Assembly (NCBI RefSeq): GCF_000739375.1
Contig: NZ_CP006704.1
Span: forward strand, 5,952,001 to 6,016,000
Length of the DNA stretch: 64,000 bases
Direction: 5' to 3'
Source: Comamonas testosteroni TK102
Lineage (GTDB): Bacteria > Pseudomonadota > Gammaproteobacteria > Burkholderiales > Burkholderiaceae_C
Shown: one piece after another, positions 1 to 64,000 of the stretch
Layout of the letters: each line of letters starts with the position of its first letter
Numbering within the stretch: position 1 is the stretch's first letter
Translations under genes and position numbers: made by a program
Notes under the pieces: model-generated
What the model saw: the letters and a program-made list of their open reading frames with translations, nothing else
What the model was told of the DNA's origin: nothing
Database searches by the model: none

Positions 1-1701
1 GACTTCCGCAGAAATGCCGGCGCCGCAGTCCATGATGGAAAATTCTACCCAACGCGCGCCAAGACCGTCAGAACTGCGCCTGACCGTCAGGGTCAGCACC
101 CTGTCCTTGAACGCAGGCTGGTCCATGGCCTGCATGCCGTTGCGCGCCAGATTGAGCAGCACCTGCTCGACCATGGTGACATCGCAGAGCACCGCCGGCA
201 GATCGGCCTCCAGATCCAGCTGCACCGAGGCATTGAGCTTGTGTGCCTGCAGATAGACCAGGGGCATGACGGCATCGATCAGCTCCGCGGGCTGCACGAC
301 CTCCCTGGATTTGTCGCGCCGGCGCACGAAGTCGCGCACGCTCTTGATGACCTTGCCCGCACGATCGGCCTGAAAGCTGATGCGCTCCAGGGCCATGCGC
401 AAATCCTGCAGCTGCAGGTCCTCGGTATCAGGTTCATGTGCCAGCAGATTGAGCGAGCCCGTGGCATAGCTGGAGATGGCGGCCAGCGGCTGCGTCAGCT
501 CATGGCTGAGCATGGAGGCCATCTCGCCCACCGTCGCCAGGCGCGCCGTGGCCTGCAGACGCTCCAGCGAGGCGCGCGACATCTCCTCCATGCGGCGCTG
601 CTCGCTGATGTCGATGAAGGCGCTCATCCAGCCCGTGTGCTGGCCCTGGGCGGTGATCAGAGGCGCCTCGAAAATCAGCACCGGAAAGCGCGAGCCGTCC
701 TTGCGCATGAACACGCTCTCGTGGCCCTGGCGCGGCGTGGGCAGCAGGCCGGCAAGGCGCTGATCGCGCCGGCTCACATATTCCTGGGCCAGCTCGGGCG
801 GCCAGTAAGGCGCCACATTGAGGCCCAGCAGCTCCTGCGCGCTGAAGCCCACCATATTGCAAAAGGCCGGGTTCACATAGGTGATGCGCCCCTGGAGATC
901 GCGGGCACGCATCCCCGTGACCAGGGAATCTTCCATGGCCTTGCGAAAGGCCAGCGCATCGCCCAGATCGCGTTCCGCGCGCAGGCGACGGCGGTTGTCG
1001 CGCACCAGCACAACCAACACCGTCACGAGCGCGATCGACATGCCGGTCACCAGCGCCGTCATCACATTGGGAAAGACGCTGGGCGCGTGATGCCAGCTGT
1101 CCATGCGCAGCACCAGGGTGTTGCCGGGCAGGTCCAGCAGCTGCTGGGCCGTGAACATGCGCGAGCCGCGCCAGGCCGCCCCCACCATGGCCAGACGCGT
1201 GCCGTCCGGCTCGGTGAACGACACCTCCTGGGTGCGCGGCAGGGACTTGCCCGAATGCAGCTCGGGCAAATGGCTTTCGTCTTCGACCAGCAGGGTGCGA
1301 TAAGGCGTCTCGGCATGCTCGATGAGGCGCATGTTTTCGCCCCGCCACTCGATACGCATCAGGTCACGGCGCTGCTGCAGCAGCTCGGTCGCGTGCTCGC
1401 GCCATGCCGAGTGCTTGCCGCTGTAGGCGCTCAGCGCCAGCAGATCCTGCAGATTGCGGCCCAGCGCCGCACGGATATCGCCGACGGCATTGGCGGTATC
1501 GCGCTCCAGCTTTTCCTGCACCTGGGATGCTTCATAGCGTCCGGCCAGCCAGACCATGGTGACCAGCATGCTGACCACCAGTGCCACCAGCAAGGTCCAT
1601 AGGGACCAGCGCTTCCAGGCCATGCGCCAGCGTCGCCAGGGCCAATGGGCAGGATGGTCCTCGGGCAGTTCGTCAAGAGCAGTATTCAGCGGTTCAGTCA
1701 C
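1..1701 (-). CDS. PAS-domain sensor histidine kinase (3' end outside window)
   Basis: Membrane-bound two-component sensor kinase. I translated this frame by hand; it is open from a GTG at 1701 to the window edge, so the C-terminus is missing. Order of parts: a transmembrane segment near residues 30-50, an extracytoplasmic stretch, a second transmembrane segment near residue 210-230, a PAS domain (about 250-370, with DLQGRITYVNPAFC), a dimerisation/phosphoacceptor helix with MLSHELTQPLAAI and the likely phosphorylated His at about residue 400, then the start of the ATPase domain (DCGAGIS near the edge). The phosphoacceptor sequence resembles the FixL/DctB-like class. The GTG start overlaps the stop of the upstream nitrilase gene by 4 bp, so the two are probably translated together, as the last of a yhdP-nitrilase-kinase operon. 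The cognate response regulator is not in the window and may lie to the left. Ligand unknown. Confidence 0.88.
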   Translation of the reverse strand, partial: MTEPLNTALDELPEDHPAHWPWRRWRMAWKRWSLWTLLVALVVSMLVTMVWLAGRYEASQVQEKLERDTANAVGDIRAALGRNLQDLLALSAYSGKHSAWREHATELLQQRRDLMRIEWRGENMRLIEHAETPYRTLLVEDESHLPELHSGKSLPRTQEVSFTEPDGTRLAMVGAAWRGSRMFTAQQLLDLPGNTLVLRMDSWHHAPSVFPNVMTALVTGMSIALVTVLVVLVRDNRRRLRAERDLGDALAFRKAMEDSLVTGMRARDLQGRITYVNPAFCNMVGFSAQELLGLNVAPYWPPELAQEYVSRRDQRLAGLLPTPRQGHESVFMRKDGSRFPVLIFEAPLITAQGQHTGWMSAFIDISEQRRMEEMSRASLERLQATARLATVGEMASMLSHELTQPLAAISSYATGSLNLLAHEPDTEDLQLQDLRMALERISFQADRAGKVIKSVRDFVRRRDKSREVVQPAELIDAVMPLVYLQAHKLNASVQLDLEADLPAVLCDVTMVEQVLLNLARNGMQAMDQPAFKDRVLTLTVRRSSDGLGARWVEFSIMDCGAGISAEV

Positions 1702-2513
1702 AGCACACGATGGGTCAAGGCCGGCAATTGCTGGCGCACTTGCAGCAAGCGGTCACGGTTGAGCTCGCCCGCCACCACGCCGGTGCCGCTGGCCTGCAGG
1801 CCCTGCACCTCGCCCCAGGGGTCGATCAGCAGGCTGTGGCCCCAGGTACGGCGGCCGTTTTCATGCACGCCGCCCTGGCCGGGCGCCAGCACATAGGCCA
1901 GGTTCTCTATCGCCCGCGCCCGCAGCAGCACCTCCCAGTGCGCCTGGCCCGTGGTGTAGGTGAAGGCACTGGGCACCAGCAGCAGGTCAGCGCCCTGGGC
2001 ACTGAGCGCGCGGTACAGCTCGGGAAAGCGAAGGTCGTAGCAGATGCTCAGGCCCATGCGCCAACGGGTGCCGTCTCTGGCCTGTATGTCGCAGACCACG
2101 GGCTGGCTGCCCGCCTGCACCACGGCGGCCTCGGTATAGCTCTCGCGCCCATTGTCGAACTGAAAGAGGTGGATCTTGTCGTAGCGGGCCACGCACTCGC
2201 CGTCGGGGGAATAGACCAGACTGGTATTGAGCACATGGCTGTCGTCAGCCGCCTGCAGCGGCAGCGTGCCCGCCACCACCCACAGCTGGAGCTGCCTGGC
2301 GGCTCCGGCCATGAAGTCCTGGATCGGCCCCTGGCCGAAGGCCTCGCGGTAGGCCAGCTTGTCGGTGTCCCTGGCGCCCATGGCGCAGAAATACTCGGGC
2401 AGCACCACCAGCTCCGCACCCAGGGCGGCGGCCTGCTGCATCAGGCTGCGCGCCTGCGCCAGATTGGCGGCGACATCCTGACCCGAGACCATTTGTAGAG
2501 CGGCAATCTTCAT
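1698..2513 (-). CDS. Carbon-nitrogen hydrolase, nitrilase superfamily (Nit/omega-amidase-like)
   Basis: A 271-residue cytoplasmic amidohydrolase that should cleave a C-N bond in a small amide. The Glu-Lys-Cys triad of the nitrilase superfamily is visible: Glu in VVLPEYF (about residue 41), Lys in RYDKIHLF (about 116) and Cys in SICYDLRFPELYR (about 157). The short single-domain length and the RFPELYR sequence fit the Nit1/Nit2 branch, whose members deaminate damaged glutathione or alpha-keto acid omega-amides; the exact substrate cannot be read. It starts 4 bp inside the 3' end of yhdP (ATGA overlap) and its stop overlaps the GTG of the sensor kinase, so all three genes share one leftward operon. 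Nitrilase genes downstream of yhdP are common in beta- and gammaproteobacteria. Confidence 0.9.
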   Translation of the reverse strand: MKIAALQMVSGQDVAANLAQARSLMQQAAALGAELVVLPEYFCAMGARDTDKLAYREAFGQGPIQDFMAGAARQLQLWVVAGTLPLQAADDSHVLNTSLVYSPDGECVARYDKIHLFQFDNGRESYTEAAVVQAGSQPVVCDIQARDGTRWRMGLSICYDLRFPELYRALSAQGADLLLVPSAFTYTTGQAHWEVLLRARAIENLAYVLAPGQGGVHENGRRTWGHSLLIDPWGEVQGLQASGTGVVAGELNRDRLLQVRQQLPALTHRVL

Positions 2514-5500
2514 GGCTTCTCCTGTGAGCCTGTAGCGCCAGCGGGCTGCTTGCCGGCATCGTCGGCACCGGTCTTGGGCACGCTGCGTCTGGGCAGCTCG
2601 GTCACTTGCGGATCTTCCCAGCTGCCGTGGATATGGAACTCCTTGGTCGTGGCCGCAATCAGCGGGCCACGCAGAATCATCTGGGCCAGAAAGCTGCTCA
2701 GCCCCACCACGGGGTTGATGGCCGTGGCGACCAGGGAGGCGGACAGGGCGTTGATCTCCGGCACCACCACCACATGCAGGTCCTGGGTTTCCTTGTCGAT
2801 ATCGGCAGAGCCCTCCATCAGCACGGCTGCGTTCACGCCCTTCATCTGCATGTTATTCGTCTTGGCAATGCCGCGCTCTATGGTGACATCGCCTCGCATG
2901 AAGTCGAACGAGAAGCCGTTGCGGAACACGTCGCGGAAATCCAGCGTCAATCGCCTGGGCAGGGACTGCAGGCTGAGCACGCCCAGCAGCTTGGCCAGGC
3001 CCGGCTCGGCCTTGAGAAACTGGCCTTTTTGCACCTCCAGGTGCACGGCGCCGGACATGGTCTTGAACCCCGGCGTCACGGGCGATCCGGTCCAGCCGAT
3101 CTCCCCCTGCAGCTCGCCCTGGCCATTGGCGACCACGCCGGGCATGTCGAAGCGATTGAGCAGCTTGCCCACATCGCGCAGATGGAGCTGGAACTGCAGC
3201 TGGGTCTGGCCCGGGTGCTTCTGGTCGCCGGAGCGCAGCGCCCAGGAGCCCTGCGCCGTCAAGGTCGCCTCGGGTGTGCTGATATTGAAGCGCGACAGCT
3301 GCCATTCGCGCTTGCCCACGCCGAGGGACAGCCCGTGGTTGCGCGCCACCACATCCAGCTTGCCCAGCGAACGCTTGCCCAACTGAAAGTCGTCCACACT
3401 GACCTGCAGTGCCGGCAGCTCGCGCAAATCGCTGCTCTGGGCGGCCGCCGCCTCCACGCCCTCGTCCGGGCCGTCGGGAATGCTCAGACGCGAGAGCTTG
3501 GCGATGACCAGGCCGCCAGGCTCCTGCGCACTGGCCTCGCGATATTCAATGCGCCCGGCCAGCTCGCGCGCCTGGATCTGGTTGCTCCAGATCTTGTTGG
3601 CATGGCTGAGCTGCAGGGATACATCGTGCAGCGAGCGGCCATGGAGCTTGACCTCGCGTGCCTTGAGCGCCAGTTGCTGAGGCACAAACTGACGCCAGCT
3701 CTCTTCCTCGGCAACGGGGCCATCGGCAGCGCTCGCTTCGCCCTCGGGCCACAGCCTCCCCCAGGCATCCAGATCCAGCACCGGCAGCTGCACCCTGGCC
3801 TGCAGACCCGCAGGCGGCAATGCGGCTTCCGCCTTGCCCGACTCCACCAGCTCCAGGCTGCCGCGCGTGATGCGGGCCTGTGCCCCGCTGATATCGCGCT
3901 CCAGCAGGGCTGCGGCCTGATTGCCCCATTGCACGCTGAGCTGGTCGGTCAGCGGCTTGGCCACAGCGGGCACAGTGCGGTTGACGCGCAAGGCCAGGAA
4001 GCTGTCGGCCGCCTTGCCCAAGGGCGCCGGCAGCATGACCGCCATGCCCTGCAGCTCGGACTGCAGGCTGATTTCCGGCACGCTGTGCAACACCTTGATC
4101 TGCAGGCCATAGCGTGCCTGGCCCTGCAGATGCTTGCCCAGAGCCGCCAGCTCGCTCATCTCCTTGGCGTCACGCAGGCCCTGGGCCGTGGCCATGCCGT
4201 CCACGCGCAGCTGGACCGGAGCCGTGGCGGCATCGGCACCGGGCTTCATGCCGCCCTCGATGCGCACGTCACCGCCCAGCGCTCTGGCCTGCACGCCCGA
4301 GAGCTGAAAGCCGGTTTCCGAGAACTGAACATTGCCGCGCAACTGGCTGAGCGCGGGCACCTCGGGCATCAGCTGCAGCGTATTGCCCGACAGCGCCACT
4401 TCTCCCTGTACCTTGCTGCGCTCCATGTGCAGGGTGGGCAGATGCAGCTTGAGGCTGAGCTTGGCATTGCCCGTGGCCCGGCTGCTATCCAGCACATGAG
4501 CGGTCAGCGCAGACAGTGCGGAGCCTTGCACCAGGTTCAGCATATCGCCCAGGGCACCATGGGCCTTGGCGTTGACCTCCACCTCGGTCTGGTTCCAGTC
4601 GGCCACGCCGGCCTGCGCTTCATCGACAACGATGGCGGTATGACCCAGAAAGCCCTTGGCCTTGCGCACCTGCATGGAGTTGCGGTCGAACACCAGCTCG
4701 CCCGAAAGCCTGGTCAGCGGCGGCCAGGGCTTTTCGCCAGGACTGAGCAGATAGCCGGGCACGAACTGGTAGTTCACGTCCTGCACCTGGGCGCTGATGT
4801 GGAACTCGCCCTTGCCCGGCTTTTCAAACGGCACATGCTCGAGTTCGCCCTTGACACGGAAGTTCACCGCACTGGCCTGGCCCGTGGTGATGGCCTCGCG
4901 CACATAGCGCAGCGCATCGCTGCCCAGGTCCTGGGGCAGATAGCGATAAATGCGCTCACCCTTGGCACGGCTGAGCTGGCCCTGCAGATCCAGCAGCCCC
5001 GGAAAACGCGGCTGGTCCTTGGTCCCGGCCCCGGACTGCCAGCTGGCCTGGGCCTGGCCGGCCGTGTCTTCATTGGCAAAGCGCAGCCGGGGCACCTGCA
5101 CCTTGATGGTCTGGCCCTTGTCCAGCAGCTGCCAGCGCACCAGGCTGTCGAGCTGATCGAAAGGGATATCAGGGTCTTCAAACACCCCGGGGAAGCTCAG
5201 CATGGCCTGATTGACTCCCGGCGTCTTGGTCAGCGTGGCCTCGCCGCTGTCCTGGTCCAGGGTGAACTTGCCGCTCAAGCCCCGTACGCCGGGAATGCCT
5301 ATGCTGTGGGGGCCCTCCTCCGAGGCCTGGGAACGCAAGCCCAGCTGCTCGAACCGCCCCGAGGCCTTGTACTGCGCCAGCTGCTGCAGAGGTCCGCGCC
5401 AGGACAGCTTGAGATCGCTCAGCTGTCCTGCCGGCGCCAGCGCCCTGAGCTGGCTCTGAGCGGTTGGCGGCAGGGGCAGGCGCTGCAGCATCTGCGCCGC

Positions 5501-6622
5501 AATGGCCAGGTCGATGCCATCGGCCTGAACATCACCATGTTCGCCCTGGCTACCTTGCTCGGAAGCGCCGGTCGGCACATAGCGCAGGCTGAAGTCTCCT
5601 CTTGGCCAGTTCAGCCCGTCGTCGGCCGTGAACTGCAGTCCCTGGACGGAAAACTGGTAGCCGTTCTGATTCTTGGCCCGCAAACGCCCTCTCAAGGCCT
5701 GCAGAGCCAGGGGCTCGGGTCGGTCCCGCCATTGCAGCTGCAGCGCCTGTACCGCGACATCGGCCACCGCGCCCACGGGCTGGCCGTGCTCCACATCCAG
5801 CCAGGCCCTGACCGAGCCCTTGCCCTGTTGCAGCTTCCAGTCCTGCGGGCCCAGATACTGGCCCAGATGCGACAGGTCGATATGCGTGAAGTCCAGATAG
5901 GCCTGTCCGCTCCAGCGCTCCAGACGCCCTTCATGGACCGACAGCAACGGCTCCTTGAAGTTGCCCATGACCGTGAAGCGCTGGCCCCAGCCCTGCGGCG
6001 GCGTGGCATCCAGCCGCAGGGAGTGATGCCAGCGCTTGTTGCGCAGCACCAGATCCACATCCTGCAGTTGCAAAGGCGCGGCATTGCGCAGCTCGTCCAC
6101 CCACTGCAGCTTGCCGCCTCGGATGGCGATTTCGGGCTGGGAGAAGATCCAGTCGGAGTCGCCCCCCTGCCCCGGGTCGGATGACACGGCAATGCCGGCC
6201 ACAAAGATCTGGCCGTCTGTATCGCGTCGAACCGTCAGATCCGGCCCTTCAAGGTATATCTGCTCCACGCCCAGGGTCATCAGCGAATGGGCAGAGACCG
6301 CCACCACCACCTTGGGCAGCAGCAAGGCCTCACTCTTGTTCGCAGGGTCATGCAGGACTACGTCGCCCAGCTCGAAAGTTGGTACCAGACCCGATCGGTA
6401 CGCATGCAGCCGGCCTATGGAAACCGGTACACCCAGGCTGCGTGAGGCCAGGGATTCCAGCTCAGGGCGCCACTGTTCGATTCGCGGCACAATCCAGAAA
6501 TGGAGCACCCCCCACACGGTGGCCAGCAGCAGCCACAGGCTCAGGACCAGTCCCAGAGACCACCGTGCCAAGCTGGCCAGCCTATGAATTTGGCGAGTTG
6601 GAAGTGGTTTCGGTTCGATCAT
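2510..6622 (-). CDS. yhdP: YhdP family AsmA-like protein
   Basis: A very long (about 1370 residue) inner-membrane-anchored protein of the AsmA-like/DUF3971 family. Known members (YhdP, TamB, YdbH) form long grooved bridges across the periplasm and carry phospholipids to the outer membrane. One N-terminal transmembrane segment (LVLSLWLLLATVWGVLHFW) is followed by a long beta-rich periplasmic body and an AsmA-like C-terminal part (AKTNNMQMKGVNAAVLMEG, then AINPVVGLSSFLAQ near the end). I chose the ATG at 6622 (MIEPKPLP); an in-frame GTG at 6682 would add 20 residues but neither has a clear ribosome site. First gene of the leftward operon, divergent from glnE, the usual arrangement in Burkholderiales. 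Confidence 0.9.
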   Translation of the reverse strand: MIEPKPLPTRQIHRLASLARWSLGLVLSLWLLLATVWGVLHFWIVPRIEQWRPELESLASRSLGVPVSIGRLHAYRSGLVPTFELGDVVLHDPANKSEALLLPKVVVAVSAHSLMTLGVEQIYLEGPDLTVRRDTDGQIFVAGIAVSSDPGQGGDSDWIFSQPEIAIRGGKLQWVDELRNAAPLQLQDVDLVLRNKRWHHSLRLDATPPQGWGQRFTVMGNFKEPLLSVHEGRLERWSGQAYLDFTHIDLSHLGQYLGPQDWKLQQGKGSVRAWLDVEHGQPVGAVADVAVQALQLQWRDRPEPLALQALRGRLRAKNQNGYQFSVQGLQFTADDGLNWPRGDFSLRYVPTGASEQGSQGEHGDVQADGIDLAIAAQMLQRLPLPPTAQSQLRALAPAGQLSDLKLSWRGPLQQLAQYKASGRFEQLGLRSQASEEGPHSIGIPGVRGLSGKFTLDQDSGEATLTKTPGVNQAMLSFPGVFEDPDIPFDQLDSLVRWQLLDKGQTIKVQVPRLRFANEDTAGQAQASWQSGAGTKDQPRFPGLLDLQGQLSRAKGERIYRYLPQDLGSDALRYVREAITTGQASAVNFRVKGELEHVPFEKPGKGEFHISAQVQDVNYQFVPGYLLSPGEKPWPPLTRLSGELVFDRNSMQVRKAKGFLGHTAIVVDEAQAGVADWNQTEVEVNAKAHGALGDMLNLVQGSALSALTAHVLDSSRATGNAKLSLKLHLPTLHMERSKVQGEVALSGNTLQLMPEVPALSQLRGNVQFSETGFQLSGVQARALGGDVRIEGGMKPGADAATAPVQLRVDGMATAQGLRDAKEMSELAALGKHLQGQARYGLQIKVLHSVPEISLQSELQGMAVMLPAPLGKAADSFLALRVNRTVPAVAKPLTDQLSVQWGNQAAALLERDISGAQARITRGSLELVESGKAEAALPPAGLQARVQLPVLDLDAWGRLWPEGEASAADGPVAEEESWRQFVPQQLALKAREVKLHGRSLHDVSLQLSHANKIWSNQIQARELAGRIEYREASAQEPGGLVIAKLSRLSIPDGPDEGVEAAAAQSSDLRELPALQVSVDDFQLGKRSLGKLDVVARNHGLSLGVGKREWQLSRFNISTPEATLTAQGSWALRSGDQKHPGQTQLQFQLHLRDVGKLLNRFDMPGVVANGQGELQGEIGWTGSPVTPGFKTMSGAVHLEVQKGQFLKAEPGLAKLLGVLSLQSLPRRLTLDFRDVFRNGFSFDFMRGDVTIERGIAKTNNMQMKGVNAAVLMEGSADIDKETQDLHVVVVPEINALSASLVATAINPVVGLSSFLAQMILRGPLIAATTKEFHIHGSWEDPQVTELPRRSVPKTGADDAGKQPAGATGSQEKP

Positions 6623-6733
6623 CGGTGGCCTAGCAATGGCAGGAATTATGACCGGCGCCCCCGTGCGCGTTTCGGTAACCACACGTTGCCGAGCTGATTA
6701 CCTGCCTGCCTGACACCATTTTTTACGGTCCGC

Positions 6734-9538
6734 ATGCAGTCCCCAGAGCAAGCAATGGCAGAAAACGCCCTCAATGTTCCTTCCCCGGCCCAGTACTCGC
6801 GCTTTGTGCAGCGCCTTCACCGCCGTTACGAGAACTGGTTTGACGCCTTGCCGCCGGGAGCCCCCGACCGGGCCCTGATGGAGCAGGCCCTGGGCACGCT
6901 GCAGTCGCGTGGCCTGGACCTCTCTGCGGCACTGCGCGTGCTGCGCCAGCTGGTGATGGAGCGCATCATCGTTCTGGACTGCGAACAGCAGGCACCTCTC
7001 GCCGTGGTGACCAAGGCCGTCACCGAGCTGGCCGAGCTGGCCCTGGACCGTGCCTGCACCCAGGTGCGCGCCGAACTCGACAGCCGGCATGGTGCGCCTC
7101 AAGGCCCTGCCGGCCAGGAAGTCCAGTTCTGGGTCATAGGCATGGGCAAGCTTGGCGCCCGCGAGCTCAATGTCTCCAGCGACATCGACCTGATCTACGT
7201 CTACGAACATGACGGCGACACCCAGGGCAAGGCCGACGGGCGCGGCGTGATCTCCAACCACGAATACTTCGGCCGTGCCGTCAAAGGCATCTTCAGCCTG
7301 ATCGGCGACACCACCGAACACGGCTTTGTCTTTCGCGTCGACCTGGCCCTGCGGCCCAACGGTAATTCAGGCGCCCCCGCCGTTTCGCTGTCCTCGCTGG
7401 AGGAATATCTGCAGATTCATGGCCGCGAGTGGGAGCGCTTTGCCTGGCTCAAGAGCCGCATCGTGGCGCCGCTGGCCGATATCCAGACCCCCAACGTCCA
7501 GGCTCTGCGCAGCGTGGTGCTGCCTTTTGTGTTCCGCCGCTATCTGGACTATGCGGTGTTCGACTCACTGCGCAGCCTGCACCGTCAGATCCGCGACCAT
7601 GCGTCCAAGCGCAGCGCGGGCCACCCCGAACGCGCCAACGACGTCAAGCTCTCGCGCGGCGGCATCCGCGAGATCGAATTCATCGTGCAGCTGCTGCAGG
7701 TGGTGCGCGGCGGCCAGTTCCCCGAGCTGCGGCGCCGCCCTACGCTAGAAGCCCTGCAGCGCCTGGTGCAGGCCAATTTGATGAGCGCCGAGATTGCCGA
7801 CGCCCTGAGCCGCGCCTACATCTTCTTGCGCCAGGTGGAGCACCGCATCCAGTACCTGGACGACCAGCAGACCCATGTGCTGCCCACGCGCGACGATGAT
7901 CTGCTGTGGATTGCCCGTACCCTGGGCTATGCCGATGCCTGCGGCTTTCTGCACCAGCTGGACGAGCACCGCGAACTGGTGGCGCAGGAGTTCGACACCT
8001 TGCTGGGCGGAGACTCCCAGCAGTGCAGCAACGGCCATTGCAATGCCGCCAAGGCGGCGGCAGGTGGTCCGCCCACGCCACGCGACATCGAGGAGCTGAT
8101 CGAGGCCCTGCCGCCGTCACTGGCCGGCCAGGTCGCGGACTGGCGCAGCAACACCCGCATCAACGGCCTGCGTGACGAGGCCCGTGCGCGCTTGTTCAGG
8201 CTGGTGGAACGCACCGCGCAATGGGTGGAAAGCGGCCAGTCCGGCGAGGAAGCAGCCAAGCGTTTTCTGCAATGGCTGGAGCCTCTGCTGCGCCGCGAAA
8301 GCTACCTCGCGCTGCTGCTGGAACGGCCGGCGGTTCATGAAAGACTGCTGCATCTGCTCGGAGCGGCGCGCTGGCCTGCGCGCTATCTGCAGCAACACCC
8401 CGGCGTGATCGACGAGCTGGCCAGCGATGCCATTCTCAAGGAACGCTTTGTCGCAGCAGACTTCGAGCATGAGCTGGCCATGCGTCTGGCCGCCCTGCAA
8501 TCCACGGGCGAAGACGACGACGAAACCCTGCTCAATCTGCTGCGCCGCGCCCACCATGCCGAGGTCTTCCGCACCCTGGCGCGCGATATCGAAGGCCGCA
8601 TCAGCGTAGAGCAGGTGGCCGACGACCTGAGCGCGCTGGCCGACAGCGTGCTGCGCATCACGGCCCAATGGTGCTGGAGCCGGCTCAAGAGCCGCCATCG
8701 CGATACGCCGCGCTTCGGCATCGTGGGCTACGGCAAGCTGGGCGGCAAGGAGCTGGGCTACGGCAGCGATCTGGACATCGTCTTCGTCTTCGACGACGAC
8801 GATGACCGCGCTCCCGAGATCTACGCGGCCTATGTGCGCAAGCTCATCAACTGGCTGACCGTCAAGACCGGCGAAGGCGATCTGTTCGAGATCGACACCG
8901 CGCTGCGACCCAACGGCAACTCGGGCCTGCTGGTGACCAGCTTCGAGTCCTATGCCAACTACCAGCAGCAACGCGGCAGCAATACCGCCTGGACCTGGGA
9001 GCACCAGGCCATGACGCGTGCCCGCTTTGTGCTGGGCAGCCGCGATTTTCCCTCGCCGGCAGGCATGCCCGCGACCGACCTGCACCTGCATCAGCGCTTT
9101 GATGCGGTGCGCGAAGCCGTCATCACCGCACCGCGCGATGCCGCTGCGTTGCGCAACGAGATTGAAACCATGCGTGAGCGGGTACGCGGCGCCCATCCGG
9201 TGCGCGGCGGCCTGTTCGACGTCAAGCACAGCCCCGGCGGCATGGTGGATGTGGAATTTGCCGTGCAGTACCTGGTGCTGGCCGAATCCGGTGCACACCG
9301 CGAGCTGATCGCCAACGTGGGCAATATTGCCTTGCTGCAGCGCGCCGAAGACGCGGGCCTGCTGCCCAAAGGCGTGGGCTATGAAGCCGCCAAGGCCTAC
9401 CGCGAGCTGCGTCGCCTGCAACACGTGGCGAGACTGGACGAGCGCTCCGGGCAACTGGAGCCGGAGCAGGCCCAAGTCCAGCGCGAAGCGGTACTCAAGC
9501 TCTGGACTGCGGTGTTCGTGCCCGGTACCGCAACCTAG
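6734..9538 (+). CDS. glnE: Bifunctional glutamine synthetase adenylyltransferase/deadenylase
   Basis: Controls glutamine synthetase by adding AMP to it when nitrogen is plentiful and removing it when nitrogen is scarce, under PII control. The 934-residue length is normal for GlnE. Both nucleotidyltransferase domains are present: the N-terminal deadenylase site with GMGKLGARELNVSSDIDLIY (about residues 136-155) and the C-terminal adenylyltransferase site with GYGKLGGKELGYGSDLDIVF (about 664-683), each with the metal-binding Asp-x-Asp. The regulatory helical middle lies between them. Transcribed divergently from yhdP. No intact gene follows until the IS element; the hairpin at 9838-9875 is the first good stop signal. 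Confidence 0.97.
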   Translation: MQSPEQAMAENALNVPSPAQYSRFVQRLHRRYENWFDALPPGAPDRALMEQALGTLQSRGLDLSAALRVLRQLVMERIIVLDCEQQAPLAVVTKAVTELAELALDRACTQVRAELDSRHGAPQGPAGQEVQFWVIGMGKLGARELNVSSDIDLIYVYEHDGDTQGKADGRGVISNHEYFGRAVKGIFSLIGDTTEHGFVFRVDLALRPNGNSGAPAVSLSSLEEYLQIHGREWERFAWLKSRIVAPLADIQTPNVQALRSVVLPFVFRRYLDYAVFDSLRSLHRQIRDHASKRSAGHPERANDVKLSRGGIREIEFIVQLLQVVRGGQFPELRRRPTLEALQRLVQANLMSAEIADALSRAYIFLRQVEHRIQYLDDQQTHVLPTRDDDLLWIARTLGYADACGFLHQLDEHRELVAQEFDTLLGGDSQQCSNGHCNAAKAAAGGPPTPRDIEELIEALPPSLAGQVADWRSNTRINGLRDEARARLFRLVERTAQWVESGQSGEEAAKRFLQWLEPLLRRESYLALLLERPAVHERLLHLLGAARWPARYLQQHPGVIDELASDAILKERFVAADFEHELAMRLAALQSTGEDDDETLLNLLRRAHHAEVFRTLARDIEGRISVEQVADDLSALADSVLRITAQWCWSRLKSRHRDTPRFGIVGYGKLGGKELGYGSDLDIVFVFDDDDDRAPEIYAAYVRKLINWLTVKTGEGDLFEIDTALRPNGNSGLLVTSFESYANYQQQRGSNTAWTWEHQAMTRARFVLGSRDFPSPAGMPATDLHLHQRFDAVREAVITAPRDAAALRNEIETMRERVRGAHPVRGGLFDVKHSPGGMVDVEFAVQYLVLAESGAHRELIANVGNIALLQRAEDAGLLPKGVGYEAAKAYRELRRLQHVARLDERSGQLEPEQAQVQREAVLKLWTAVFVPGTAT

Positions 9539-9837
9539 GACAGGCAATCATGTCACGGGATTGAAGATTGGTGAGCGCCCGCTTTTCATGGCACTGGCAG
9601 CATCCATCAAGATTTGCCTACAGGCATTGCCAAACTGTTACAAAAATGAAACCCACTAGGGCTGGAACTTCTGCAACAGTGTCTTATCTGATAGTCAAGT
9701 GCAATGAACTGACAGGTCTGCATTCACCAATTTCCAGTTGCGAAGCCTGTGGGTACGCCCATTGAAAAATCCCCGGAGCGCTTCTCCTCCCTCCCTCTCT
9801 TAATTCGTTTCGGGATGCTTCGCAACTTTTTTATGCC
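9539..9837. other. Intergenic stretch after glnE, no gene seen
   Basis: About 300 bases between glnE and a strong terminator. No reading frame here looks like a protein and no tRNA cloverleaf could be drawn. The stretch is more AT-rich than glnE and may hold a promoter or a short transcript ending at 9838-9875, but nothing specific can be supported. Confidence 0.4.
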
Positions 9838-9875
9838 CCAAGAAAAAGGCCACTTTCGAGTGGCCTTTTTCTTGG
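9838..9875 (+). terminator. Strong hairpin with TTCG tetraloop
   Basis: Perfect 17-bp inverted repeat (9838-9854 and 9859-9875) closed by a TTCG loop, with A and T runs inside the arms so that it can act on either strand. It lies just before the left end of the IS element, whose target duplication starts at 9876. Confidence 0.85.
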
Positions 9876-9931
9876 CTGTGACCCGTCCTGCCAGAGGTTG
9901 ACACCTTTTCTTGAAGGAAAAGGCAGGTCTC

Positions 9932-10320
9932 ATGGAATCAGGCTCCAAGCGAACCCACAGGGATTACACGCTGGCCTTTAAGCTGGCAGTGGTCGAGCAG
10001 GTGAAAAAAGGCGAGTTGACGTACAGGCAAGCGCAGGCGCGCTACGGGATCCAGGGTCGATCGACGGTGCTGGTGTGGCTGCGCAAGCACGGTCGCCAAG
10101 GTTGGGGGCGTGGTGCATCCCATGCAGCCATGCCCTGACATGCCCCCCAGCACTGACGCCCGAGCAGCAGATCAAAGCCTTGCAAGTGCAGCTCAGAGAG
10201 GCCAACGGGAAGGCCCAGCTGTTCGAAGCGATGCTGGATGTTCTCAAGAAGGACTATGGAGTGCGCGTCGTAAGAACGCCTTCGGGCAAGTCCTCGCGCA
10301 GCGGCTCGTCCAAGGGCTGA
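9932..10320 (+). pseudogene. IS3-family transposase OrfA, frameshifted
   Basis: The DNA-binding half of the IS3 transposase. The N-terminal helix-turn-helix reads from the ATG at 9932 (MESGSKRTHRDYTLAFKLAV, then YGIQGRSTVLVWLRKHG) but runs into a stop at 10136-10138. The rest of the protein, with the heptad region LTPEQQIKALQVQL and the usual PSGKSS tail, continues in another frame to 10320. A single-base change in the stretch about 10120-10165 would restore one frame. This is not the programmed orfA-orfB slip, which would be near 10300. Confidence 0.85.
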
Positions 10321-11156
10321 GCCGACAGGCGTACCTCCAGGGCCAACGGCGCCACGCCCAGCGTGAGAGCCGGGCCGATGCGGTGGTGCAGCTGGTGCAC
10401 GATCGGCGGGTTCGCCAGCCCAGGCTGGGTACGCGCAAGTTGCACCATCTGCTGCGCCAGCCGCTGGGGCAGGCGGATATCCGTCTGGGGCGCGATGCGC
10501 TGTTCGATGTGCTGCGCAACGCCCGGGTGCCGGTGCCCGTACGGCGGGCGTATCACAAGACCACAGACAGCCATCACCGGTTTCGTCGTTATCCCGATCT
10601 GCTCAAGGCGGGCGATCAGCCGGTGTGCGACAGGGCCAGCGAGCAGGTCTGGGTGGCCGACCTCACCTATCTGCCCACGGCCGACAAGTTCGTCTACCTG
10701 AGCCTGGTCACCGACGCCCACTCGCGCAAGATAGTGGGCTGGCATGTACATGACAACCTGCAAACCGAGCCGAGGGCCCTGGCCCCGAAGATGGCCTTGC
10801 GTGCCCGCCAGAGCCACCAGCGCCTGGTGCACCATTCGGACCGGGGCATCCAGTACTGCTCGAGCTACTACCAGAGCGTCCACCAGCGCCACGGCCTGGA
10901 CTGCTCAATGACCGATGGCTAGGACGGCTAGCAGAATGCGCTGGCCGAGCGGGTCAACGGCATCCTCAAAGGCGAGTTGCTGCTGCAGCGGCCCGCCGAC
11001 TTGGAGCAGGCCCGGCGCATGGAGGGTAAGTCGGTGAGGATCTACAACAGCGAGCGCCGCCATCAATCGTTGAAAATGCAAACCCCCGATGCGGTGCATC
11101 GGGCGTCCTTGGGCGGCATCCGCCGGCTTGAATTACCGTCCGAGGTGTCAAACTGA
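10227..11156 (+). pseudogene. IS3-family transposase OrfB (DDE), two in-frame stops
   Basis: The catalytic half of the transposase. It carries the first Asp in VWVADLTYLPT, the second in HHSDRGIQY and the Glu in NALAERVNGILKGE, so the DDE triad is recognisable. Two TAG codons interrupt the frame between the second Asp and the Glu, at about 10920 and 10929, where relatives have Tyr codons. The frame then runs to its natural TGA at 11154-11156, inside the right inverted repeat. The start is set by similarity only, because OrfB is normally made by frameshifting from OrfA. Confidence 0.85.
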
Positions 11157-11185
11157 TCCAGGACGGGTCACTGACATGCCGCCAC

Positions 11186-11803
11186 TCAGTGGGGCACGGT
11201 ATTCACAAAGCTGGGGCGCGCCGCCAGCTTGGTCAGCAAGGCGGCCAGATTCGGATGCTCGGCGCGCCAGTCCAGCTCGGGAAAGCGGAAATCCAGCCAG
11301 GCCAGGGCGCAGCCGACGCTGATATCGGCCAGCGTCAGATGCGTGCCGCCACAGCAGAACGGCTTCTCGCCCAATCCCTGCGACATGACCTTGAGCACGG
11401 CCCGGACCTTGCCCATCTGGCGATCCATCCAGGCCTGGCTACGCTGCTCTGCGCTGCGGCCTGGCCAGGTGGCCTCCAGCCGCACCAGAACGGCAGCATC
11501 CAGCATGCCGTCGGCCAGGGCCTCCCAGGTCTTGACCTCGGCGCGCTCGCGGCCCGTGCCCGGAATCAGCTTGCCGACCGGCGAAAGTGTGTCCAGATAT
11601 TCGACGATGACGCGCGAATCGAACATTGCCTCCGTGCCATCCATCACCAGACGCGGCACCTTGCCCAGAGGATTGCCCGTACCCGGTGAAAGCGCTTCCT
11701 CCCAGGGGTTTTCTTCGACAAATTGATAGTCCAGCTTCTTTTCGGCCAGCACGACGCGGACTTTGCGCACAAAGGGGCTGGTGGTGGAGCCTATTAGTTT
11801 CAT
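11186..11803 (-). CDS. Glutathione S-transferase family protein
   Basis: A 205-residue cytoplasmic GST-like protein. The thioredoxin-fold N-terminal half begins MKLIGSTTSPFVRKVRVVLA and contains the conserved cis-Pro region GKVPRLVMDG followed by the glutathione gamma-glutamyl site (about residues 48-66); the helical C-terminal half follows. I chose the ATG at 11803; the open frame runs 41 codons further upstream but those do not look like protein. The likely catalytic residue is the Ser or Thr in STTSPF, placing it with the bacterial Ser-type GSTs. Substrate unknown. It is divergent from purB. Confidence 0.9.
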   Translation of the reverse strand: MKLIGSTTSPFVRKVRVVLAEKKLDYQFVEENPWEEALSPGTGNPLGKVPRLVMDGTEAMFDSRVIVEYLDTLSPVGKLIPGTGRERAEVKTWEALADGMLDAAVLVRLEATWPGRSAEQRSQAWMDRQMGKVRAVLKVMSQGLGEKPFCCGGTHLTLADISVGCALAWLDFRFPELDWRAEHPNLAALLTKLAARPSFVNTVPH

Positions 11804-11805
11804 AG

Positions 11806-13353
<1,548 letters not shown>

Positions 13354-13416
13354 TTCGCAAGTTTGGTCCAAAAAAAGATAGCTGCTAGCGCTTGATATTC
13401 AAGCTTTTCAGCATCA

Positions 13417-13458
13417 AAGAGCTGCCAAAGCCAATGTTTATTGGCGCTGGCAGCTCTT
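13417..13458 (+). terminator. Terminator after purB
   Basis: Two nested inverted repeats form one long hairpin: outer arms AAGAGCTGCCA (13417-13427) and TGGCAGCTCTT (13448-13458), inner arms GCCAAT and ATTGGC with a 4-base loop. A T run follows. The bases just upstream (13378-13405, with AGCTGCTAGCGCTTGATATT) resemble a dispersed intergenic repeat I recall from Comamonadaceae genomes. Confidence 0.85.
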
Positions 13459-13502
13459 GTTTTTGATAGTTTTCAAAAGGACTGCCTGCGGGCAGCACCG
13501 CC

Positions 13503-14063
13503 ATGGCCATCAAGTCCACCATCTTCAAAGCCAATCTGTCGATTGCCGACATCGACCACAACTACTACGCCGACCACAATCTGACGTTGGCGCGCCATCC
13601 CAGCGAAACAGATGACCGCATGATGGTGCGCCTGGTGGCCCTGGCGCTGAACGCCTGGAAGCTGCAAGACCTGTGCAACGGTGACGGCACTCTGGGCTTT
13701 GGCATTGGCTTGTCCGACCCTGATGATCCGGACGTGCACATCACCGATTACACCGGCCAGAAGCGTCTGTGGATCGAAGTCGGCCAGCCCGACGAAAAGC
13801 CCATCACCAAGGCCTGCAACAAGTCGGACCATATGCTGGTCTACCCCTTCAACCACGCCGCCCATGTCTGGTGGAAGGGTCTGGAAGGCAAGCTGGCCCG
13901 CCAGAGCAAGCTGGAAGTGCATTACATCGACTCGGAAGTGGCCCAGCAGCTGGGCTCTCTGGCCGAGCGCAGCATGCAGCTGCAGGCCACGATTCAGGAA
14001 GGCCAGCTCACGCTGTCCAGCAATCTGGGCACGGTGTTTGTCGAGCCCACGCGCTGGAAATAA
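13503..14063 (+). CDS. yaeQ: YaeQ family protein
   Basis: 186 residues, clearly YaeQ: MAIKSTIFKANLSIADIDHN at the start, then the PSETDDRMMVRLVAL and WIEVGQPDEKPITKACNKSD segments. Solved YaeQ proteins have a PD-(D/E)xK nuclease-like fold; the E-x-G-Q-x-x-x-K arrangement is visible here (WIEVGQPDEK). No confirmed function is known; an old report of suppression of an RfaH defect remains unexplained. It lies after the purB terminator and is convergent with the next gene, only 3 bases apart. Confidence 0.93.
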   Translation: MAIKSTIFKANLSIADIDHNYYADHNLTLARHPSETDDRMMVRLVALALNAWKLQDLCNGDGTLGFGIGLSDPDDPDVHITDYTGQKRLWIEVGQPDEKPITKACNKSDHMLVYPFNHAAHVWWKGLEGKLARQSKLEVHYIDSEVAQQLGSLAERSMQLQATIQEGQLTLSSNLGTVFVEPTRWK

Positions 14064-14066
14064 GCT

Positions 14067-14489
14067 TCAGAAACTCTGGCCGCGCCGCTCCGCCGCGCGC
14101 TCCGCATAGCGGTTGAAGCGCCAGGAATCGCCCTCGACCGTGATGCGGCGCCATACGGCCCGCTTCTCGGCGGGCTCCATGGCCGTCCAGTACTGCACCT
14201 CGTCAAAGCTGCGGCCGCAGCCCTTGCATTTCTCATCGCCCTGGCTGGTGGAGCAGATGGCAATGCAGGGTGTATCGGGCATGGTGTCGAACCAGGCCAG
14301 CCAGGCCGCCATGGCATGTGACGGAAAGCCCTCCACGGCCACGTCGGGCTCGCATTCATAGATCATCAGCGCATACACCTCGGCCAGAGCCTTGACCCCG
14401 GGTGCCAGCAGCACGCCGTCGGGCGATGGGGCACGGCCTCGCCAGTAATTGATGGCCGCTTCGATGTCGGTGATGTGGATGGCAGTCAT
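14067..14489 (-). CDS. DUF3717 plus DUF1289 domain protein
   Basis: About 140 residues. The N-terminal half (ITDIEAAINYWR...) matches DUF3717. The second half (TPCIAICSTSQ, then KCKGCGRSFDEVQYW) matches DUF1289, a small Cys-rich domain with four cysteines placed to bind a metal. Function unknown. The start is set at the ATG at 14489 (MTAIHITDIEAAINYW); the open frame continues 9 codons upstream without protein-like content. Convergent with yaeQ. Confidence 0.82.
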   Translation of the reverse strand: MTAIHITDIEAAINYWRGRAPSPDGVLLAPGVKALAEVYALMIYECEPDVAVEGFPSHAMAAWLAWFDTMPDTPCIAICSTSQGDEKCKGCGRSFDEVQYWTAMEPAEKRAVWRRITVEGDSWRFNRYAERAAERRGQSF

Positions 14490-14666
14490 GGAGCAGGCAT
14501 CATAAGCCGCTGCCATGAGGCCTGCGCCAGCAAGGTTGCTGCGTTTTTGGTAGCTACCCGCGCTTTGTGCAAAAGCGTCGCAAGACTGCTGCTCAATATA
14601 AAACCTGTGAACTAGATGGGTTTTGAAGCTTGAAATCCCATGCCTGCTGTGTTGAAATGCACAGCT

Positions 14667-14786
14667 TCGAAGGGGAGTAGCTTATCGGACGCATGTTGTG
14701 CGTCATGAGCGGATGGTCGTCAATACGAAGCGCAAGCTTCCGGCCATGCGGTTTGCAGACTGACTGCAATCGAGCAAGACCTTTGA
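14667..14786 (+). promoter_or_regulatory. yybP-ykoY manganese riboswitch
   Basis: A leader upstream of a TerC-family gene with the hallmarks of the yybP-ykoY Mn2+ riboswitch: the conserved GGGGAGTAGC at 14672-14681, a variable stem, a GGTTTGCAGACTG-like segment near 14750-14763, and the closing GCAAGACCTTTGA at 14774-14786. A 7-bp P1 helix pairs 14667-14673 with 14780-14786. High manganese would be expected to switch on the downstream membrane protein. The ribosome site of that gene lies about 140 bases further on, so either transcriptional or translational control is possible. Confidence 0.88.
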
Positions 14787-14940
14787 TAGGCCGATGACGG
14801 TCAATCAAAGTGACTTCCCCTGCACGATTCCTCGCGCGGGTTTGCGCTTCGACTTACGTCACCTTGGTCTTCACCCGCTGGCGTCAAGTGCCAAACCTAT
14901 GCAGACTGCACCAGCGGCATTCCACAACGAGGAAAATCAC

Positions 14941-15696
14941 ATGGATCTGGACTTTCTGACCCACACGCCCTTCTGGATTGCGCTGGGCCAAATCATCATC
15001 ATCGACATCCTGCTGGGCGGCGACAATGCGGTCGTGATCGCACTGGCCTGCCGCAAGCTGCCCCCCGAGCAACGCCGCAAGGGCATCATCTACGGCACGG
15101 CCGGCGCCATCATCCTGCGCATCATCCTGATCGCCTTTGCCATGGTGCTGCTGCAGCTGCCCTTCCTGAAGGTCGTGGGTGCCGTCCTGCTGATCTGGAT
15201 CGGTATCAAGCTGATTGCTCCCGATGACGAAGGTCACGACAACATCGAAGGCAGCGACAAGCTGTTTGCCGCCATCAAGACCATCATCGTCGCCGACCTG
15301 GTGATGTCCGTGGACAACGTGATCGCCATCGCCGGCGCCGCCCAGAGCTCGGGCGACCACCAGATGCTGCTGATCGTGCTGGGTCTGCTGATTTCCGTGC
15401 CCATCATCGTCTGGGGCTCGCAGCTGGTCATCAAGCTGATGGAGCGCTTCCCCATGATCATCGTGGCCGGCGGCATGCTGCTGGGCTGGATCGCGGGCGG
15501 CATGTTCGTGACCGACCCCGTGTTCGTGAACACCGAGAAGTGGCTGTGGATGCCCAAGCTGGGCACCACCGATGCACAGGGTCTGGCCGAGATCTCCAAG
15601 ACCCTGTACTGGGCAGCCCATATCGGCGGCGCGCTGCTGGTGCTGGCCCTGGGCAAGTTCATTGCCAGCCGCCGTCCCGCGGTTGCAGCCCACTAA
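14941..15696 (+). CDS. TerC/YjbE-family integral membrane protein, likely Mn2+ exporter
   Basis: A 251-residue inner-membrane protein with about seven hydrophobic segments. The family motif with paired acidic residues occurs twice, IIIIDILLGGDNAVVIAL (about residues 20-37) and VADLVMSVDNVIAIAG (about 118-133), the internal repeat of TerC/TMEM165-like transporters. Members with this leader type are thought to export Mn2+ or supply it to secreted proteins. The ATG at 14941 has a GAGGAAA ribosome site; an in-frame start at 14794 would run through the riboswitch tail and is rejected. Tellurium resistance should not be assumed from the family name. Confidence 0.92.
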   Translation: MDLDFLTHTPFWIALGQIIIIDILLGGDNAVVIALACRKLPPEQRRKGIIYGTAGAIILRIILIAFAMVLLQLPFLKVVGAVLLIWIGIKLIAPDDEGHDNIEGSDKLFAAIKTIIVADLVMSVDNVIAIAGAAQSSGDHQMLLIVLGLLISVPIIVWGSQLVIKLMERFPMIIVAGGMLLGWIAGGMFVTDPVFVNTEKWLWMPKLGTTDAQGLAEISKTLYWAAHIGGALLVLALGKFIASRRPAVAAH

Positions 15697-15716
15697 GTCT
15701 GGAAAACCCAGCAATT

Positions 15717-15752
15717 CGTGAAGGAATGCGGGAACTGACCGCAGCCTTCACG
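15717..15752 (+). terminator. Hairpin after the TerC-family gene
   Basis: Outer arms CGTGAAGG and CCTTCACG with inner arms GCGG and CCGC around a 7-base loop, 21 bases after the stop codon. There is no clear T run, so it may end the transcript weakly or protect its 3' end. Confidence 0.55.
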
Positions 15753-15829
15753 ACTCACAATAGAAACAAGTCGGCACATTCCTACAGAGGTGCCGCATTC
15801 TTCAACCTTCGTTCCCGTTAGGACGCACT

Positions 15830-16297
15830 TTGAACCCCATCATTGTTTACGTGGATGACGCCACATACGCCCAGCCTATGCTCGAGGCACTGGCGGGATC
15901 AAGCCAGGCGGCTTCCTCCCACTGGTTGCTGGTGGCCTGTGCTCCGCGCATGACCCACCGTGTGAGCAAATGGGTCAGCCATCGCGCTCGCGAGAACTGG
16001 CGCGGCAAATGGGCCGACAAGCTGTTTACGGCCTTGATGCCCGTCATGGCGACGAGCGGCGGCAAGGTCACGCCCGTCTTGGCCAAGGGCCCGCTGACCG
16101 AGCTGGTTACGGAGCTGCAGCAGGAACATGGCGCAGCACAGATCATCGACGCCCGCCGCCCCAAGCAGGAGGCTGTACAAGCCGCCCCCGTCAATGCCAA
16201 GACCAATGCCAACGGCGGCCGCTGGAATCTGCCTGGCACCATGGCCGCGATTGCCGCCATGATGGGCTTTGTAATCGACGACTCGCTCTCGATTTAA
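15830..16297 (+). CDS. Conserved hypothetical protein
   Basis: 155 residues from a TTG start (MNPIIVYVDDATYAQPMLEA), which begins directly with protein-like sequence. Not a family I can name. The N-terminal part looks like a small alpha/beta fold with a buried first strand (IIVYVDD) and may be a universal-stress-like fold. The C-terminal part is a low-complexity linker (about residues 117-135) and a hydrophobic stretch (TMAAIAAMMGFVI) that could attach it to the membrane. The coding signal is strong (high-GC third positions). It ends before a good terminator. Confidence 0.7.
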   Translation: MNPIIVYVDDATYAQPMLEALAGSSQAASSHWLLVACAPRMTHRVSKWVSHRARENWRGKWADKLFTALMPVMATSGGKVTPVLAKGPLTELVTELQQEHGAAQIIDARRPKQEAVQAAPVNAKTNANGGRWNLPGTMAAIAAMMGFVIDDSLSI

Positions 16298-16316
16298 GAG
16301 CAGCTTCCAAACCTTG

Positions 16317-16353
16317 AAAGCCTTGTGCGGTGGCCGCTGCACAAGGCTTTTTT
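16317..16353 (+). terminator. Rho-independent terminator
   Basis: Arms AAAGCCTTGTGC (16317-16328) and GCACAAGGCTTT (16339-16350) with a 10-base loop, followed by a T run. It closes the transcript of the hypothetical gene before the next small membrane-protein gene. Confidence 0.9.
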
Positions 16354-16408
16354 CATGGGCCGGCAGCGCGCCAGCGCGCAGGCAGCACCTACTGCTATGC
16401 TGGGCGGC

Positions 16409-16759
16409 ATGAAAATCCTCGTCAAATGGCTTCTTTGCGCGGCGGCTCTGCTCGGGGTCGCCTATGTCTACAGCGGCGTCCAGGTGCAAAGCTTTGGCTC
16501 AGCCATGATTGCGGCCCTCGTCATCGGTCTGCTCAACACCATCATCCGGCCCATACTCGTAGTGCTGACCCTGCCCGTGACCATCGTCACCGTGGGTCTG
16601 TTCCTGCTGGTGGTCAACGGCCTGATGTTCTGGATGGCCTCGGGCCTGCTGGGCGGCTTCCACGTTGCCGGCTTCTGGGCCGCTATGCTGGGCGCGCTGA
16701 TTTATTCGGTGCTGGGCCTACTTATTGACCGCCTTGTCGCGCAGCTGTTCCCGGAGTAG
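16409..16759 (+). CDS. Phage-holin-like (DUF360 / PF04020) membrane protein
   Basis: About 116 residues with four hydrophobic helices: LLCAAALLGVAYVYSG, AALVIGLLNTIIRPIL, VTIVTVGLFLLVVNGLMFWM and [16 protein letters not shown]. The LLNTIIRPILVVLTLP segment is the signature of the small family labelled phage holin family 4. Despite the label most members are chromosomal inner-membrane proteins of unknown role, and there is no phage context here. The start is the ATG at 16409; the frame is open further upstream through the terminator. Its last 42 bases overlap the 3' end of the convergent M48 protease gene. Confidence 0.82.
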   Translation: MKILVKWLLCAAALLGVAYVYSGVQVQSFGSAMIAALVIGLLNTIIRPILVVLTLPVTIVTVGLFLLVVNGLMFWMASGLLGGFHVAGFWAAMLGALIYSVLGLLIDRLVAQLFPE

Positions 16760-18391
16760 CTCTTCGACGGCACGCAGACGCGTGTCGATGATGGAGGCCT
16801 CGAAGTAATCCGCCCTGGCCCCGGCCTTGCGGGCCAGATCCTGGGCCGCCTTGAAGCGATCCACCGCTGCCGCATAGTCATAGTGGGCCACCTGGGCCTC
16901 GGCCTCGGCCCGCAGGGCGCGCATTTCCTGGCCCTGGCTGCGCCATACGCGCGCCAGCGTCTGCCAGGCCGAACCATCGCGGGGATGGTCCGTCACCCAG
17001 GTCTGCAAGGGACTGGCCATGGAGCCTGCCTGGTTGAGCCTGAGCAGGATCTCCGTCTTGAGCAGCAGCTCCGGCCTGCGCGGCGCAACCCGCTCCACCA
17101 CGTCAATCGTGGCCAGACTGGGCCCGGCCTCGCGCGGCCCGGCCTCACGTGGCCCGGCCAGATTGCCACTGGCCGTCGCCTTGGGGGCAGCCTGGGGAGC
17201 CAGCACCGACTGCAAGGGCAAGGCAACCAGGGCCGCCTGTGAATTGTCGGCCTTGAACTCGAGCTCGGCATTCAGCCATCGGGCCTGGATATTCGCGGGT
17301 GCATTGCCGGCCGTCGCCGTGAGCAGCCGCTGCACCATCTCGCGCGCCAGCGGCCAGTCGCGCAGATACATGGCGCTGAGCGTGGCCGCATAGAGCTGAG
17401 CGACCTGCTCGAACTGGCTCAGACTGGAAAAACTGCCGGAACGCGGCAACGTGGCCCACTGGCGGCGCACCTCGACACCGGGGTTGGAAATCACACGGGC
17501 GCGGGCCGACATCATCACATGCTCCAGCGTAGGCACGGGGTCGGCCGCGCGCTTGCCGGGCGGAATGCGCGAATCCATGTCCGCGATACGCTGGGTAGTC
17601 AAGGGGTGGCTGCGCAGATAGGGCCAGCTGCCGTTGTCGTTGAGCCGGCTGGCCTGCTGCAGCTTGCCGAACATGCTCACAAAACCCTGGGGAGCAAAAC
17701 CGGCAGGAGACATCAGGCTATAGCCCATGCGGTCCGCCTCGCTCTCCATGGCGCGCGAGAAATTCAGCTGGTTCTGCATCACGGCCGCCGGACCGCCCAT
17801 CATGATGGCCATGGCCGCATCGGGGCTGCGCGTGGCCGCCAGGGCGCCCAGCAGCATGGAAGCCAGCATCAGCGGCGTCTGCTTGCCCTGCTGCGCCATC
17901 ATGCGGGCAATGTGGCGCTGGGTGATGTGGCTGGTTTCATGGGCAATGACCGAGGCCAGCTCATCGCCGCTGCTGACCACGCCGATCAGTCCCAGATAAA
18001 CGCCCATATAGCCGCCGGGCAACGCAAACGCATTGACCTGGCGATCCTTGCCCAGCAGCAGCGTCCAGGCAAAGCGCTCCTCCAGCTCGGGCGACAGCTC
18101 GCCATTCTTGCGCGCCGCATCCTGCAGATGCAGCCAGATGCCTTCCACATACTCCTGCAGCACCGGGTCATCCAGATAGTCCGGGTCGCGGTACAGCTCG
18201 CGGGCGATGGAGTCACCCAGGCGCCGCTCCTCGCCCGTGGTCAGCGACGAGGCACCGTCACCCAGAGTCGGCAAACCCGCCGCCAGGGCACCGGGTGCCA
18301 AAGGTGAGACTGCTTGAATAGCTATCAAAACAGAAGCTGTCAGGGCTTTTAAAATATGAACTTTACGCAGTTTTGGCATCAAAAATGGCAT
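16718..18391 (-). CDS. M48 family metalloprotease with TPR-like C-terminus (BepA-like)
   Basis: A periplasmic zinc protease of the BepA/YfgC type, which in E. coli helps assemble or degrade outer-membrane proteins. A signal peptide occupies roughly the first 40 residues ([22 protein letters not shown]). The zinc site HETSH is at about residues 151-155, counting from the chosen start, with the third ligand in [10 protein letters not shown]. The C-terminal half is helical and TPR-like. Length is somewhat above E. coli BepA (487). The start is ambiguous: GTG at 18400, ATG at 18391 or ATG at 18379, without a clear ribosome site; the signal peptide is included in all. [17 protein letters not shown] micro-repeat occurs in the linker near 17120-17160. 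Confidence 0.9.
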
Positions 18392-18579
18392 GGCAATCAC
18401 AGCATTGCCGGCTTATGGATCTTCCATATGCCGACCGTTCAACACCCCACTATGATGCCTTGATTGATGGAGACGGCGACATGCCCGCCTGGGATGCCCA
18501 GGTAAAGCCGCCAGTCCGTCCCCGCTCAACCGTGATTGGGCGGCAGAACCCAAGCCGTCTGCCGCCGGAAAGAACCGCC

Positions 18580-19092
18580 ATGTCCTCTCTTACCCACTTC
18601 GACGCCCAGGGCCAAGCCCATATGGTGGACGTCGGCGCCAAACCCAGCACCCATCGCATCGCCGTGGCCGAAGGCCGCATCACCATGAAGCCGGAAACCC
18701 TGGCCATTGTGCAGGCCGGCACGGCCAAAAAAGGCGACGTGCTGGGCGTGGCCCGCATCGCCGCCATCATGGCCGCCAAAAAAACCAGCGACCTCATTCC
18801 GCTCTGCCACCCCCTGGCCCTGACCCGCGTGGCCGTCGAGTTTGAGCTGGAGCCCGAATCCAGCTCCATTCTCTGCACCGCCACCGTCGAGCTAAAAGGC
18901 CAGACCGGTGTGGAAATGGAAGCCCTGACCGCCGTACAGGTCGGCCTGCTGACGATCTACGATATGTGCAAGGCGGTGGATAAGGGGATGGTGATGGGCG
19001 AGGTCAGGGTGCTGGAGAAGCGGGGGGGGGAAGTCGGATCACATGGTTTAAAAGCAACCGTCAATTACATATACCCGTCAGATTATATTTAA
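18580..19092 (+). CDS. moaC: Cyclic pyranopterin monophosphate synthase, 3' end frameshifted
   Basis: Second step of molybdenum cofactor synthesis: forms cPMP from the MoaA product. Conserved MoaC segments are present: the active-site region LIPLCHPL (about residues 70-77), [12 protein letters not shown] and [11 protein letters not shown] with the catalytic Asp/Lys. The usual C-terminal motif is EKRGGKSG. Here the run of nine G at 19022-19030 shifts the frame, giving [13 protein letters not shown] and an unrelated tail to 19092. With eight G the protein would end at a TAA at 19049-19051 after [11 protein letters not shown], a normal length. The start at 18580 begins [19 protein letters not shown]; the frame is open further upstream. 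Confidence 0.9.
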
Positions 19093-20722
19093 TTGAATAT
19101 TCTTCGGCCTTAAGTATACCAAAACGGCCAAAGAAAGACTCTATGATCAATTCTTGATTCTTTGCTTCATCACATTTACCCATTTTCAATAAAAATAAGT
19201 AATACTGGCGCATTGTTATGAGCCATGGAAAGCGTTTAGAGATTATCCTAGCGGACTCCACATTTTCCTCGTCTATATCAGAGGATGGAGTAGTTCTTAA
19301 TACCTTCACAAGCCCTTGGTACTGGCTCAAAATTAAAGACGAAGAAGCGTACTGGTGCAATTCATCGTCTTTTGTATAGAACTGTTCCTCTAACAAGGAA
19401 GCCCGAAAATCATTTTCAATTTTCAAATATTCCCTGCCAACAACAACAGACAGCACTAATGAGAGAAAAATAAATATCCAAATTAATTTTTTAAAATTCG
19501 ACGAAATAAGTTTTAAAAATTTTGTATTTCCTTCGACTACCCCCATAAAAAATACACACGGCAACATAAAATACATATATGCAAATGGATACTCTAGCAT
19601 ACTATGTACCGCAATTGGTAAAATCAATAGAATTGCACATTGAGAAGTAATTACAGATTTTTCATTGCCTTTAGCAATTATATTGCCGTGCAAGGATCTT
19701 ACCATCCAAAATATCAGCGCTATTGCAATTACTCCACCAACCGGAACTCCAAACCAGATCATCAGATCCAAAAACAAATTGTGGGCATGATCCATGTTCT
19801 CCGCACCGCCAATGTTCACGGTAAAATTTTGCTGGGCTGCCCCGAGATTCAACCATCCCCAACCAATGAATGGTTTTTCAGAGATCGCCGCATACATTTG
19901 CTCCCATAGCTTATAACGCGTTGTACTTAATCCTGAAAATTCTCGCGCAGCACTTCCACCGAAGAAATTGGATATATCCGCCCATTTAATGAAAATTGCC
20001 CAATAGAGCAATAAGGAGATTGAGACCCAATGTAGGGATTTCCTGAAATCCTTAATAAAAAATACCACAACCGCCATAATCGTAATTGATAATGCACCGG
20101 TTCTAGACTGGGTTGCGACTAATGTAAAAACAAGAATTACAGAAGCACTATACAACCATAAACCCCGTATCTTCTTGTTTATATCGAAATAAAGCAATGA
20201 TACAAGCGCCATTAGCAATAATGTAGCCAACTGATTAGGCTGTGCAATATTGCCATAAACTCGGCCCTTGCTGGGGTACATAAACATCCCTTACTCTACG
20301 CCTTGCCATTGAGCAAGGCCCACAACACTGTTTATCAAAGCGCCGAGGAGAATCGTCAAGAATACGATATCTATCTTTGAAATATTTTCATAATTCACAC
20401 AGTCTCTCTGCTCTATTAAAGATAAAATTCCGAGAGAAGAAGACATGCAGCAGTATGCTGACAATAATATCAAAAATACAAGATCTCCGAGACCAATCAA
20501 TCCAAGGAAATACTGAACTATAGAGATAACGGCTAACAGAGACAAGCAAATATAGATACGTATCGGTATAAGTGTGACCCCCCCCCATAGCAATACAAAT
20601 CCAGCGCAAGCAAATGCTTCCTGCAAAAAAGTGTTCCAGGGTGATATGTGGTCCGGAATTACCCACATCAGCACTAAAAAAACACCAGCAGTTAATTGAC
20701 TATATTTCTTGAAATAAGACAT
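19061..20722 (-). pseudogene. O-antigen-ligase-like (PglL/TfpO type) pilin glycosyltransferase, in-frame stop
   Basis: A multi-membrane-span protein of the Wzy_C/PglL class, split by a TAA at 20291-20293. Both parts are in the same frame and only two codons separate the stop from the next ATG, so this is a nonsense change, not a frameshift. The first part (143 residues) has several hydrophobic helices; the second (408 residues) starts in the conserved region YGNIAQPNQLATLLL and has the ligase core GWGWLNLGAAQQ and AHNLFLDLMIWFGV. Genes of this family next to pilA attach O-linked glycan to pilin in Pseudomonas and Neisseria. GC content is well below the left flank, suggesting a transferred block. 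The second part could still be made as a truncated protein, but the family needs its N-terminal helices. Confidence 0.8.
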
Positions 20723-20747
20723 AAAAAAAGCCCCCTGGCGGAGGCTT
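20723..20747 (-). terminator. Terminator after pilA
   Basis: On the minus strand AAGCCTCC and GGGGGCTT pair around GCCA, then a run of seven T. The T run touches the ATG of the downstream glycosyltransferase-like gene (20722), so most pilA transcripts should stop here and only read-through would express the next gene. Confidence 0.85.
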
Positions 20748-20764
20748 CTCTGACTGAATAGATA

Positions 20765-21271
20765 TTACTTGCAGGATCCGGGCAGGTATTTGCTAATAGT
20801 CGTGGAACCGCCACTGCACTTCCAGCTCACAATTTGCGAGCCTTGGTGATTCGAAGCTGCATCAACCTTCAGTGCCGTTGTGTTAGCTGTATCCATGAAT
20901 GGTTCCAGCTTGACCGTATCGCTGGAGCCGAGCGAAACACCCAGTGCAGCCGTATCAGGAGTGACAGTAATAACTCCATTGGCAGTTGTTGCCACAGATT
21001 TCACCATCTTAGAAGGATTGGAACCTGCACCAGTAGGGTTGGCCTCACAGCCCCATCCATTGGCTGAACCTGTAGAAGTTGTATTCATCGATTGCACCTG
21101 CTCGCTAATCGAGGTACGGCACTGAGAGGCAGCCAGCACCACTTCGGCCATGCGAGCCTTTACTGTGTAATCCTTGTAAGCAGGCAGAGCCACGGCAGCC
21201 AGAATACCGATGATCGCCACAACGATCATCAGTTCGATCAGGGTAAAACCCTTTTGAATGGAACGCTTCAC
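20765..21271 (-). CDS. pilA: Type IV major pilin
   Basis: 168-residue prepilin. A short basic leader (MKRSIQKG) is followed by the processing site and hydrophobic helix [20 protein letters not shown]; PilD cleaves after Gly8 and methylates Phe. The Glu at mature position 5 is present. The C-terminal domain has cysteines in [21 protein letters not shown] and the final PGSCK, giving a C-terminal disulphide loop. A Ser/Thr-rich stretch near the C-terminus (SGGSTTIS) could be a glycosylation site, since a pilin-glycosyltransferase-like gene lies just downstream. A sigma-54 promoter sits 36 bases upstream of the start codon. Confidence 0.95.
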
Positions 21272-21306
21272 TTCAAACTCCCTAGTTGGATGAGACCCAA
21301 GGTATC

Positions 21307-21324
21307 AAGCAAGCTGCATGCCAA
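21307..21324 (-). promoter_or_regulatory. Sigma-54 promoter of pilA
   Basis: Minus-strand TTGGCATGCAGCTTGCTT matches the -24/-12 consensus TGGCAC-N5-TTGC, with GG and GC exactly 10 bases apart. Transcription would begin about 12 bases downstream, giving a short leader before pilA. This fits control by a PilR-type activator and RpoN, as in Pseudomonas pilA. Confidence 0.85.
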
Positions 21325-21459
21325 CAATTTGACAGAGGCAGAGCCTGCAACAGACGACACGTTTGGCAACACGAACGCGAGTTTGAGTAACAATTTTGGC
21401 GTTCCCGTCACAAGCAATGACAAATTTGTCAGGCTCTTGGTGCAAGTCAAGCCGGCTTC

Positions 21460-22179
21460 TCACTCCACGACAAAGCGCATGGTGCTGCCTGCCAGGTCCA
21501 CAGTGTCGCCATTGAGCAGGGGCACGGAGAGCGGTCCGACTACCTGGCCATTGAGCTTGAGGTCTTCGCTCGCACCTTCCAGTTGGGTAAGCACAAAGCC
21601 ATGGGGCTTCTGGGTGATGGAAGCAATGGCTACCCCGGGCTTGCCCAGGGTGGTGACGACCTTGAAAAGCGCTATTTCCTTGCCTGCCAGGCTGCCGGTG
21701 AGCATGCGAATCACGGCGTGACGCTCCGGCAGTGCGGCAAGCGAGCCCTGAATGGTGGAACTGAAGCTGGAGATTTCGCCAAACCCGGAAGGGCTGGCCA
21801 GTTTGGCATGGCTGCTGTCTGCCTCTTCCGAAATATGCGCCAGCGCTGTCTTTTTTCCGCCCTGGGCAGACGCAATATGGGTATCGGGGATCACGGTGTC
21901 GAGAAAGCGGATCTTGTAACGCCCAATGTCCAGCAGGTCGCCGTTGAGCAGATACTGCTTCTGGATGGCACGGCCATTGACATAAGTGCCGTTGGTGCTG
22001 CGCAAGTCCTCGATGCTGACCTTGCCGCCAGTGATGGTGAGCACGGCATGCTCGCCGCTGACCGCCAGATTCTCGATCACGATGTCGTTATAAGGACGAC
22101 GACCCACGGTCGTGCGCTCCTTGGTGAGCTGCACTTCCTTGATGACTGCGCCGTCGATTGAGATGACCAAAGTCGGCAT
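21460..22179 (-). CDS. FHA domain protein
   Basis: About 239 residues with an N-terminal forkhead-associated domain that binds phosphothreonine peptides. Key FHA residues are seen in TTVGRRPYNDIVIENLAVSG (the GR and the S-x-x-H, continuing EHAVL) and in LRSTNGTYVNG. The C-terminal third (MLTGSLAGKEIALFK... then LLNGDTVDLAGSTMRF) looks like a second, weaker FHA fold. The ATG at 22179 has an AGGAG site; the open frame extends 20 codons further without protein-like content. It is the gene upstream of pilA, but pilA has its own promoter, so a link is not shown. No kinase partner is seen. Confidence 0.88.
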   Translation of the reverse strand: MPTLVISIDGAVIKEVQLTKERTTVGRRPYNDIVIENLAVSGEHAVLTITGGKVSIEDLRSTNGTYVNGRAIQKQYLLNGDLLDIGRYKIRFLDTVIPDTHIASAQGGKKTALAHISEEADSSHAKLASPSGFGEISSFSSTIQGSLAALPERHAVIRMLTGSLAGKEIALFKVVTTLGKPGVAIASITQKPHGFVLTQLEGASEDLKLNGQVVGPLSVPLLNGDTVDLAGSTMRFVVE

Positions 22180-22419
22180 GCTCGAAGCTCCTGAGGAAAC
22201 GCCAAGTCCCGCTTGGCTGCACTGGCAGAGATCCCTCACACTTGAGTGTGTGATTCAGCGCCCGGACATTAATCGTAACCGGATGAAACGCGCCTGGATG
22301 CAGCATCTTATTTCACTAATTCGATGAAGCCAGGGATCCGATTGAAATTTTCAACTCTGCTGCCATTCGCCTGCAACATCCATGGAATTGTTCCTGCAGC
22401 CTCTCAGTCACCGCAAAGA

Positions 22420-22451
22420 AAAAGCCCGCGCTGATGGAAGCACGGGCTTTT
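22420..22451. terminator. Bidirectional hairpin
   Basis: AAAAGCCCG (22420-22428) pairs with CGGGCTTTT (22443-22451), with further GC pairing inside. A/T-rich ends allow action on both strands. It may mark the end of a transcript belonging to the flanking chromosome. Confidence 0.75.
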
Positions 22452-22636
22452 GCAGATTCCTGGAAAGCGGCAACTTCCGCCAGTCCGTGAATTAGAACGG
22501 TAAAAAGCACCTAATTGTGTTGATAGTTATAGGAGGCCAATGAATCTCAACGTTCTGTCATTCTACTATCTAAATTTTGTTCATAGCAACTACGCATGCG
22601 ACCTCGCTCAGCTCAAAAACCTCAAATGATGCAAAT

Positions 22637-22645
22637 TTGTTGATA
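22637..22645. repeat. Candidate left attachment repeat TTGTTGATA
   Basis: The 9-base word TTGTTGATA occurs here and, in the same direction, at 63672-63680 between ginA and the ssb terminator. Further TGTTGAT(A) words lie at 22518-22525 and, inverted, at about 63612-63619. Clustered copies at both ends suit recombinase core-binding sites. Excision between the two direct copies would release about 41.0 kb. Confidence 0.35.
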
Positions 22646-22801
22646 GTGGCAAAAGCAGGACGTTCAACCCCCCCTGCTTAAGCACCAAGTTGCGCAGTTC
22701 GCCGGGGTCAATACATTGCTGGGCTTAGGTCGTGAGGGCAGGTTCATCGGCACGATGGCTAAGTGGCCATCCCCCACATGACCCGCCTCAGGGCTACGCA
22801 C

Positions 22802-23956
22802 TCACCCAAGGTGAGGCCTCGAAATCCTGGCTATGTTGAGAAGTTCAGGATTGCGTGGGTACTCATCAAGAGCGACTTGAATCAATGACTCGTAGGAGAT
22901 GTCGACTCCACCACCACCGCGCGAAAGCAGCCTGAGGGCGGCATGCCAGCCGGCACGTCCGTTGGTCGCCCTACCCAGGGCAGCGATATCTCCTCCAGCC
23001 CGTGACCAAACCTCGTCGTGTTGCGGTCCTGAGGGAAAAAGGTCAACGAGAAGCCTTTCGAGCTTAGATTGGTCAACGCTAGGTCTACTCTGCGTCAAGT
23101 GGCTCGCCGAATGTGGATTTGTACTGTTTGTATCTGCGGCCTTGAACCATCCGCCCTTGCGCAAGGCTAGAGGGAAATTGGTTTCAGCATGCATCTTTAT
23201 CACGGGATGCTGCACATGCCCGTGAACGGGATTAGCAGGAACTTGGGAAGAAACGTACTCGAACAAGTCGAAAACTCTGACGAGGCCATCCTTCCTCTCG
23301 TCACCTGGTGCGCTACCACTGAGGCCCTCGAGTAGAAAAAATGTGAAAAGACTATGGCCTTTGGCAGAGTATGTAATTGATGTCTCATCTTCTTTGCATG
23401 ACGAGATGACAACGCGTCCGGCACCAGATGCGAGCTTCTCAAGGGCAGGAGCCCGAAAACCAAACGGAAGCTTCATCCCATCGCCATAGGCCTTTAGCTG
23501 CACGGCACCATCGGAATGACATGCATCAAGGATGACAACTACCCGCGCAGCAGGAATTGCATTAATAAGTGCGCTGAGCTGACCTGCCTCGATACCTGTT
23601 CCATCGGGGTCTTCACGGTCGTAATCAACCGGGCAAAGAAAGGTCTTCGAGCCTTCGCCATCTGGTAAAAGCCCCCCGTGACCGGAGAAGAAGACTATCA
23701 CCGTATCGTTTGAAGTTGCCGATTCCGAGAGCTTGCGCAAACCGTCAAAAATAGCGTCGCGGGTCGCATGTTCATCCAGCAAAAGCAGAACGTTGTCCTC
23801 GGGATAGCCACAGAGGTCTGGCCTTGTAAGCACGGCGGCGAGACCCTCTGCATCAGCACGAACCACAGCAGGAAGCTGCAGACTGCCAGGGTAGCCTTGG
23901 CCAATTCCAATCAAGAGAGCCCTGCCGGAGTCGAAGCTGTTCTTCAAGGTACTCAT
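22802..23956 (-). CDS. Caspase-like protease with C-terminal EAD1 domain
   Basis: 384 residues. The N-terminal C14 caspase fold (about 10-260) has the catalytic His93 in FFSGHGG and Cys146 in ILDACHSDG. After a linker (about 265-293) the C-terminal 80 residues resemble effector-associated domain 1 (EAD1): VWSRAGGDIAAL, GRAGWHAALRLLSRGGG and a YPRNPEL end. EADs are small helical domains that bring effectors to partners carrying the same domain. The ATG overlaps the stop of the upstream GAP1-like gene (ATGA), making this the last gene of a five-gene operon. The likely role is an effector that cleaves proteins once the GTPase module senses an invader; targets are unknown. Confidence is high for the fold, moderate for EAD1. 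Confidence 0.9.
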   Translation of the reverse strand: MSTLKNSFDSGRALLIGIGQGYPGSLQLPAVVRADAEGLAAVLTRPDLCGYPEDNVLLLLDEHATRDAIFDGLRKLSESATSNDTVIVFFSGHGGLLPDGEGSKTFLCPVDYDREDPDGTGIEAGQLSALINAIPAARVVVILDACHSDGAVQLKAYGDGMKLPFGFRAPALEKLASGAGRVVISSCKEDETSITYSAKGHSLFTFFLLEGLSGSAPGDERKDGLVRVFDLFEYVSSQVPANPVHGHVQHPVIKMHAETNFPLALRKGGWFKAADTNSTNPHSASHLTQSRPSVDQSKLERLLVDLFPSGPQHDEVWSRAGGDIAALGRATNGRAGWHAALRLLSRGGGGVDISYESLIQVALDEYPRNPELLNIARISRPHLG

Positions 23957-26445
23957 ATCCAGAATTTTTCTCGTTGAAGTTGGCGTAAGGCGTCGCTATT
24001 GCTGAAATCTTCGAGCATCTCGTTGAGTAGTGCTGAGACGCCAGGTCTCATTCCTACGCGCAGTTCACGCAAACAACGATGCCAACTTGCCTTACCAGAT
24101 TGCTCTCGAATTAAGTCTTCCGGTCGACCTCCACTACGGCTCCAAAGTTCTCGCTCCCATGGTCCTTCTGGATACCTCACGACAGCCTCCGCTTCGAATG
24201 CTTGCCAGGCTTCATCAGTTGAAAGGCGCAGCTGTATGTTCAACCGGTATGCAACAAACAATTGGTCAAAGTAATCAAACAACGCTAGGCACTCTTTTAG
24301 AAACGGATGAAAGTCGCTTCGAGAGTTGAAAGAGTCCTTTGCGACATGCGCTGTTGTGCGCCAGCGATTGTTGAGTGCAATACGGCCAAAGGTATAGGCA
24401 GCAGTCTCGTCGAGACGAAGGCCACTGTCTCGAACAAGCGCGAGGAACTGAGCTGCCTTGGCATCTGATTCAAAAATGAAATCCGTGAGATATCGCGGCA
24501 AAGCGGAGGGAGCACGCCTTAGGACATCCACAAGAAACCCATGAGCATGGACTTTCTGGACGACTACTTCTGCCAGTTCAGGTTCAAGAAGGCTCAATGA
24601 AAAAGTGCCATTCTCATATTGGCTAAGCCAACCATCAGCGGTTGCCGATTTGACCGCGCCTGCGTAGCGTTGCGGGATGAGCGTCCATGCGTCACTGCGC
24701 CGCTCAACATCTATAAGGTTAGCCAGCGAGCACATTGAAATAGCCCACCAGACCATGTCATCTGCTATCCGATGTGTAATCGTCAGACCGACGCCAATGG
24801 TTGGATTTGGCAGAGCATCCACGATGCTGGCAGATTTGGTGAGCGCATTCTTAAGCACCCGAAACCATGCTGAGTCTGTCCAATCGAAATGCTTAAAGAC
24901 AGCTGGCTGACGTATGCATGCATCAGACACAACATCAATGGCGGTTGCATCGCGGCTGCCTACAGAGAGAAGCACCGCCTCGGTATCAGTGCACATGCCA
25001 AGCGAGCTTTCGAGCAGCTTGTGCTTTGCTGTGGTGTTGCTTGGGGCAAGCTCAAGTGCACTTTTTAAGGACTGACTTGCCGTACGCGAGCGCGCTAATA
25101 GCGCACCTGCCAGGGTCCACCAGCCTCTGGATGCCATCTCGGAAGCGAGTGTGTTTGCGAGGGGTTCTGGAAACTTATCAGCCATGGTGGAGAGCAGTCG
25201 CTTTTCCATTGCAGCCGTTTTATCCACCAGAGACAGGACTCTCGTAATGTGATTTGGACAAGTGGTTAAGCCAGCCCAGAGTACCTCGAAGGAGGAGTCT
25301 TCGGCCTCCTTTGCTGCAAGGTTAGCTTCGAATCCTTGTCCAACGGAAGTTAACCACGCGGGTTTTGCCTTCTCGGTCGCCCATGAGCTAAGAATGCTTG
25401 CCAGTCCTTGTGAAAACGCGCTCGGTCTTTGCTTACTGACCCAGTGGGTCAAGCAGTGTGCAATGAACGTAGCGCCAGGTGACGCCGTGAGTTCGAGGTT
25501 ACGCAAAAGCAGAACATCTTGCTCAGTCCAACTTGATTCAGCATCACCCAGCCGCTTAAGGAACTCAGCCACAACGGCAGTGCGTTCAGCGCTGCTTCCG
25601 GCCCTTTCAGCAAGAATACGCAGCAACTGAATGTATTCGGATGGCTTACTTCCCGTTTGCCATAGCTCTAAAGCTTGAATTGCAATCGAGATTCCCATTG
25701 GCGAATCAAGACTAAGCTGCATCCTCTTGGCGAAATCTCGAAATGAAGCCTTCTTAGGAAGGTTCAGCAATGTAGCCGTATGCGAGCAAACCAAGTCGTC
25801 TCGACCAGACTGGTCAACGTAGCAGCCAGGGTCCCATCGTGCGCCGAGCTCTTTTGGAGTGCACACCACAGCTAGTTCATGGACGTCGTCTGGACCAAAG
25901 CTCATTCCGAAGGTAAGGCTCTTGCGAAACTCCGGTGGAACACGCGCCCAAAGCTCCAGCATTGCAGCGTCAAAACCTTCCTGCCCAACCACCACAACAG
26001 GCCTTTGAGAACTACGACTTAGAGACGCAGCTATCTGTTCGGTTAACTTTGGAGGAGCATTGCGAAGCCCGCCAATTTCGTTACTTTCAATAACTATAGG
26101 TTCGAGGCTATCGCCCTGGGTCCACGGCTCTTGCAGTGCGCTAGCCAAAGGAGAGAGGTCCTCAAGTGCTTCAACCAAATTCAGGGGGATGAAAGCGGCA
26201 CGGGACAAAACCATGCCGCCTCGGGCAGCTCCTGGAGCCGGCCGAGTAAAGATGAGTATGAGCCATTTCTGATGACTGATTAGTCGAAGGAATGGGGCCC
26301 ATGTAACCCCAGAAGGAACTGTTTGAGGCAAGTCAGTGCGCCATGCAATGTCACGGAACTCTGACTCAAAAGAGCTATTGCTTCCCTGCAAAAATGCATG
26401 CCCCTTAAGTGGGCCGAAGACTGCTTGTTGGATAAGCGCTTGCAT
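23953..26445 (-). CDS. GAP1-like GTPase-associated protein with C-terminal EAD1
   Basis: 830 residues, largely helical, without an enzymatic motif that I recognise. The start (QALIQQAVFGPLKGHAFLQG) resembles the N-terminal domain of GTPase-associated protein 1 (GAP1-N), with the Q-x-x-F/Y-G and GH motifs; the long middle part would be the GAP1 helical region. The last 80 residues (about 750-822) carry a second EAD1-like domain: LWSRSGGRPEDL, then GKASWHRCLREL. It lines up with that of the neighbouring caspase, so the two proteins probably bind each other. It starts within the stop codon of the GTPase gene (1-bp overlap). Family assignment rests on motif memory; a profile search would settle it. 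Confidence 0.72.
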   Translation of the reverse strand: MQALIQQAVFGPLKGHAFLQGSNSSFESEFRDIAWRTDLPQTVPSGVTWAPFLRLISHQKWLILIFTRPAPGAARGGMVLSRAAFIPLNLVEALEDLSPLASALQEPWTQGDSLEPIVIESNEIGGLRNAPPKLTEQIAASLSRSSQRPVVVVGQEGFDAAMLELWARVPPEFRKSLTFGMSFGPDDVHELAVVCTPKELGARWDPGCYVDQSGRDDLVCSHTATLLNLPKKASFRDFAKRMQLSLDSPMGISIAIQALELWQTGSKPSEYIQLLRILAERAGSSAERTAVVAEFLKRLGDAESSWTEQDVLLLRNLELTASPGATFIAHCLTHWVSKQRPSAFSQGLASILSSWATEKAKPAWLTSVGQGFEANLAAKEAEDSSFEVLWAGLTTCPNHITRVLSLVDKTAAMEKRLLSTMADKFPEPLANTLASEMASRGWWTLAGALLARSRTASQSLKSALELAPSNTTAKHKLLESSLGMCTDTEAVLLSVGSRDATAIDVVSDACIRQPAVFKHFDWTDSAWFRVLKNALTKSASIVDALPNPTIGVGLTITHRIADDMVWWAISMCSLANLIDVERRSDAWTLIPQRYAGAVKSATADGWLSQYENGTFSLSLLEPELAEVVVQKVHAHGFLVDVLRRAPSALPRYLTDFIFESDAKAAQFLALVRDSGLRLDETAAYTFGRIALNNRWRTTAHVAKDSFNSRSDFHPFLKECLALFDYFDQLFVAYRLNIQLRLSTDEAWQAFEAEAVVRYPEGPWERELWSRSGGRPEDLIREQSGKASWHRCLRELRVGMRPGVSALLNEMLEDFSNSDALRQLQREKFWI

Positions 26446-27296
26446 TACTGGCGGGACACTGCGGCCAAGTGGATGATAGGTAGAGTGAGGTCGGCCAGTT
26501 GCTGTCCATCACGGCCCACAACATACCCAAATTGTTCCGGTCCTTTGTTGACGAAGTCCTCATTGGCCTTCTCTTTATCTAGCTCTGTTTCAAGTGCTGA
26601 GAGGCCAAAAACTTCACATCTATCACTCCACCGACTACGAATGAACGAAGCCAAAAGTGGCAGAGTTTTTTCGAGCACATCAGCTGGCTTGGTGCCAGCG
26701 GGAAGCTTGAGTTCATCCCAGCACGAGAGCAATACGGTCATACGTGGAACGGGCCCTCTATCCCGCCCCCCTCGGGCATGGAGCAGCAATTGCAAGAGCT
26801 CCACCAACCTGGACTGAATCGTTCGGTGAGGCTTATTGTCAACCCCGTCTTCATCCGCGCGCCGTAAGTCCGCTAAAGGCCTGGAGAAGATGTCATCGTC
26901 CTGGCGCGATAACTTCGGACGAACCATCAAAATCCATCCATGTGCGGCCTGGGTTCGCTCTACCCACTCTCGGCCCATGCGCCGGGTGTCGATGAGTTGC
27001 CGTATTTGCTCTCCAGCGTAGTCTGGCCATATGAGTTCAAACTCATTGCCTTTCCCATCCTCAACTTCCCATAAGCTTTCTCGGTAGACACCCGACGGAG
27101 TATGGTCAGCCAACAGACCTGCGTTGAGCCGCTTCCTCACTTCCTCAAAGGGAGAAATGTCATCGGGGGTTGTGCGCAGCTTGAGTTCGCAGGCTTCCAC
27201 TTCAATGCGCGACAGAAGTTGGGCACCGTAGTGACTCTTACCGACATCCGACTCGCCGAAAAGCGCCACCTGAATACTGTTTCCGTCATAGCTCAT
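26445..27296 (-). CDS. TRAFAC-like GTPase of the double-GTPase system (DO-GTPase1 type)
   Basis: 283-residue P-loop NTPase. Walker A is GESDVGKS (residues 14-21). The G3 motif is replaced by IWPDYAGEQ (D-x-x-G). SCWDELKL sits where NKxD-type guanine recognition is expected. The sequence fits the first of two unlike GTPases found together in GASH/GAP1 systems. The start overlaps the stop of the next GTPase gene by 4 bp (ATGA), and its own stop overlaps the GAP1-like start, so expression is coupled. Likely a switch that passes a signal from the second GTPase to the GAP1/caspase pair; this is inference. Confidence 0.78.
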   Translation of the reverse strand: MSYDGNSIQVALFGESDVGKSHYGAQLLSRIEVEACELKLRTTPDDISPFEEVRKRLNAGLLADHTPSGVYRESLWEVEDGKGNEFELIWPDYAGEQIRQLIDTRRMGREWVERTQAAHGWILMVRPKLSRQDDDIFSRPLADLRRADEDGVDNKPHRTIQSRLVELLQLLLHARGGRDRGPVPRMTVLLSCWDELKLPAGTKPADVLEKTLPLLASFIRSRWSDRCEVFGLSALETELDKEKANEDFVNKGPEQFGYVVGRDGQQLADLTLPIIHLAAVSRQ

Positions 27297-28264
27297 GAGA
27301 GCTCTCCAAACCGTTGAAGTAAGACTGGTCCAGGCAATGGCTCATTCTGAGGTTTAAGAAAACTTGCTTTTGCGTCCAAGACCCATTGCAGCAAATCCAG
27401 AATTCCTTGACCTTGATTCAGCGTGTCGCCGTCGCTAGTTGGATGCATGCTCACGGGAAATTCAGCATGATTCACAAGGCAACGCTTCGCTGCTTCACGC
27501 ACCGCAGCCACAATTTCTTCTGGGACAGGGATATCGCACTTCGTCCATACAAGTGCCACAGGTCGCCCGCGCTGCTCTCCACCCACACGCCTCAATAAAT
27601 CGATAGTTGCTCTACGTGCTTGACCTCGCTGAGGACCTGCTAAAGCCTGAGAGTCGGCAATAACGAGAAAGACATCCGAACAGTCAGCGAGCCAGCGAGC
27701 ACCTTCGGCCTGCGTGCTCATCTTGTTCAATGTCCACTCCGTAAACCACTCTCCTGGTGCATCTGCTGCCACCAAATCACAGAGTTCGCCACTTGCCTGA
27801 AGTGCCAGATGAAGCATCCCCGGCCGACGTCCTGTACCGCTTGAGGTGTGAGGTGGAAATGAGGGGCCATGCTTGGCCGACCATCGAAGATGGCTAGAGA
27901 TGTTCTCCCACCCCTCAAGCGTTAAAGAACCCGCAAATTCCACGTGCTGAGGACGTATGCCGCGGGCAATCAGCAGATAGAAAGCGGCCAGTAAAGACGT
28001 CTTGCCCGCCTCAGCGGCCCCTGCCACCAGTAAGAGCTTGGAACTTCCCGTTCCGGCCAAATATGGGAGGTCTGTAGCGCCCATGGCGTTGCCTGTCCAT
28101 GGGAACCTAAACTCTCCGCTCAACGCGACGGGAGAGTCCTCTTCCCCCACTGTGACCGACTTGTCCGCCGCGACCCAATGCGGGCAGTCTCTGTGATTCA
28201 TTTCACCCTGCGAACAGGACATTTCCGGAGCGTTACAGCCCTCGGCTGAGCATCGACTACTCAT
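27293..28264 (-). CDS. Second GTPase of the system (DO-GTPase2 type) with N-terminal Cys cluster
   Basis: 323 residues. The N-terminus holds four cysteines (5, 10, 17, 27) and a His in CSAEGCNAPEMSC and HRDCPHW, a probable zinc-binding knuckle. The GTPase core has Walker A GAAEAGKT (82-89), the G3 motif DAPGEW and LVWTKCD as the guanine-specificity motif. The ATG at 28264 overlaps the stop of the upstream gene (ATGA), which picks it over an open extension of 21 codons. The zinc cluster suggests the sensing or docking end of the pair. Not the same subfamily as its downstream neighbour, as expected for a paired system. Confidence 0.8.
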   Translation of the reverse strand: MSSRCSAEGCNAPEMSCSQGEMNHRDCPHWVAADKSVTVGEEDSPVALSGEFRFPWTGNAMGATDLPYLAGTGSSKLLLVAGAAEAGKTSLLAAFYLLIARGIRPQHVEFAGSLTLEGWENISSHLRWSAKHGPSFPPHTSSGTGRRPGMLHLALQASGELCDLVAADAPGEWFTEWTLNKMSTQAEGARWLADCSDVFLVIADSQALAGPQRGQARRATIDLLRRVGGEQRGRPVALVWTKCDIPVPEEIVAAVREAAKRCLVNHAEFPVSMHPTSDGDTLNQGQGILDLLQWVLDAKASFLKPQNEPLPGPVLLQRFGELS

Positions 28265-29451
28265 GCCGCACCCGAGTAATCGGTAGCTTGTAAAGCCAGC
28301 AACTCGCGGAGCAGCAAGACGGCCCATTTATGTAGAGGAAGCGAAGGCTGACAGATGCAATCAGTCTCGCTGCGTTTTTGCAAAGCTGCCATGACTAGCC
28401 CGATGTGGGGCGCTTCGTTAGTCAGTTCGAGAAGACATTGCATTGCGTGTTCATTCACCTGGAGAACATCTTGAAGGTCTCGCTCTTCTTGGCTCGATAC
28501 AACACTCAAGACCGCCTCAGCAAGCAATGAATGAACCGCTGGTTCATATGCAGGCGGAATCAATCTAGACAAGTCAACCACTGCGTATATCGTGGCGTCC
28601 AATGGAGACAAGTCACGATAGGGCTTTTGGGCAGCCTCGGAATAAAGTGCTTGGCGCCACCATAGAAGGTTGGTCGAGCGCTTGAGGTTTTGGTCTGCAT
28701 TAGCAACTGAGCTAAGTCTATTCACAACTACTGCATGATTTTTTGCATCCAGCTCTGCGGCCTTGGCGATAGCAAAATCGATGTACTCCCCCAAAATCGC
28801 CGTCATCTGGTCCGCGAAATCGTAGCTCCATGGAGGACCGTCACTTGGCCAACTTCCATTTGGCTTGTCATTTGCCTCTCCATTACGGTTTGAAGGTCCC
28901 GAAGCAGACTCAAGTCGCTTTTTCAGTGATGCTCGTTCAACCTTAATAGCCTTGGCTGCAGCAGCAAGGGCGGCATTTGTACTTGAGCTTTCAGCCATTT
29001 CCACTGCTGATTCGGTCTCGAATGCTTGTTTCGACGCGTCACGTAGCATCTTGATAACAGGCTCATACTTACCGGGACGCAGCCATGGTTCAAAGTTCTG
29101 CATCAGTAACCAGATAGCCGTCCCGATGGCGGGCTGAGTCTCGACGGCATTCACCAAGGCTTGTAAGGTCACCGCACGGTATAGAGTGGTCGCAGTCCCA
29201 TCTCTAAAGGCACCTTGGTAGGTATTCCACTCTTGCTCAATTGCTGCTGCCGCGTTGGCAAACGCGCCACTATCAGAGTTTTCTTCAAATTTGATGACGC
29301 TTAGAAGGGCAGCAATTGCCGATGCTGGCTTTTCGGAAAAATCATTGGAAAGCTGTGTAGCAGCTGCCGAAAGCTTTGCCAAACGCTCATCTTCCGCGCC
29401 TAAGTCTAGAAGGCTCAATCGAAGAAATGTCCTGAGTACCGCTGCAGTCAT
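28261..29451 (-). CDS. GASH-like all-helical GTPase-associated protein
   Basis: About 396 residues, predicted all-helical, with no catalytic motif seen. The segment MTAAVLRTFLRLSLLDLGAE at the start, the middle coiled-coil region (about residues 170-220) and the hydrophobic C-terminal helices (HKWAVLLLRELLALQ) suit the GASH family, which travels with paired GTPases and GAP1. First gene of the operon. The ATG at 29451 has an AAGGGA site; the frame is open 33 codons further upstream. The assignment rests strongly on the company it keeps. The promoter must lie in the 412-bp gap shared with the Gabija-like genes. Confidence 0.65.
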   Translation of the reverse strand: MTAAVLRTFLRLSLLDLGAEDERLAKLSAAATQLSNDFSEKPASAIAALLSVIKFEENSDSGAFANAAAAIEQEWNTYQGAFRDGTATTLYRAVTLQALVNAVETQPAIGTAIWLLMQNFEPWLRPGKYEPVIKMLRDASKQAFETESAVEMAESSSTNAALAAAAKAIKVERASLKKRLESASGPSNRNGEANDKPNGSWPSDGPPWSYDFADQMTAILGEYIDFAIAKAAELDAKNHAVVVNRLSSVANADQNLKRSTNLLWWRQALYSEAAQKPYRDLSPLDATIYAVVDLSRLIPPAYEPAVHSLLAEAVLSVVSSQEERDLQDVLQVNEHAMQCLLELTNEAPHIGLVMAALQKRSETDCICQPSLPLHKWAVLLLRELLALQATDYSGAA

Positions 29452-29863
29452 TGCCCGTCCCTTACTAATTGTTTCCGTGATGACAGCGTGGATTCTAGGA
29501 TTAATGACCGTCTTCGCGCGAATGCCTTGTGGAATGGCGCGACTGAACAATTCAGCTTTAGTTGAAGTGGGTACAGTGATAGCTTAGAAGCGAAGACTCA
29601 GCTCATCTACATCATTCGAGGAGATAGTCGCTAGAAATGGCAGCACCGCGTCGAAGAGACCTCCGAGATGCAATGGTCAGTGACGTTACGGGACTTGCGA
29701 AGACTAGTTAGCTAAGCACTCAATTTTCATCTGAGTGACATTGCCTTCAATCAGGCAAAGCAAAAAAGTTACCGACTGTATTATTGAATCGACTTAAGAC
29801 GTTTGGGGTGGGCCGTCGCTATCACGAGGCCCACTCATCTCCGATTGCAATCACCGCCAACCG
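29452..29863. other. Divergent promoter region of two defence modules
   Basis: 412 bases between the leftward GTPase/caspase operon and the rightward Gabija-like pair. No gene seen. It must carry both promoters. I found no strong palindrome that would serve as a shared operator. Confidence 0.5.
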
Positions 29864-31615
29864 ATGTACCTGCACGAACTCCGAATTCAAGGCTTCAGAC
29901 GCTTTCATGACCTCAAGCTTCAGTTCAAGAAGGGTTTGAACGTGCTCATCGGGCCAAACAACGGTGGCAAAACTGCAGTTGTTGATGCACTGCGCGTGCT
30001 GCTTTCAGCCAGTGACGAAGGAAGCCTTCGACTGACTGAGCTGGACCTTCACCAACCGGAGGCAGGAAGCCGCAGCACGGAGGCCAAGTTCAACTTCATA
30101 TTCCGTGGCCTTTCAGAGCAAGAACATGCCGATTTCATCACGGCCTTAAGGCCGATTGCCGCAGGAGACAACTCCGGAGAGCGATACGAAGCTTGGTTCA
30201 CAGTTCAGTACTCCAAGGCAGATTCTGAGAGCCGTCTAAAGCTCCGTCGGTGGGTCGGAGAGCATGAAGAGAACCCCCTAACGACTGAGATGCTTGAAGA
30301 GCTCCGGGCGGTTTATCTTCAGCCTCTTCGTGACCCGGCCTCTGGACTTAAACCCGGTCGGTATAGCCAATTAGCGAAGCTACTGCACCGCCTGTCCAAA
30401 CAACCCGAACGCGATGCGTTGGAGCTGCATCTCAAGCAAATCGACCAGGACCTAAAACCACTTCCTCCACTGTCTACGACCAACACAGTCATTGGAGAGC
30501 GGCACGCAGCAATGCTTGGAAAAGAACTGGCGCAGCTTCTGGACCTTGAGCTCAGCCCAAGCGACTTCGCCCGCTTCGCATCACGTATCGGGATGTCTGT
30601 TGGCGGCATGGAAGTTGAGCAAAACGGACTTGGCTTCAACAACCTGATATTCATGGCTGTTGTACTAAGCGAGCTGGCCCTTAACAATGCTGTTTCCTAC
30701 TGCGGCCTCATCGTGGAAGAGCCCGAAGCTCATTTACATCCGCAGCTCCAGGCCGTGCTGCTCGACTACCTTAAGACTGTTGAGAAGCCCGAACAGGGGC
30801 AACGTCCAGTACAAGTGTTCGTCACTAGCCATTCTCCGAACTTCGCGGCCTTGGCAGACTTAGATTCCATTTGCTGCATTTATGACAGTCCAACCGGGCC
30901 TGCCGTCTTTGCGCCTCGCGACGTCAAGTTTGAAACAGGACAAAAGGAGAAGCTACAACGCTATCTCAATGTCACGCGGGCAGAGCTATTCTTTGCGCGA
31001 AGGCTCATTCTTGTAGAGGGCACGGCAGAACTGTTCTTACTTGACGCATTGGCAGGCAAGGCAAGCATTGATTTGCGCAAGCACTCGGTCAGCATCATCA
31101 GCACCGATGGTTTGAACTTTGACTGCTTCTTGCCGCTGTTTGGCAAGAATGCTATGCAGATTCCCGTGGCAGTTATCACAGATGCAGACCCACCAGCGGA
31201 CGTATTTCCGAGAAAGGCTCAAGCGCTACAGCTATCGGAAAATGCTGAAAAGCTACAGAAGCTGGAGGACGATTTCGTCAAGCTCTTCTTTGCACACAAG
31301 ACTCTCGAATACGACTTGGCGCTAAACCGAAGCTCTCGTGACCAAATGCTGTCTACATTGAAGCAGATGCATCCGAAAATATGTGCGGATATCGAGTTAG
31401 GCATCATCTTTGGTGGCAAGCCTCATGAGCTTGCCAAAGAAGTCTTCAGCGGCATGTTCGTAAGTCGCAGCGTTAAAAAAGGGAGCTTCGCGCAACTCCT
31501 TGCATTCGAAATCGCTAACTCAGAGGAGAACGTCGTACTCCCACGCTATCTGAAAAAGGCGCTGATGTTCGTGACTACCGCTACGCCAAAGAACAATGAC
31601 GACGATGTCCTTTGA
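29864..31615 (+). CDS. gajA: OLD-family ATP-dependent endonuclease (GajA-like)
   Basis: 583 residues, the size of GajA (about 580). The ABC-type ATPase domain has Walker A GPNNGGKT (30-37) and Walker B LIVEEPEAHLHP (about 282-293), followed by SHSPNFA. The TOPRIM nuclease has the Glu in LVEGTAELFL (about 383) and the Asp pair in VITDADP (about 438-443). GajA proteins nick phage DNA when nucleotide levels fall. It overlaps the downstream helicase gene by 20 bp, the usual Gabija gene order. The ribosome site is weak. Other OLD-plus-helicase systems exist, so Gabija is the best but not the only reading. Confidence 0.85.
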   Translation: MYLHELRIQGFRRFHDLKLQFKKGLNVLIGPNNGGKTAVVDALRVLLSASDEGSLRLTELDLHQPEAGSRSTEAKFNFIFRGLSEQEHADFITALRPIAAGDNSGERYEAWFTVQYSKADSESRLKLRRWVGEHEENPLTTEMLEELRAVYLQPLRDPASGLKPGRYSQLAKLLHRLSKQPERDALELHLKQIDQDLKPLPPLSTTNTVIGERHAAMLGKELAQLLDLELSPSDFARFASRIGMSVGGMEVEQNGLGFNNLIFMAVVLSELALNNAVSYCGLIVEEPEAHLHPQLQAVLLDYLKTVEKPEQGQRPVQVFVTSHSPNFAALADLDSICCIYDSPTGPAVFAPRDVKFETGQKEKLQRYLNVTRAELFFARRLILVEGTAELFLLDALAGKASIDLRKHSVSIISTDGLNFDCFLPLFGKNAMQIPVAVITDADPPADVFPRKAQALQLSENAEKLQKLEDDFVKLFFAHKTLEYDLALNRSSRDQMLSTLKQMHPKICADIELGIIFGGKPHELAKEVFSGMFVSRSVKKGSFAQLLAFEIANSEENVVLPRYLKKALMFVTTATPKNNDDDVL

Positions 31616-33338
31616 GCCCACCGCTGAACAGACGGCCATCATTGAAGCGGACTTAGTGTCCATGGCTATCGTGGCATGCCCGGGGAGTGGAAAGACGGCA
31701 ACGGCAGTACGACGGCTGGCTGAACTCCGTAAGCGTCTCAACGACACGAAGGGCCGAGCGGCCCTTCTCTCGTTCTCAAATGTAGCCGTAGAAACCTTTC
31801 GCGCCGAGTATCAGAAGCTTCAAGGGACGACTGTCACCGACAGCAAGGTTGCCATACAGACGGTCGACTCGTTTATTACCAACTACATTCTCAAGCCACA
31901 CTGTGCCCGCGTAATGAAATCGCGACGCATGCCGTTCCTTTGTTTAGGCGACGAACCGTTTCTTAGTGCCTACAAGATTGGTGAAGGCAAAGAGACAACC
32001 GGAGTAGCAGACATAATTCTGAACAGAGTCAGCGGAGAGACGCGCTTCTATCGGAAGGTTGGTAAGTCGGACCCAATAGCGCTCACCCCAGCAATGTCGA
32101 AGCTGGCGTTGAAAAAGCTAAACGAGTTCGCTGCTACAGGTGGGTATACGCATACGCACGGGAGAGCCTGGGCGAGATGGCTTCTGGCGCGCGAACCTCA
32201 TATTGCAAAGGCGTTGGCACTTCGATTTCCCCAAATTCTTGTCGACGAAGCCCAAGACGTAGGAACCTTCGAGGGGGAAATCCTTGACCTGCTTATCAAA
32301 GCTGGAAGCGATGTTTCGTTGATTGGCGACTTTCATCAAAGCATCTACAGCTTCAACTTTGCGACAGGCGATTACCTCCGTGCCTTCAGCGAAAGAGATG
32401 AAGTTGTAAAGTTTGAACTCACACAAAATCGCAGGTCACTACCGGCAATCGTCAATGTTGCCAATGCCTTAGCTCGAACGAAGACGACACCTCATCGAAC
32501 AACCTCAAAACTCCACTCTGGAGCTTTCTATTGGCGATACGAGGAGGACAAAGCTCGGGAGCTGATGTCTACATGGTCAAGTGCTCTACAGGCCAAAGGC
32601 TACGCATTAGCCGATGCCGCAGTACTGTGTCGCAGCTCCGACATGCTAAGCGAGCTAACCTCAGCCAGTGTCAATCTGGGTACATCAGCGGTCAAACACC
32701 TGGCGTCCGCCGCGCTGGAGCGAGACAGGAACGGTGACATTGCAAAGACCTTCCATCACTGCGTTCAAGCGGCAATTCATTTAGTCGACGTGCCAAATAC
32801 TTTCGCTCAACAGGTAAAGTCACCTGAGCGGGGAAGCGACATAGCTCAACTGCGACGATTGCTCTGGGACCTGATTCGAGACAATGCGTCCGGAATTCCT
32901 CCCTCCACACTTGAGGCGCGAGGAGAGTGGCTCACAAAGTTAAGGACAAACCTTGCATCTTGGCTGGACATCGTTGAGGAAAAAACCAAGTTCACTCGAG
33001 CCGCAACATGGACTGCTCGGGTGACTGCCAGGCGTCTTCCCGAAACAGGACCCTTACTCGGAGGAGACCTGGGTCAAAACGATTGGAACGGCCTGCGCTT
33101 GGGCACAGTTCACTCAGCTAAGGGTGAGGGAATCCCTGCAGTTATGTACCTCACCAGCAAGAAGCACCTGACAGCACTGCTTAAAGGGACTTCCAAGGAA
33201 GATGGTCGCATAGGTTTTGTTGCAGCCACACGCGCTCGAGACTTGCTCGTCGTCGCCATCCCATTAGATACAAAGCCTAGCGTTATCAAAAAGCTTCACA
33301 ATTTGGGGTTCATGGACTGGGATAGACCTGGAAGGTAA
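31596..33338 (+). CDS. gajB: UvrD-like superfamily 1 helicase (GajB-like)
   Basis: 580 residues. SF1A helicase motifs in order: I (Walker A) CPGSGKTA (about 28-35), II LVDEAQDV (about 215-222), III GDFHQSIYSFN, IV QNRRS, V TVHSAKGEG (about 504) and VI AATRARDLL (about 542). Together with the upstream OLD nuclease it forms the two-gene Gabija arrangement, in which GajB senses single-stranded DNA ends or depletes nucleotides to release GajA. It is longer than the founding GajB (494). Translation probably starts at 31596 or at the ATG at 31605. Confidence 0.85.
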   Translation: MTTMSFEPTAEQTAIIEADLVSMAIVACPGSGKTATAVRRLAELRKRLNDTKGRAALLSFSNVAVETFRAEYQKLQGTTVTDSKVAIQTVDSFITNYILKPHCARVMKSRRMPFLCLGDEPFLSAYKIGEGKETTGVADIILNRVSGETRFYRKVGKSDPIALTPAMSKLALKKLNEFAATGGYTHTHGRAWARWLLAREPHIAKALALRFPQILVDEAQDVGTFEGEILDLLIKAGSDVSLIGDFHQSIYSFNFATGDYLRAFSERDEVVKFELTQNRRSLPAIVNVANALARTKTTPHRTTSKLHSGAFYWRYEEDKARELMSTWSSALQAKGYALADAAVLCRSSDMLSELTSASVNLGTSAVKHLASAALERDRNGDIAKTFHHCVQAAIHLVDVPNTFAQQVKSPERGSDIAQLRRLLWDLIRDNASGIPPSTLEARGEWLTKLRTNLASWLDIVEEKTKFTRAATWTARVTARRLPETGPLLGGDLGQNDWNGLRLGTVHSAKGEGIPAVMYLTSKKHLTALLKGTSKEDGRIGFVAATRARDLLVVAIPLDTKPSVIKKLHNLGFMDWDRPGR

Positions 33339-33646
33339 GCACCACAAGCCAGCGTTTTGCGGTTGCTTGTGGAGGCGTCACCTCGCCGAGAAAGTTCAGC
33401 CAGCCCTCCCGCACGCAGTACATTGAGCTCCTCACCCACCTTACGGTGTACGCCCAGACCATGGTCACGGTCGTGCATATTGGCGAAGGCCTGGGCATAG
33501 GGTATCTGTGACATTCGGCGAGCAGGGGTTCGGCACTTAGTCATCATCGACACGTTCACACCTTGCACAGCACAGGTCGCATACGTGGTCAAGTACTTGG
33601 CACTGGCAACGCCAGAGATGGAACAGGTAGTCGCTCCGATTGGATA
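33339..33646. other. Gene-poor junk after the Gabija-like pair
   Basis: About 310 bases with only short open frames on both strands, none recognised. A minus-strand frame (33296-33592) has some protein-like composition and may be debris of an older gene. It is followed by a recognisable gene remnant. Confidence 0.4.
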
Positions 33647-33970
33647 TCAGTGGCCTTTGGTGATGGCAATGTGCTCATCGTGAGCGAGTATCTGATGCAA
33701 ATCATCGAAACTCAGTCTCTCGAGGCTATGGCGCTCAATCTGGATGCCTTTGATGTCATCGTCATCAAGTCCAGAGTGCACTTCCGTCGTGGATTTGATG
33801 ACAGCGGGTTCTCCAAAGCGATTTATTTGGTTGAGCCCGACGAAGCGTTCTTGGGTACAACCAAGCTGAATAAGTTGCCTTACAAGAATGTCGTTCCGTC
33901 CAACTACTTCCCATATGGTTGCAGCGATTTCACGATAGAACCGCGCCAGCACGAGGCAATGACTGGATGA
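33647..33970 (+). pseudogene. 3' remnant of an M81 (MlrC-like) metallopeptidase gene
   Basis: The translated stretch FGDGNVLIVSEYLMQIIETQ, DVIVIKSRVHFRRGF and LNKLPYKNV matches the C-terminal domain of MlrC/M81 peptidases, in which the VIKSxxHFRxxF motif is characteristic. The zinc-binding N-terminal two thirds of the gene are missing; upstream sequence is unrelated. No function expected. M81 genes often sit beside amino-acid or aromatic-acid uptake genes, so it may be a leftover of an earlier metabolic cassette. Confidence 0.72.
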
Positions 33971-34142
33971 GCGAGAGGCTAGCTCGGCTAGGACGCGTTG
34001 GTTGAAGCGTTATACGTTTGACCCAACCTCTTAGCGACAAATCTCGCATTAGCCACGCCAAGGTGAGGTCCGCTCTCAATTTATCGAGTGCTACTCGGGT
34101 GGCAGGCGGGAGAGTATCTAAGGCTCTGATGCCCCTGAACAA

Positions 34143-34189
34143 ACCGATGTATCAGTACAAAAGTAGCTAATTTGTACTCATACATCGGT
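34143..34189. promoter_or_regulatory. Long inverted repeat upstream of the Fic-like gene
   Basis: Two 19-base arms, ACCGATGTATCAGTACAAA (34143-34161) and TTTGTACTCATACATCGGT (34171-34189), complementary except for one central position, separated by 9 bases. It lies 113 bases before the ATG of the Fic-like gene, whose product starts with a winged helix. No T run follows, so an operator is more likely than a terminator. The flanking 33971-34301 holds no gene. Confidence 0.7.
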
Positions 34190-34301
34190 ACATCTGCAGC
34201 TTTCGCTCCTTGACAACTGGGCACATCGAGCTGCCAGAGCTAGCAAGCAATCAGCACGAAGAAACGGGCGGTCCAGCACTACCTTGCCGCACAATTGACT
34301 C

Positions 34302-35351
34302 ATGAGCATTTCAGAGCGCAAGGAAGCAATATTGAATGCGGTTAAGGCTGCTCCCAGCCCTGTCCGGCCAAGCACATTGATGGACTCCATCGCGAGTTCT
34401 CGAGCCTCTCTCAATCGCGATTTGAAAAGCTTGGCGGACGCTGGGCTACTGCAAATTCAGGGCAAGGGGCGTTCGACGCGTTACGTCGAAGGAGTCGACC
34501 CCAACGAGCCTCCAAAGGCCCGCCGGCGATGGTCGACAGCAGCAACGGCGTTGCTTCAGTCATTAAGCACACCGCCAGCTACGCGTCCACAAGTTCAGTA
34601 CGACCTCAGTTTCTTGACTGCCTACACCCCGAATCTGTGCAGCCTTCTACCGCCACAGCTAGCCCTACATTTGTTCCATGCAGGCTATTGCGGACAAGCA
34701 AGCTCTGTCCATGCCGAGCCAGCAGAGCAACCTCTTAAGGAACTTGCATGGTCATCTGCTTGTCTTGATGGCATCTCCATGAGACTTGATGACGCCAAGC
34801 TGCTCCTAAACGGGCAACCTCACGCAGACGGTCTCAGCAGGGACGCTTTGGTACTTCTCAATCACCAGGACGCTCTCGACTACGTCAGGGCTATCGCGGC
34901 AGAGCAAGACCTGTCAGCGGCGACCATCATCGATGTGCAAGCCTTGCTGATGAGGGACTTGGTGGATGCCAAGCTCATTGGCAGCATCCGCGCCCGGCCT
35001 ATCTATGGCTGCGACTATGCTCCCAGCCACGACCCTGCCATTCTGCAATCGTTGCTTGAGTCCATCGGCAGGAAGGCTCAACAGATACACAACCCTATCG
35101 AGGCGGCGTTCTTTACGTGGGTGAATTTGTCGTACCTGCAGCCCTTCAATTTCGGCAATGGCGCGACTGCTCGCCTAGCTGCTAACGTCCCGTTGCTGCA
35201 TAAGAACTGCGCTCCCTTATCGTTTCAGGGTGTGGGGAGAGCCGACTATGAGCTTGCGCTCAGTGGTATCTATCAAAAGCGGGACGTAAGGGCCGCGGTC
35301 GAGCTATTTGAATTTGTGTATCGCAAATCTGCGCAGAGCTTTCAGCAGTGA
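34302..35351 (+). CDS. Fic-fold protein with winged helix, degenerate active site
   Basis: 349 residues. An N-terminal winged helix-turn-helix (about 1-60, RPSTLMDSIASSRASLNRDL) is followed by a Fic domain. Fic enzymes transfer AMP or similar groups with the motif HPFxxGNGRxxR. Here the corresponding LQPFNFGNGATARL (about 278-291) has Gln for the catalytic His, Phe for the acidic metal ligand and Ala for the first Arg, so classical AMPylation is unlikely. The usual inhibitory helix SSxxEG appears as SSACLDG (about 150-156). It is probably a DNA-binding regulator or a decayed toxin. A striking palindrome sits upstream. A diverged copy of its first 30 codons recurs at 50502. Confidence 0.8.
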   Translation: MSISERKEAILNAVKAAPSPVRPSTLMDSIASSRASLNRDLKSLADAGLLQIQGKGRSTRYVEGVDPNEPPKARRRWSTAATALLQSLSTPPATRPQVQYDLSFLTAYTPNLCSLLPPQLALHLFHAGYCGQASSVHAEPAEQPLKELAWSSACLDGISMRLDDAKLLLNGQPHADGLSRDALVLLNHQDALDYVRAIAAEQDLSAATIIDVQALLMRDLVDAKLIGSIRARPIYGCDYAPSHDPAILQSLLESIGRKAQQIHNPIEAAFFTWVNLSYLQPFNFGNGATARLAANVPLLHKNCAPLSFQGVGRADYELALSGIYQKRDVRAAVELFEFVYRKSAQSFQQ

Positions 35352-35814
35352 AAGCACCGGCTAGTTGCTGACTGATATCTCCGCCTGGCTATGGCAGTGA
35401 GGAGGGGATTGTTGCGGTTGGGTTACCCGGACGCCAGACCGTGACTTTCCCCGCAACAGAGAGCCTGCATTCGGACGACCAGCCATCTCCGTCAGTTAGG
35501 AAGAACGGTCTTGATGGCAACGGAAAGCCTTATCAGCTTCATTGGCTGTGGTCGGTTCAATCACACTGAACTCTCAGTTCTACCTGCAATAAACACATAG
35601 CAGGCTGAACACTTCCGTCAGGTGCTCACGCACCATCTCCTCGCTGAGCTTTGCCGAATTGATGCACTAGTTCTAAGTAGTTGAGATTTTTAGCGAGATT
35701 GCGCGGGTTTACCCGCAAATTGCATAAATTCCCTCAAACTAAAATGAGACAAGTGTCCATCCATCGGACACACAAATGCAATCGCAACCCTCAGAATTCA
35801 ACCTTAGGAGACCC
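35352..35814. promoter_or_regulatory. Upstream region of the SDR/ALDH operon
   Basis: 463 bases without a gene. Close to the downstream start it holds two short palindromes: GCGGGT-TT-ACCCGC (35703-35716) and GTGTCC-N7-GGACAC (35753-35771). AT-rich sequence between them suits a promoter. They are candidates for binding of the IclR or LysR regulator encoded in the same cassette; which one cannot be told. Confidence 0.5.
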
Positions 35815-36603
35815 ATGACTGAAGTTCCCAAAAACGAGCGCGACCGCTTGTCAGACCGTGTTGTCATTGTCACAGGCGCAGCGCAAGGCATTGGGGCAGC
35901 ATACGCCTTGGCGCTGTCACAGCAAGGAGCTCACGTTGTTTGCGCAGATATTCTTGACACCAGCGCGATAGTTCAGCAATTGAAAGCGAGCAGACCTGAA
36001 GCAAGGGCAATCGGCGTCCATGTAGATGTGACCGATGCTCAGTCCGTAACCGCAATGGTGGAGCATGTAGTTGCTGAGTTCGGGCGCATTGACGTGCTTG
36101 TGAACAACGCTGCCATCTTTGGAAACCTCACGCTCAAACCATTTGAAGAAATCAGCTCTGGTGAATGGGACAAAGTTATGGCCGTCAACGTCAGAGGCGC
36201 CTTTGAATGCGCGAAGGCTGTAGCACCTAAGATGCGTAAGCAAAGCTACGGAAAAATTATCAACGTTGCTTCCGGCACAGTTTTCAAAGGAACACCTATG
36301 TTCCTTCACTATGTGACATCCAAGGGAGCCATAGTCGCCATGTCACGCTGCCTGGCACGTGAGCTTGGCAAGGACAACATTTGCGTTAACACCTTGGCTC
36401 CAGGTCTAACGCTAAGTGCAAATGTCGCAAGCAACCCAGACTGGCAAGGCAGCACCGCAGCGGGGATTGTGTCGTCGCGTGCGATACCCAGAGAGCAGAC
36501 TCCTGACGACTTAACAGGCACTTTGGTTTACTTAGCTAGTTCTGATAGCGACTTCGTCACAGGACAAGTAGTCGTCGTTGATGGCGGTTCGGTCACACAC
36601 TGA
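35815..36603 (+). CDS. Short-chain dehydrogenase/reductase
   Basis: About 262 residues, a classical SDR that oxidises or reduces an alcohol/ketone with NAD(P). The nucleotide site is TGAAQGIG (about 22-29), NNAA follows near 100, and the catalytic Ser and the YVTSK (Tyr-x-x-x-Lys) lie near 153-170. Substrate unknown. The ATG at 35815 follows TTAGGAG; an upstream in-frame ATG at 35776 lacks a site. It is 14 bases before the aldehyde dehydrogenase gene, so the two form an operon. It may act on a cis-diol or hydroxy intermediate of the aromatic pathway. Confidence 0.9.
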   Translation: MTEVPKNERDRLSDRVVIVTGAAQGIGAAYALALSQQGAHVVCADILDTSAIVQQLKASRPEARAIGVHVDVTDAQSVTAMVEHVVAEFGRIDVLVNNAAIFGNLTLKPFEEISSGEWDKVMAVNVRGAFECAKAVAPKMRKQSYGKIINVASGTVFKGTPMFLHYVTSKGAIVAMSRCLARELGKDNICVNTLAPGLTLSANVASNPDWQGSTAAGIVSSRAIPREQTPDDLTGTLVYLASSDSDFVTGQVVVVDGGSVTH

Positions 36604-36617
36604 CGAGGGAAGTACAA

Positions 36618-38075
36618 ATGAACACATCGCTGTATATCAATGGCCAATGGACGAATTCTGGAAATCGGCAACTGGCTGATAGCTACGACCCTGCAACTGG
36701 TGAGTCCCTAGGAAAGTTTGTCGATGCAACCGTAGAAGACTTCGGTGCTGCGATTGCCGTAGCGCATAGAGCGTTTCAGAATCCGACGTGGTCTCAAAAC
36801 CCGCGGCTGCGCCAACAGGTTCTGAACGCTTGGGCCGCGAACCTCGAAGGTAGAGCAGAAGAAATCGCTCATCTTCTCACGCGTGAGAACGGTAAGGTTC
36901 TCGCTCAATCTCGCGGGGAACTTGCCGGCGCAATCTCTGAGATTCGCTACTACGCAGGCCTCGCACGTCATATCCCAGGTCATGCACTCGAAGTAGAGCC
37001 TGGCGTCTTTTCAACGATGATTAAAGAGCCCGCTGGTGTGGCAGCCATCATCGTTCCTTGGAATGCACCAGTGGTACTTCTCATTCGTTCGCTCGCGCCA
37101 GCACTTGCGGCTGGGTGCACGGCTATCGTCAAACCGGCTCCTCAAACAGTTTTAACTAGCGCAGCGGTCCTGCAGGAGCTCTTCCGAATCGAGGGGTTGC
37201 CTCCTGGCGTGGTGAACTTTTTGACAGAGCTGGGGCATGGTGGCGCGCAACTTCTGACTACAGCACCCGAAATCGATGTCGTTAGTTTCACTGGCTCTAA
37301 CCTGACGGGCCAACGAATCATGGCCGCTGCAGCGCCGACTATGAAAAAGCTGTCGCTTGAGTTGGGTGGAAAATCTTGCTGCATCGTTTTTGAAGATGCG
37401 GACATTCAGAAGGTTGTTCCCCAGATTGCTGCGGCTGCCACTGTGATTTCTGGGCAGCAATGTACCGCTGCTCGGAGAATTCTTGTGCACTCTTCGCAGT
37501 TCGAAGCAGTGAAGCACTTGATGAAAGATGCTCTGCAAGCCGTATCCATCGGGTCAGGCCTGCACGCGGGAATTGGCATGGGGCCGCTGATTGACCCAAT
37601 TACCACGTCAACCGTTCAGGCGAGCATCGAGCGAGCCATGGATGAAGCTGATGAAGTAGTCTTAAAAGGCACACGACTCCAAGGTGACTTCTCGAAAGGC
37701 TGCTTTGTTTCGCCAACGCTGGTGGCTCATCGAGACACCTCGTCGTTCTTTGTTCAGGAAGAGATTTTTGGCCCATTTGTTGTCATTGAGTCCTTCGACT
37801 CAGAAGCCGAGGCAGTAAAGCGTGCGAACCATACAGAGTTCGGGCTGTCTGCGAGCGTGTGGACTGACAACGGTGCACGCGCCTGGCGAATGGCCAGGGC
37901 CCTTCGGAATGGCACGGTATGGATAAATGACCACAACAAGCTGTTTGCGGAGGCCGAGACAGGTGGCTATCGCCGAAGCGGGCTTGGGAGACTTCACGGA
38001 GTAGATGCGTTATTCGATTTCACAGAAATCAAGCACATCTATCAAAGTGTTGGTGTTGTGCCTTACGAGGGCTAG
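36618..38075 (+). CDS. Aldehyde dehydrogenase (NAD(P)+)
   Basis: 485 residues, full-length ALDH. The catalytic Cys is in SGQQCTAARR (about 287), the general base Glu in LELGGKS (about 253) and the nucleotide-binding VPWNAPV region near 150. In this cassette the likely substrate is an aromatic aldehyde (benzaldehyde-like) released by the decarboxylase at 47.7 kb, giving the acid used by the Rieske oxygenase; that role is inference. It ends in a strong terminator shared with the convergent reductase gene. Confidence 0.92.
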   Translation: MNTSLYINGQWTNSGNRQLADSYDPATGESLGKFVDATVEDFGAAIAVAHRAFQNPTWSQNPRLRQQVLNAWAANLEGRAEEIAHLLTRENGKVLAQSRGELAGAISEIRYYAGLARHIPGHALEVEPGVFSTMIKEPAGVAAIIVPWNAPVVLLIRSLAPALAAGCTAIVKPAPQTVLTSAAVLQELFRIEGLPPGVVNFLTELGHGGAQLLTTAPEIDVVSFTGSNLTGQRIMAAAAPTMKKLSLELGGKSCCIVFEDADIQKVVPQIAAAATVISGQQCTAARRILVHSSQFEAVKHLMKDALQAVSIGSGLHAGIGMGPLIDPITTSTVQASIERAMDEADEVVLKGTRLQGDFSKGCFVSPTLVAHRDTSSFFVQEEIFGPFVVIESFDSEAEAVKRANHTEFGLSASVWTDNGARAWRMARALRNGTVWINDHNKLFAEAETGGYRRSGLGRLHGVDALFDFTEIKHIYQSVGVVPYEG

Positions 38076-38116
38076 ACATCAGGACCTCAACATTGCATTG
38101 AGGTCAAGAGTTCAAT

Positions 38117-38144
38117 AAAAAGTGGGGCCGAAGCCCCACTTTTT
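38117..38144. terminator. Bidirectional terminator between convergent genes
   Basis: Arms AAAAAGTGGGGC (38117-38128) and GCCCCACTTTTT (38133-38144) around CGAA. The A/T ends make it work for both the aldehyde dehydrogenase (+) and the reductase (-). Confidence 0.92.
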
Positions 38145-38158
38145 ATTTGCCTTGAGTC

Positions 38159-39133
38159 CTAGAGGTCTAGCACTAGGCAGTCTGACTTGCACCCAGAAAC
38201 ACAAATCATTATGGAGCGATTGGTGGCTTGCTCTTGCTTGCTCAGCACGAAGTCGTGATGGTCAACCTCACCAGAGATTACACGTGCTTCGCAAGCTCCA
38301 CAGACGCCTTCCTTGCAACTGTACTCTGCGTTCACGCCGGCTTCCAATATCGTGTCCAGCAGACTTTTGCCTGGCTGAACCTCGAGTTGAATGCCTGACT
38401 TTTTAAGGATAGCCGTATAGCCAGATTGCTCACCTGTACTGGGCTTTACCGTAGCTCCGCCAAAACGTTCAAGGTGCACATTGACATAGCCAAGTTCTTC
38501 ACATGTCCGCTCAAAGGCATCAAGCATTGAGGTTGGGCCACAGCAGTAGTAGTGCGCGCCCGGATGATGCGCACTGAGCAATGAGGCAAGATTGGGTGTC
38601 GCTTGTTGCTCATCGCTGAAGTGATAGGTCGCGGTCAATCTGCTGGGACACGTGGCAACCAGCTTCTCGACTTGCTCAAAAAATGCAGCCTCCGCTTTGC
38701 TGCGAGCACAATAAATAATGTGCGCAGACTTGCCCAAGGCTTGGAGTCTTTGAAGCATTGCGTAAATAGGCGTGATACCTATCCCGCCAGCGACCAGCAC
38801 CGTGTGCTCAGCACTTTCATCCAGCGCAAAGTGATTCCTTGGCACGCCGATTTCGATGTACTGTCCCACCCGAAGATTGTCGTGAACAAAAACTGAGCCA
38901 CCGCGGCTACTTGCATCCTTCTTGACGGCGACTACATATCGTTCGGTATCACCGGGGTTGATAAGGGAGTAGCTTCGTATGAGTCCGTTGCCTAGGTGGA
39001 GGTCCAAATGTGCGCCGGCCTCCACCGCAGAGAAACCCTGGGTGTCCTTGCCCGGGCGCAGTTCAAGGCTAATAGTGTCTGGCGCCTCAAGACGAACGCC
39101 GACAATCTGTGCCTGTACGGGCTTTGAAGCCAT
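38159..39133 (-). CDS. Oxygenase reductase, phthalate dioxygenase reductase type (VanB-like)
   Basis: About 324 residues: FMN-binding barrel (IRSYSLINPG near 66-75), NAD-binding domain (VLVAGGIGITPIYAML) and a C-terminal plant-type [2Fe-2S] domain (CKEGVCGACEARV plus a fourth Cys in MICVSGC). This is the class IA order. It passes electrons from NADH to the Rieske oxygenase encoded in the same operon. The start is at the ATG at 39133 (MASKPVQAQIVGV); the upstream open extension overlaps the SDR gene and is not protein-like. Last gene of an oxygenase-SDR-reductase operon. Confidence 0.93.
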   Translation of the reverse strand: MASKPVQAQIVGVRLEAPDTISLELRPGKDTQGFSAVEAGAHLDLHLGNGLIRSYSLINPGDTERYVVAVKKDASSRGGSVFVHDNLRVGQYIEIGVPRNHFALDESAEHTVLVAGGIGITPIYAMLQRLQALGKSAHIIYCARSKAEAAFFEQVEKLVATCPSRLTATYHFSDEQQATPNLASLLSAHHPGAHYYCCGPTSMLDAFERTCEELGYVNVHLERFGGATVKPSTGEQSGYTAILKKSGIQLEVQPGKSLLDTILEAGVNAEYSCKEGVCGACEARVISGEVDHHDFVLSKQEQATNRSIMICVSGCKSDCLVLDL

Positions 39134-39176
39134 AGAAAATCCTCGAGGCACCACCCGCCATAGGCGGGTGGCTTTC

Positions 39177-39953
39177 TTACATGATGTGAAGGCCGCCGTC
39201 GACCAGAAGCGTGGTTCCAGTGATGAACGAGGCTTCAGAGGACGCCATCCACAGGATTGGCCAAGCGATTTCGGTTGGGTCTGCCCAACGTCCAATGAGC
39301 GACGTGTCTTTGCGCTCTGTCTTGAGTTGCTCGACACTCTTACCAGCTGCTCCGGCGCGCCCTACGTGGAAATCCGTCAAGGTCGAACCTGGGCACACTG
39401 CATTGACACGAACACCGTTGGCAGATTCTTCAAATGCCAGCGAACGCGTGAACGAGAGTTGAGCAGCCTTAGTAGCGTCATATAACGCCATGCCTTTACG
39501 CCCTGTGACCGCGTAGCAAGATGAGACATTGACCACCGCACCACCGGATTTACGAAGCTCTCCAATGGCTGCATGGCAGTAGTTAGACATCCCCACTAAA
39601 TTGACGTTCACCATTGCTTGCCACTCCTCGGGCGTCGCTTCCGTCGCGGCAGAGTAGTTCCGCATGGCAGCGTTGTTCACGAGGATGTCTAGCTTGTTCC
39701 ACTTGCTGGTGGCCTGAGAAACTGCCTCAATGGCCGCGTTGCGGTCGGACACGTCCGCAACGAAACATTGAAGGCGTGCTTCTGGCATGACTTCGAGGAT
39801 TCGCTCACGGGTACGCTCAAGTGCTTCTCCATTGGCATCGACCATCAGCACAGAGGCCCCCTCCTGGCTAAAAAGGGCTGTTGCTGCTGCGCCGATGCCC
39901 GAACCGGCACCGGTAATGAGGGCTACTTTGTTATTCAGACGGGCTTCACGCAT
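39177..39953 (-). CDS. Short-chain dehydrogenase/reductase
   Basis: 258 residues, classical SDR with TGAGSGIG (about 15-22), NNAAM near 90, catalytic Ser in NVSSCYAV and YDATK (about 157-161). It lies between the Rieske oxygenase (15-bp gap) and its reductase (43-bp gap). An SDR in this position may rearomatise a cis-dihydrodiol, which would make the oxygenase a true dioxygenase, not a demethylase; the sequence cannot decide this. Confidence 0.9.
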   Translation of the reverse strand: MREARLNNKVALITGAGSGIGAAATALFSQEGASVLMVDANGEALERTRERILEVMPEARLQCFVADVSDRNAAIEAVSQATSKWNKLDILVNNAAMRNYSAATEATPEEWQAMVNVNLVGMSNYCHAAIGELRKSGGAVVNVSSCYAVTGRKGMALYDATKAAQLSFTRSLAFEESANGVRVNAVCPGSTLTDFHVGRAGAAGKSVEQLKTERKDTSLIGRWADPTEIAWPILWMASSEASFITGTTLLVDGGLHIM

Positions 39954-39968
39954 TTTTTCGCTCCTTGG

Positions 39969-41243
39969 TCACAGGCTGAAAACAGGCTTCTTTGTGCTGT
40001 CTGCCAGGTTCTCTTTTGCCCACTCCAATGGGTCGATGTCTCGATTCAGAAGGACGCCTGCAGGACGGACATGTTGCTCAGCGGAGTCAAGCGCAGGAGG
40101 TGTTTTTCCCTCCTCAAGACCGAGCGCTGCTTCATGCAGCATCCGACGCGCCATCACAATAGCTCGGTCTGTTGGGAGGAGTCGTTCAGCTTCATGGTCT
40201 TGAATGGAGCCCATGCTTTCTTGCAAGGAATAGTCCTGCGCAGAGAAGCCGAAGATACCGCTGTAGGCTCGCTTTTCCTTTTGAGCGAGTCGGTCCATGC
40301 CGTAATCGTTGTCACGGCTCTGCATGGGAATAAAACTGCCTGGTGCTTCGTATTCCACGTGAATACCTTTGCCAGCCTCCATGGCCTCGAGTTCTTCCGC
40401 AGAGAGAGGACGGTCGGGCTGCCAGTTGATGCTCCAGGCCCAGCAGTTGTGGTCATCAATGGGAACCCATACGTGGCCACCCAGAGCATGTTCGCCGAAT
40501 GGAGCGATGAGCGTGAACCAAGGGAAGAGGTACTGGGTGATACGCCAGTAGTAGGAGTCTGGTTCCCCATTGCGACGGCCAAACAGACTCAGGCCAAAAG
40601 GTGTTTGCTCAATTTCAAACTTAACGTTGCCATCGGCCTTGATGTAGTCAAGAGCCTTTACGCCTTGGTGCATTGGGTCGTGGTCGACTTCGAAGCTATG
40701 CACGTAGGAGACGTGAGCGGTGTCAATGCCGCCTTCCATTGCTTGCAGGTAGTTGCTGTACTGCAGTCGCTTGGACACGAAAACGTGCTCTGGAGGAAGC
40801 ATGCACCATTCGAGCTCTGGAGGCGCAGGCTGATGCTCTGCAGGGCCCATGTAGGCCCAAACTATCCCGCCGCGTTCAACGCAGGGATAGCCTTTGATAT
40901 GCATACGTGAACATGCTTGGGGCGAAGACGGAACATCCACGCACTTCCCATCACCGTCGAACTTCACACCGTGATATGCACAGCGGATACCGTTCTCTTC
41001 ATTACGGCCAAAGTAAAGCGAGACGCCACGATGAGAGCAAAACTCGCTGATGAGACATGCGCGACCTTCGGAGTTGCGAAACGCCAGCAGCTTTTCACCT
41101 AGGAGACCAACACGCACTTGAGGGCCATCGGCTTCAGCGATTTCATCCGATTTCAAGGCCGGCACCCAGTACCGACGAAGCAGGTTACCCATCTGGGTTC
41201 CTGGGCCGACACGCGTCAGTGTTTCAGACATTTCCTTGTTCAT
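39969..41243 (-). CDS. Rieske non-heme iron oxygenase, phthalate 4,5-dioxygenase-like
   Basis: About 424 residues, large subunit of an aromatic oxygenase. The Rieske site is C-x-H ... C-x2-H: Cys69 and His71 in EFCSHRG, Cys88 and His91 in RCAYHGVKF. The catalytic iron site is in GIDTAHVSYVHSFEVDHD (Asp plus two His). The form resembles the single-component-type phthalate dioxygenase / vanillate demethylase group, which fits the reductase downstream. It starts at the ATG at 41243 (MNKEMSETLT) or 41231; the further upstream frame is in the promoter. Divergent from an IclR regulator that probably controls it. The aromatic carboxylate substrate is not known. Confidence 0.92.
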   Translation of the reverse strand: MNKEMSETLTRVGPGTQMGNLLRRYWVPALKSDEIAEADGPQVRVGLLGEKLLAFRNSEGRACLISEFCSHRGVSLYFGRNEENGIRCAYHGVKFDGDGKCVDVPSSPQACSRMHIKGYPCVERGGIVWAYMGPAEHQPAPPELEWCMLPPEHVFVSKRLQYSNYLQAMEGGIDTAHVSYVHSFEVDHDPMHQGVKALDYIKADGNVKFEIEQTPFGLSLFGRRNGEPDSYYWRITQYLFPWFTLIAPFGEHALGGHVWVPIDDHNCWAWSINWQPDRPLSAEELEAMEAGKGIHVEYEAPGSFIPMQSRDNDYGMDRLAQKEKRAYSGIFGFSAQDYSLQESMGSIQDHEAERLLPTDRAIVMARRMLHEAALGLEEGKTPPALDSAEQHVRPAGVLLNRDIDPLEWAKENLADSTKKPVFSL

Positions 41244-41270
41244 CTGGGTCTCCGTTCGGACTTCAAACTG

Positions 41271-41307
41271 TCCATCTGTTGATAATGGAGTCCATTGTAC
41301 GAACAAT
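41271..41307. promoter_or_regulatory. Paired palindromes in the oxygenase/IclR promoter gap
   Basis: TCCAT-N9-ATGGA (41271-41289) and ATTGT-N4-ACAAT (41294-41307) lie between the divergent oxygenase operon and the iclR-type gene. This is where an IclR-family protein usually binds to control both its own gene and the catabolic operon. Confidence 0.55.
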
Positions 41308-41390
41308 AATTAGCTTGTCAATCTGGAGTGGCAAGGTTGTTGCGGGTCTTTGGGCGGTAACATAGAGAAAAATTTTTGAAATCCTGCTCT

Positions 41391-42143
41391 ATGTCTGAGA
41401 CTGAAAAGATTGGCGACAGTGTTCGCGCTGTTGACCGAGCCCTGGAGATACTTCTGGCCTTCACGGTCAGCGACCAAAGGCTCACTGCAGCGGAATTGCT
41501 CAAGCGCGTCGACTTGAGTCGTCCGACGCTGTACCGACTACTTAAAGCACTCGAACACAACGGGTTCATCGTTTCCTCCGGTGACCCTCAGCGCTTTGAA
41601 CTCGGTCCGTCCGTTGCTCACCTTTCACATGTCTGGAGCTCAAGCCTGGACGTGTCGGCGGTAGCTCAGCCAGCTATGCGCCGCCTGTGGGATGAAACTG
41701 GCGAGACGGTGTCGCTACTTGTTCACCAAGGCTCCAGCAGAATCTGTGTCGCAGAGCTGCCCAGTGCTCAGCCCTTGAGCTTTAAAAGAGGTGTGGGCTA
41801 TCGCGAAGACGTGACGCTAGGTGCCAGCGGCCGAGTCATCCTCGCGCATGTCCCGAATCCAGAGACATATCTGTCGAAAGACAAAGTCAAGAAGGCTGAC
41901 GTGCCCACGTTCATGAAGCGCCTTGAAGACGTGCGCAATGCCGGCTTCGCGGTCAGCAGGGACGAGCTCATTGAAGGCGCTGTAGCTGTTGCTGCTCCAT
42001 TTTTTGTCGGTGGAGGGAAAGTGATGGGCTCGCTGGCAGTGTTTGGCCCAAGCGTGCGCATGGGAGACAAAAAGGTCGAGCAGGTTGCGCAGTTGCTCAA
42101 AGTTGAAGCGGAGAAGCTATCTCAGGCTCTTGGACAACAGTAG
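41391..42143 (+). CDS. IclR family transcriptional regulator
   Basis: About 250 residues. An N-terminal winged helix (SVRAVDRALEILLAF ... LSRPTLYRLLKALEHNGF) is followed by the IclR effector-binding domain (GETVSLLVHQG, LGASGRVILAH, GFAVSRDELIEGAVAVAAP). IclR proteins of catabolic clusters bind the pathway acid and switch the divergent operon. The start is at the ATG at 41391; a TTG at 41376 is possible. It is convergent with the Bug receptor genes. Confidence 0.92.
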   Translation: MSETEKIGDSVRAVDRALEILLAFTVSDQRLTAAELLKRVDLSRPTLYRLLKALEHNGFIVSSGDPQRFELGPSVAHLSHVWSSSLDVSAVAQPAMRRLWDETGETVSLLVHQGSSRICVAELPSAQPLSFKRGVGYREDVTLGASGRVILAHVPNPETYLSKDKVKKADVPTFMKRLEDVRNAGFAVSRDELIEGAVAVAAPFFVGGGKVMGSLAVFGPSVRMGDKKVEQVAQLLKVEAEKLSQALGQQ

Positions 42144-42155
42144 TGCCCTATATGA

Positions 42156-42183
42156 GCGAAGGCGCCACAATGCGGCGCCCTCG
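42156..42183. terminator. Hairpin between convergent genes
   Basis: GCGAAGGCGCC and GGCGCCCTCGT pair with one mismatch around a 6-base loop, between the IclR gene and the convergent Bug receptor gene. No long T run. Confidence 0.6.
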
Positions 42184-42191
42184 TTAAAGCA

Positions 42192-43169
42192 TTAGTCGGC
42201 TCTCGCACCAGTCGACTTGATAACGGCACCCCAACGCGGGATTTCTGCCTTAATCCAGTCACGGAACTGCTCGGGTGAACCGGCAACAACCTCAAATTCC
42301 ATTTTTTCCAGTTGCGCCTTGACGTCAGGCATCCGAAGAATCTTTACGATTTCCTGGTTGTAGCGCTTGATGATTTCCGGTGGAGTCTTCCCAGGAGCAA
42401 GGAAGCCAATCCATGATGTAGCAACAAAGTTTGGAAAACCTTGTTCAATCATCGTGGGAACCTGTGGCATCGATGGAAAGCGCTTCGTTCCCGTCGTTGC
42501 AATTACCTTGAGACGCCCTTCTTGGACGAACTGCGAGATATTCCCTGGCACGAGGAAAGCTGCATCAACAATGCCACCAACTAAATCCACAACGGCCTGA
42601 GTTGCCCCCTTGTATGGGACGTGAGTGATGTCGGCACCAGTTGCTGACTTGAGCATTTCCATGGTCAAGTGAGATGCACTCCCCACGGACACTGAACCAT
42701 AGCTCATTGGCTTCTTCTTCGATAGCTCAATGAACTCCTTGACGTTGTTGGCCTTTACGCTGGGATGCACCGCCAGAAACTGAGGTGAAGAGACTGCCAG
42801 AGTGATAGGAGTCAAGTCCTTCTCAGGGTCATATGGAAGCGACTTGAAGAGAGTCTTGTTAATAGCGATAGGGCCATTGAATCCTGTTAGTAGGGTATGC
42901 CCATCTGGTGCGGCCTTTGCAACCTCAGCTGCCCCGATATTTCCGCCCGCACCGCCTTTGTTCTCAACAATGACGGCTTGCCCAAGGGCATCCTGCAATT
43001 TGTTTGCGACCAAACGAGCAAGCGTGTCGTTGGTGCTGCCGACGATTGGGACAATGATTCGAACGAGTTTAGTGGGCGACCATTGCTCTGCACTTCGCGC
43101 GAAGGGAGTCGCAGATGCGGCTGCCGCACCGAGCATCGCAAGTGCGGTGCGTCTTTGTATTGGTTTCAT
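42192..43169 (-). CDS. Tripartite tricarboxylate transporter receptor (Bug/TctC family)
   Basis: 325 residues: a signal peptide (RRTALAMLGAAAASATPFAR) and a periplasmic binding protein with family hallmarks such as VRIIVPIVGSTNDTLARLVA, VVENKGGAGGNIGA and ITHVPYKGATQAVVDLVGG. Bug proteins bind organic acids in the periplasm. Beta-proteobacteria hold very many, mostly without a linked TctA/TctB membrane pair, as here. It probably binds the cassette's aromatic acid or acts as a sensor. Same direction as the next Bug gene, 75 bp apart. Confidence 0.93.
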   Translation of the reverse strand: MKPIQRRTALAMLGAAAASATPFARSAEQWSPTKLVRIIVPIVGSTNDTLARLVANKLQDALGQAVIVENKGGAGGNIGAAEVAKAAPDGHTLLTGFNGPIAINKTLFKSLPYDPEKDLTPITLAVSSPQFLAVHPSVKANNVKEFIELSKKKPMSYGSVSVGSASHLTMEMLKSATGADITHVPYKGATQAVVDLVGGIVDAAFLVPGNISQFVQEGRLKVIATTGTKRFPSMPQVPTMIEQGFPNFVATSWIGFLAPGKTPPEIIKRYNQEIVKILRMPDVKAQLEKMEFEVVAGSPEQFRDWIKAEIPRWGAVIKSTGARAD

Positions 43170-43244
43170 CGGGGAGTCTCCTTATATGAGGGATGCCAGG
43201 TTCGGATGCCCAGCAATTTGGAAAGGGGGCGTCAACCTCTCCGT

Positions 43245-44216
43245 TTAATCCAGGGTCAGGTTTATTTTTCTGACGGCCTGACCAAGCTCGGTTCCTTGCT
43301 TGTCTATCAGTGAGTTCATAGCCGCTACGGAACTTCCAGTTGCGGTGTACCCAATCTCTTTCATCCGAGCAGTTACGCTGCTGCTTCGGAGTACTTTGTT
43401 AATGTCTGCATTCATCCGCTCGATGACGGAAGGTGGAGTACCAGCCGGAGCGAAAAGGCCTACCCAAGATGACGCGGCAAAGTTAGCTGGCCCGCCACTT
43501 TCCAACACCGTGGGAACGTCTGGATGTGCTGGTTCACGCTGAGGTGCAGCTATGGCAATAAACCGAAGCTTCCCCGCCTTTTCGAGATTCCCGGCGCTTG
43601 GAATCGAAGCAAACGCCCAATCAATGTCTCCTCGGGCGAGGCTGGTGTAAAGGGTCGAGTTTTCCTTGTATGGCACATGCGTCATGCGGACTGCGGCCGC
43701 ATCAGAGAGCATTTCGCCTCCTAGGTGCGCAATGCTCCCAATTTGCCATGAGCCATAGGTCAGCTTGTTGGGTGAAGCCTTCGCTGCAGCCAAAAGTTGA
43801 TTGACCGTTTTGTATGGCGAGTTGGCAGGGACAGCTACAAAGAAATAGCTTTCATGAAGTGGAGTGATGGGAGCCAAGTCACGCTTCACGGAGTACGGTA
43901 GCTTCTTGTAGAGATGCGGTAGTGCCGTGACATTCATCCCTTCAAGGTGCAACAAAGTTGTGCCATCTGGCACCGAACGCTTTGCTTCTGCAATCGCAAT
44001 AAAGCCACTTCCTCCAGGCTTGTTCTCGACGACTACAGGAATCTTCCAAGAGCTTGCGAGCGACTCAGCAATGATTCGCAACATTGCATCCGGTCCAGAA
44101 CCCACAGAGAACGCCGAGACGATTCGCACCCTAGAGGGCAACGTATCTTGCGCATACGTGCTCAGTGAAGCCAAAAGGCCGATGGCCAAGATGCTGACAA
44201 GGTTGCGTCGAATCAT
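43245..44216 (-). CDS. Tripartite tricarboxylate transporter receptor (Bug/TctC family)
   Basis: 323 residues: a signal peptide (LVSILAIGLLASLSTYA) and the Bug fold with VRIVSAFSVGSGPDAMLRII, VVVENKPGGSGFIAIA and MTHVPYKENSTLYTSLARG. It differs clearly from the downstream neighbour, so the two are not a recent duplication and may bind different acids of the same pathway. No membrane permease gene is nearby. Confidence 0.93.
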   Translation of the reverse strand: MIRRNLVSILAIGLLASLSTYAQDTLPSRVRIVSAFSVGSGPDAMLRIIAESLASSWKIPVVVENKPGGSGFIAIAEAKRSVPDGTTLLHLEGMNVTALPHLYKKLPYSVKRDLAPITPLHESYFFVAVPANSPYKTVNQLLAAAKASPNKLTYGSWQIGSIAHLGGEMLSDAAAVRMTHVPYKENSTLYTSLARGDIDWAFASIPSAGNLEKAGKLRFIAIAAPQREPAHPDVPTVLESGGPANFAASSWVGLFAPAGTPPSVIERMNADINKVLRSSSVTARMKEIGYTATGSSVAAMNSLIDKQGTELGQAVRKINLTLD

Positions 44217-44534
44217 GTTTCTCTTTTCGCGGGGCTATGGGATGAAACAAGTCATGCATGGTTGATGTAGCACAAGCTTGCTCTTGCATGTCCGTACTAA
44301 GGACAGGCGTATCATCACACGGACACAAAAGAATTTAACTAAGGGTATTCCTTAGAGATAAGTCATCCACCTTCGCTCAGACGTAACTTGGCCGACAGAT
44401 GACCCAACCGTCTGCGCCAACGTACTTCGCATGAGCCAGTTGGATGAGGCTTAGCTTTGGTCACGAGCCTTTGAGCGGGCACGACAACGCCTGCCCGCTC
44501 AAAGGCAGACAACAGCGTGATGCACCAAATGGAT
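44217..44534. other. Gap with a perfect 15-bp hairpin
   Basis: 318 bases without a gene, upstream of a Bug gene and downstream of the LysR gene (both leftward). It holds GCCTTTGAGCGGGCA (44467-44481) and its exact complement TGCCCGCTCAAAGGC (44492-44506) with a 10-base loop; no T run follows on either side. A second palindrome, CTAAGG-N5-CCTTAG, is at 44339-44355. The first is probably the end of the LysR transcript, the second a possible operator of the Bug genes. Confidence 0.6.
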
Positions 44535-45455
44535 TTAGCTAAAGAGCTCTTTTATGACTGAGCGCAGCCACAGAAGACCGGCTTCCTTGTTGAAGCGAGC
44601 ATGCCAGTACTGGCTTACCGCATAGCTAGGAAGTCGTAGAGGAGGACTATGTGTGGTGACATTGTGCGAGCGCTCAAAGTTCAGAGCCAAGCTACGAGGT
44701 ATCGTTGCAATGAGGTCGCTTTCCGCCACGATGGGGCCAATAGATAGGAAGTGCCCAACCTTCATTGCAATGCGCGCATTAACGTTCGGTGCCCGCAAGA
44801 ATGCATCTACAGCTGACGCGTGAGCAGTGTTGTCAAAGCCAGTGACAACATGCCCAAGACTTTTGAATTGAGACAACGTCAGCTTTGCTGGGATTTTGGG
44901 GTGGTCACGTCTGGCTATGCAGGCATATTGCGCATCGAAGAGCTTTTGCTGATACAGACCGTCGTTCTCGAAGTTGAAGTATCCAAGCGCCAAATCAACG
45001 CTCCCCATGGCCATCGCCTTTGCGAGCTGAGGCGTCGACAACTGTCTTGACTCAATATCCACACTCGGCGCGACGCGCGCAATGTGTGCGGCGAGACGCG
45101 GCAAGAAGACCTGCTCGGCCGTATCCGACATCGCAAGATGAAAGGTCCGATTCGACGTTCGCGGCTCGAATCCAGACGCCTCTAAAGAGCGTCGTACGAC
45201 TTCAAGAACAACGCCTGCGCACTCAAAAAGCGCATCAGCAGCAGGAGTTGGCAGCAACCCCTCGGAGCTTCTGACGAAAAGCTGGTCTCCGTATGCATCT
45301 CTAAGCCTAGCTAGACAACGACTCATCGCAGGTTGACTAAGGCCAAGCTCTAACCCTGCCGCAGTCAGGCTCCGCAATCGATACACGGCATCGAATAACT
45401 CCAGGAGATTGAAGTCAACGCGATTGGAAAGCCGTTGTGTAGCTCTAACCATCAT
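44535..45455 (-). CDS. LysR family transcriptional regulator
   Basis: About 306 residues. The winged helix-turn-helix is VDFNLLELFDAVYRLRSLTA ... LGLSQPAMSRCLARLRDAYG; the rest is the inducer-binding domain. The N-terminal pattern is that of the PcpR/NodD-like group. It starts at one of two adjacent ATG codons (45455 or 45452) behind AGGAG; a TTG at 45473 is less likely. Divergent from the enolase-superfamily gene with 91 bases between, the standard LysR set-up for controlling that operon. Confidence 0.92.
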   Translation of the reverse strand: MMVRATQRLSNRVDFNLLELFDAVYRLRSLTAAGLELGLSQPAMSRCLARLRDAYGDQLFVRSSEGLLPTPAADALFECAGVVLEVVRRSLEASGFEPRTSNRTFHLAMSDTAEQVFLPRLAAHIARVAPSVDIESRQLSTPQLAKAMAMGSVDLALGYFNFENDGLYQQKLFDAQYACIARRDHPKIPAKLTLSQFKSLGHVVTGFDNTAHASAVDAFLRAPNVNARIAMKVGHFLSIGPIVAESDLIATIPRSLALNFERSHNVTTHSPPLRLPSYAVSQYWHARFNKEAGLLWLRSVIKELFS

Positions 45456-45546
45456 GCTCCTAGAGAATGCCAACTATCAGTACATATCATTTTACGCATG
45501 ACGTGCCCGAACCTACGATTAGCTATCGACGTTTGCAGAGGCATTC

Positions 45547-46680
45547 ATGCGCATCACTTCTATACGGGCACATGCCCTCGTTGTACCGACTGCGGTCCAA
45601 GTTCCAGGCGTAGGTGAACATCGCGAACAGCTAGGCTGCTGCGTTGTTGTTGTTGAGACTGACGAGGGCTACGTTGGTCACGGTCTCACTGGGATAACAC
45701 AAGAAGCAGTAGTACAGACCGTGGTGAATGATGTGCTTGCACCAGCACTCATTGGCACCGACCCCATGCTGCATGAAGCTCGTTGGGAACAGATGTACTG
45801 GATGCTGTCTTCCCGAGGACAAACAGGTTACGCACAGCATGCGATTGCTGCGTTGGACATTGCTCTCTGGGACATCAAAGGACATGCTCTGCAGCAGCCA
45901 ATTTGGAAGTTGCTCGGAGGAGCACGTAAGCGAGTACCCGTGTACTCGACATTTGGATTTGATTTCCTATCCAAGGACGAATTAGTCGCAGCCGCGAAGT
46001 CCATAACCGCTCAGGGATTGCGACATCTGAAGATGGTGGTTGGACATCGGGCACTTCAACGAAGAGATACATCCAAGAGCCGTGAACTTGGGCAAGTAAT
46101 CCGCGCAGATGCGGAACGCGTTCGCGCAGTCCGAGAGGCGGTCTCGGCCGAAACAACCCTCTACATCGATGCGAACTGCAGCCTCGATGCATATCACGCA
46201 GGAAGACTTGCATCCATGGTTGCAGACTGCGGTATTGGCTTCTTCGAAGAGCCAGTAACGCAGAACGACGCAAGTGCACTTGCTCACCTACGCAGAACAA
46301 GCGGAATCCCCATTACTTGCGGCCAAAACGAAGGCCTCGCACACCGATTCAAAGACTGGCTAGTAAACGGAAGCGTTGACTATCTACAGCCCAATGTGGT
46401 CATCAGCGGAGGGTTTACACAATGCGCTCGCATTGCTGCTTTGGCGTCCGCGTTCAACGTGAACATCACAAACGGTGGTGCATTTCCATTGCACAACATG
46501 CATCTGCAAGCAGGGGTTTCCAACGGCACAAAGGTCGAATGGCACCTTCCCGTGGTTGCCCTGATGAAGGAAATCTATGAGGGCTACCCGGTACCCCAAG
46601 ACGGAGAAATCGCGCTAACCGATAAACCAGGTCTGGGGTTCAGCCTCCGGCGTAGCGCACTCGAGCAGTTTGCAATTTGA
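45547..46680 (+). CDS. Mandelate racemase/muconate lactonizing enzyme family protein
   Basis: 377 residues of the enolase superfamily, which abstracts the proton next to a carboxylate. The N-terminal capping domain is followed by a barrel. Metal ligands are the Asp in YIDANCS, a Glu in FFEEPV and a Glu in CGQNEG. The base position usually reading K-x-K in mandelate racemase reads LKMVVG, so the second Lys is replaced by Val. A His is present in the late LHNMHL segment. A changed base suggests one-sided chemistry (dehydration or a single enantiomer) and not simple racemisation. First gene of an operon with a Bug receptor, a benzoylformate-decarboxylase-like and a mandelate-dehydrogenase-like enzyme. 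Confidence 0.88.
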   Translation: MRITSIRAHALVVPTAVQVPGVGEHREQLGCCVVVVETDEGYVGHGLTGITQEAVVQTVVNDVLAPALIGTDPMLHEARWEQMYWMLSSRGQTGYAQHAIAALDIALWDIKGHALQQPIWKLLGGARKRVPVYSTFGFDFLSKDELVAAAKSITAQGLRHLKMVVGHRALQRRDTSKSRELGQVIRADAERVRAVREAVSAETTLYIDANCSLDAYHAGRLASMVADCGIGFFEEPVTQNDASALAHLRRTSGIPITCGQNEGLAHRFKDWLVNGSVDYLQPNVVISGGFTQCARIAALASAFNVNITNGGAFPLHNMHLQAGVSNGTKVEWHLPVVALMKEIYEGYPVPQDGEIALTDKPGLGFSLRRSALEQFAI

Positions 46681-46715
46681 CGAGCCTTTCCCACACCCAA
46701 CAACAAGGAGACATT

Positions 46716-47693
46716 GTGAGAAGAAGATGTTTTGTGAGTGCCTTGGTGAGTGTGCCATTCGTCAGTCCTGCAACTGCTCAGGCAAAAAAATGGACCGAGT
46801 CTCTTGCTAGATTCGTCGTTCCTGCTGCACCAGGCGGAACACTTGACCAGTTGACCAGACTGCTTGCGACCGAAGTGGGCAAGCTCACCGGACAGCGAGT
46901 CATCGTAGAAAACCGCGCAGGCGGAGCTGGCGCACCAGCGCGTCAGTATGTTGCTACAGGTCCGTCTGATGGGACATTAATTTTCATGGGCCAAGTTCAC
47001 GAGATAACGCGTGCAGCCCTCGTGAATTCCGTGCCATATGCTATGACCAAAGAGCATTTCGAACCTGCGTCCATGATTGGAGAGGTTCCCAACGTTCTTG
47101 TAGTTAATTCCAAGTTGCCTGTGAAGTCCGTCAAAGACCTGCTTGACTGGGGCAAGCGCGAAGGCCGGGAGTTGAACTATGGGGTTGGGAGCATCGGGAA
47201 TCTTCAAAACCTTGCTGGGATTCTCTTTCAGCAACAGTCGGGCCTAGCCCTCAAGTCAATTCCTTACAAGGGCAGCGGGCCTGCAATCGTTGACCTCATT
47301 AGCGGTCAGATTGACCTTCTCTTTGAGACCTTACCAGCCACTCTCGCACATGTTGCATCGGGGAAGCTACGCGCTCTCGCAGTGACATCCGTAAAGCGCA
47401 ACCCTGCGCTCAAACATGTCCCGTCATTTACCGAATCTGGCTTCCCCAAGATGCAGATGACTACTTGGTATGGGGCCTTCCTCAGGACAGGTGTTAGTCA
47501 AGCAACTACTTCCCAAGTTGCAACGGCGATAAGCACGGCTCTTGCCTCCCCTGAGTTGACTACTGCATGGAGTCAAGCCGGAATGTTGCCCCCTCCTTAC
47601 GTGTCTGGAGAACGGTTTAGCGAGTTCGTAAGCACGGAAGAGAAGCGATGGAGCGACCTAGTCAAAGCCACTGGGGCGAAGGTCGATGAGTGA
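46716..47693 (+). CDS. Tripartite tricarboxylate transporter receptor (Bug/TctC family)
   Basis: 325 residues, third Bug receptor of the cassette. A GTG at 46716 behind AAGGAG starts a signal peptide (RRRCFVSALVSVPFVSPA); the frame also opens at a TTG overlapping the previous gene. Bug hallmarks: FVVPAAPGGTLDQLTRLLA, VIVENRAGGAGAPARQYV, KSIPYKGSGPAIVDLISGQ. It sits between the racemase-like and the decarboxylase genes, so its ligand is probably the operon's hydroxy acid. Confidence 0.93.
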   Translation: MRRRCFVSALVSVPFVSPATAQAKKWTESLARFVVPAAPGGTLDQLTRLLATEVGKLTGQRVIVENRAGGAGAPARQYVATGPSDGTLIFMGQVHEITRAALVNSVPYAMTKEHFEPASMIGEVPNVLVVNSKLPVKSVKDLLDWGKREGRELNYGVGSIGNLQNLAGILFQQQSGLALKSIPYKGSGPAIVDLISGQIDLLFETLPATLAHVASGKLRALAVTSVKRNPALKHVPSFTESGFPKMQMTTWYGAFLRTGVSQATTSQVATAISTALASPELTTAWSQAGMLPPPYVSGERFSEFVSTEEKRWSDLVKATGAKVDE

Positions 47694-47738
47694 GTCACGA
47701 CCAGACCGACCGACAAACAAAATCAGGAAGAGCAAGAA

Positions 47739-49310
47739 ATGGAATTGATAACAGTTCGTGACGCCGTCTACGACTTCATGCGCCAGTGCGGTGCCAACAA
47801 ATGGTTTGGCAATCCGGGGTCAACTGAGCTACCGATGCTCAAACATTTCCCTGATGATTTCGAGTACGTACTTGGCTTGCAAGAGGCAACTGTGGTTGGC
47901 ATGGCTGATGGCTATGCCCAAATTACAGGGCGAGCTGCTTTTGTAAATCTGCACTCAGCTGCCGGAATTGGCAATGCCATGGGCAATATTTATACAGCGT
48001 TCAAGAACCAGACTCCTATGGTGATTGTTGCTGGCCAGCAGTCCAGAGGCATACAACAGTTCGATGCCTATCTAAACTCAAAGCAAGCAAGTGAACTTCC
48101 GAAGCCCTACGTCAAATGGTCGATAGAGCCAGCCCGTGCCCAAGACGTGCCTGCGGCCATCGCCCGGGCTTACTACACAGCAATGCAGATTCCCCGAGGG
48201 CCCGTTCTAGTGTCTGTGCCAGCCGACGACTGGGATGAGCTCGCTAGTCACGTTCATCTGCGTGAGCTTTGCTCTGCGGTCAAGCCTGATTTGAGTGCCG
48301 TTCAAGCGCTTGCTGCTCGTCTTCGAGAAGCTCATCGACCTGCCCTTATTGTCGGCGCCGCTATTGACCGGGATGACGCCTGGGAACAGGCAGTGGCTGT
48401 TGCAGAACGATTGGGCGCAGCAGTTTTTGTCGCACCTTTGTCTTGCAGGTGTAGCTTCCCAGAAGACCATCCGAACTTTCAAGGCTTTCTACCTGGGGTG
48501 AGAGACCAGATTTGCCAGCGCCTGGAAGGTTACGACCAAATATTGATTGTGGGTGCTCCCGCCTTCACGTATCACGTCGATGGTGACGGCCCTCACATTC
48601 CGCCTACATCTCAGCTTTCGATGCTCACTGATGATGCAGAGATTGCCACCTGGGCGCCGGTCGGGGATGCTTTGATTTGCGGTATCAAGGGTGGTTTAGT
48701 TAGTCTGCTTGAGCAACTCGAAAAAACGTCAGCAATTGCCGTTCGAAAGAGGGCAGACCCAAGCGCTGTGGATGACGCCACCATGTCCGCGGCTTTAGTG
48801 ATGAAGAGTCTCGCCAAGGTTCGGCTACCCAATGACATCTTTGTAGAGGAAGCTCCAACAACACGCGTGGTCATCCATGAGCATCTTCCTATGCTTAAGC
48901 CTAGGAGCTTCTTCACCATGGCCAGCGGCGGGCTTGGATTCAGCATGCCTGCGGCTACGGGGATAGCGATGGGCTCGCCTGCCACCAGAGTGATAAACAT
49001 CGTCGGAGATGGCTCAGCAATGTATAGCCCTCAGGCCATCTGGACCGCCGTGCAACATCATCTGAACGTCAAGTTCCTCATCATCAACAATGGGCGCTAT
49101 GCCGCGCTCAAACGATTTGCAGGAGTACTGAAGTTCCCTGCAGATTCCAAGCTTGTAGGGACAGAGTTACCAGGCTTGGATTTTGTGAGCCTGGCGAAAA
49201 GCTATGGATGCCCTTCAATTCGCATTGAGACCACTGGAGAACTTGAGCGAGAACTAAAGGCAGCTATCGATGGTGACGGTCCAATGCTGCTAGAAATAGT
49301 GGTGCCTTGA
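47739..49310 (+). CDS. mdlC: Benzoylformate decarboxylase-like ThDP enzyme
   Basis: 523 residues, thiamine diphosphate enzyme that should decarboxylate an aryl-glyoxylate to the aromatic aldehyde. The active-site residues of Pseudomonas putida benzoylformate decarboxylase are matched with an offset of two: Ser28 in GNPGSTELP, Glu49 in LQEATVVGMADGYA, His72 in NLHSAAG, and a His in FTYHVDGDG. The ThDP motif GDGSAMYSPQAIWTA ... INNGRYAALKRF is complete. The upstream racemase-like and downstream mandelate-dehydrogenase-like genes support the assignment. The ring substituents of the real substrate are unknown. Confidence 0.9.
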   Translation: MELITVRDAVYDFMRQCGANKWFGNPGSTELPMLKHFPDDFEYVLGLQEATVVGMADGYAQITGRAAFVNLHSAAGIGNAMGNIYTAFKNQTPMVIVAGQQSRGIQQFDAYLNSKQASELPKPYVKWSIEPARAQDVPAAIARAYYTAMQIPRGPVLVSVPADDWDELASHVHLRELCSAVKPDLSAVQALAARLREAHRPALIVGAAIDRDDAWEQAVAVAERLGAAVFVAPLSCRCSFPEDHPNFQGFLPGVRDQICQRLEGYDQILIVGAPAFTYHVDGDGPHIPPTSQLSMLTDDAEIATWAPVGDALICGIKGGLVSLLEQLEKTSAIAVRKRADPSAVDDATMSAALVMKSLAKVRLPNDIFVEEAPTTRVVIHEHLPMLKPRSFFTMASGGLGFSMPAATGIAMGSPATRVINIVGDGSAMYSPQAIWTAVQHHLNVKFLIINNGRYAALKRFAGVLKFPADSKLVGTELPGLDFVSLAKSYGCPSIRIETTGELERELKAAIDGDGPMLLEIVVP

Positions 49311-50476
49311 TGCAGCAGCTTCGAAATATTTATGCGCTGTCAGACCTCGAGAGGTTGGCTCGGAAACGCCTTCCGAAGAGCCTCTTTACCTACATCGCTG
49401 CAGGAGCCGGCGACGGGACCGTGGTTTCAGCGAGTCGGCATGCCTTTGACTCCTACAAGTTGGTGCCGAAGGTTCTAACGAACGTATCAGAGCGAAACAA
49501 GCAAGTGACCCTATTTGGACGTCCATTCGATGCCCCGATAGGAGTGGCTCCGATGGGGATAGCCTCTCTTTGTCATTTCGATGGTGACCGGGCGCTTGCT
49601 AAGGCGGCAGCACGGCATAACTTGCCCTATGTTCTTAGTGGAGCCTCGACAACACCTCTCGAGGCCGTTCTAAAGGTAAATGACGCTACTTGGTTCCAAG
49701 CCTACCTGTCCTCCCGCTGGGAGCTAACAGCTCCATTGCTCGACAGGTTGAGTACATCTGGAGTGAAAACCTTGGTCATAACGGTTGATGTTCCAGTGGC
49801 AGCTATTCGAGAGGCTGAGCGCAGAGCGGGATTCAGTGTCCCCTTGAAGGTTAGCCCGAAGCTAGCCATAGATGCACTAATGCATCCAAGGTGGCTGCTC
49901 GGCTCGCTCGGAAGGAGTCTGCTAAAGCAAGGCGTTCCTCATTTTGAAAACATAGGAGCTGGCCGCAGTGGGCCGGTGTTTTCTACCAGTGTTGACCATC
50001 GAGCGAGTCGTGCTGAATTCACTTGGGACCATATCAAGCAAATACGCGAATACTGGAAAGGAAACCTTGTACTGAAAGGTATCTTGCGTACGGAAGATGC
50101 GCTGCGAGCTGAGTCCATCGGCGTTGACGGCCTGATTGTTTCGAACCATGGAGGGCGTCAACTCGGTGGTTGCGTTACTCCAATGGAAGTATTGGCTCAG
50201 ATAGTGAGTGCAGCTCCAAACCTCACGGTGATGGTCGATGGCGGTGTGCGACGAGGAGTGGATGTTCTAAAAGCCTTAGCGCTCGGTGCCAAATGTGCAT
50301 TCATCGGCCGACCTGTTATGTACGGATTGGCAAGTCATGGCTCAACTGGGGCTAGCCATGCTCTTGAGGTACTGAAACGGGAAATCGACATTGATATGGC
50401 ACTAGTGGGATGTAGCGAAACCCACTCAATTGACCATAGCTTCATACTTAATCCCACCCAAGCAGGGGCTCCCTAG
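49307..50476 (+). CDS. FMN-dependent alpha-hydroxy acid dehydrogenase ((S)-mandelate dehydrogenase-like)
   Basis: 389 residues. FMN enzyme that oxidises an (S)-2-hydroxy acid to the keto acid. The catalytic His-Gly-Gly-Arg is in IVSNHGGRQL (about 278-287), with VDGGVRRGVDVLKALALGA for the phosphate of FMN. The N-terminal active-site region reads YIAAGAGDG where relatives have YIDGGAEDE. A central LLGSLGRSLLKQG-type segment (about 200-213) could be the membrane-binding loop of MdlB. It overlaps the decarboxylase stop by 4 bp (ATGA), so the two enzymes are made together: hydroxy acid to keto acid to aldehyde. Confidence 0.9.
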   Translation: MMQQLRNIYALSDLERLARKRLPKSLFTYIAAGAGDGTVVSASRHAFDSYKLVPKVLTNVSERNKQVTLFGRPFDAPIGVAPMGIASLCHFDGDRALAKAAARHNLPYVLSGASTTPLEAVLKVNDATWFQAYLSSRWELTAPLLDRLSTSGVKTLVITVDVPVAAIREAERRAGFSVPLKVSPKLAIDALMHPRWLLGSLGRSLLKQGVPHFENIGAGRSGPVFSTSVDHRASRAEFTWDHIKQIREYWKGNLVLKGILRTEDALRAESIGVDGLIVSNHGGRQLGGCVTPMEVLAQIVSAAPNLTVMVDGGVRRGVDVLKALALGAKCAFIGRPVMYGLASHGSTGASHALEVLKREIDIDMALVGCSETHSIDHSFILNPTQAGAP

Positions 50477-50501
50477 CACTGCCTTTGAGCACAATTCACT
50501 T

Positions 50502-50600
50502 ATGAGAATTTCAGAGTGCAAGGGAGCAATATTGGATGCACTAATGGCCGCGCGCTGCCCAGTCCGGCCACGAATTCACGACAAGCTAGATTTCGCATGA
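50502..50600 (+). pseudogene. Fragment homologous to the start of the Fic-like gene
   Basis: A 32-codon frame starting MRISECKGAILDAL and containing CPVRPR. It matches the first 30 codons of the Fic-like gene at 34302 (MSISERKEAILNAV ... SPVRP). DNA similarity starts about 12 bases before the ATG (ACAATT...) and fades after CGGCCA. It ends in a stop and overlaps the 3' end of the HAD gene, so it is a relic. It lies 16.2 kb from its relative in the same direction, directly after the metabolic cassette. Confidence 0.8.
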
Positions 50601-51115
50601 TGGGGCCGCGAACTCCTTAGCCTCCTGGACTGCTCTCCAAGCCTCACTGAGAGCTCAGTGACAGTCTTCGGATTTGAGAGCCCTTGGCTCCCGTTCGATA
50701 GCACCAGATGGTTTGAGGCTGCGCCAAGCCACCCTTCATCGTCGTCATCCAATGCGACCCAGTTGGTTGCCGAGCGGCGTGTGGCGTCGGCCAATACTTG
50801 GGCACCTCGGGTCATCGCATCAAACTCGAACTTGTTCATTGCACTGTGGAACGTTGCTCCAATCACCCTCGAGCGCAAAGCTTCTGGAAGATAGGCCCTG
50901 GCCTGGGAATAGCTCAACACTCGCACCCAGGAAGTGGACAGGACGATGGCGACATCAGGGTACGGTGCCAGAGCTTCAACAAGGACCTCTGCGTACTCAA
51001 ACAAGCTGTGGCCAGCATGCTCAAGACCAAAGTACATCCCGCCCCTTGGGTGCCGGTAGACCGGCTCCGGGTGCAGGACTCCGTCATAGTCTAGGTACAG
51101 AATGGTCTTTGACAT
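50576..51115 (-). CDS. HAD-fold protein (Swiss-army-knife HAD type)
   Basis: About 179 residues. The HAD nucleophile motif is ILYLDYDGVLHPEP near the N-terminus, motif II is VLSTSWVRV, and the acidic motif IV is WVALDDDDEGW. This small form without a cap resembles HAD domains linked to RNA-repair Swiss-army-knife proteins, thought to act as nucleotide or RNA-end phosphatases. The start is at MSKTILYLDYDG (51115). It is the last of three tandem HAD genes. Function unproven. Confidence 0.8.
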   Translation of the reverse strand: MSKTILYLDYDGVLHPEPVYRHPRGGMYFGLEHAGHSLFEYAEVLVEALAPYPDVAIVLSTSWVRVLSYSQARAYLPEALRSRVIGATFHSAMNKFEFDAMTRGAQVLADATRRSATNWVALDDDDEGWLGAASNHLVLSNGSQGLSNPKTVTELSVRLGEQSRRLRSSRPHHAKSSLS

Positions 51116-51178
51116 GTTTGCCTGGCTTGCTGGTACGTCAGCAGGCATAGAGGTGCGCCATCTGAAATGCAGCGGATT

Positions 51179-51736
51179 TCACCGTTTAGAACTTAAACCT
51201 CGCAGCGCAAAGGCACGCCTAAGGCTTAGAAGCTCGTCTTTCTGGAAGCCAACGCCTTCCTGGCAAAGGACGACGAATTGACGCCGCTCGCGCGTCCAAG
51301 TATCAAACCCGGTGCCGGAGAGCCCATCATCGAGCACTGCCCACGAGTGAGCATTGTCTGGATGCTGCTCAAGCCAATTGTTGATTTCAACAGCCCGATG
51401 CGCCCGCCTCGAGACTTGAGGCGTCGTCCAATCTTGGTGCATGCCCTGTACGACAAAGCCAAGACCGCCCAGCTCGAGCGTCTTCTCCAAGAGGTCTTTG
51501 TCAAAAAACCAGCGCCAACTTGTGGAGAGCACATACCGCGGAGAGAACTCTTCATGCACCAGCCTAAGGTGCGACACAGCAGGAGTATCGAATAGCTTGG
51601 TCCACAGTTCATCCCCAGCACGAAGGGGTAGGCCTTCTCGAGCTGCTTGTGCCAAAACGGTTAATGCGTCATAGCCGCCGAATGGGTTGTTAAGGCAAAT
51701 GACGTCATCGAAGTCCAGGAAGAGGATGGGACTCAT
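51179..51736 (-). CDS. HAD-fold protein, second of three
   Basis: 185 residues. Motif I is ILFLDFDDVICLN, motif II VLSTSWRWFF and motif IV WAVLDDGLSG. Motif I has Asp where the neighbours have Gly (FDD versus FDG/YDG), but both catalytic aspartates remain. The start overlaps the stop of the third HAD gene by 4 bp. Paralogous to but well diverged from both neighbours, so the trio is old or was collected piecemeal. Confidence 0.8.
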   Translation of the reverse strand: MSPILFLDFDDVICLNNPFGGYDALTVLAQAAREGLPLRAGDELWTKLFDTPAVSHLRLVHEEFSPRYVLSTSWRWFFDKDLLEKTLELGGLGFVVQGMHQDWTTPQVSRRAHRAVEINNWLEQHPDNAHSWAVLDDGLSGTGFDTWTRERRQFVVLCQEGVGFQKDELLSLRRAFALRGLSSKR

Positions 51737-52320
51737 ACGGGCTCGGCTCGCTTCTGCTCATTGCCGAGGGATTGGCCTTCGCCCGCAGTCACACAGGCAG
51801 TGCGCCGGCTCATCCAGTCACGAAGCTTCTGCTGGACGCTCACGTCCGATATCCCAGTCTCGCTCTCACAGAGTATCAACGTGGGCCAAGACTCTGGCGG
51901 CCCCGGGAAGAACTTGGGTTTGTCGTCGAGCACAGCATAGTCAGTGATGGCGTTGTGCTCCAGCCAGGCACGAATGGCGACGTCTCGTCCTATATGTGGG
52001 TTGCCGACGGAACCTCCGTACCATCGGGCAATGGGGGCGAGGAGCTCTCCCAGCTGGGCGTCATTCAAGAAGATGCGCCAGGAACTGCTGACAACCACCG
52101 CGATATCCGCATGCTTCTGCAGCAGGCCCGCGAGGATGCCAAGGTGCTGGAAGGTAGCCGGCCATCCTGCCTGAATTTCATGCGGCTCCAGTGGAGGCTT
52201 CGCTCCTGTAATAGCTCGAGGGGGATGCAAGACTCCATCAAAGTCTAAAAAAATGACACGACTGCATCGCTTCGCAAGCGATGGCGCAAGCTTGTTAGGT
52301 CCGTACTTTGATGAATTCAT
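51733..52320 (-). CDS. HAD-fold protein, first of three
   Basis: About 195 residues. Motif I is VIFLDFDGVLHPPR, motif II VVSSSWRIFL, and motif IV YAVLDDKPKFF. First gene of the leftward HAD operon; start ATG at 52320 or GTG at 52329. The C-terminal tail (about 175-195) is polar and probably disordered. Confidence 0.8.
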   Translation of the reverse strand: MNSSKYGPNKLAPSLAKRCSRVIFLDFDGVLHPPRAITGAKPPLEPHEIQAGWPATFQHLGILAGLLQKHADIAVVVSSSWRIFLNDAQLGELLAPIARWYGGSVGNPHIGRDVAIRAWLEHNAITDYAVLDDKPKFFPGPPESWPTLILCESETGISDVSVQQKLRDWMSRRTACVTAGEGQSLGNEQKRAEPV

Positions 52321-52399
52321 CTCGACCACTCAAAAGGACAACCACTTGTGTATGACACGTCGTTGGCAAGCAACTCGGCACCAGTTGACTCGAAATAGA

Positions 52400-52864
52400 C
52401 TAATTTCGTGAGCCCCGCTTCGCAGAAGAAGCGGTAATTTCAAGCAATGGCACCCAGTCTTCCCCCTCGGTCTTCAAGACGGGCTTCATGGTGTGACCAT
52501 CGAGATACGTGTCTACAGCTCCTGACATCTTTAGGACCAACTTTTCGCCGTAGCGTCCGGAGCGAACCCATACCTCCTCTATGGACTGCGTGGCCAAGTT
52601 AGTCTGCTGTTTGGCATAGGTAACGCAATGAAGCGCAACGACGCGACAAGGCTCCTGTGTATCTCGAAGCTTGCGGAGCGCTTCTACGTCGGCAAACATA
52701 GCCGTCACTCTCTCTGAAGCCGGCTCACCTTCGGGCTGGACAGTTGCAATGAACATAGGCGCAGCACCGTCTTTGATAACGCTTCCCCAGTACCCACCAC
52801 CTTTAGGAAAAAGAACCTTCTGATGCGGATAGGGGACCTGGTTTTCGGGTAAGCAAAGAAACAT
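52400..52864 (-). CDS. Hypothetical protein
   Basis: 154 residues, not recognised. Predicted soluble and beta-rich, without membrane segments or Cys clusters. It begins MFLCLPENQVPYPHQKVLFP. It lies 80 bp upstream of the HAD trio in the same direction, so it may belong to their transcript. Divergent from an XRE regulator. Codon use and length speak for a real gene. Confidence 0.6.
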   Translation of the reverse strand: MFLCLPENQVPYPHQKVLFPKGGGYWGSVIKDGAAPMFIATVQPEGEPASERVTAMFADVEALRKLRDTQEPCRVVALHCVTYAKQQTNLATQSIEEVWVRSGRYGEKLVLKMSGAVDTYLDGHTMKPVLKTEGEDWVPLLEITASSAKRGSRN

Positions 52865-53031
52865 GAAATTCCATCTATCTAAGCTTCAATTGTGCCATGT
52901 ATGTCGTACTCGATTTCGTCAACTCTAGATTGAATGTTCTTTATTAGAGCGTTGTCTACTTATCCGTTATTCAAATAGAAGTGCGCTAATGGACAGTCGA
53001 CTTGAAATAGGTCTTCTAACATGATGTCGGC

Positions 53032-53280
53032 ATGTATATCCCGAAGCTCCCAAAGCAGAAAACGGCAGTCCCGACAAAGGAGCTACTCGCGAAGAATCTG
53101 GTGCGTCTACGCGCTGAGCGAAAGATGTCTCAAGAGGACCTCAGCTACATGGCTGGGTTGAGCAGAACTGTAGTCAGCCACATTGAGCGACAAACACGCA
53201 ACGTCACCCTTGAAACGCTGGAGGCCCTCGCAGCAGGCCTCGGTATCCCTGTGCGCGAGCTGTTTGACGAGTCCAACTAG
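53032..53280 (+). CDS. XRE-family helix-turn-helix regulator
   Basis: 82 residues, almost entirely a Cro/C1-type domain: LVRLRAERKMSQEDLSYMAG, LSRTVVSHIER and TLETLEALAAGLGIPVREL. Stand-alone proteins of this kind often control defence or modification genes. It is divergent from the hypothetical/HAD operon, with 167 bases between that could hold its operator. Confidence 0.88.
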   Translation: MYIPKLPKQKTAVPTKELLAKNLVRLRAERKMSQEDLSYMAGLSRTVVSHIERQTRNVTLETLEALAAGLGIPVRELFDESN

Positions 53281-53685
53281 TACTTTTGGTCGCCCGGGCG
53301 CTTCGGCCGCGCGACATATCGCAATAGAACGTTAAAACAGACGGTGAGCCGTGCACTGCGTATTTCGGTCGAACTGACCACCTGTGCCGATTGTGGCTGG
53401 CCAGGCTGCTGGTCGTAAACTACTGAGTTCGGCCAGAAGTGCAGGCGCTGCTACTCAATGACCAGCATTCCGCGAAGAGATGACCGGTCTGCTTGTACTG
53501 ACCACCGGCAGCAATCGACCCGAAGCAGACGCTCTCGCTGTTGGGGAAGTCAGCCTGAGAGCGGTCATTGAATCAAGCCAAAGAGAGCCGCCAGCGCAGG
53601 TGATGCTGATGGTGAGATGCCTAGATAAGGTGAAACAGGCATGGTCAAAAAGCTCGCTTCTGGAACTGACGACTCTGGTGAAGAA
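53281..53685. other. Intergenic stretch, nothing recognised
   Basis: 405 bases between the XRE gene and the 3' end of the next leftward gene. A plus-strand frame (53480-53827) overlaps the antisense of a better-supported gene and has no recognisable content. Confidence 0.4.
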
Positions 53686-54699
53686 TCAACCGCGGATATG
53701 GTCGACTTCCCTGTACACAGTCAGCCGAACGAAGCTGATTCCGGGAGGTTCGTCTTCGTACAGTACGGTGGTGAAAGGGGAGATGGGTGGCATGTCAGCA
53801 TCCATCAAGCTCAAAAATGAAGAGTAGTGATGGATGTGAGACCTGTGGATTCGGTGCCCAGCGTATGCATGTGGCACCGGAAGTGGCGGGCCACCTAGCA
53901 GTGAGGGAGGTTTCTCATACTTTCCGAGCAAGTCGTAAACCATCCTTGACCATTCGCAGGCAGACGGGGCAATCACAGGCTTGCCTTGTGTTGCCGCAAG
54001 GCCCATGTCTTCGATAACCTGTGACAAACGCCTTACCGAACCTAGCTTCACCTCCGTGCGCCGGCGCGGCCAACCGACCGAAAGAGGGGAAAAAAGACAA
54101 AGTTTGCGCCATTGAGAGAGGCTCTTTGGCATCATCAGATAGCGGGCGCAGTCCTCCATTCCTGCGTAGTTAGAAGATGCACCTGGTTTGAATTGATAGC
54201 TCCCGATACGGTTCGTGCGCTTGGTGTCGCGATAGAGCTCCAGTGCTGCGCGCGTGTCGGGGCACTCAAGTAGGTTGCGTTCCTTCGTTGTGCTTGGGCC
54301 GCCTAGCAGGACGTCCTGCTGGTTAGCCAACTTGCCTTGCAGGAGTAGGCCTCGCCGTGTGACAAGTTTGTTCGCAAGGTCACGTTCGTCCACAAGATAC
54401 AGAAGGTCGGCCAACTCGCAGTTCACGGTCTTCCCAGACACCGTCGTGCCGCTTGCTTGGGGCGTTCCGTCAATCCACACCGATTCGACCGCAGCACGCA
54501 CTGGGATACCTGCGTCGGCGTAGGCCGTCGCAACGCGGTAGGCAAGGTAGTCGAGGGTGTTGTGGCAATGCAACCGCGCAAGGGCGGCTCGCTCCAAGGA
54601 CCTAAGCTTGTTGGTCTTCTTGTAATTCTCGACATGGTGCCAAAATGCCCACTCGTCAGGCCAACCTAGTTGGCCCCGCCTCATCCCTCGCTTCGCCAT
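53686..54699 (-). CDS. Hypothetical protein
   Basis: 337 residues, not recognised. Basic N-terminus (MAKRGMRRGQLGWPDEWAFW), a helical region with many Arg/Leu, and a C-terminal part with HRIHRSHIHHYSSFL. No membrane segment, P-loop or clear nuclease motif is visible. The start has GGAG 8 bases upstream. It lies between the XRE regulator and the Lamassu-like genes in the same direction as the latter, with a 363-bp gap, so it might be an accessory of that system or a separate gene. It may start a family of its own. Confidence 0.6.
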   Translation of the reverse strand: MAKRGMRRGQLGWPDEWAFWHHVENYKKTNKLRSLERAALARLHCHNTLDYLAYRVATAYADAGIPVRAAVESVWIDGTPQASGTTVSGKTVNCELADLLYLVDERDLANKLVTRRGLLLQGKLANQQDVLLGGPSTTKERNLLECPDTRAALELYRDTKRTNRIGSYQFKPGASSNYAGMEDCARYLMMPKSLSQWRKLCLFSPLSVGWPRRRTEVKLGSVRRLSQVIEDMGLAATQGKPVIAPSACEWSRMVYDLLGKYEKPPSLLGGPPLPVPHAYAGHRIHRSHIHHYSSFLSLMDADMPPISPFTTVLYEDEPPGISFVRLTVYREVDHIRG

Positions 54700-55062
54700 T
54701 TCTATCTCCTTGTTGTCAATTGGTTCGGCGCTCTGAGCCTATGACCGCCATGTTGCTTGTCATATGAAAGCCGAAGAAAGCGTGCTATCTCCTATTCAAC
54801 AAAGCAGTGCGCGTCGACTTCGAATTCATCCATGCTAAGTATCTCAGCGGCTTACCCTGAAGCCACCACTTGCCACCGACTACTATTGGCCAAACTCAGT
54901 CGGTCACGACCAGCAGCCTGGTCAGTCACAGCCGGCACACGCGGTCAGTGCGACCGGAATACGCAAGAAGCGAATATTCGAACAAAGCCCTGATGTCATA
55001 CACGCTTAAGCCAGTTCCGCCGTTCTGAGAGACAAGGTGCCTAAGCTGCAGGATAAGAACCG
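54700..55062. other. Intergenic stretch, nothing recognised
   Basis: 363 bases between two leftward genes. No gene or strong hairpin was seen. Confidence 0.4.
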
Positions 55063-56886
55063 TCACGGTTCGAAGAGGTCGCGCTGCTTTGCTTCAGAGT
55101 TGGGGCGTTGACCAGAAATGCTCACGCGCTGTCGGGCAACGTCCGGACCCGGCTGAGACTCGGCCTCCGAACCGCCGTCCACGTCCTTGACCTGAGCGAG
55201 ATATGTTCGAGCAACTGCCAAGTATTGAAACATTTCGCGACTCAACCTTTTGAACGTTGCGCCATCAAGGAGCTTCGAGCCTTTCTTAAATTCAATTGTC
55301 TTGCCGTCGCTGAAAGCTTCCACATACATCTCATGGCACAAAACCACTTGCGAACCCGCAGGCGCAGCTCTGACCACAGAGGCAATCAACTTCTGCAAAT
55401 TCTCCTTGTCCTGGCCACCCTGATTTGGTGAGTCAACAAAGATTGGGGCAGGCAGGCGGCCATCTGTAACCATCGTGTGCCAGAGGGCAGAATAGTAAGC
55501 AAAAATTGACCTGGCATGGCGACTCCCAGAAGCATCCGGCCGCTTGGCAAGCGGCCATTTGCTAACCCCCGTGGGATTAGGAGCTTCGAGTCTGACCAAT
55601 GCTTTAGCAAACTTTGTACGAAACAGCTTAAGCGGAGCCTTTGCGTCGTGATGTTTCTCCAAATCCGCCAGACTTATCTTTATTTCACCCAACTGCCGCT
55701 CGTGAGCTTCAATCTCCTTGCGAACCAAGCGCTCCTCGGAGGCCAATTGGTCATCAGCCACTAAAACACTTCGGCTCTTCAAAAAATCATCAAAGGTGAA
55801 TTTCCCCTTTTTCGTAGCAAGAAGAGCGTTTAACTCACTGAAATCTCGCTTCAACGCTATTGCTTTGCTTCGATTCCGTTTAAGCCGCTCTTTTGCACTC
55901 GCGGCCATATGTACCAAGCGCTCCCTCAGCAAATTCAATTCACGTGCATCTTCTGCAAGCCCCAAGAACATATGAAAGCTCTCGGGATGTTTAGCATTAC
56001 ACGTTGGGCATATGAATTCGCTTTTATCGATAGACTCGCGAGCAGCAAATTGGAAGTCAGCCTCATGCACCTTGAGGGCGTGTTCGGACATTGAAATCTG
56101 CTCCGTCAGTGAGACCTCCAGGTCTTGGTCTTCAATGATGTGCTTTCGTAAATCCTCTTGCGCCTTAGACAAGGTCAACAGCCGCCTGGTCAACTCCTGA
56201 ATTTCTTCTTGAAATTCTCGCTGATTCAATCTGACAGGCAAAGCTCGTTGAGTCTTCTTGAGCCTTAGCCGCGTACGCTGAAGCGTAGTAATTTCCGCCC
56301 GGCGCTCCGCGATTTTTACCTTGACACCCTGTTCTTCTGCTTTAATTCCGAAATATTTAGGTGGCCGGACTCGGGCGAAATACTCTAATGTTTGTAAGGC
56401 CGACTGCTGAAATTTCCTAATTCCGTTAAAGGTATCCCAGTGTGAACCAAACGACCCATCTTGGTTCACGAAAAATGGCAAAAAGAAATGTTCAGGTGAT
56501 GCCCGCTGCAATTGGCCATCTCGACTCAAAAGTCTTAGCTGAAAGTCGACCGCTTCGGAAAATATCTCATTCCACTCTTCATCCGAGGTAGTCGCTCCAA
56601 GAAGCTCAGACCCTTCAAACAAACCACGCAGGTCCTGAAATCTAACGGAGGTAAATTCACGCCCTCGGAATGAAAAATTCAACGCGAGAATAGCCCGGTA
56701 ATCCCAACCAGGAAGTTCGCCGTGCGGCTCCGCCCCAATAGCTCGGAAAACCGACTTAATTACCGCCGATTTTCCTGCGCCGTTCGGCCCCCAAAGTAGG
56801 GTCCTTTTCGGGTCGAACGTCAACTCCATTGCCGCCTGCTCTGCTTCCGAACAGATTCTTATTCTCTTGAATTGCAAGCTTGACAT
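55063..56886 (-). CDS. lmuB: SMC/Rad50-like ATPase (Lamassu LmuB-like)
   Basis: 607 residues. Walker A is GPNGAGKS (33-40). Two coiled-coil arms (about 180-285 and 305-430) flank a zinc hook CPTC at 293-296, so the protein probably dimerises through zinc like Rad50. The C-terminal ATPase half has the Walker B-like PIFVDSPNQGG. The start lies 27 bases after the upstream nuclease gene; the pair matches Lamassu systems in which an SMC-like LmuB controls an LmuA effector. No LmuC-like middle gene is present. The last 50 residues are polar and probably disordered. Confidence 0.85.
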   Translation of the reverse strand: MSSLQFKRIRICSEAEQAAMELTFDPKRTLLWGPNGAGKSAVIKSVFRAIGAEPHGELPGWDYRAILALNFSFRGREFTSVRFQDLRGLFEGSELLGATTSDEEWNEIFSEAVDFQLRLLSRDGQLQRASPEHFFLPFFVNQDGSFGSHWDTFNGIRKFQQSALQTLEYFARVRPPKYFGIKAEEQGVKVKIAERRAEITTLQRTRLRLKKTQRALPVRLNQREFQEEIQELTRRLLTLSKAQEDLRKHIIEDQDLEVSLTEQISMSEHALKVHEADFQFAARESIDKSEFICPTCNAKHPESFHMFLGLAEDARELNLLRERLVHMAASAKERLKRNRSKAIALKRDFSELNALLATKKGKFTFDDFLKSRSVLVADDQLASEERLVRKEIEAHERQLGEIKISLADLEKHHDAKAPLKLFRTKFAKALVRLEAPNPTGVSKWPLAKRPDASGSRHARSIFAYYSALWHTMVTDGRLPAPIFVDSPNQGGQDKENLQKLIASVVRAAPAGSQVVLCHEMYVEAFSDGKTIEFKKGSKLLDGATFKRLSREMFQYLAVARTYLAQVKDVDGGSEAESQPGPDVARQRVSISGQRPNSEAKQRDLFEP

Positions 56887-56913
56887 CTTTCTTCTTTCGC
56901 AACGCGCGCAGCA

Positions 56914-58098
56914 CTAGACGAGGGTTTGGCGTAGGTTCCATTGGGACATTTCATATATTGCCAATGCATAAATTTCGTACTCACTCAGCACTGGCAGACT
57001 TATCTGCAGGTAGTTGGATAAGCTTACAAACAACTCTTCGTCGCTATGGTTTTTGTTGTCCGCCTCTTCGCACAATGCATCAATGGCTGCTTGGTCTGAA
57101 TGCCAACGATTAGCTGTCCCGCCCAAAATTTTCTCTATCGAGCACTGCGAGAGCTTTGCGGTGACACGAGCAGCCCATCGTTCGTTTCGCGAGCCGGCCA
57201 GCTTGGAGAGCAAACGACTCCTGAACAGAGCGGCATCTGGGATTTGCTTCAACCCTTCAACCGCATCATTGAAGCTCTTCTTGCTAAATCCTCGACGCTG
57301 AAGCAATTGAGGCCAATTTGGAGCCTTCTCCGTGCGCCGCGACCTCTCTTTGATGCGAGCGTAGAGAGTCTCAACTAGCGATGACGCCTGACCTGTGTGT
57401 TCAGTAGCGATTTGGTTGAGGAAGTTGAACATGAGACCGGTCATATGCGTCTGGAGGTCATCCAGTGCCAGGGTCGCACGACAGAGCTCAACCAAGCTCA
57501 AGTCCACATCGTCTGCAACTACTGTCCGTTCAGCACTCGTCTCCTCAAGCGCTACAGCTGTCCTAAGTCCCGCCGTATGCTCGTCATCAAGCAGATTGAG
57601 CGCGACTGTTACAACCTCTACCGAGCTGTCATCACCCTTGAGCCTCACCTTGAATTTTGAGTTCGATACGAGCGCGCCTGTGGCTCTCACAGTGGTGAAT
57701 GCTCGGACATGGCGGATTAGCTTTCGTACCGGACTATCAGCGACAGAAGTTTTATTTTTTGCGGTCTGGCCAGTGAGGTCGCTTACGGTCCAGTAACCGT
57801 CTTCCTTCTTTTTCAACTGGTATAGCTTGACGGTCTGAGGATTGACCTGTGAGTCGAACTCTGCGACATCCTGAACGTACTCACAAACGAACACATAGTC
57901 AGGATGTTTGGCCAGTTCAAGCTCTATGAGCCTGCCGATGACCCAATAGGCTGCGAAGTCATGACCTTTGTTGGCATGCGAACCGCCGAAGTCATGAAGC
58001 GCATCGTTAGATTCGATGTCCTCAATTTCTTGAACCGAATTTCTCACTGAGCCCACGTTAGTTACAGACTGTTGCTTTGGTACCCACTGTAACAGCAA
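56914..58098 (-). CDS. lmuA: DUF4297/Cap4-like endonuclease (Lamassu LmuA-like)
   Basis: 394 residues. The N-terminal PD-(D/E)xK nuclease shows SHANKGHDFAAYWVIGRL, FVCEYVQDVAEFDS and KLYQLKKKEDGYW, the E ... D/E ... QxK pattern of DUF4297/Cap4. The C-terminal 250 residues are helical and would contact the SMC-like partner. Cap4-type effectors cut double-stranded DNA without sequence preference when triggered. First gene of the pair; the promoter lies in 58099-58383, where I see no gene. The exact start is uncertain; a GTG about 17 codons inside is possible. Confidence 0.83.
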   Translation of the reverse strand: MLLQWVPKQQSVTNVGSVRNSVQEIEDIESNDALHDFGGSHANKGHDFAAYWVIGRLIELELAKHPDYVFVCEYVQDVAEFDSQVNPQTVKLYQLKKKEDGYWTVSDLTGQTAKNKTSVADSPVRKLIRHVRAFTTVRATGALVSNSKFKVRLKGDDSSVEVVTVALNLLDDEHTAGLRTAVALEETSAERTVVADDVDLSLVELCRATLALDDLQTHMTGLMFNFLNQIATEHTGQASSLVETLYARIKERSRRTEKAPNWPQLLQRRGFSKKSFNDAVEGLKQIPDAALFRSRLLSKLAGSRNERWAARVTAKLSQCSIEKILGGTANRWHSDQAAIDALCEEADNKNHSDEELFVSLSNYLQISLPVLSEYEIYALAIYEMSQWNLRQTLV

Positions 58099-58383
58099 CC
58101 TGTATTTCTACTACGGTTCTGCATACTTGCATAAAAGCCCTTACTTGAGACCGCTCACCCTACGGCACCATGCGGCCATACTTGCTGAAAGCCTTATGCC
58201 GAACTTTTAGAAGAAATCTCTCTTCATGGACTGGCAATCCCCCGCAATTCCAGCGCGTTGAATCTCACCAAGATTCGCGGAGGCTGGTGGGTTCAAGTCA
58301 GGCCGTCATCGTGATTGACTGACTGCAGGTAGTGATTAGCCTCAGCACCTGAAGGGCTCATTCCAGAGGCAGGCCCTTTAACA

Positions 58384-58815
58384 CTAGGCACCCTTGGACT
58401 GGTCTCTCGGAGGCTTAGGCAATGGTTTGTTCAATTGCGCTATGGTCACGCCACAACGCTCAGCATTGGTCGCCCAGACAACGAATTGTTCTAGGAGCAA
58501 TTTATTCTCTGCTTCCAACCTGTCTGCCTTGGCCTTTGCGCGCTCGACTTTCGCATGTGCTTCTCGGATTTTTTCATCGCGAGGCTCACTTTTTGAGCGA
58601 GGCAAGTTCCCGCGCAAGGCATCCTTTCGAAACGAGAACGCATTTGCGACCTGTGGATATGCCGCGAGGGTGAAGCGGGAATAACGTACTCCTACTTCTT
58701 GCTCCAGTTTGTCGAGCAGAAGCTCCCAAGTGAGTTTGCCTCTCCAAACATCAATGAGGTCCACCGCCTGGTCAAGGCGTTCAGGGGTGATGTCCGGTGC
58801 GCGTTCTTTCCTCAT
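58384..58815 (-). CDS. ginD: Small coiled-coil protein of the GInt recombinase operon (GinD-like)
   Basis: 143 residues with an N-terminal helical region that could hold an HTH (LTWELLLDKLEQEVGVRYSR) and a central coiled coil (about 78-112, KIREAHAKVERAKAKADRLE). The start overlaps the stop of the third recombinase gene (ATGA). Position and size fit GinD of GInt islands and the TnpC-like proteins of related elements, which aid recombination. Assignment is by context. Confidence 0.7.
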   Translation of the reverse strand: MRKERAPDITPERLDQAVDLIDVWRGKLTWELLLDKLEQEVGVRYSRFTLAAYPQVANAFSFRKDALRGNLPRSKSEPRDEKIREAHAKVERAKAKADRLEAENKLLLEQFVVWATNAERCGVTIAQLNKPLPKPPRDQSKGA

Positions 58816-60824
58816 GCTGTCAGTGCCTTTGTCTTGTCCATGCGGATGAATCGAATAGGCTTCTCATTGTTGTTGGTTATGAGTGGAGCATTGTGAACGT
58901 CGAGTCGGATTCGGGCTCCGACGGGAACTTCAGGATTTTCAAAAATCTCTAGCATTGCGTTAACCCGTGACAAGGTCATCATCTGGTGCTTCACCCAGCT
59001 GTCAGCTCCATACTCTTCGTCGCCAAGGGCTGCTTTCGCTTGCTTGAGTAGGTACTCGGTCTCGCCTTTGAGCAGTCTCAGATTGGCCTCCTTGTGAGAG
59101 TCCCCCTTCACACACTCTTGCTCCTCGCAGTTCATGCAATCCCTATACATGGAGCATGGCTCACTTGCGAAGTTGTGCATGCACCAGCCAAATTCGGTTG
59201 TATGTGCGGCAGTTAGACCGAGTTTCCGAAATGCGCTGCGCTCATACAAGGAGCGCTGGGCAGCGGCAATAGGCTCAAGCTCAGACGTAAACCCGGCCGC
59301 AAGAGCCTGTGACACGGGCGCCTGAACCTCCTCCGATGACATGTGGTCGTAGAACTTGTTTTGGCCTACATCCCTACGACCAGACCAGATTGCGATTTCC
59401 GTATCGCTGAGGCCTCCTGCTTGAGCAAGCGTGTTCAGATAGTGTCGAAGGCTGTGACTTTGGAACTCAATCGGACTGCCGTCATCTTCCGTGAACCCGA
59501 ACCGCTCAAATATCGACTCTCTTTCCTTCCGAGCCCGAAGTGGGTTCGTGATGGTGTTGTAGTCCACCGTAGTGAACATGCACATGTACACCGAACGTGT
59601 CGCATGTAGTTCATTGGTGCGCATAACGCCAACCGAATCGCAGCACAACAAGTCGGGGGCCCCCGGCATATAAGGGAACGTCGAGGGCAGCATTTCGATG
59701 ACTGCCCTCTCAACATCCGCAAACCGATATCCCAAGCGATTTCTTTCCAGCGGCGTCCCCTCGATTTCCTTTCCACTCAACCAGGTATTGGCAGACATCC
59801 GGGCTGACTCGCCGTTCCAGAGGATAAGTGCCACTTCGGCCGCAGTGAGAAGTTCTGCTCCACGAAGGTGCTTGGCGCCCTCATGCAAGAAGAGCTTCTG
59901 CGGATTGTCCATGTACCACTTGGCAAGTTGCTGCGCTGGTGCAGTGACCTTCAGAAGATTGCTAACAGCTTTCCGCGCAACATCGGCCATCTCGGTAGGT
60001 AGCCACTTCGTCGAGTTCTCAAACCCTTTTGAACCAGACCACCGCAGGCCTAGCACCCCTTTGAATTCGTTGTCGCCATTGACAATGCAATTTCGACGAA
60101 GCCGAATGACCTCATTGATACGTTCTGGGGCGCATGTCAGCAAGGCTAAGTTGCTTGACACAAGAACGTCTGCGGGCTCGACTGCCGAGATGAAGATACC
60201 TGCAATCGCACGGAGGGCAGCCGGAGAGGGCAGCTTCTCTTGACGAGCCGCCAGCGCCTCTTTTGAAATTCGCGAGCCCACTTCCCGAGGCTTTTTGACG
60301 CCGTGCGTCCAGGGCAGACTGAAACTGACGAACTGCTTCGCAGCCATTAACTCTGCGATGTACTCAATTTGCCCTGCAACTCGATACGCAACTGCGGCCG
60401 ACATCTGCTGGTGCGCTAACTCCACCGCCCCATCCAGAACATCAGTGTTGACCGCCGTTGGACGCGAATCCTTACCTTGCTCCCTTAGCGCTGCTTCGAT
60501 GCACCTCAATGCAGCAATCCGTACGCTTTGACTTACGACAGGGCGTTTATCCTGCAAATACACCGTCAATGCCTTGGCGAAATTCAGGAACTGAGCGGGA
60601 AAACAGGGCTCGCTCACCTTTAAGGCCGAGGCCTCCAGCGTACTAAAGATTACGCTGTTCTCGCCATTTTTCCCTTTCAAACGCTCTGTAACCCACCGGT
60701 TCTCATCAAATTGCTTGTTTGCATCGAGTACGGCGGAGGCCCTGCACAACTCAATGAACGCATCAATGTTGGCCAGCGGCTCCAACTCGTCGCGGGGCGT
60801 GAAATGAAGTACGGAAGCGCTCAT
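58812..60824 (-). CDS. ginC: Large tyrosine recombinase (GinC-like)
   Basis: 670 residues. Catalytic residues of the tyrosine recombinase family: Arg in LLTCAPERINEVIRLRR, Lys in RWSGSKGFENSTKW, His-x-x-Arg in QSHSLRHYLNTLA, a His/Trp-position Arg in IWSGRRDVGQ and the nucleophile Tyr in NKFYDH. After the Tyr comes a Cys-rich segment (WCMHNF, CSMYRDCMNCEEQEC) that probably binds zinc. Third of three overlapping recombinase genes; the start overlaps the ginB-like stop (ATGA). Confidence 0.85.
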   Translation of the reverse strand: MSASVLHFTPRDELEPLANIDAFIELCRASAVLDANKQFDENRWVTERLKGKNGENSVIFSTLEASALKVSEPCFPAQFLNFAKALTVYLQDKRPVVSQSVRIAALRCIEAALREQGKDSRPTAVNTDVLDGAVELAHQQMSAAVAYRVAGQIEYIAELMAAKQFVSFSLPWTHGVKKPREVGSRISKEALAARQEKLPSPAALRAIAGIFISAVEPADVLVSSNLALLTCAPERINEVIRLRRNCIVNGDNEFKGVLGLRWSGSKGFENSTKWLPTEMADVARKAVSNLLKVTAPAQQLAKWYMDNPQKLFLHEGAKHLRGAELLTAAEVALILWNGESARMSANTWLSGKEIEGTPLERNRLGYRFADVERAVIEMLPSTFPYMPGAPDLLCCDSVGVMRTNELHATRSVYMCMFTTVDYNTITNPLRARKERESIFERFGFTEDDGSPIEFQSHSLRHYLNTLAQAGGLSDTEIAIWSGRRDVGQNKFYDHMSSEEVQAPVSQALAAGFTSELEPIAAAQRSLYERSAFRKLGLTAAHTTEFGWCMHNFASEPCSMYRDCMNCEEQECVKGDSHKEANLRLLKGETEYLLKQAKAALGDEEYGADSWVKHQMMTLSRVNAMLEIFENPEVPVGARIRLDVHNAPLITNNNEKPIRFIRMDKTKALTA

Positions 60825-62371
60825 GCCGTTTTAACTTTAGTTTCTGCGTTGTCGCGTTTGCTCCAAATCTCCGCACATAGGGCAATAACCTCCCTTACAG
60901 CTCGAATTGGCTCATCGTTGACAGCTGCCATGCGCTCGTCGTCGCTCCAGCGCGTCCGGTCAGCCTCAAGCCGAAGCAGGACCTTTTCGTGGGGAGCATC
61001 GAGCCATGGCTCAAACCTGAAACACGAATAGCACGCCACAGGCTTGTTAAATCCGCATTGCTTGCCCTGACCGGCGCAACTGCCAAGACCCTCACTAGAG
61101 ACTCTAAAGTCTCGTATCCGACTACCTGGTGCACCACCCAGCGTGCTGCTATCTTCGCTCTCAACAATTCGTCCCTTGAAAGCCATCGCAAGCGGAGCTA
61201 GAAGCTTGCTGAGCGCTGCGTCGTAGTTCTTGACAATCTTGGCAGAGGCCGCAACGTAAACCTTCACCTGCTGAAGGTCAACATGACCAAATCGATTGGC
61301 AATAAGCATCTCGCTTGCCCCCTCCTCAGCCATCCGCGTTCCAAACGTGTACCTGAATCGTTGCGTATTTATTGGGAGAGGAGCGTTGTCGAGGCGGGAA
61401 GTGGGAGGAGCGATGTCCTCCAGCAAATTAGTAATACGTTCCCCGAGAATTGACGGTAAGCAATGGCGAAAGAACAGGTCGCCCTTTGCGTGCTTACGAA
61501 CGCGTGGCCCTCTGAGCATCACAACTTCGACAGGAAAAAGCGGCCCTTCTCTCCAGTCATCGTCGTATTGGCTCAGCTCCTCAATATACTCAGCCATCAA
61601 AGCTGCAGTCTGAGGCGAAATGTCAAAATCAAGGAAGCTTATGCGAGTGTGCTCGTATCCTGTTTTCGCTTGAGGTAGCCTCAGAACGCGGGTATCTATG
61701 TCGAAATCACATACCTTCATTGACGCATACTGAGATACTCGTCCTCCACAAGCCAGAAACAGCCGAGTTAAAAGCAGGGCCCAAAGAGGGAACTCTCCCG
61801 AACCATATGCCGCGTTTACTGCAGAGTACAGGGCGTTGTATTCCTCCTCGCAGAGTGGCCCCTTCACCGGGTCTAAGGTCCGAACAGCCTCACCCTTAGG
61901 ATTTCCAGGTTTCCGCTGCTCCCTTAAGTACGAAGCGCATTCCGGCGTAACGCCCGGCAATCGCAGCTTGACCCACTTTTGAAGTAGACCATTGAGCATC
62001 CCAACTCGCCCTCTCTCCTTCAATTCCAACGAAGCTGCATAGTCCGAGACGTATTGCGCCGTAATCTTTCCGTCCGCAGGAGCAGGAACCCTCGCGAAGA
62101 TGTGCAGAAAGGAATCAAACAGGTTACCAATATGATGCGACGAGTGCCCTCGAAGGTACGTCACCAACACCTGCTTCAACGGCAGTTTCAAGTGTTTAGC
62201 CTCAGCTGGAAGCCTGTCAAAGGATAAATGTCCGATATCCAAACCATCCGACCACTGCCATACGTCGAGTTGAGGGTTTACAGAGGCTCGAGAACGCGTA
62301 AAAACATGCTCGGGTAATGTGATTGTGGGCAATCCCTCTGCACGAAATTCAGACGACGCTATTTCCATCAA
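60821..62371 (-). CDS. ginB: Tyrosine recombinase (GinB-like)
   Basis: 516 residues. The first Arg is in FLACGGRVSQYASM, Lys in QAKTGYEHTR, the box II region reads NTQRFRYTFGTRMA with the usual His changed, and FGHVDLQQVKVYV supplies the His and the Tyr nucleophile. A C-terminal Cys motif (SCAGQGKQCGF, VACYSC) could bind zinc. Overlaps the ginA-like gene by 23 bp and the ginC-like gene by 4 bp. Confidence 0.83.
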   Translation of the reverse strand: MMEIASSEFRAEGLPTITLPEHVFTRSRASVNPQLDVWQWSDGLDIGHLSFDRLPAEAKHLKLPLKQVLVTYLRGHSSHHIGNLFDSFLHIFARVPAPADGKITAQYVSDYAASLELKERGRVGMLNGLLQKWVKLRLPGVTPECASYLREQRKPGNPKGEAVRTLDPVKGPLCEEEYNALYSAVNAAYGSGEFPLWALLLTRLFLACGGRVSQYASMKVCDFDIDTRVLRLPQAKTGYEHTRISFLDFDISPQTAALMAEYIEELSQYDDDWREGPLFPVEVVMLRGPRVRKHAKGDLFFRHCLPSILGERITNLLEDIAPPTSRLDNAPLPINTQRFRYTFGTRMAEEGASEMLIANRFGHVDLQQVKVYVAASAKIVKNYDAALSKLLAPLAMAFKGRIVESEDSSTLGGAPGSRIRDFRVSSEGLGSCAGQGKQCGFNKPVACYSCFRFEPWLDAPHEKVLLRLEADRTRWSDDERMAAVNDEPIRAVREVIALCAEIWSKRDNAETKVKTA

Positions 62372-63608
62372 GTTTCTCCTGAAGTTTCAGGGCGACCTCT
62401 CGCCCCTTCTTACTCGCATAGCGACGTGTGTATGTTTTTCCGGATTCCGAGTCTGCAGACCAGCCCTGTTGCTCATTTCGAGCTCTCTTCTCAGCCTGTT
62501 CGCTAAGGCCCATTTCCTCGGCTTGCTCTGAAAATCGCTCATTCCATGTATGCCGCATCACATGGCTTGTGAGCGTTACTGGCAATCCAGGGCATGCTGC
62601 CCGGAGTTCTTCAAACAAAGTGCTCAACGCTCTAGCTGATAGAGGGAAACCGTTCTGCGCAACGAAGACCTGTGCGTACTTCCTGGTTGCCTTAATACGC
62701 GCTCGGTCCGTGTTTATGTACTCCCAGACCGCCTTCATGACTGCTGGTCGCAACTCAAGGAGACGGTCATCCGTCTTTGTGTTCGCCTGCGTCGTACGCG
62801 GGTCGTCTGGCGAGTCGGCCCGTCGCAATATCTTTAACTGAGCAGTGTTCGCCATCAAATCGCGAATCTGAAGTCCGAGAAGCTCACCACCTCGCATTCC
62901 GGTGGCAAGAAGCAGCATCACGATGACCCAATTTCGACGCCGCACAAACTGGCGCTTCCATGGATTCAGGGGCGATTCTGGATGCACGACGCTCATCAGC
63001 CGGTTCTGGTCTTCCAATGACAGACCCTCACGAGCATCCAGCTGGTTTCGCTTCGGCATTTTCGGGATTTGTGCTTTGAACGCCTCCATCGCACTGAGAG
63101 ATTCCGCTTCGAAAGCACGTCGTTGGCTCTGGGGAAGCGAGGCAGCACAGTATTTGACGAGAAAGTCCAAGAAAGCCGCGATGTAGCGGATTCGGTTGGA
63201 TTGGCTGGCCTTGCCTACAGCCTCCAACTGTTTGACCTTTTTGCTTCGACGTAGACGAATGCGGCTGATATCGACTACCTGCTTGTCGATGTCACCGGCA
63301 TTCTCGTCATAGTCAAGGTCCTTGTACTTGTACTGGCTGACCTCTGCGATACGTCCAAGCTCTGCCGAATCCAGAAACTGCCCTTGCTGAAGCCGTCCTA
63401 GGAGGTCGATGTTCGAGGCCGCACACTGCCGATACAGCAACGCAAGGTTATGACACACAAGGTGAATCGTCGCTGCGGCCCGCCCCCTTCGTCGGTAGCG
63501 ATTCAGAAACAGCACGACCTCCTGAACGGGAAGCCCATCTGGCCCCATCAGAAGGGAGTAGCGCTCGCCGTTCTGAAACTTCAACTTCTTCACTACGTAA
63601 GTCGTCAT
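62349..63608 (-). CDS. ginA: Tyrosine recombinase (GinA-like), first of a trio
   Basis: 419 residues. The first Arg is in LLLATGMRGGELLGL, Lys in NTKTDDRLLEL, His-x-x-Arg in LTSHVMRHTWNERF, Trp at the last His position (QQGWSAD), and the likely nucleophile Tyr in KTYTRRYASK. It has an N-terminal SAM-like DNA-binding part. First gene of the ginABCD-type operon and nearest to the island edge; the intervening bases up to the ssb terminator carry inverted TGTTGAT words that may be its binding sites. Confidence 0.85.
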   Translation of the reverse strand: MTTYVVKKLKFQNGERYSLLMGPDGLPVQEVVLFLNRYRRRGRAAATIHLVCHNLALLYRQCAASNIDLLGRLQQGQFLDSAELGRIAEVSQYKYKDLDYDENAGDIDKQVVDISRIRLRRSKKVKQLEAVGKASQSNRIRYIAAFLDFLVKYCAASLPQSQRRAFEAESLSAMEAFKAQIPKMPKRNQLDAREGLSLEDQNRLMSVVHPESPLNPWKRQFVRRRNWVIVMLLLATGMRGGELLGLQIRDLMANTAQLKILRRADSPDDPRTTQANTKTDDRLLELRPAVMKAVWEYINTDRARIKATRKYAQVFVAQNGFPLSARALSTLFEELRAACPGLPVTLTSHVMRHTWNERFSEQAEEMGLSEQAEKRARNEQQGWSADSESGKTYTRRYASKKGREVALKLQEKLDGNSVV

Positions 63609-63671
63609 CTATCTATCAACAAATATTGCAATTTCGCAGTTAACCACTTTCATCGTAACAACGATATTTAA

Positions 63672-63680
63672 TTGTTGATA
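63672..63680. repeat. Candidate right attachment repeat TTGTTGATA
   Basis: Same 9-base word and direction as at 22637-22645. It stands between ginA and the ssb terminator, where the island should end. An inverted copy of the core (CTATCAACA) lies at about 63611-63619, close to the ginA start. Confidence 0.35.
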
Positions 63681-63686
63681 TGAAAA

Positions 63687-63716
63687 AAGCCCACCTCTCG
63701 TCTGAGAGTGGGCCTT
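63687..63716 (-). terminator. Terminator after ssb
   Basis: On the minus strand AAGGCCCACTCTC pairs with GAGAGGTGGGCTT (bulged) and is followed by six T. It closes the ssb transcript 30 bases after the stop codon and marks the last clearly chromosomal feature. Confidence 0.88.
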
Positions 63717-63745
63717 GAATCAACAAAAACTACCTAAGGTGCTTT

Positions 63746-64000
63746 TTAGAAGGGAATGTCGTCGTCCATGTCGTCAAACCCCGACGCAGCGCGCTGGGGA
63801 GGAGGAGCCATGGGAGCGGGAGCAGAACGCTGCTGCATGGGTGCCGGTGCGGGGCGCTGCTGCATGGGCGCGGGAGCTGGACGGCTGGGCGCCTGACAGC
63901 TGCTTTCACCATAGCCATCGTCACCACCGTAGCCGCCTTGCTGCTGACCGCCGCCCTGGCGGCTACCCAGCATCTGCATGGTGTCGGCGCGGATTTCGGT
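63746..64000 (-). CDS. ssb: Single-stranded DNA-binding protein, C-terminal part
   Basis: The last 84 residues of SSB; the OB-fold lies beyond the window. Seen are the end of the OB-fold region (TEIRADTMQMLGSRQGG), a Gly/Gln-rich linker, a Pro/Ala/Gln repeat with three PAPMQQR-like units, and the acidic tip DDMDDDIPF that binds partner proteins in replication and repair. The tip is intact, so integration beside the gene has not damaged it. Confidence 0.95.
   Translation of the reverse strand, partial: TEIRADTMQMLGSRQGGGQQQGGYGGDDGYGESSCQAPSRPAPAPMQQRPAPAPMQQRSAPAPMAPPPQRAASGFDDMDDDIPF

Follow-up and report, generated by a model that had tools for sequence, protein, structure and literature searches.

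Five genes on the minus strand, running from position 29451 down to 22802 of the window (the 64,000-nucleotide stretch of Comamonas testosteroni TK102 DNA that was analysed), encode in this order a GASH protein, DO-GTPase2, DO-GTPase1, GAP1 and a caspase-like protease. The features of the locus are as follows.

28261..29451, minus strand: GASH protein (396 aa), first gene; PF19994; AlphaFold model
27293..28264, minus strand: DO-GTPase2 (323 aa); PF19993; four N-terminal Cys; ATGA overlap with the GASH stop codon
26445..27296, minus strand: DO-GTPase1 (283 aa); PF19975; alignment of relatives
23953..26445, minus strand: GAP1 (830 aa); PF20012, and PF19955 below its cut-off; structure model
22802..23956, minus strand: caspase-like protease (C14) with C-terminal EAD1 (384 aa); PF00656 and PF19955; His93/Cys146
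29452..29863, no strand: intergenic stretch from which the operon and the Gabija genes diverge; presumed to hold the promoters of both

The longest open reading frames on this strand are 22802-23956 (384 aa), 23953-26445 (830 aa), 26445-27296 (283 aa), 27293-28327 and 28261-29550. This list sets the starts of the first two genes too far upstream, and the internal ATGs at 29451 and 28264 fit. The former yields a GASH protein of 396 aa and agrees with the operon end in a first-pass annotation of the DNA; the latter yields a DO-GTPase2 of 323 aa that starts just ahead of a four-cysteine motif. Calculated with these starts, the junctions overlap by 4 (ATGA), 4, 1 and 4 bases, as expected from the five leftward genes with 1-4 bp overlaps that the annotation had described. 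The operon is single-copy in the 6.06 Mb genome, where GASH and DO-GTPase1 each occur once and EAD1 was detected at one place, in the caspase (the same search missed the EAD1 of GAP1).

All five frames are open and the catalytic motifs are intact, which makes it highly improbable that the operon is a decayed or silent remnant without function, even though no sigma-70-like site was called within 29452..29863 (a scan of 22300-29900 gave 2 sites, with a shuffle mean of 4.0) and GAP1 is divided between frames in three relatives (L006, L017 and L072). The split frames in these three reflect either decay or sequencing error.

The operon belongs to a predicted class of conflict systems

From the domain content of its products, the operon is identified with certainty as a member, with a caspase effector, of the GAP1-N1-type GTPase-centric conflict systems, a class already predicted from genome comparison by Kaur, Burroughs, Iyer and Aravind (Kaur et al., 2020; PMC7159879). 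The composition in that account includes a GAP1-EAD1 protein paired with an EAD1-fused effector, caspases being among the effectors. The operon has the same parts: GASH, two DO-GTPases (one with a zinc-ribbon-like N-terminus), a GAP1-N1 protein with C-terminal EAD1 and, in a further gene, an effector with EAD1. The EAD1-coupled MoxR-vWA ternary systems also have EAD1 in common between core and effectors, caspases included, but their core consists of AAA+ MoxR and vWA proteins without GTPases, GAP1 or GASH (PMC7159879). Pfam, helped by relatives in the case of the GAP1 EAD1, bears out all five domain assignments of the first-pass annotation and places the GTPases in the DO-GTPase families, not in housekeeping ones. 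NCBIfam left four of the five proteins without a match (E ≤ 0.01) and matched the caspase below cut-off; of the five, the caspase is also the only one matched by PADLOC (E 5.4e-14).

The 2020 account and its 2021 sequel (PMC8195603) are the substantive accounts found in open-access PMC, where the term DO-GTPase also occurs once in PMC11237479. Searches of titles and abstract starts in open-access PMC, which leaves most preprints and subscription papers outside, returned no experiment on these systems, in agreement with the annotator's knowing of no experimental account. The first-pass annotation saw in the locus a candidate for an undescribed mechanism; the class had already been described by Kaur et al.

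The gene order is conserved in relatives

Relatives were sought in a collection of one genome each of 84,980 species with an alignment of 39 DO-GTPase1 sequences, for which 38 of the 120 homologues among the matches listed (915 found) were used. The scan requires an exact match to either of two peptide patterns and gives at least 79 loci (80 matches); the requirement favours nearer relatives, so the effector frequencies below do not stand for the class as a whole. Locus L001, that of the genome itself, is left out of the counts of relatives. Selection was by DO-GTPase1 only, and the other operon proteins had no part in it.

GASH and DO-GTPase2 were found with our own profiles in all 79 relatives among the matches listed, always in the same-strand order GASH, DO-GTPase2, DO-GTPase1, and GAP1 comes next in 77 of these 79; in the other two (L053 and L065) the contig ends there. 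EAD1 is present in 75 of the 77 GAP1 proteins, the exceptions being L006 and L072, where GAP1 lies in two frames. With L006 and L017 left out for their split GAP1, as also in the rate comparison below, the median gap is -4 bases at each of the first two junctions (n = 78 for both), -2.5 at the third (n = 76) and +16 before the caspase (n = 57), counts to which the window contributes; the gaps were taken from longest-ORF starts, so the overlaps are overstated. Apart from two GASH-DO-GTPase2 gaps, none exceeds 60 bases. The arrangement recurs in at least 79 relatives and is therefore more than chance; among these 79, relatives with the genes apart, which would have told against the annotated set, were not encountered.

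GASH and the two DO-GTPases

The first-pass annotation proposed two unlike GTPases and a helical starter protein, and Pfam places all three above cut-off in GASH, DO-GTPase1 and DO-GTPase2. The GASH protein matches PF19994 with 174.4 bits (E 5.8e-51, cut-off 27) and is all-helical in the AlphaFold model (mean pLDDT 89.4), with one helix of 63 residues (206-268). Pfam detects no FNIII match in any of the five proteins at E ≤ 0.1; as in the class, GASH takes the place of an FNIII protein.

DO-GTPase2 (PF19993, 195.3 bits, cut-off 27) has the P-loop GAAEAGKT, followed by DAPGE and TKCD. Its N-terminal C5, C10, C17 and C27 are invariant among the 80 aligned proteins, one of them that of the window, and appear by sequence to form a zinc-ribbon-like motif, so that the pair would correspond to the class trait of two DO-GTPases, one with a zinc-ribbon N-terminus. 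DO-GTPase1 (PF19975, 255 bits, E 1e-75, cut-off 27) has the P-loop GESDVGKS and DYAGEQ, and CWDE replaces NKxD. Both proteins keep the P-loop lysine and the glutamate behind the Walker B aspartate. The latter residue, E96 (DYAGEQ) in DO-GTPase1 and E172 (DAPGE) in DO-GTPase2, occurs in at least 93% of 80 proteins in each case, and in our reading is the conserved Walker B glutamate of the class of Kaur et al. The difference between CWDE in DO-GTPase1 and TKCD in DO-GTPase2 (both assigned by eye) suggests that the pair may not handle nucleotides alike. No solved structure was matched in profile searches with DO-GTPase1 (E ≤ 0.01) or GASH (E ≤ 0.1).

GAP1 combines a conserved N-terminus with a C-terminal EAD1

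GAP1 consists of the GAP1-N1 domain (residues 5-103; PF20012, 71.8 bits, cut-off 27), an alpha/beta region (about 117-200), helical repeats (about 221-735) and a C-terminal EAD1 (741-826), and its structure model has a mean pLDDT of 92.6. The EAD1 of the window protein scores 18.7 bits with PF19955, under the cut-off of 24.2. We accept it because Pfam matches EAD1 at E ≤ 10 in 57 of the 60 GAP1 proteins aligned and because a profile seeded with the GAP1 EAD1 retrieves the effector EAD1s. Of the GAP1-EAD1 protein named in the first-pass annotation, the GAP1-N1 part thus stands by its own score and the EAD1 part with the help of relatives. The Pfam domains GAP1-M and GAP1-C were detected neither in the window protein nor, at E ≤ 10, in any of 60 GAP1 proteins, and GAP1-M appears at E 0.06 in one of 30 N-terminal stretches; these models may represent the N2 type.

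We tentatively suggest, with more doubt than confidence, that the GAP1 N-terminus is a bacterial DENN-like module (longin, alpha/beta unit, helices) that would act on the DO-GTPases as an exchange factor or a GTPase activator, with Arg75 or Asp38 as the acting residue; Arg75 is invariant and Asp38 near-invariant. The DENN module is composed of longin, DENN and d-DENN parts and occurs in Rab exchange factors. No DENN family was found by Pfam at E ≤ 10 in 60 full-length and 30 N-terminal GAP1 sequences, nor any DENN chain at E ≤ 10 in a PDB profile search with the N-terminus, searches that remote homologues would escape. The sole PDB match of the N-terminus at E ≤ 10, a naphthoate synthase (E 1.1), is regarded as chance, and the GAP1 profile matched no solved structure at E ≤ 0.1.

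The protease resembles metacaspases

The product of the last gene matches Peptidase_C14 (PF00656) with 67.5 bits (cut-off 21.4) and carries an EAD1 (PF19955) of 32.4 bits (cut-off 24.2). His93 and Cys146, the intact dyad pointed out in the first-pass annotation, are present in every one of the 63 aligned caspase-domain sequences, comprising that of the window and 62 plus-strand locus ORFs, of which a few are not the effector of their operon. D35, S91 and D144 each occur in at least 93% of the 63 and align with residues of solved metacaspases. The nearest solved chains by sequence (7qp0, 6w8s and 3bij; E 5.4e-7 to 1.3e-6) comprise metacaspases and GSU0716 (3bij), an uncharacterised protein. The His-Cys dyad and an acidic residue two positions before the Cys are shared with metacaspases and orthocaspases, from which the window protein differs in its C-terminal EAD1 and operon context.

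In MCA2 of T. brucei, D95 and D211 matter for the binding of basic substrates, and in a modelled orthocaspase of Nostoc, whose catalytic residue is C134, D132 together with E176 plays the same part (PMC8283722). Asp144 stands two residues before Cys146, like D132 before C134; the mapping of D35 and D144 to MCA2 numbering is our own. The predicted S1 pocket for a basic P1 residue would be formed by D35, S91 and D144, and from the alignment with metacaspases we predict cleavage after Arg or Lys, not after Asp. The caspase_w_EACC1 model (NF047832) gave 111.9 bits and did not reach its cut-off of 140. The two-gene EACC1-caspase systems likewise have a bacterial caspase-like effector, but the remaining genes of the window operon encode GASH, two GTPases and GAP1.

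Different EAD1-linked effectors are found on one core

A caspase gene follows GAP1 in 58 of the 79 listed loci, and its EAD1 is seen in 57 of the 58. The remaining loci carry other effectors: PNP-like phosphorylase (11), trypsin (2), TIR/SEFIR (2), metallophosphatase (1), STAND-like (1) and an unknown N-terminus with EAD1 (1), with no effector visible in three.

PNP-like phosphorylase: L043, L059, L060, L064, L067, L068, L070, L076, L078, L079, L080
Trypsin: L063, L069
TIR or SEFIR: L072, L073
Metallophosphatase: L062
STAND-like protein, 2155 aa: L074
EAD1 with unrecognised N-terminus: L071
Effector not visible, contig end: L053 and L065 (downstream side), L075 (upstream side)

Non-caspase effectors lie upstream of GASH in 14 loci and downstream of GAP1 in four (in L063 on the opposite strand). 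The recurring pattern is an EAD1 in GAP1 accompanied by a second one in the effector, of whatever kind it may be, although the effector EAD1 of L043 was seen by our own model only and those of L063, L068, L074 and L078 score below the Pfam cut-off. The window operon has this class trait, with the GAP1 copy below cut-off and backed by relatives. EAD1 was proposed as the coupler of GAP1 and effector by Kaur et al. (2020; PMC7159879), who list phosphoesterase, PNPase, TIR, trypsin and caspase effectors; our set overlaps theirs and confirms rather than extends their picture. In that account the commonest effector of the class is a calcineurin-like phosphoesterase, in contrast to the caspase in 58 of 79 listed loci here, a difference that selection of the relatives may explain.

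The EAD1s of GAP1 and effector from the same locus are on average 0.341 identical, compared with 0.317 between loci (74 loci, window included; reached in 0 of 2000 permutations). The values are 0.364 and 0.351 for 57 caspase loci (1 of 2000) and 0.265 and 0.233 for 17 non-caspase loci (0 of 2000). Shared ancestry inflates this signal. Regressing out the other parts leaves, in caspase loci, an EAD-EAD partial correlation of r = 0.14, computed on a joint EAD alignment (reached in 9 of 500 permutations). The GAP1 EAD1 and the caspase catalytic domain give a partial r of 0.25 (above 300 of 300 permutations; fewer controls); tracking the catalytic domain at least as well counts against a special EAD-EAD bond. 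The comparison lends weak support to cognate EAD1-EAD1 pairing.

The same machinery could employ the caspase as a regulated signalling protease that cuts one partner encoded elsewhere, antitoxin-like or a proenzyme, and not as a general death protease; bacterial immune proteases elsewhere can activate a partner enzyme (PMC12799240), and the relatives include non-proteolytic effectors, which means that the core is not necessarily bound to proteolysis. We consider this rather unlikely, since in the flanks of 80 loci (296 genes of at least 100 aa, up to two per side) no family stands beside the caspase form in more than four of 58 caspase loci, the largest cluster being alternative EAD1 effectors, and since the EAD1 search of the genome itself found only the caspase, even if it passed over GAP1. 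The absence of a fixed neighbouring substrate leaves room for one encoded elsewhere.

Genomic neighbourhood and distribution

The operon diverges, across a gap of 412 bases, from a complete Gabija system at 29864-33338 (plus strand), GajA (583 aa) and GajB (580 aa), with best PADLOC scores of 807 and 710 bits. Beyond Gabija lies a Fic protein (34302-35351, plus strand) with a weak helix-turn-helix-like N-terminal match and weak likeness to the SoFic model of PADLOC. A catabolic-looking region follows at 35776-46680, with SDR and aldehyde dehydrogenases, a Rieske oxygenase with ferredoxin reductase, a TctC receptor, a LysR regulator and a mandelate-racemase-like enzyme. Downstream of the operon, 16718-22239 (minus strand) encodes an M48 peptidase, a pilin-glycosylation-ligase-like protein (Wzy_C, PglL_A), a pilin and an FHA protein; the GC content drops from 0.64 (1-18400) to about 0.49 (18401-22500). 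No tRNA was found in the window. In an empty-site comparison one flanking protein was matched in 6 of 20 relatives (24-31% identity) and the other is many-copy, so that neither anchors an insertion site.

At E ≤ 1e-10, 127 neighbour genes of relatives (of 277 listed; the EAD1 effector L063:8876-9874 excluded) matched 186 PADLOC families, and 128 genes (of 214 listed) in a control of 16 stretches from 12 genomes and the window's own matched 19. The top families have two members each among the neighbours and three in the control. We claim no enrichment of defence genes, because many of the models are redundant, the top families match so few members and the number of distinct proteins matched is not given. 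Near the GTPase operon of L019, L030, L058 and L066 lies a second module of two genes, a caspase-like protein of 550-670 aa and an alpha/beta-hydrolase-like protein of about 290 aa; the partner family also occurs in L063. Pfam gave weak scores for the pairs of L030 and L058 and no match for the large protein of L063. A gene of about 490 aa stands upstream of GASH in L042, L045, L047 and L052; those of L042 and L052 encode DUF900-type alpha/beta hydrolases by Pfam.

The relatives are mostly Pseudomonadota and by record titles cover several phyla, including Streptomyces and kin, Truepera, myxobacteria, an acidobacterium, a planctomycete, a cyanobacterial MAG and others. DO-GTPase1 has a patchy distribution, being present in three of 36 other genomes of the same genus (all three copies with all five genes, caspase included) and in one of 24 of the same order. 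GASH was present in none of 368 other genomes drawn from across the class. The same-order locus L114 has DO-GTPase1 and DO-GTPase2 with no GASH or GAP1 match by our profiles, and is perhaps a more distant subtype. Relatives of DO-GTPase1, the only protein searched for here, are on 13 plasmid records, nine predicted conjugative (25-44% identity). The sole phage match is in a Leptospira phage record (KF114878.1, 15594-16382; 31% identity), on which the GTPase system may ride; viral contigs gave no DO-GTPase1 relative.

The adjacent Gabija genes, the patchiness, the plasmid relatives and the exchange of effectors are typical of conflict systems. They make it improbable that the operon has a role outside defence, as a programmed-death module for general stress or the cell cycle carried on mobile DNA, a reading that would agree with the lone PADLOC match among the five proteins. 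We know of no phage phenotype for these systems, which also fits such a role.

Proposed switch and effector are conserved, the GAP1 middle and GASH diverge

Over 57 matched loci the mean pairwise identity is 0.506 for DO-GTPase1, 0.493 for DO-GTPase2, 0.494 for the caspase EAD1, 0.468 for the caspase domain, 0.471 for GAP1 residues 1-103, 0.421 for the GAP1 EAD1, 0.401 for GASH and 0.311 for GAP1 residues 104-739, the most divergent part. The density of columns kept in at least 93% is 16.4 per 100 residues in DO-GTPase2, 15.2 in DO-GTPase1 and 2.8 in GASH (80 proteins each), and 2.5 in GAP1 (78 proteins). By these alignments, the switch and the effector are conserved and the GAP1 middle and GASH diverge. 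We would look for the sensor in the latter two, although relaxed constraint gives the same pattern.

Discussion

The operon is probably a complete GAP1-N1-type conflict system that uses a caspase as effector; most likely it acts abortively against phages or mobile elements. In the chain of four steps that we propose, DO-GTPase1 and DO-GTPase2 would form a switch pair, bound by GAP1 through its conserved N-terminal module. The fast-evolving helical middle of GAP1, perhaps with GASH, would sense or gate the trigger. Once the switch flips, the C-terminal EAD1 of GAP1 would gather the EAD1 tails of caspase molecules, and clustering would render the protease active, so that cleavage after basic residues would stop or kill the infected cell. 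The first-pass annotation spoke of a complete signalling chain; Pfam confirms all five components, and we infer every step between them, as well as the trigger and the substrate, from the domains. A sensing role of the GAP1 middle is suggested by its divergence, which relaxed constraint would explain too, and GASH is also divergent (identity 0.40).

Since 2020 the class has existed as a prediction, and the operon in the window is a compact, intact, single-copy example beside Gabija. These properties, with one recognisable effector, make it well suited to testing how GTPases could gate a caspase in a non-eukaryote. The effectors exchanged naturally on a shared core supply ready-made chimeras with which to ask whether EAD1 is the sole docking requirement. 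If the DENN-like reading of the GAP1 N-terminus were true, a GTPase switch of the eukaryotic Rab/Rag kind would gate a bacterial caspase, and bacterial conflict GTPases would be tied to a type of regulator from eukaryotic membrane traffic.
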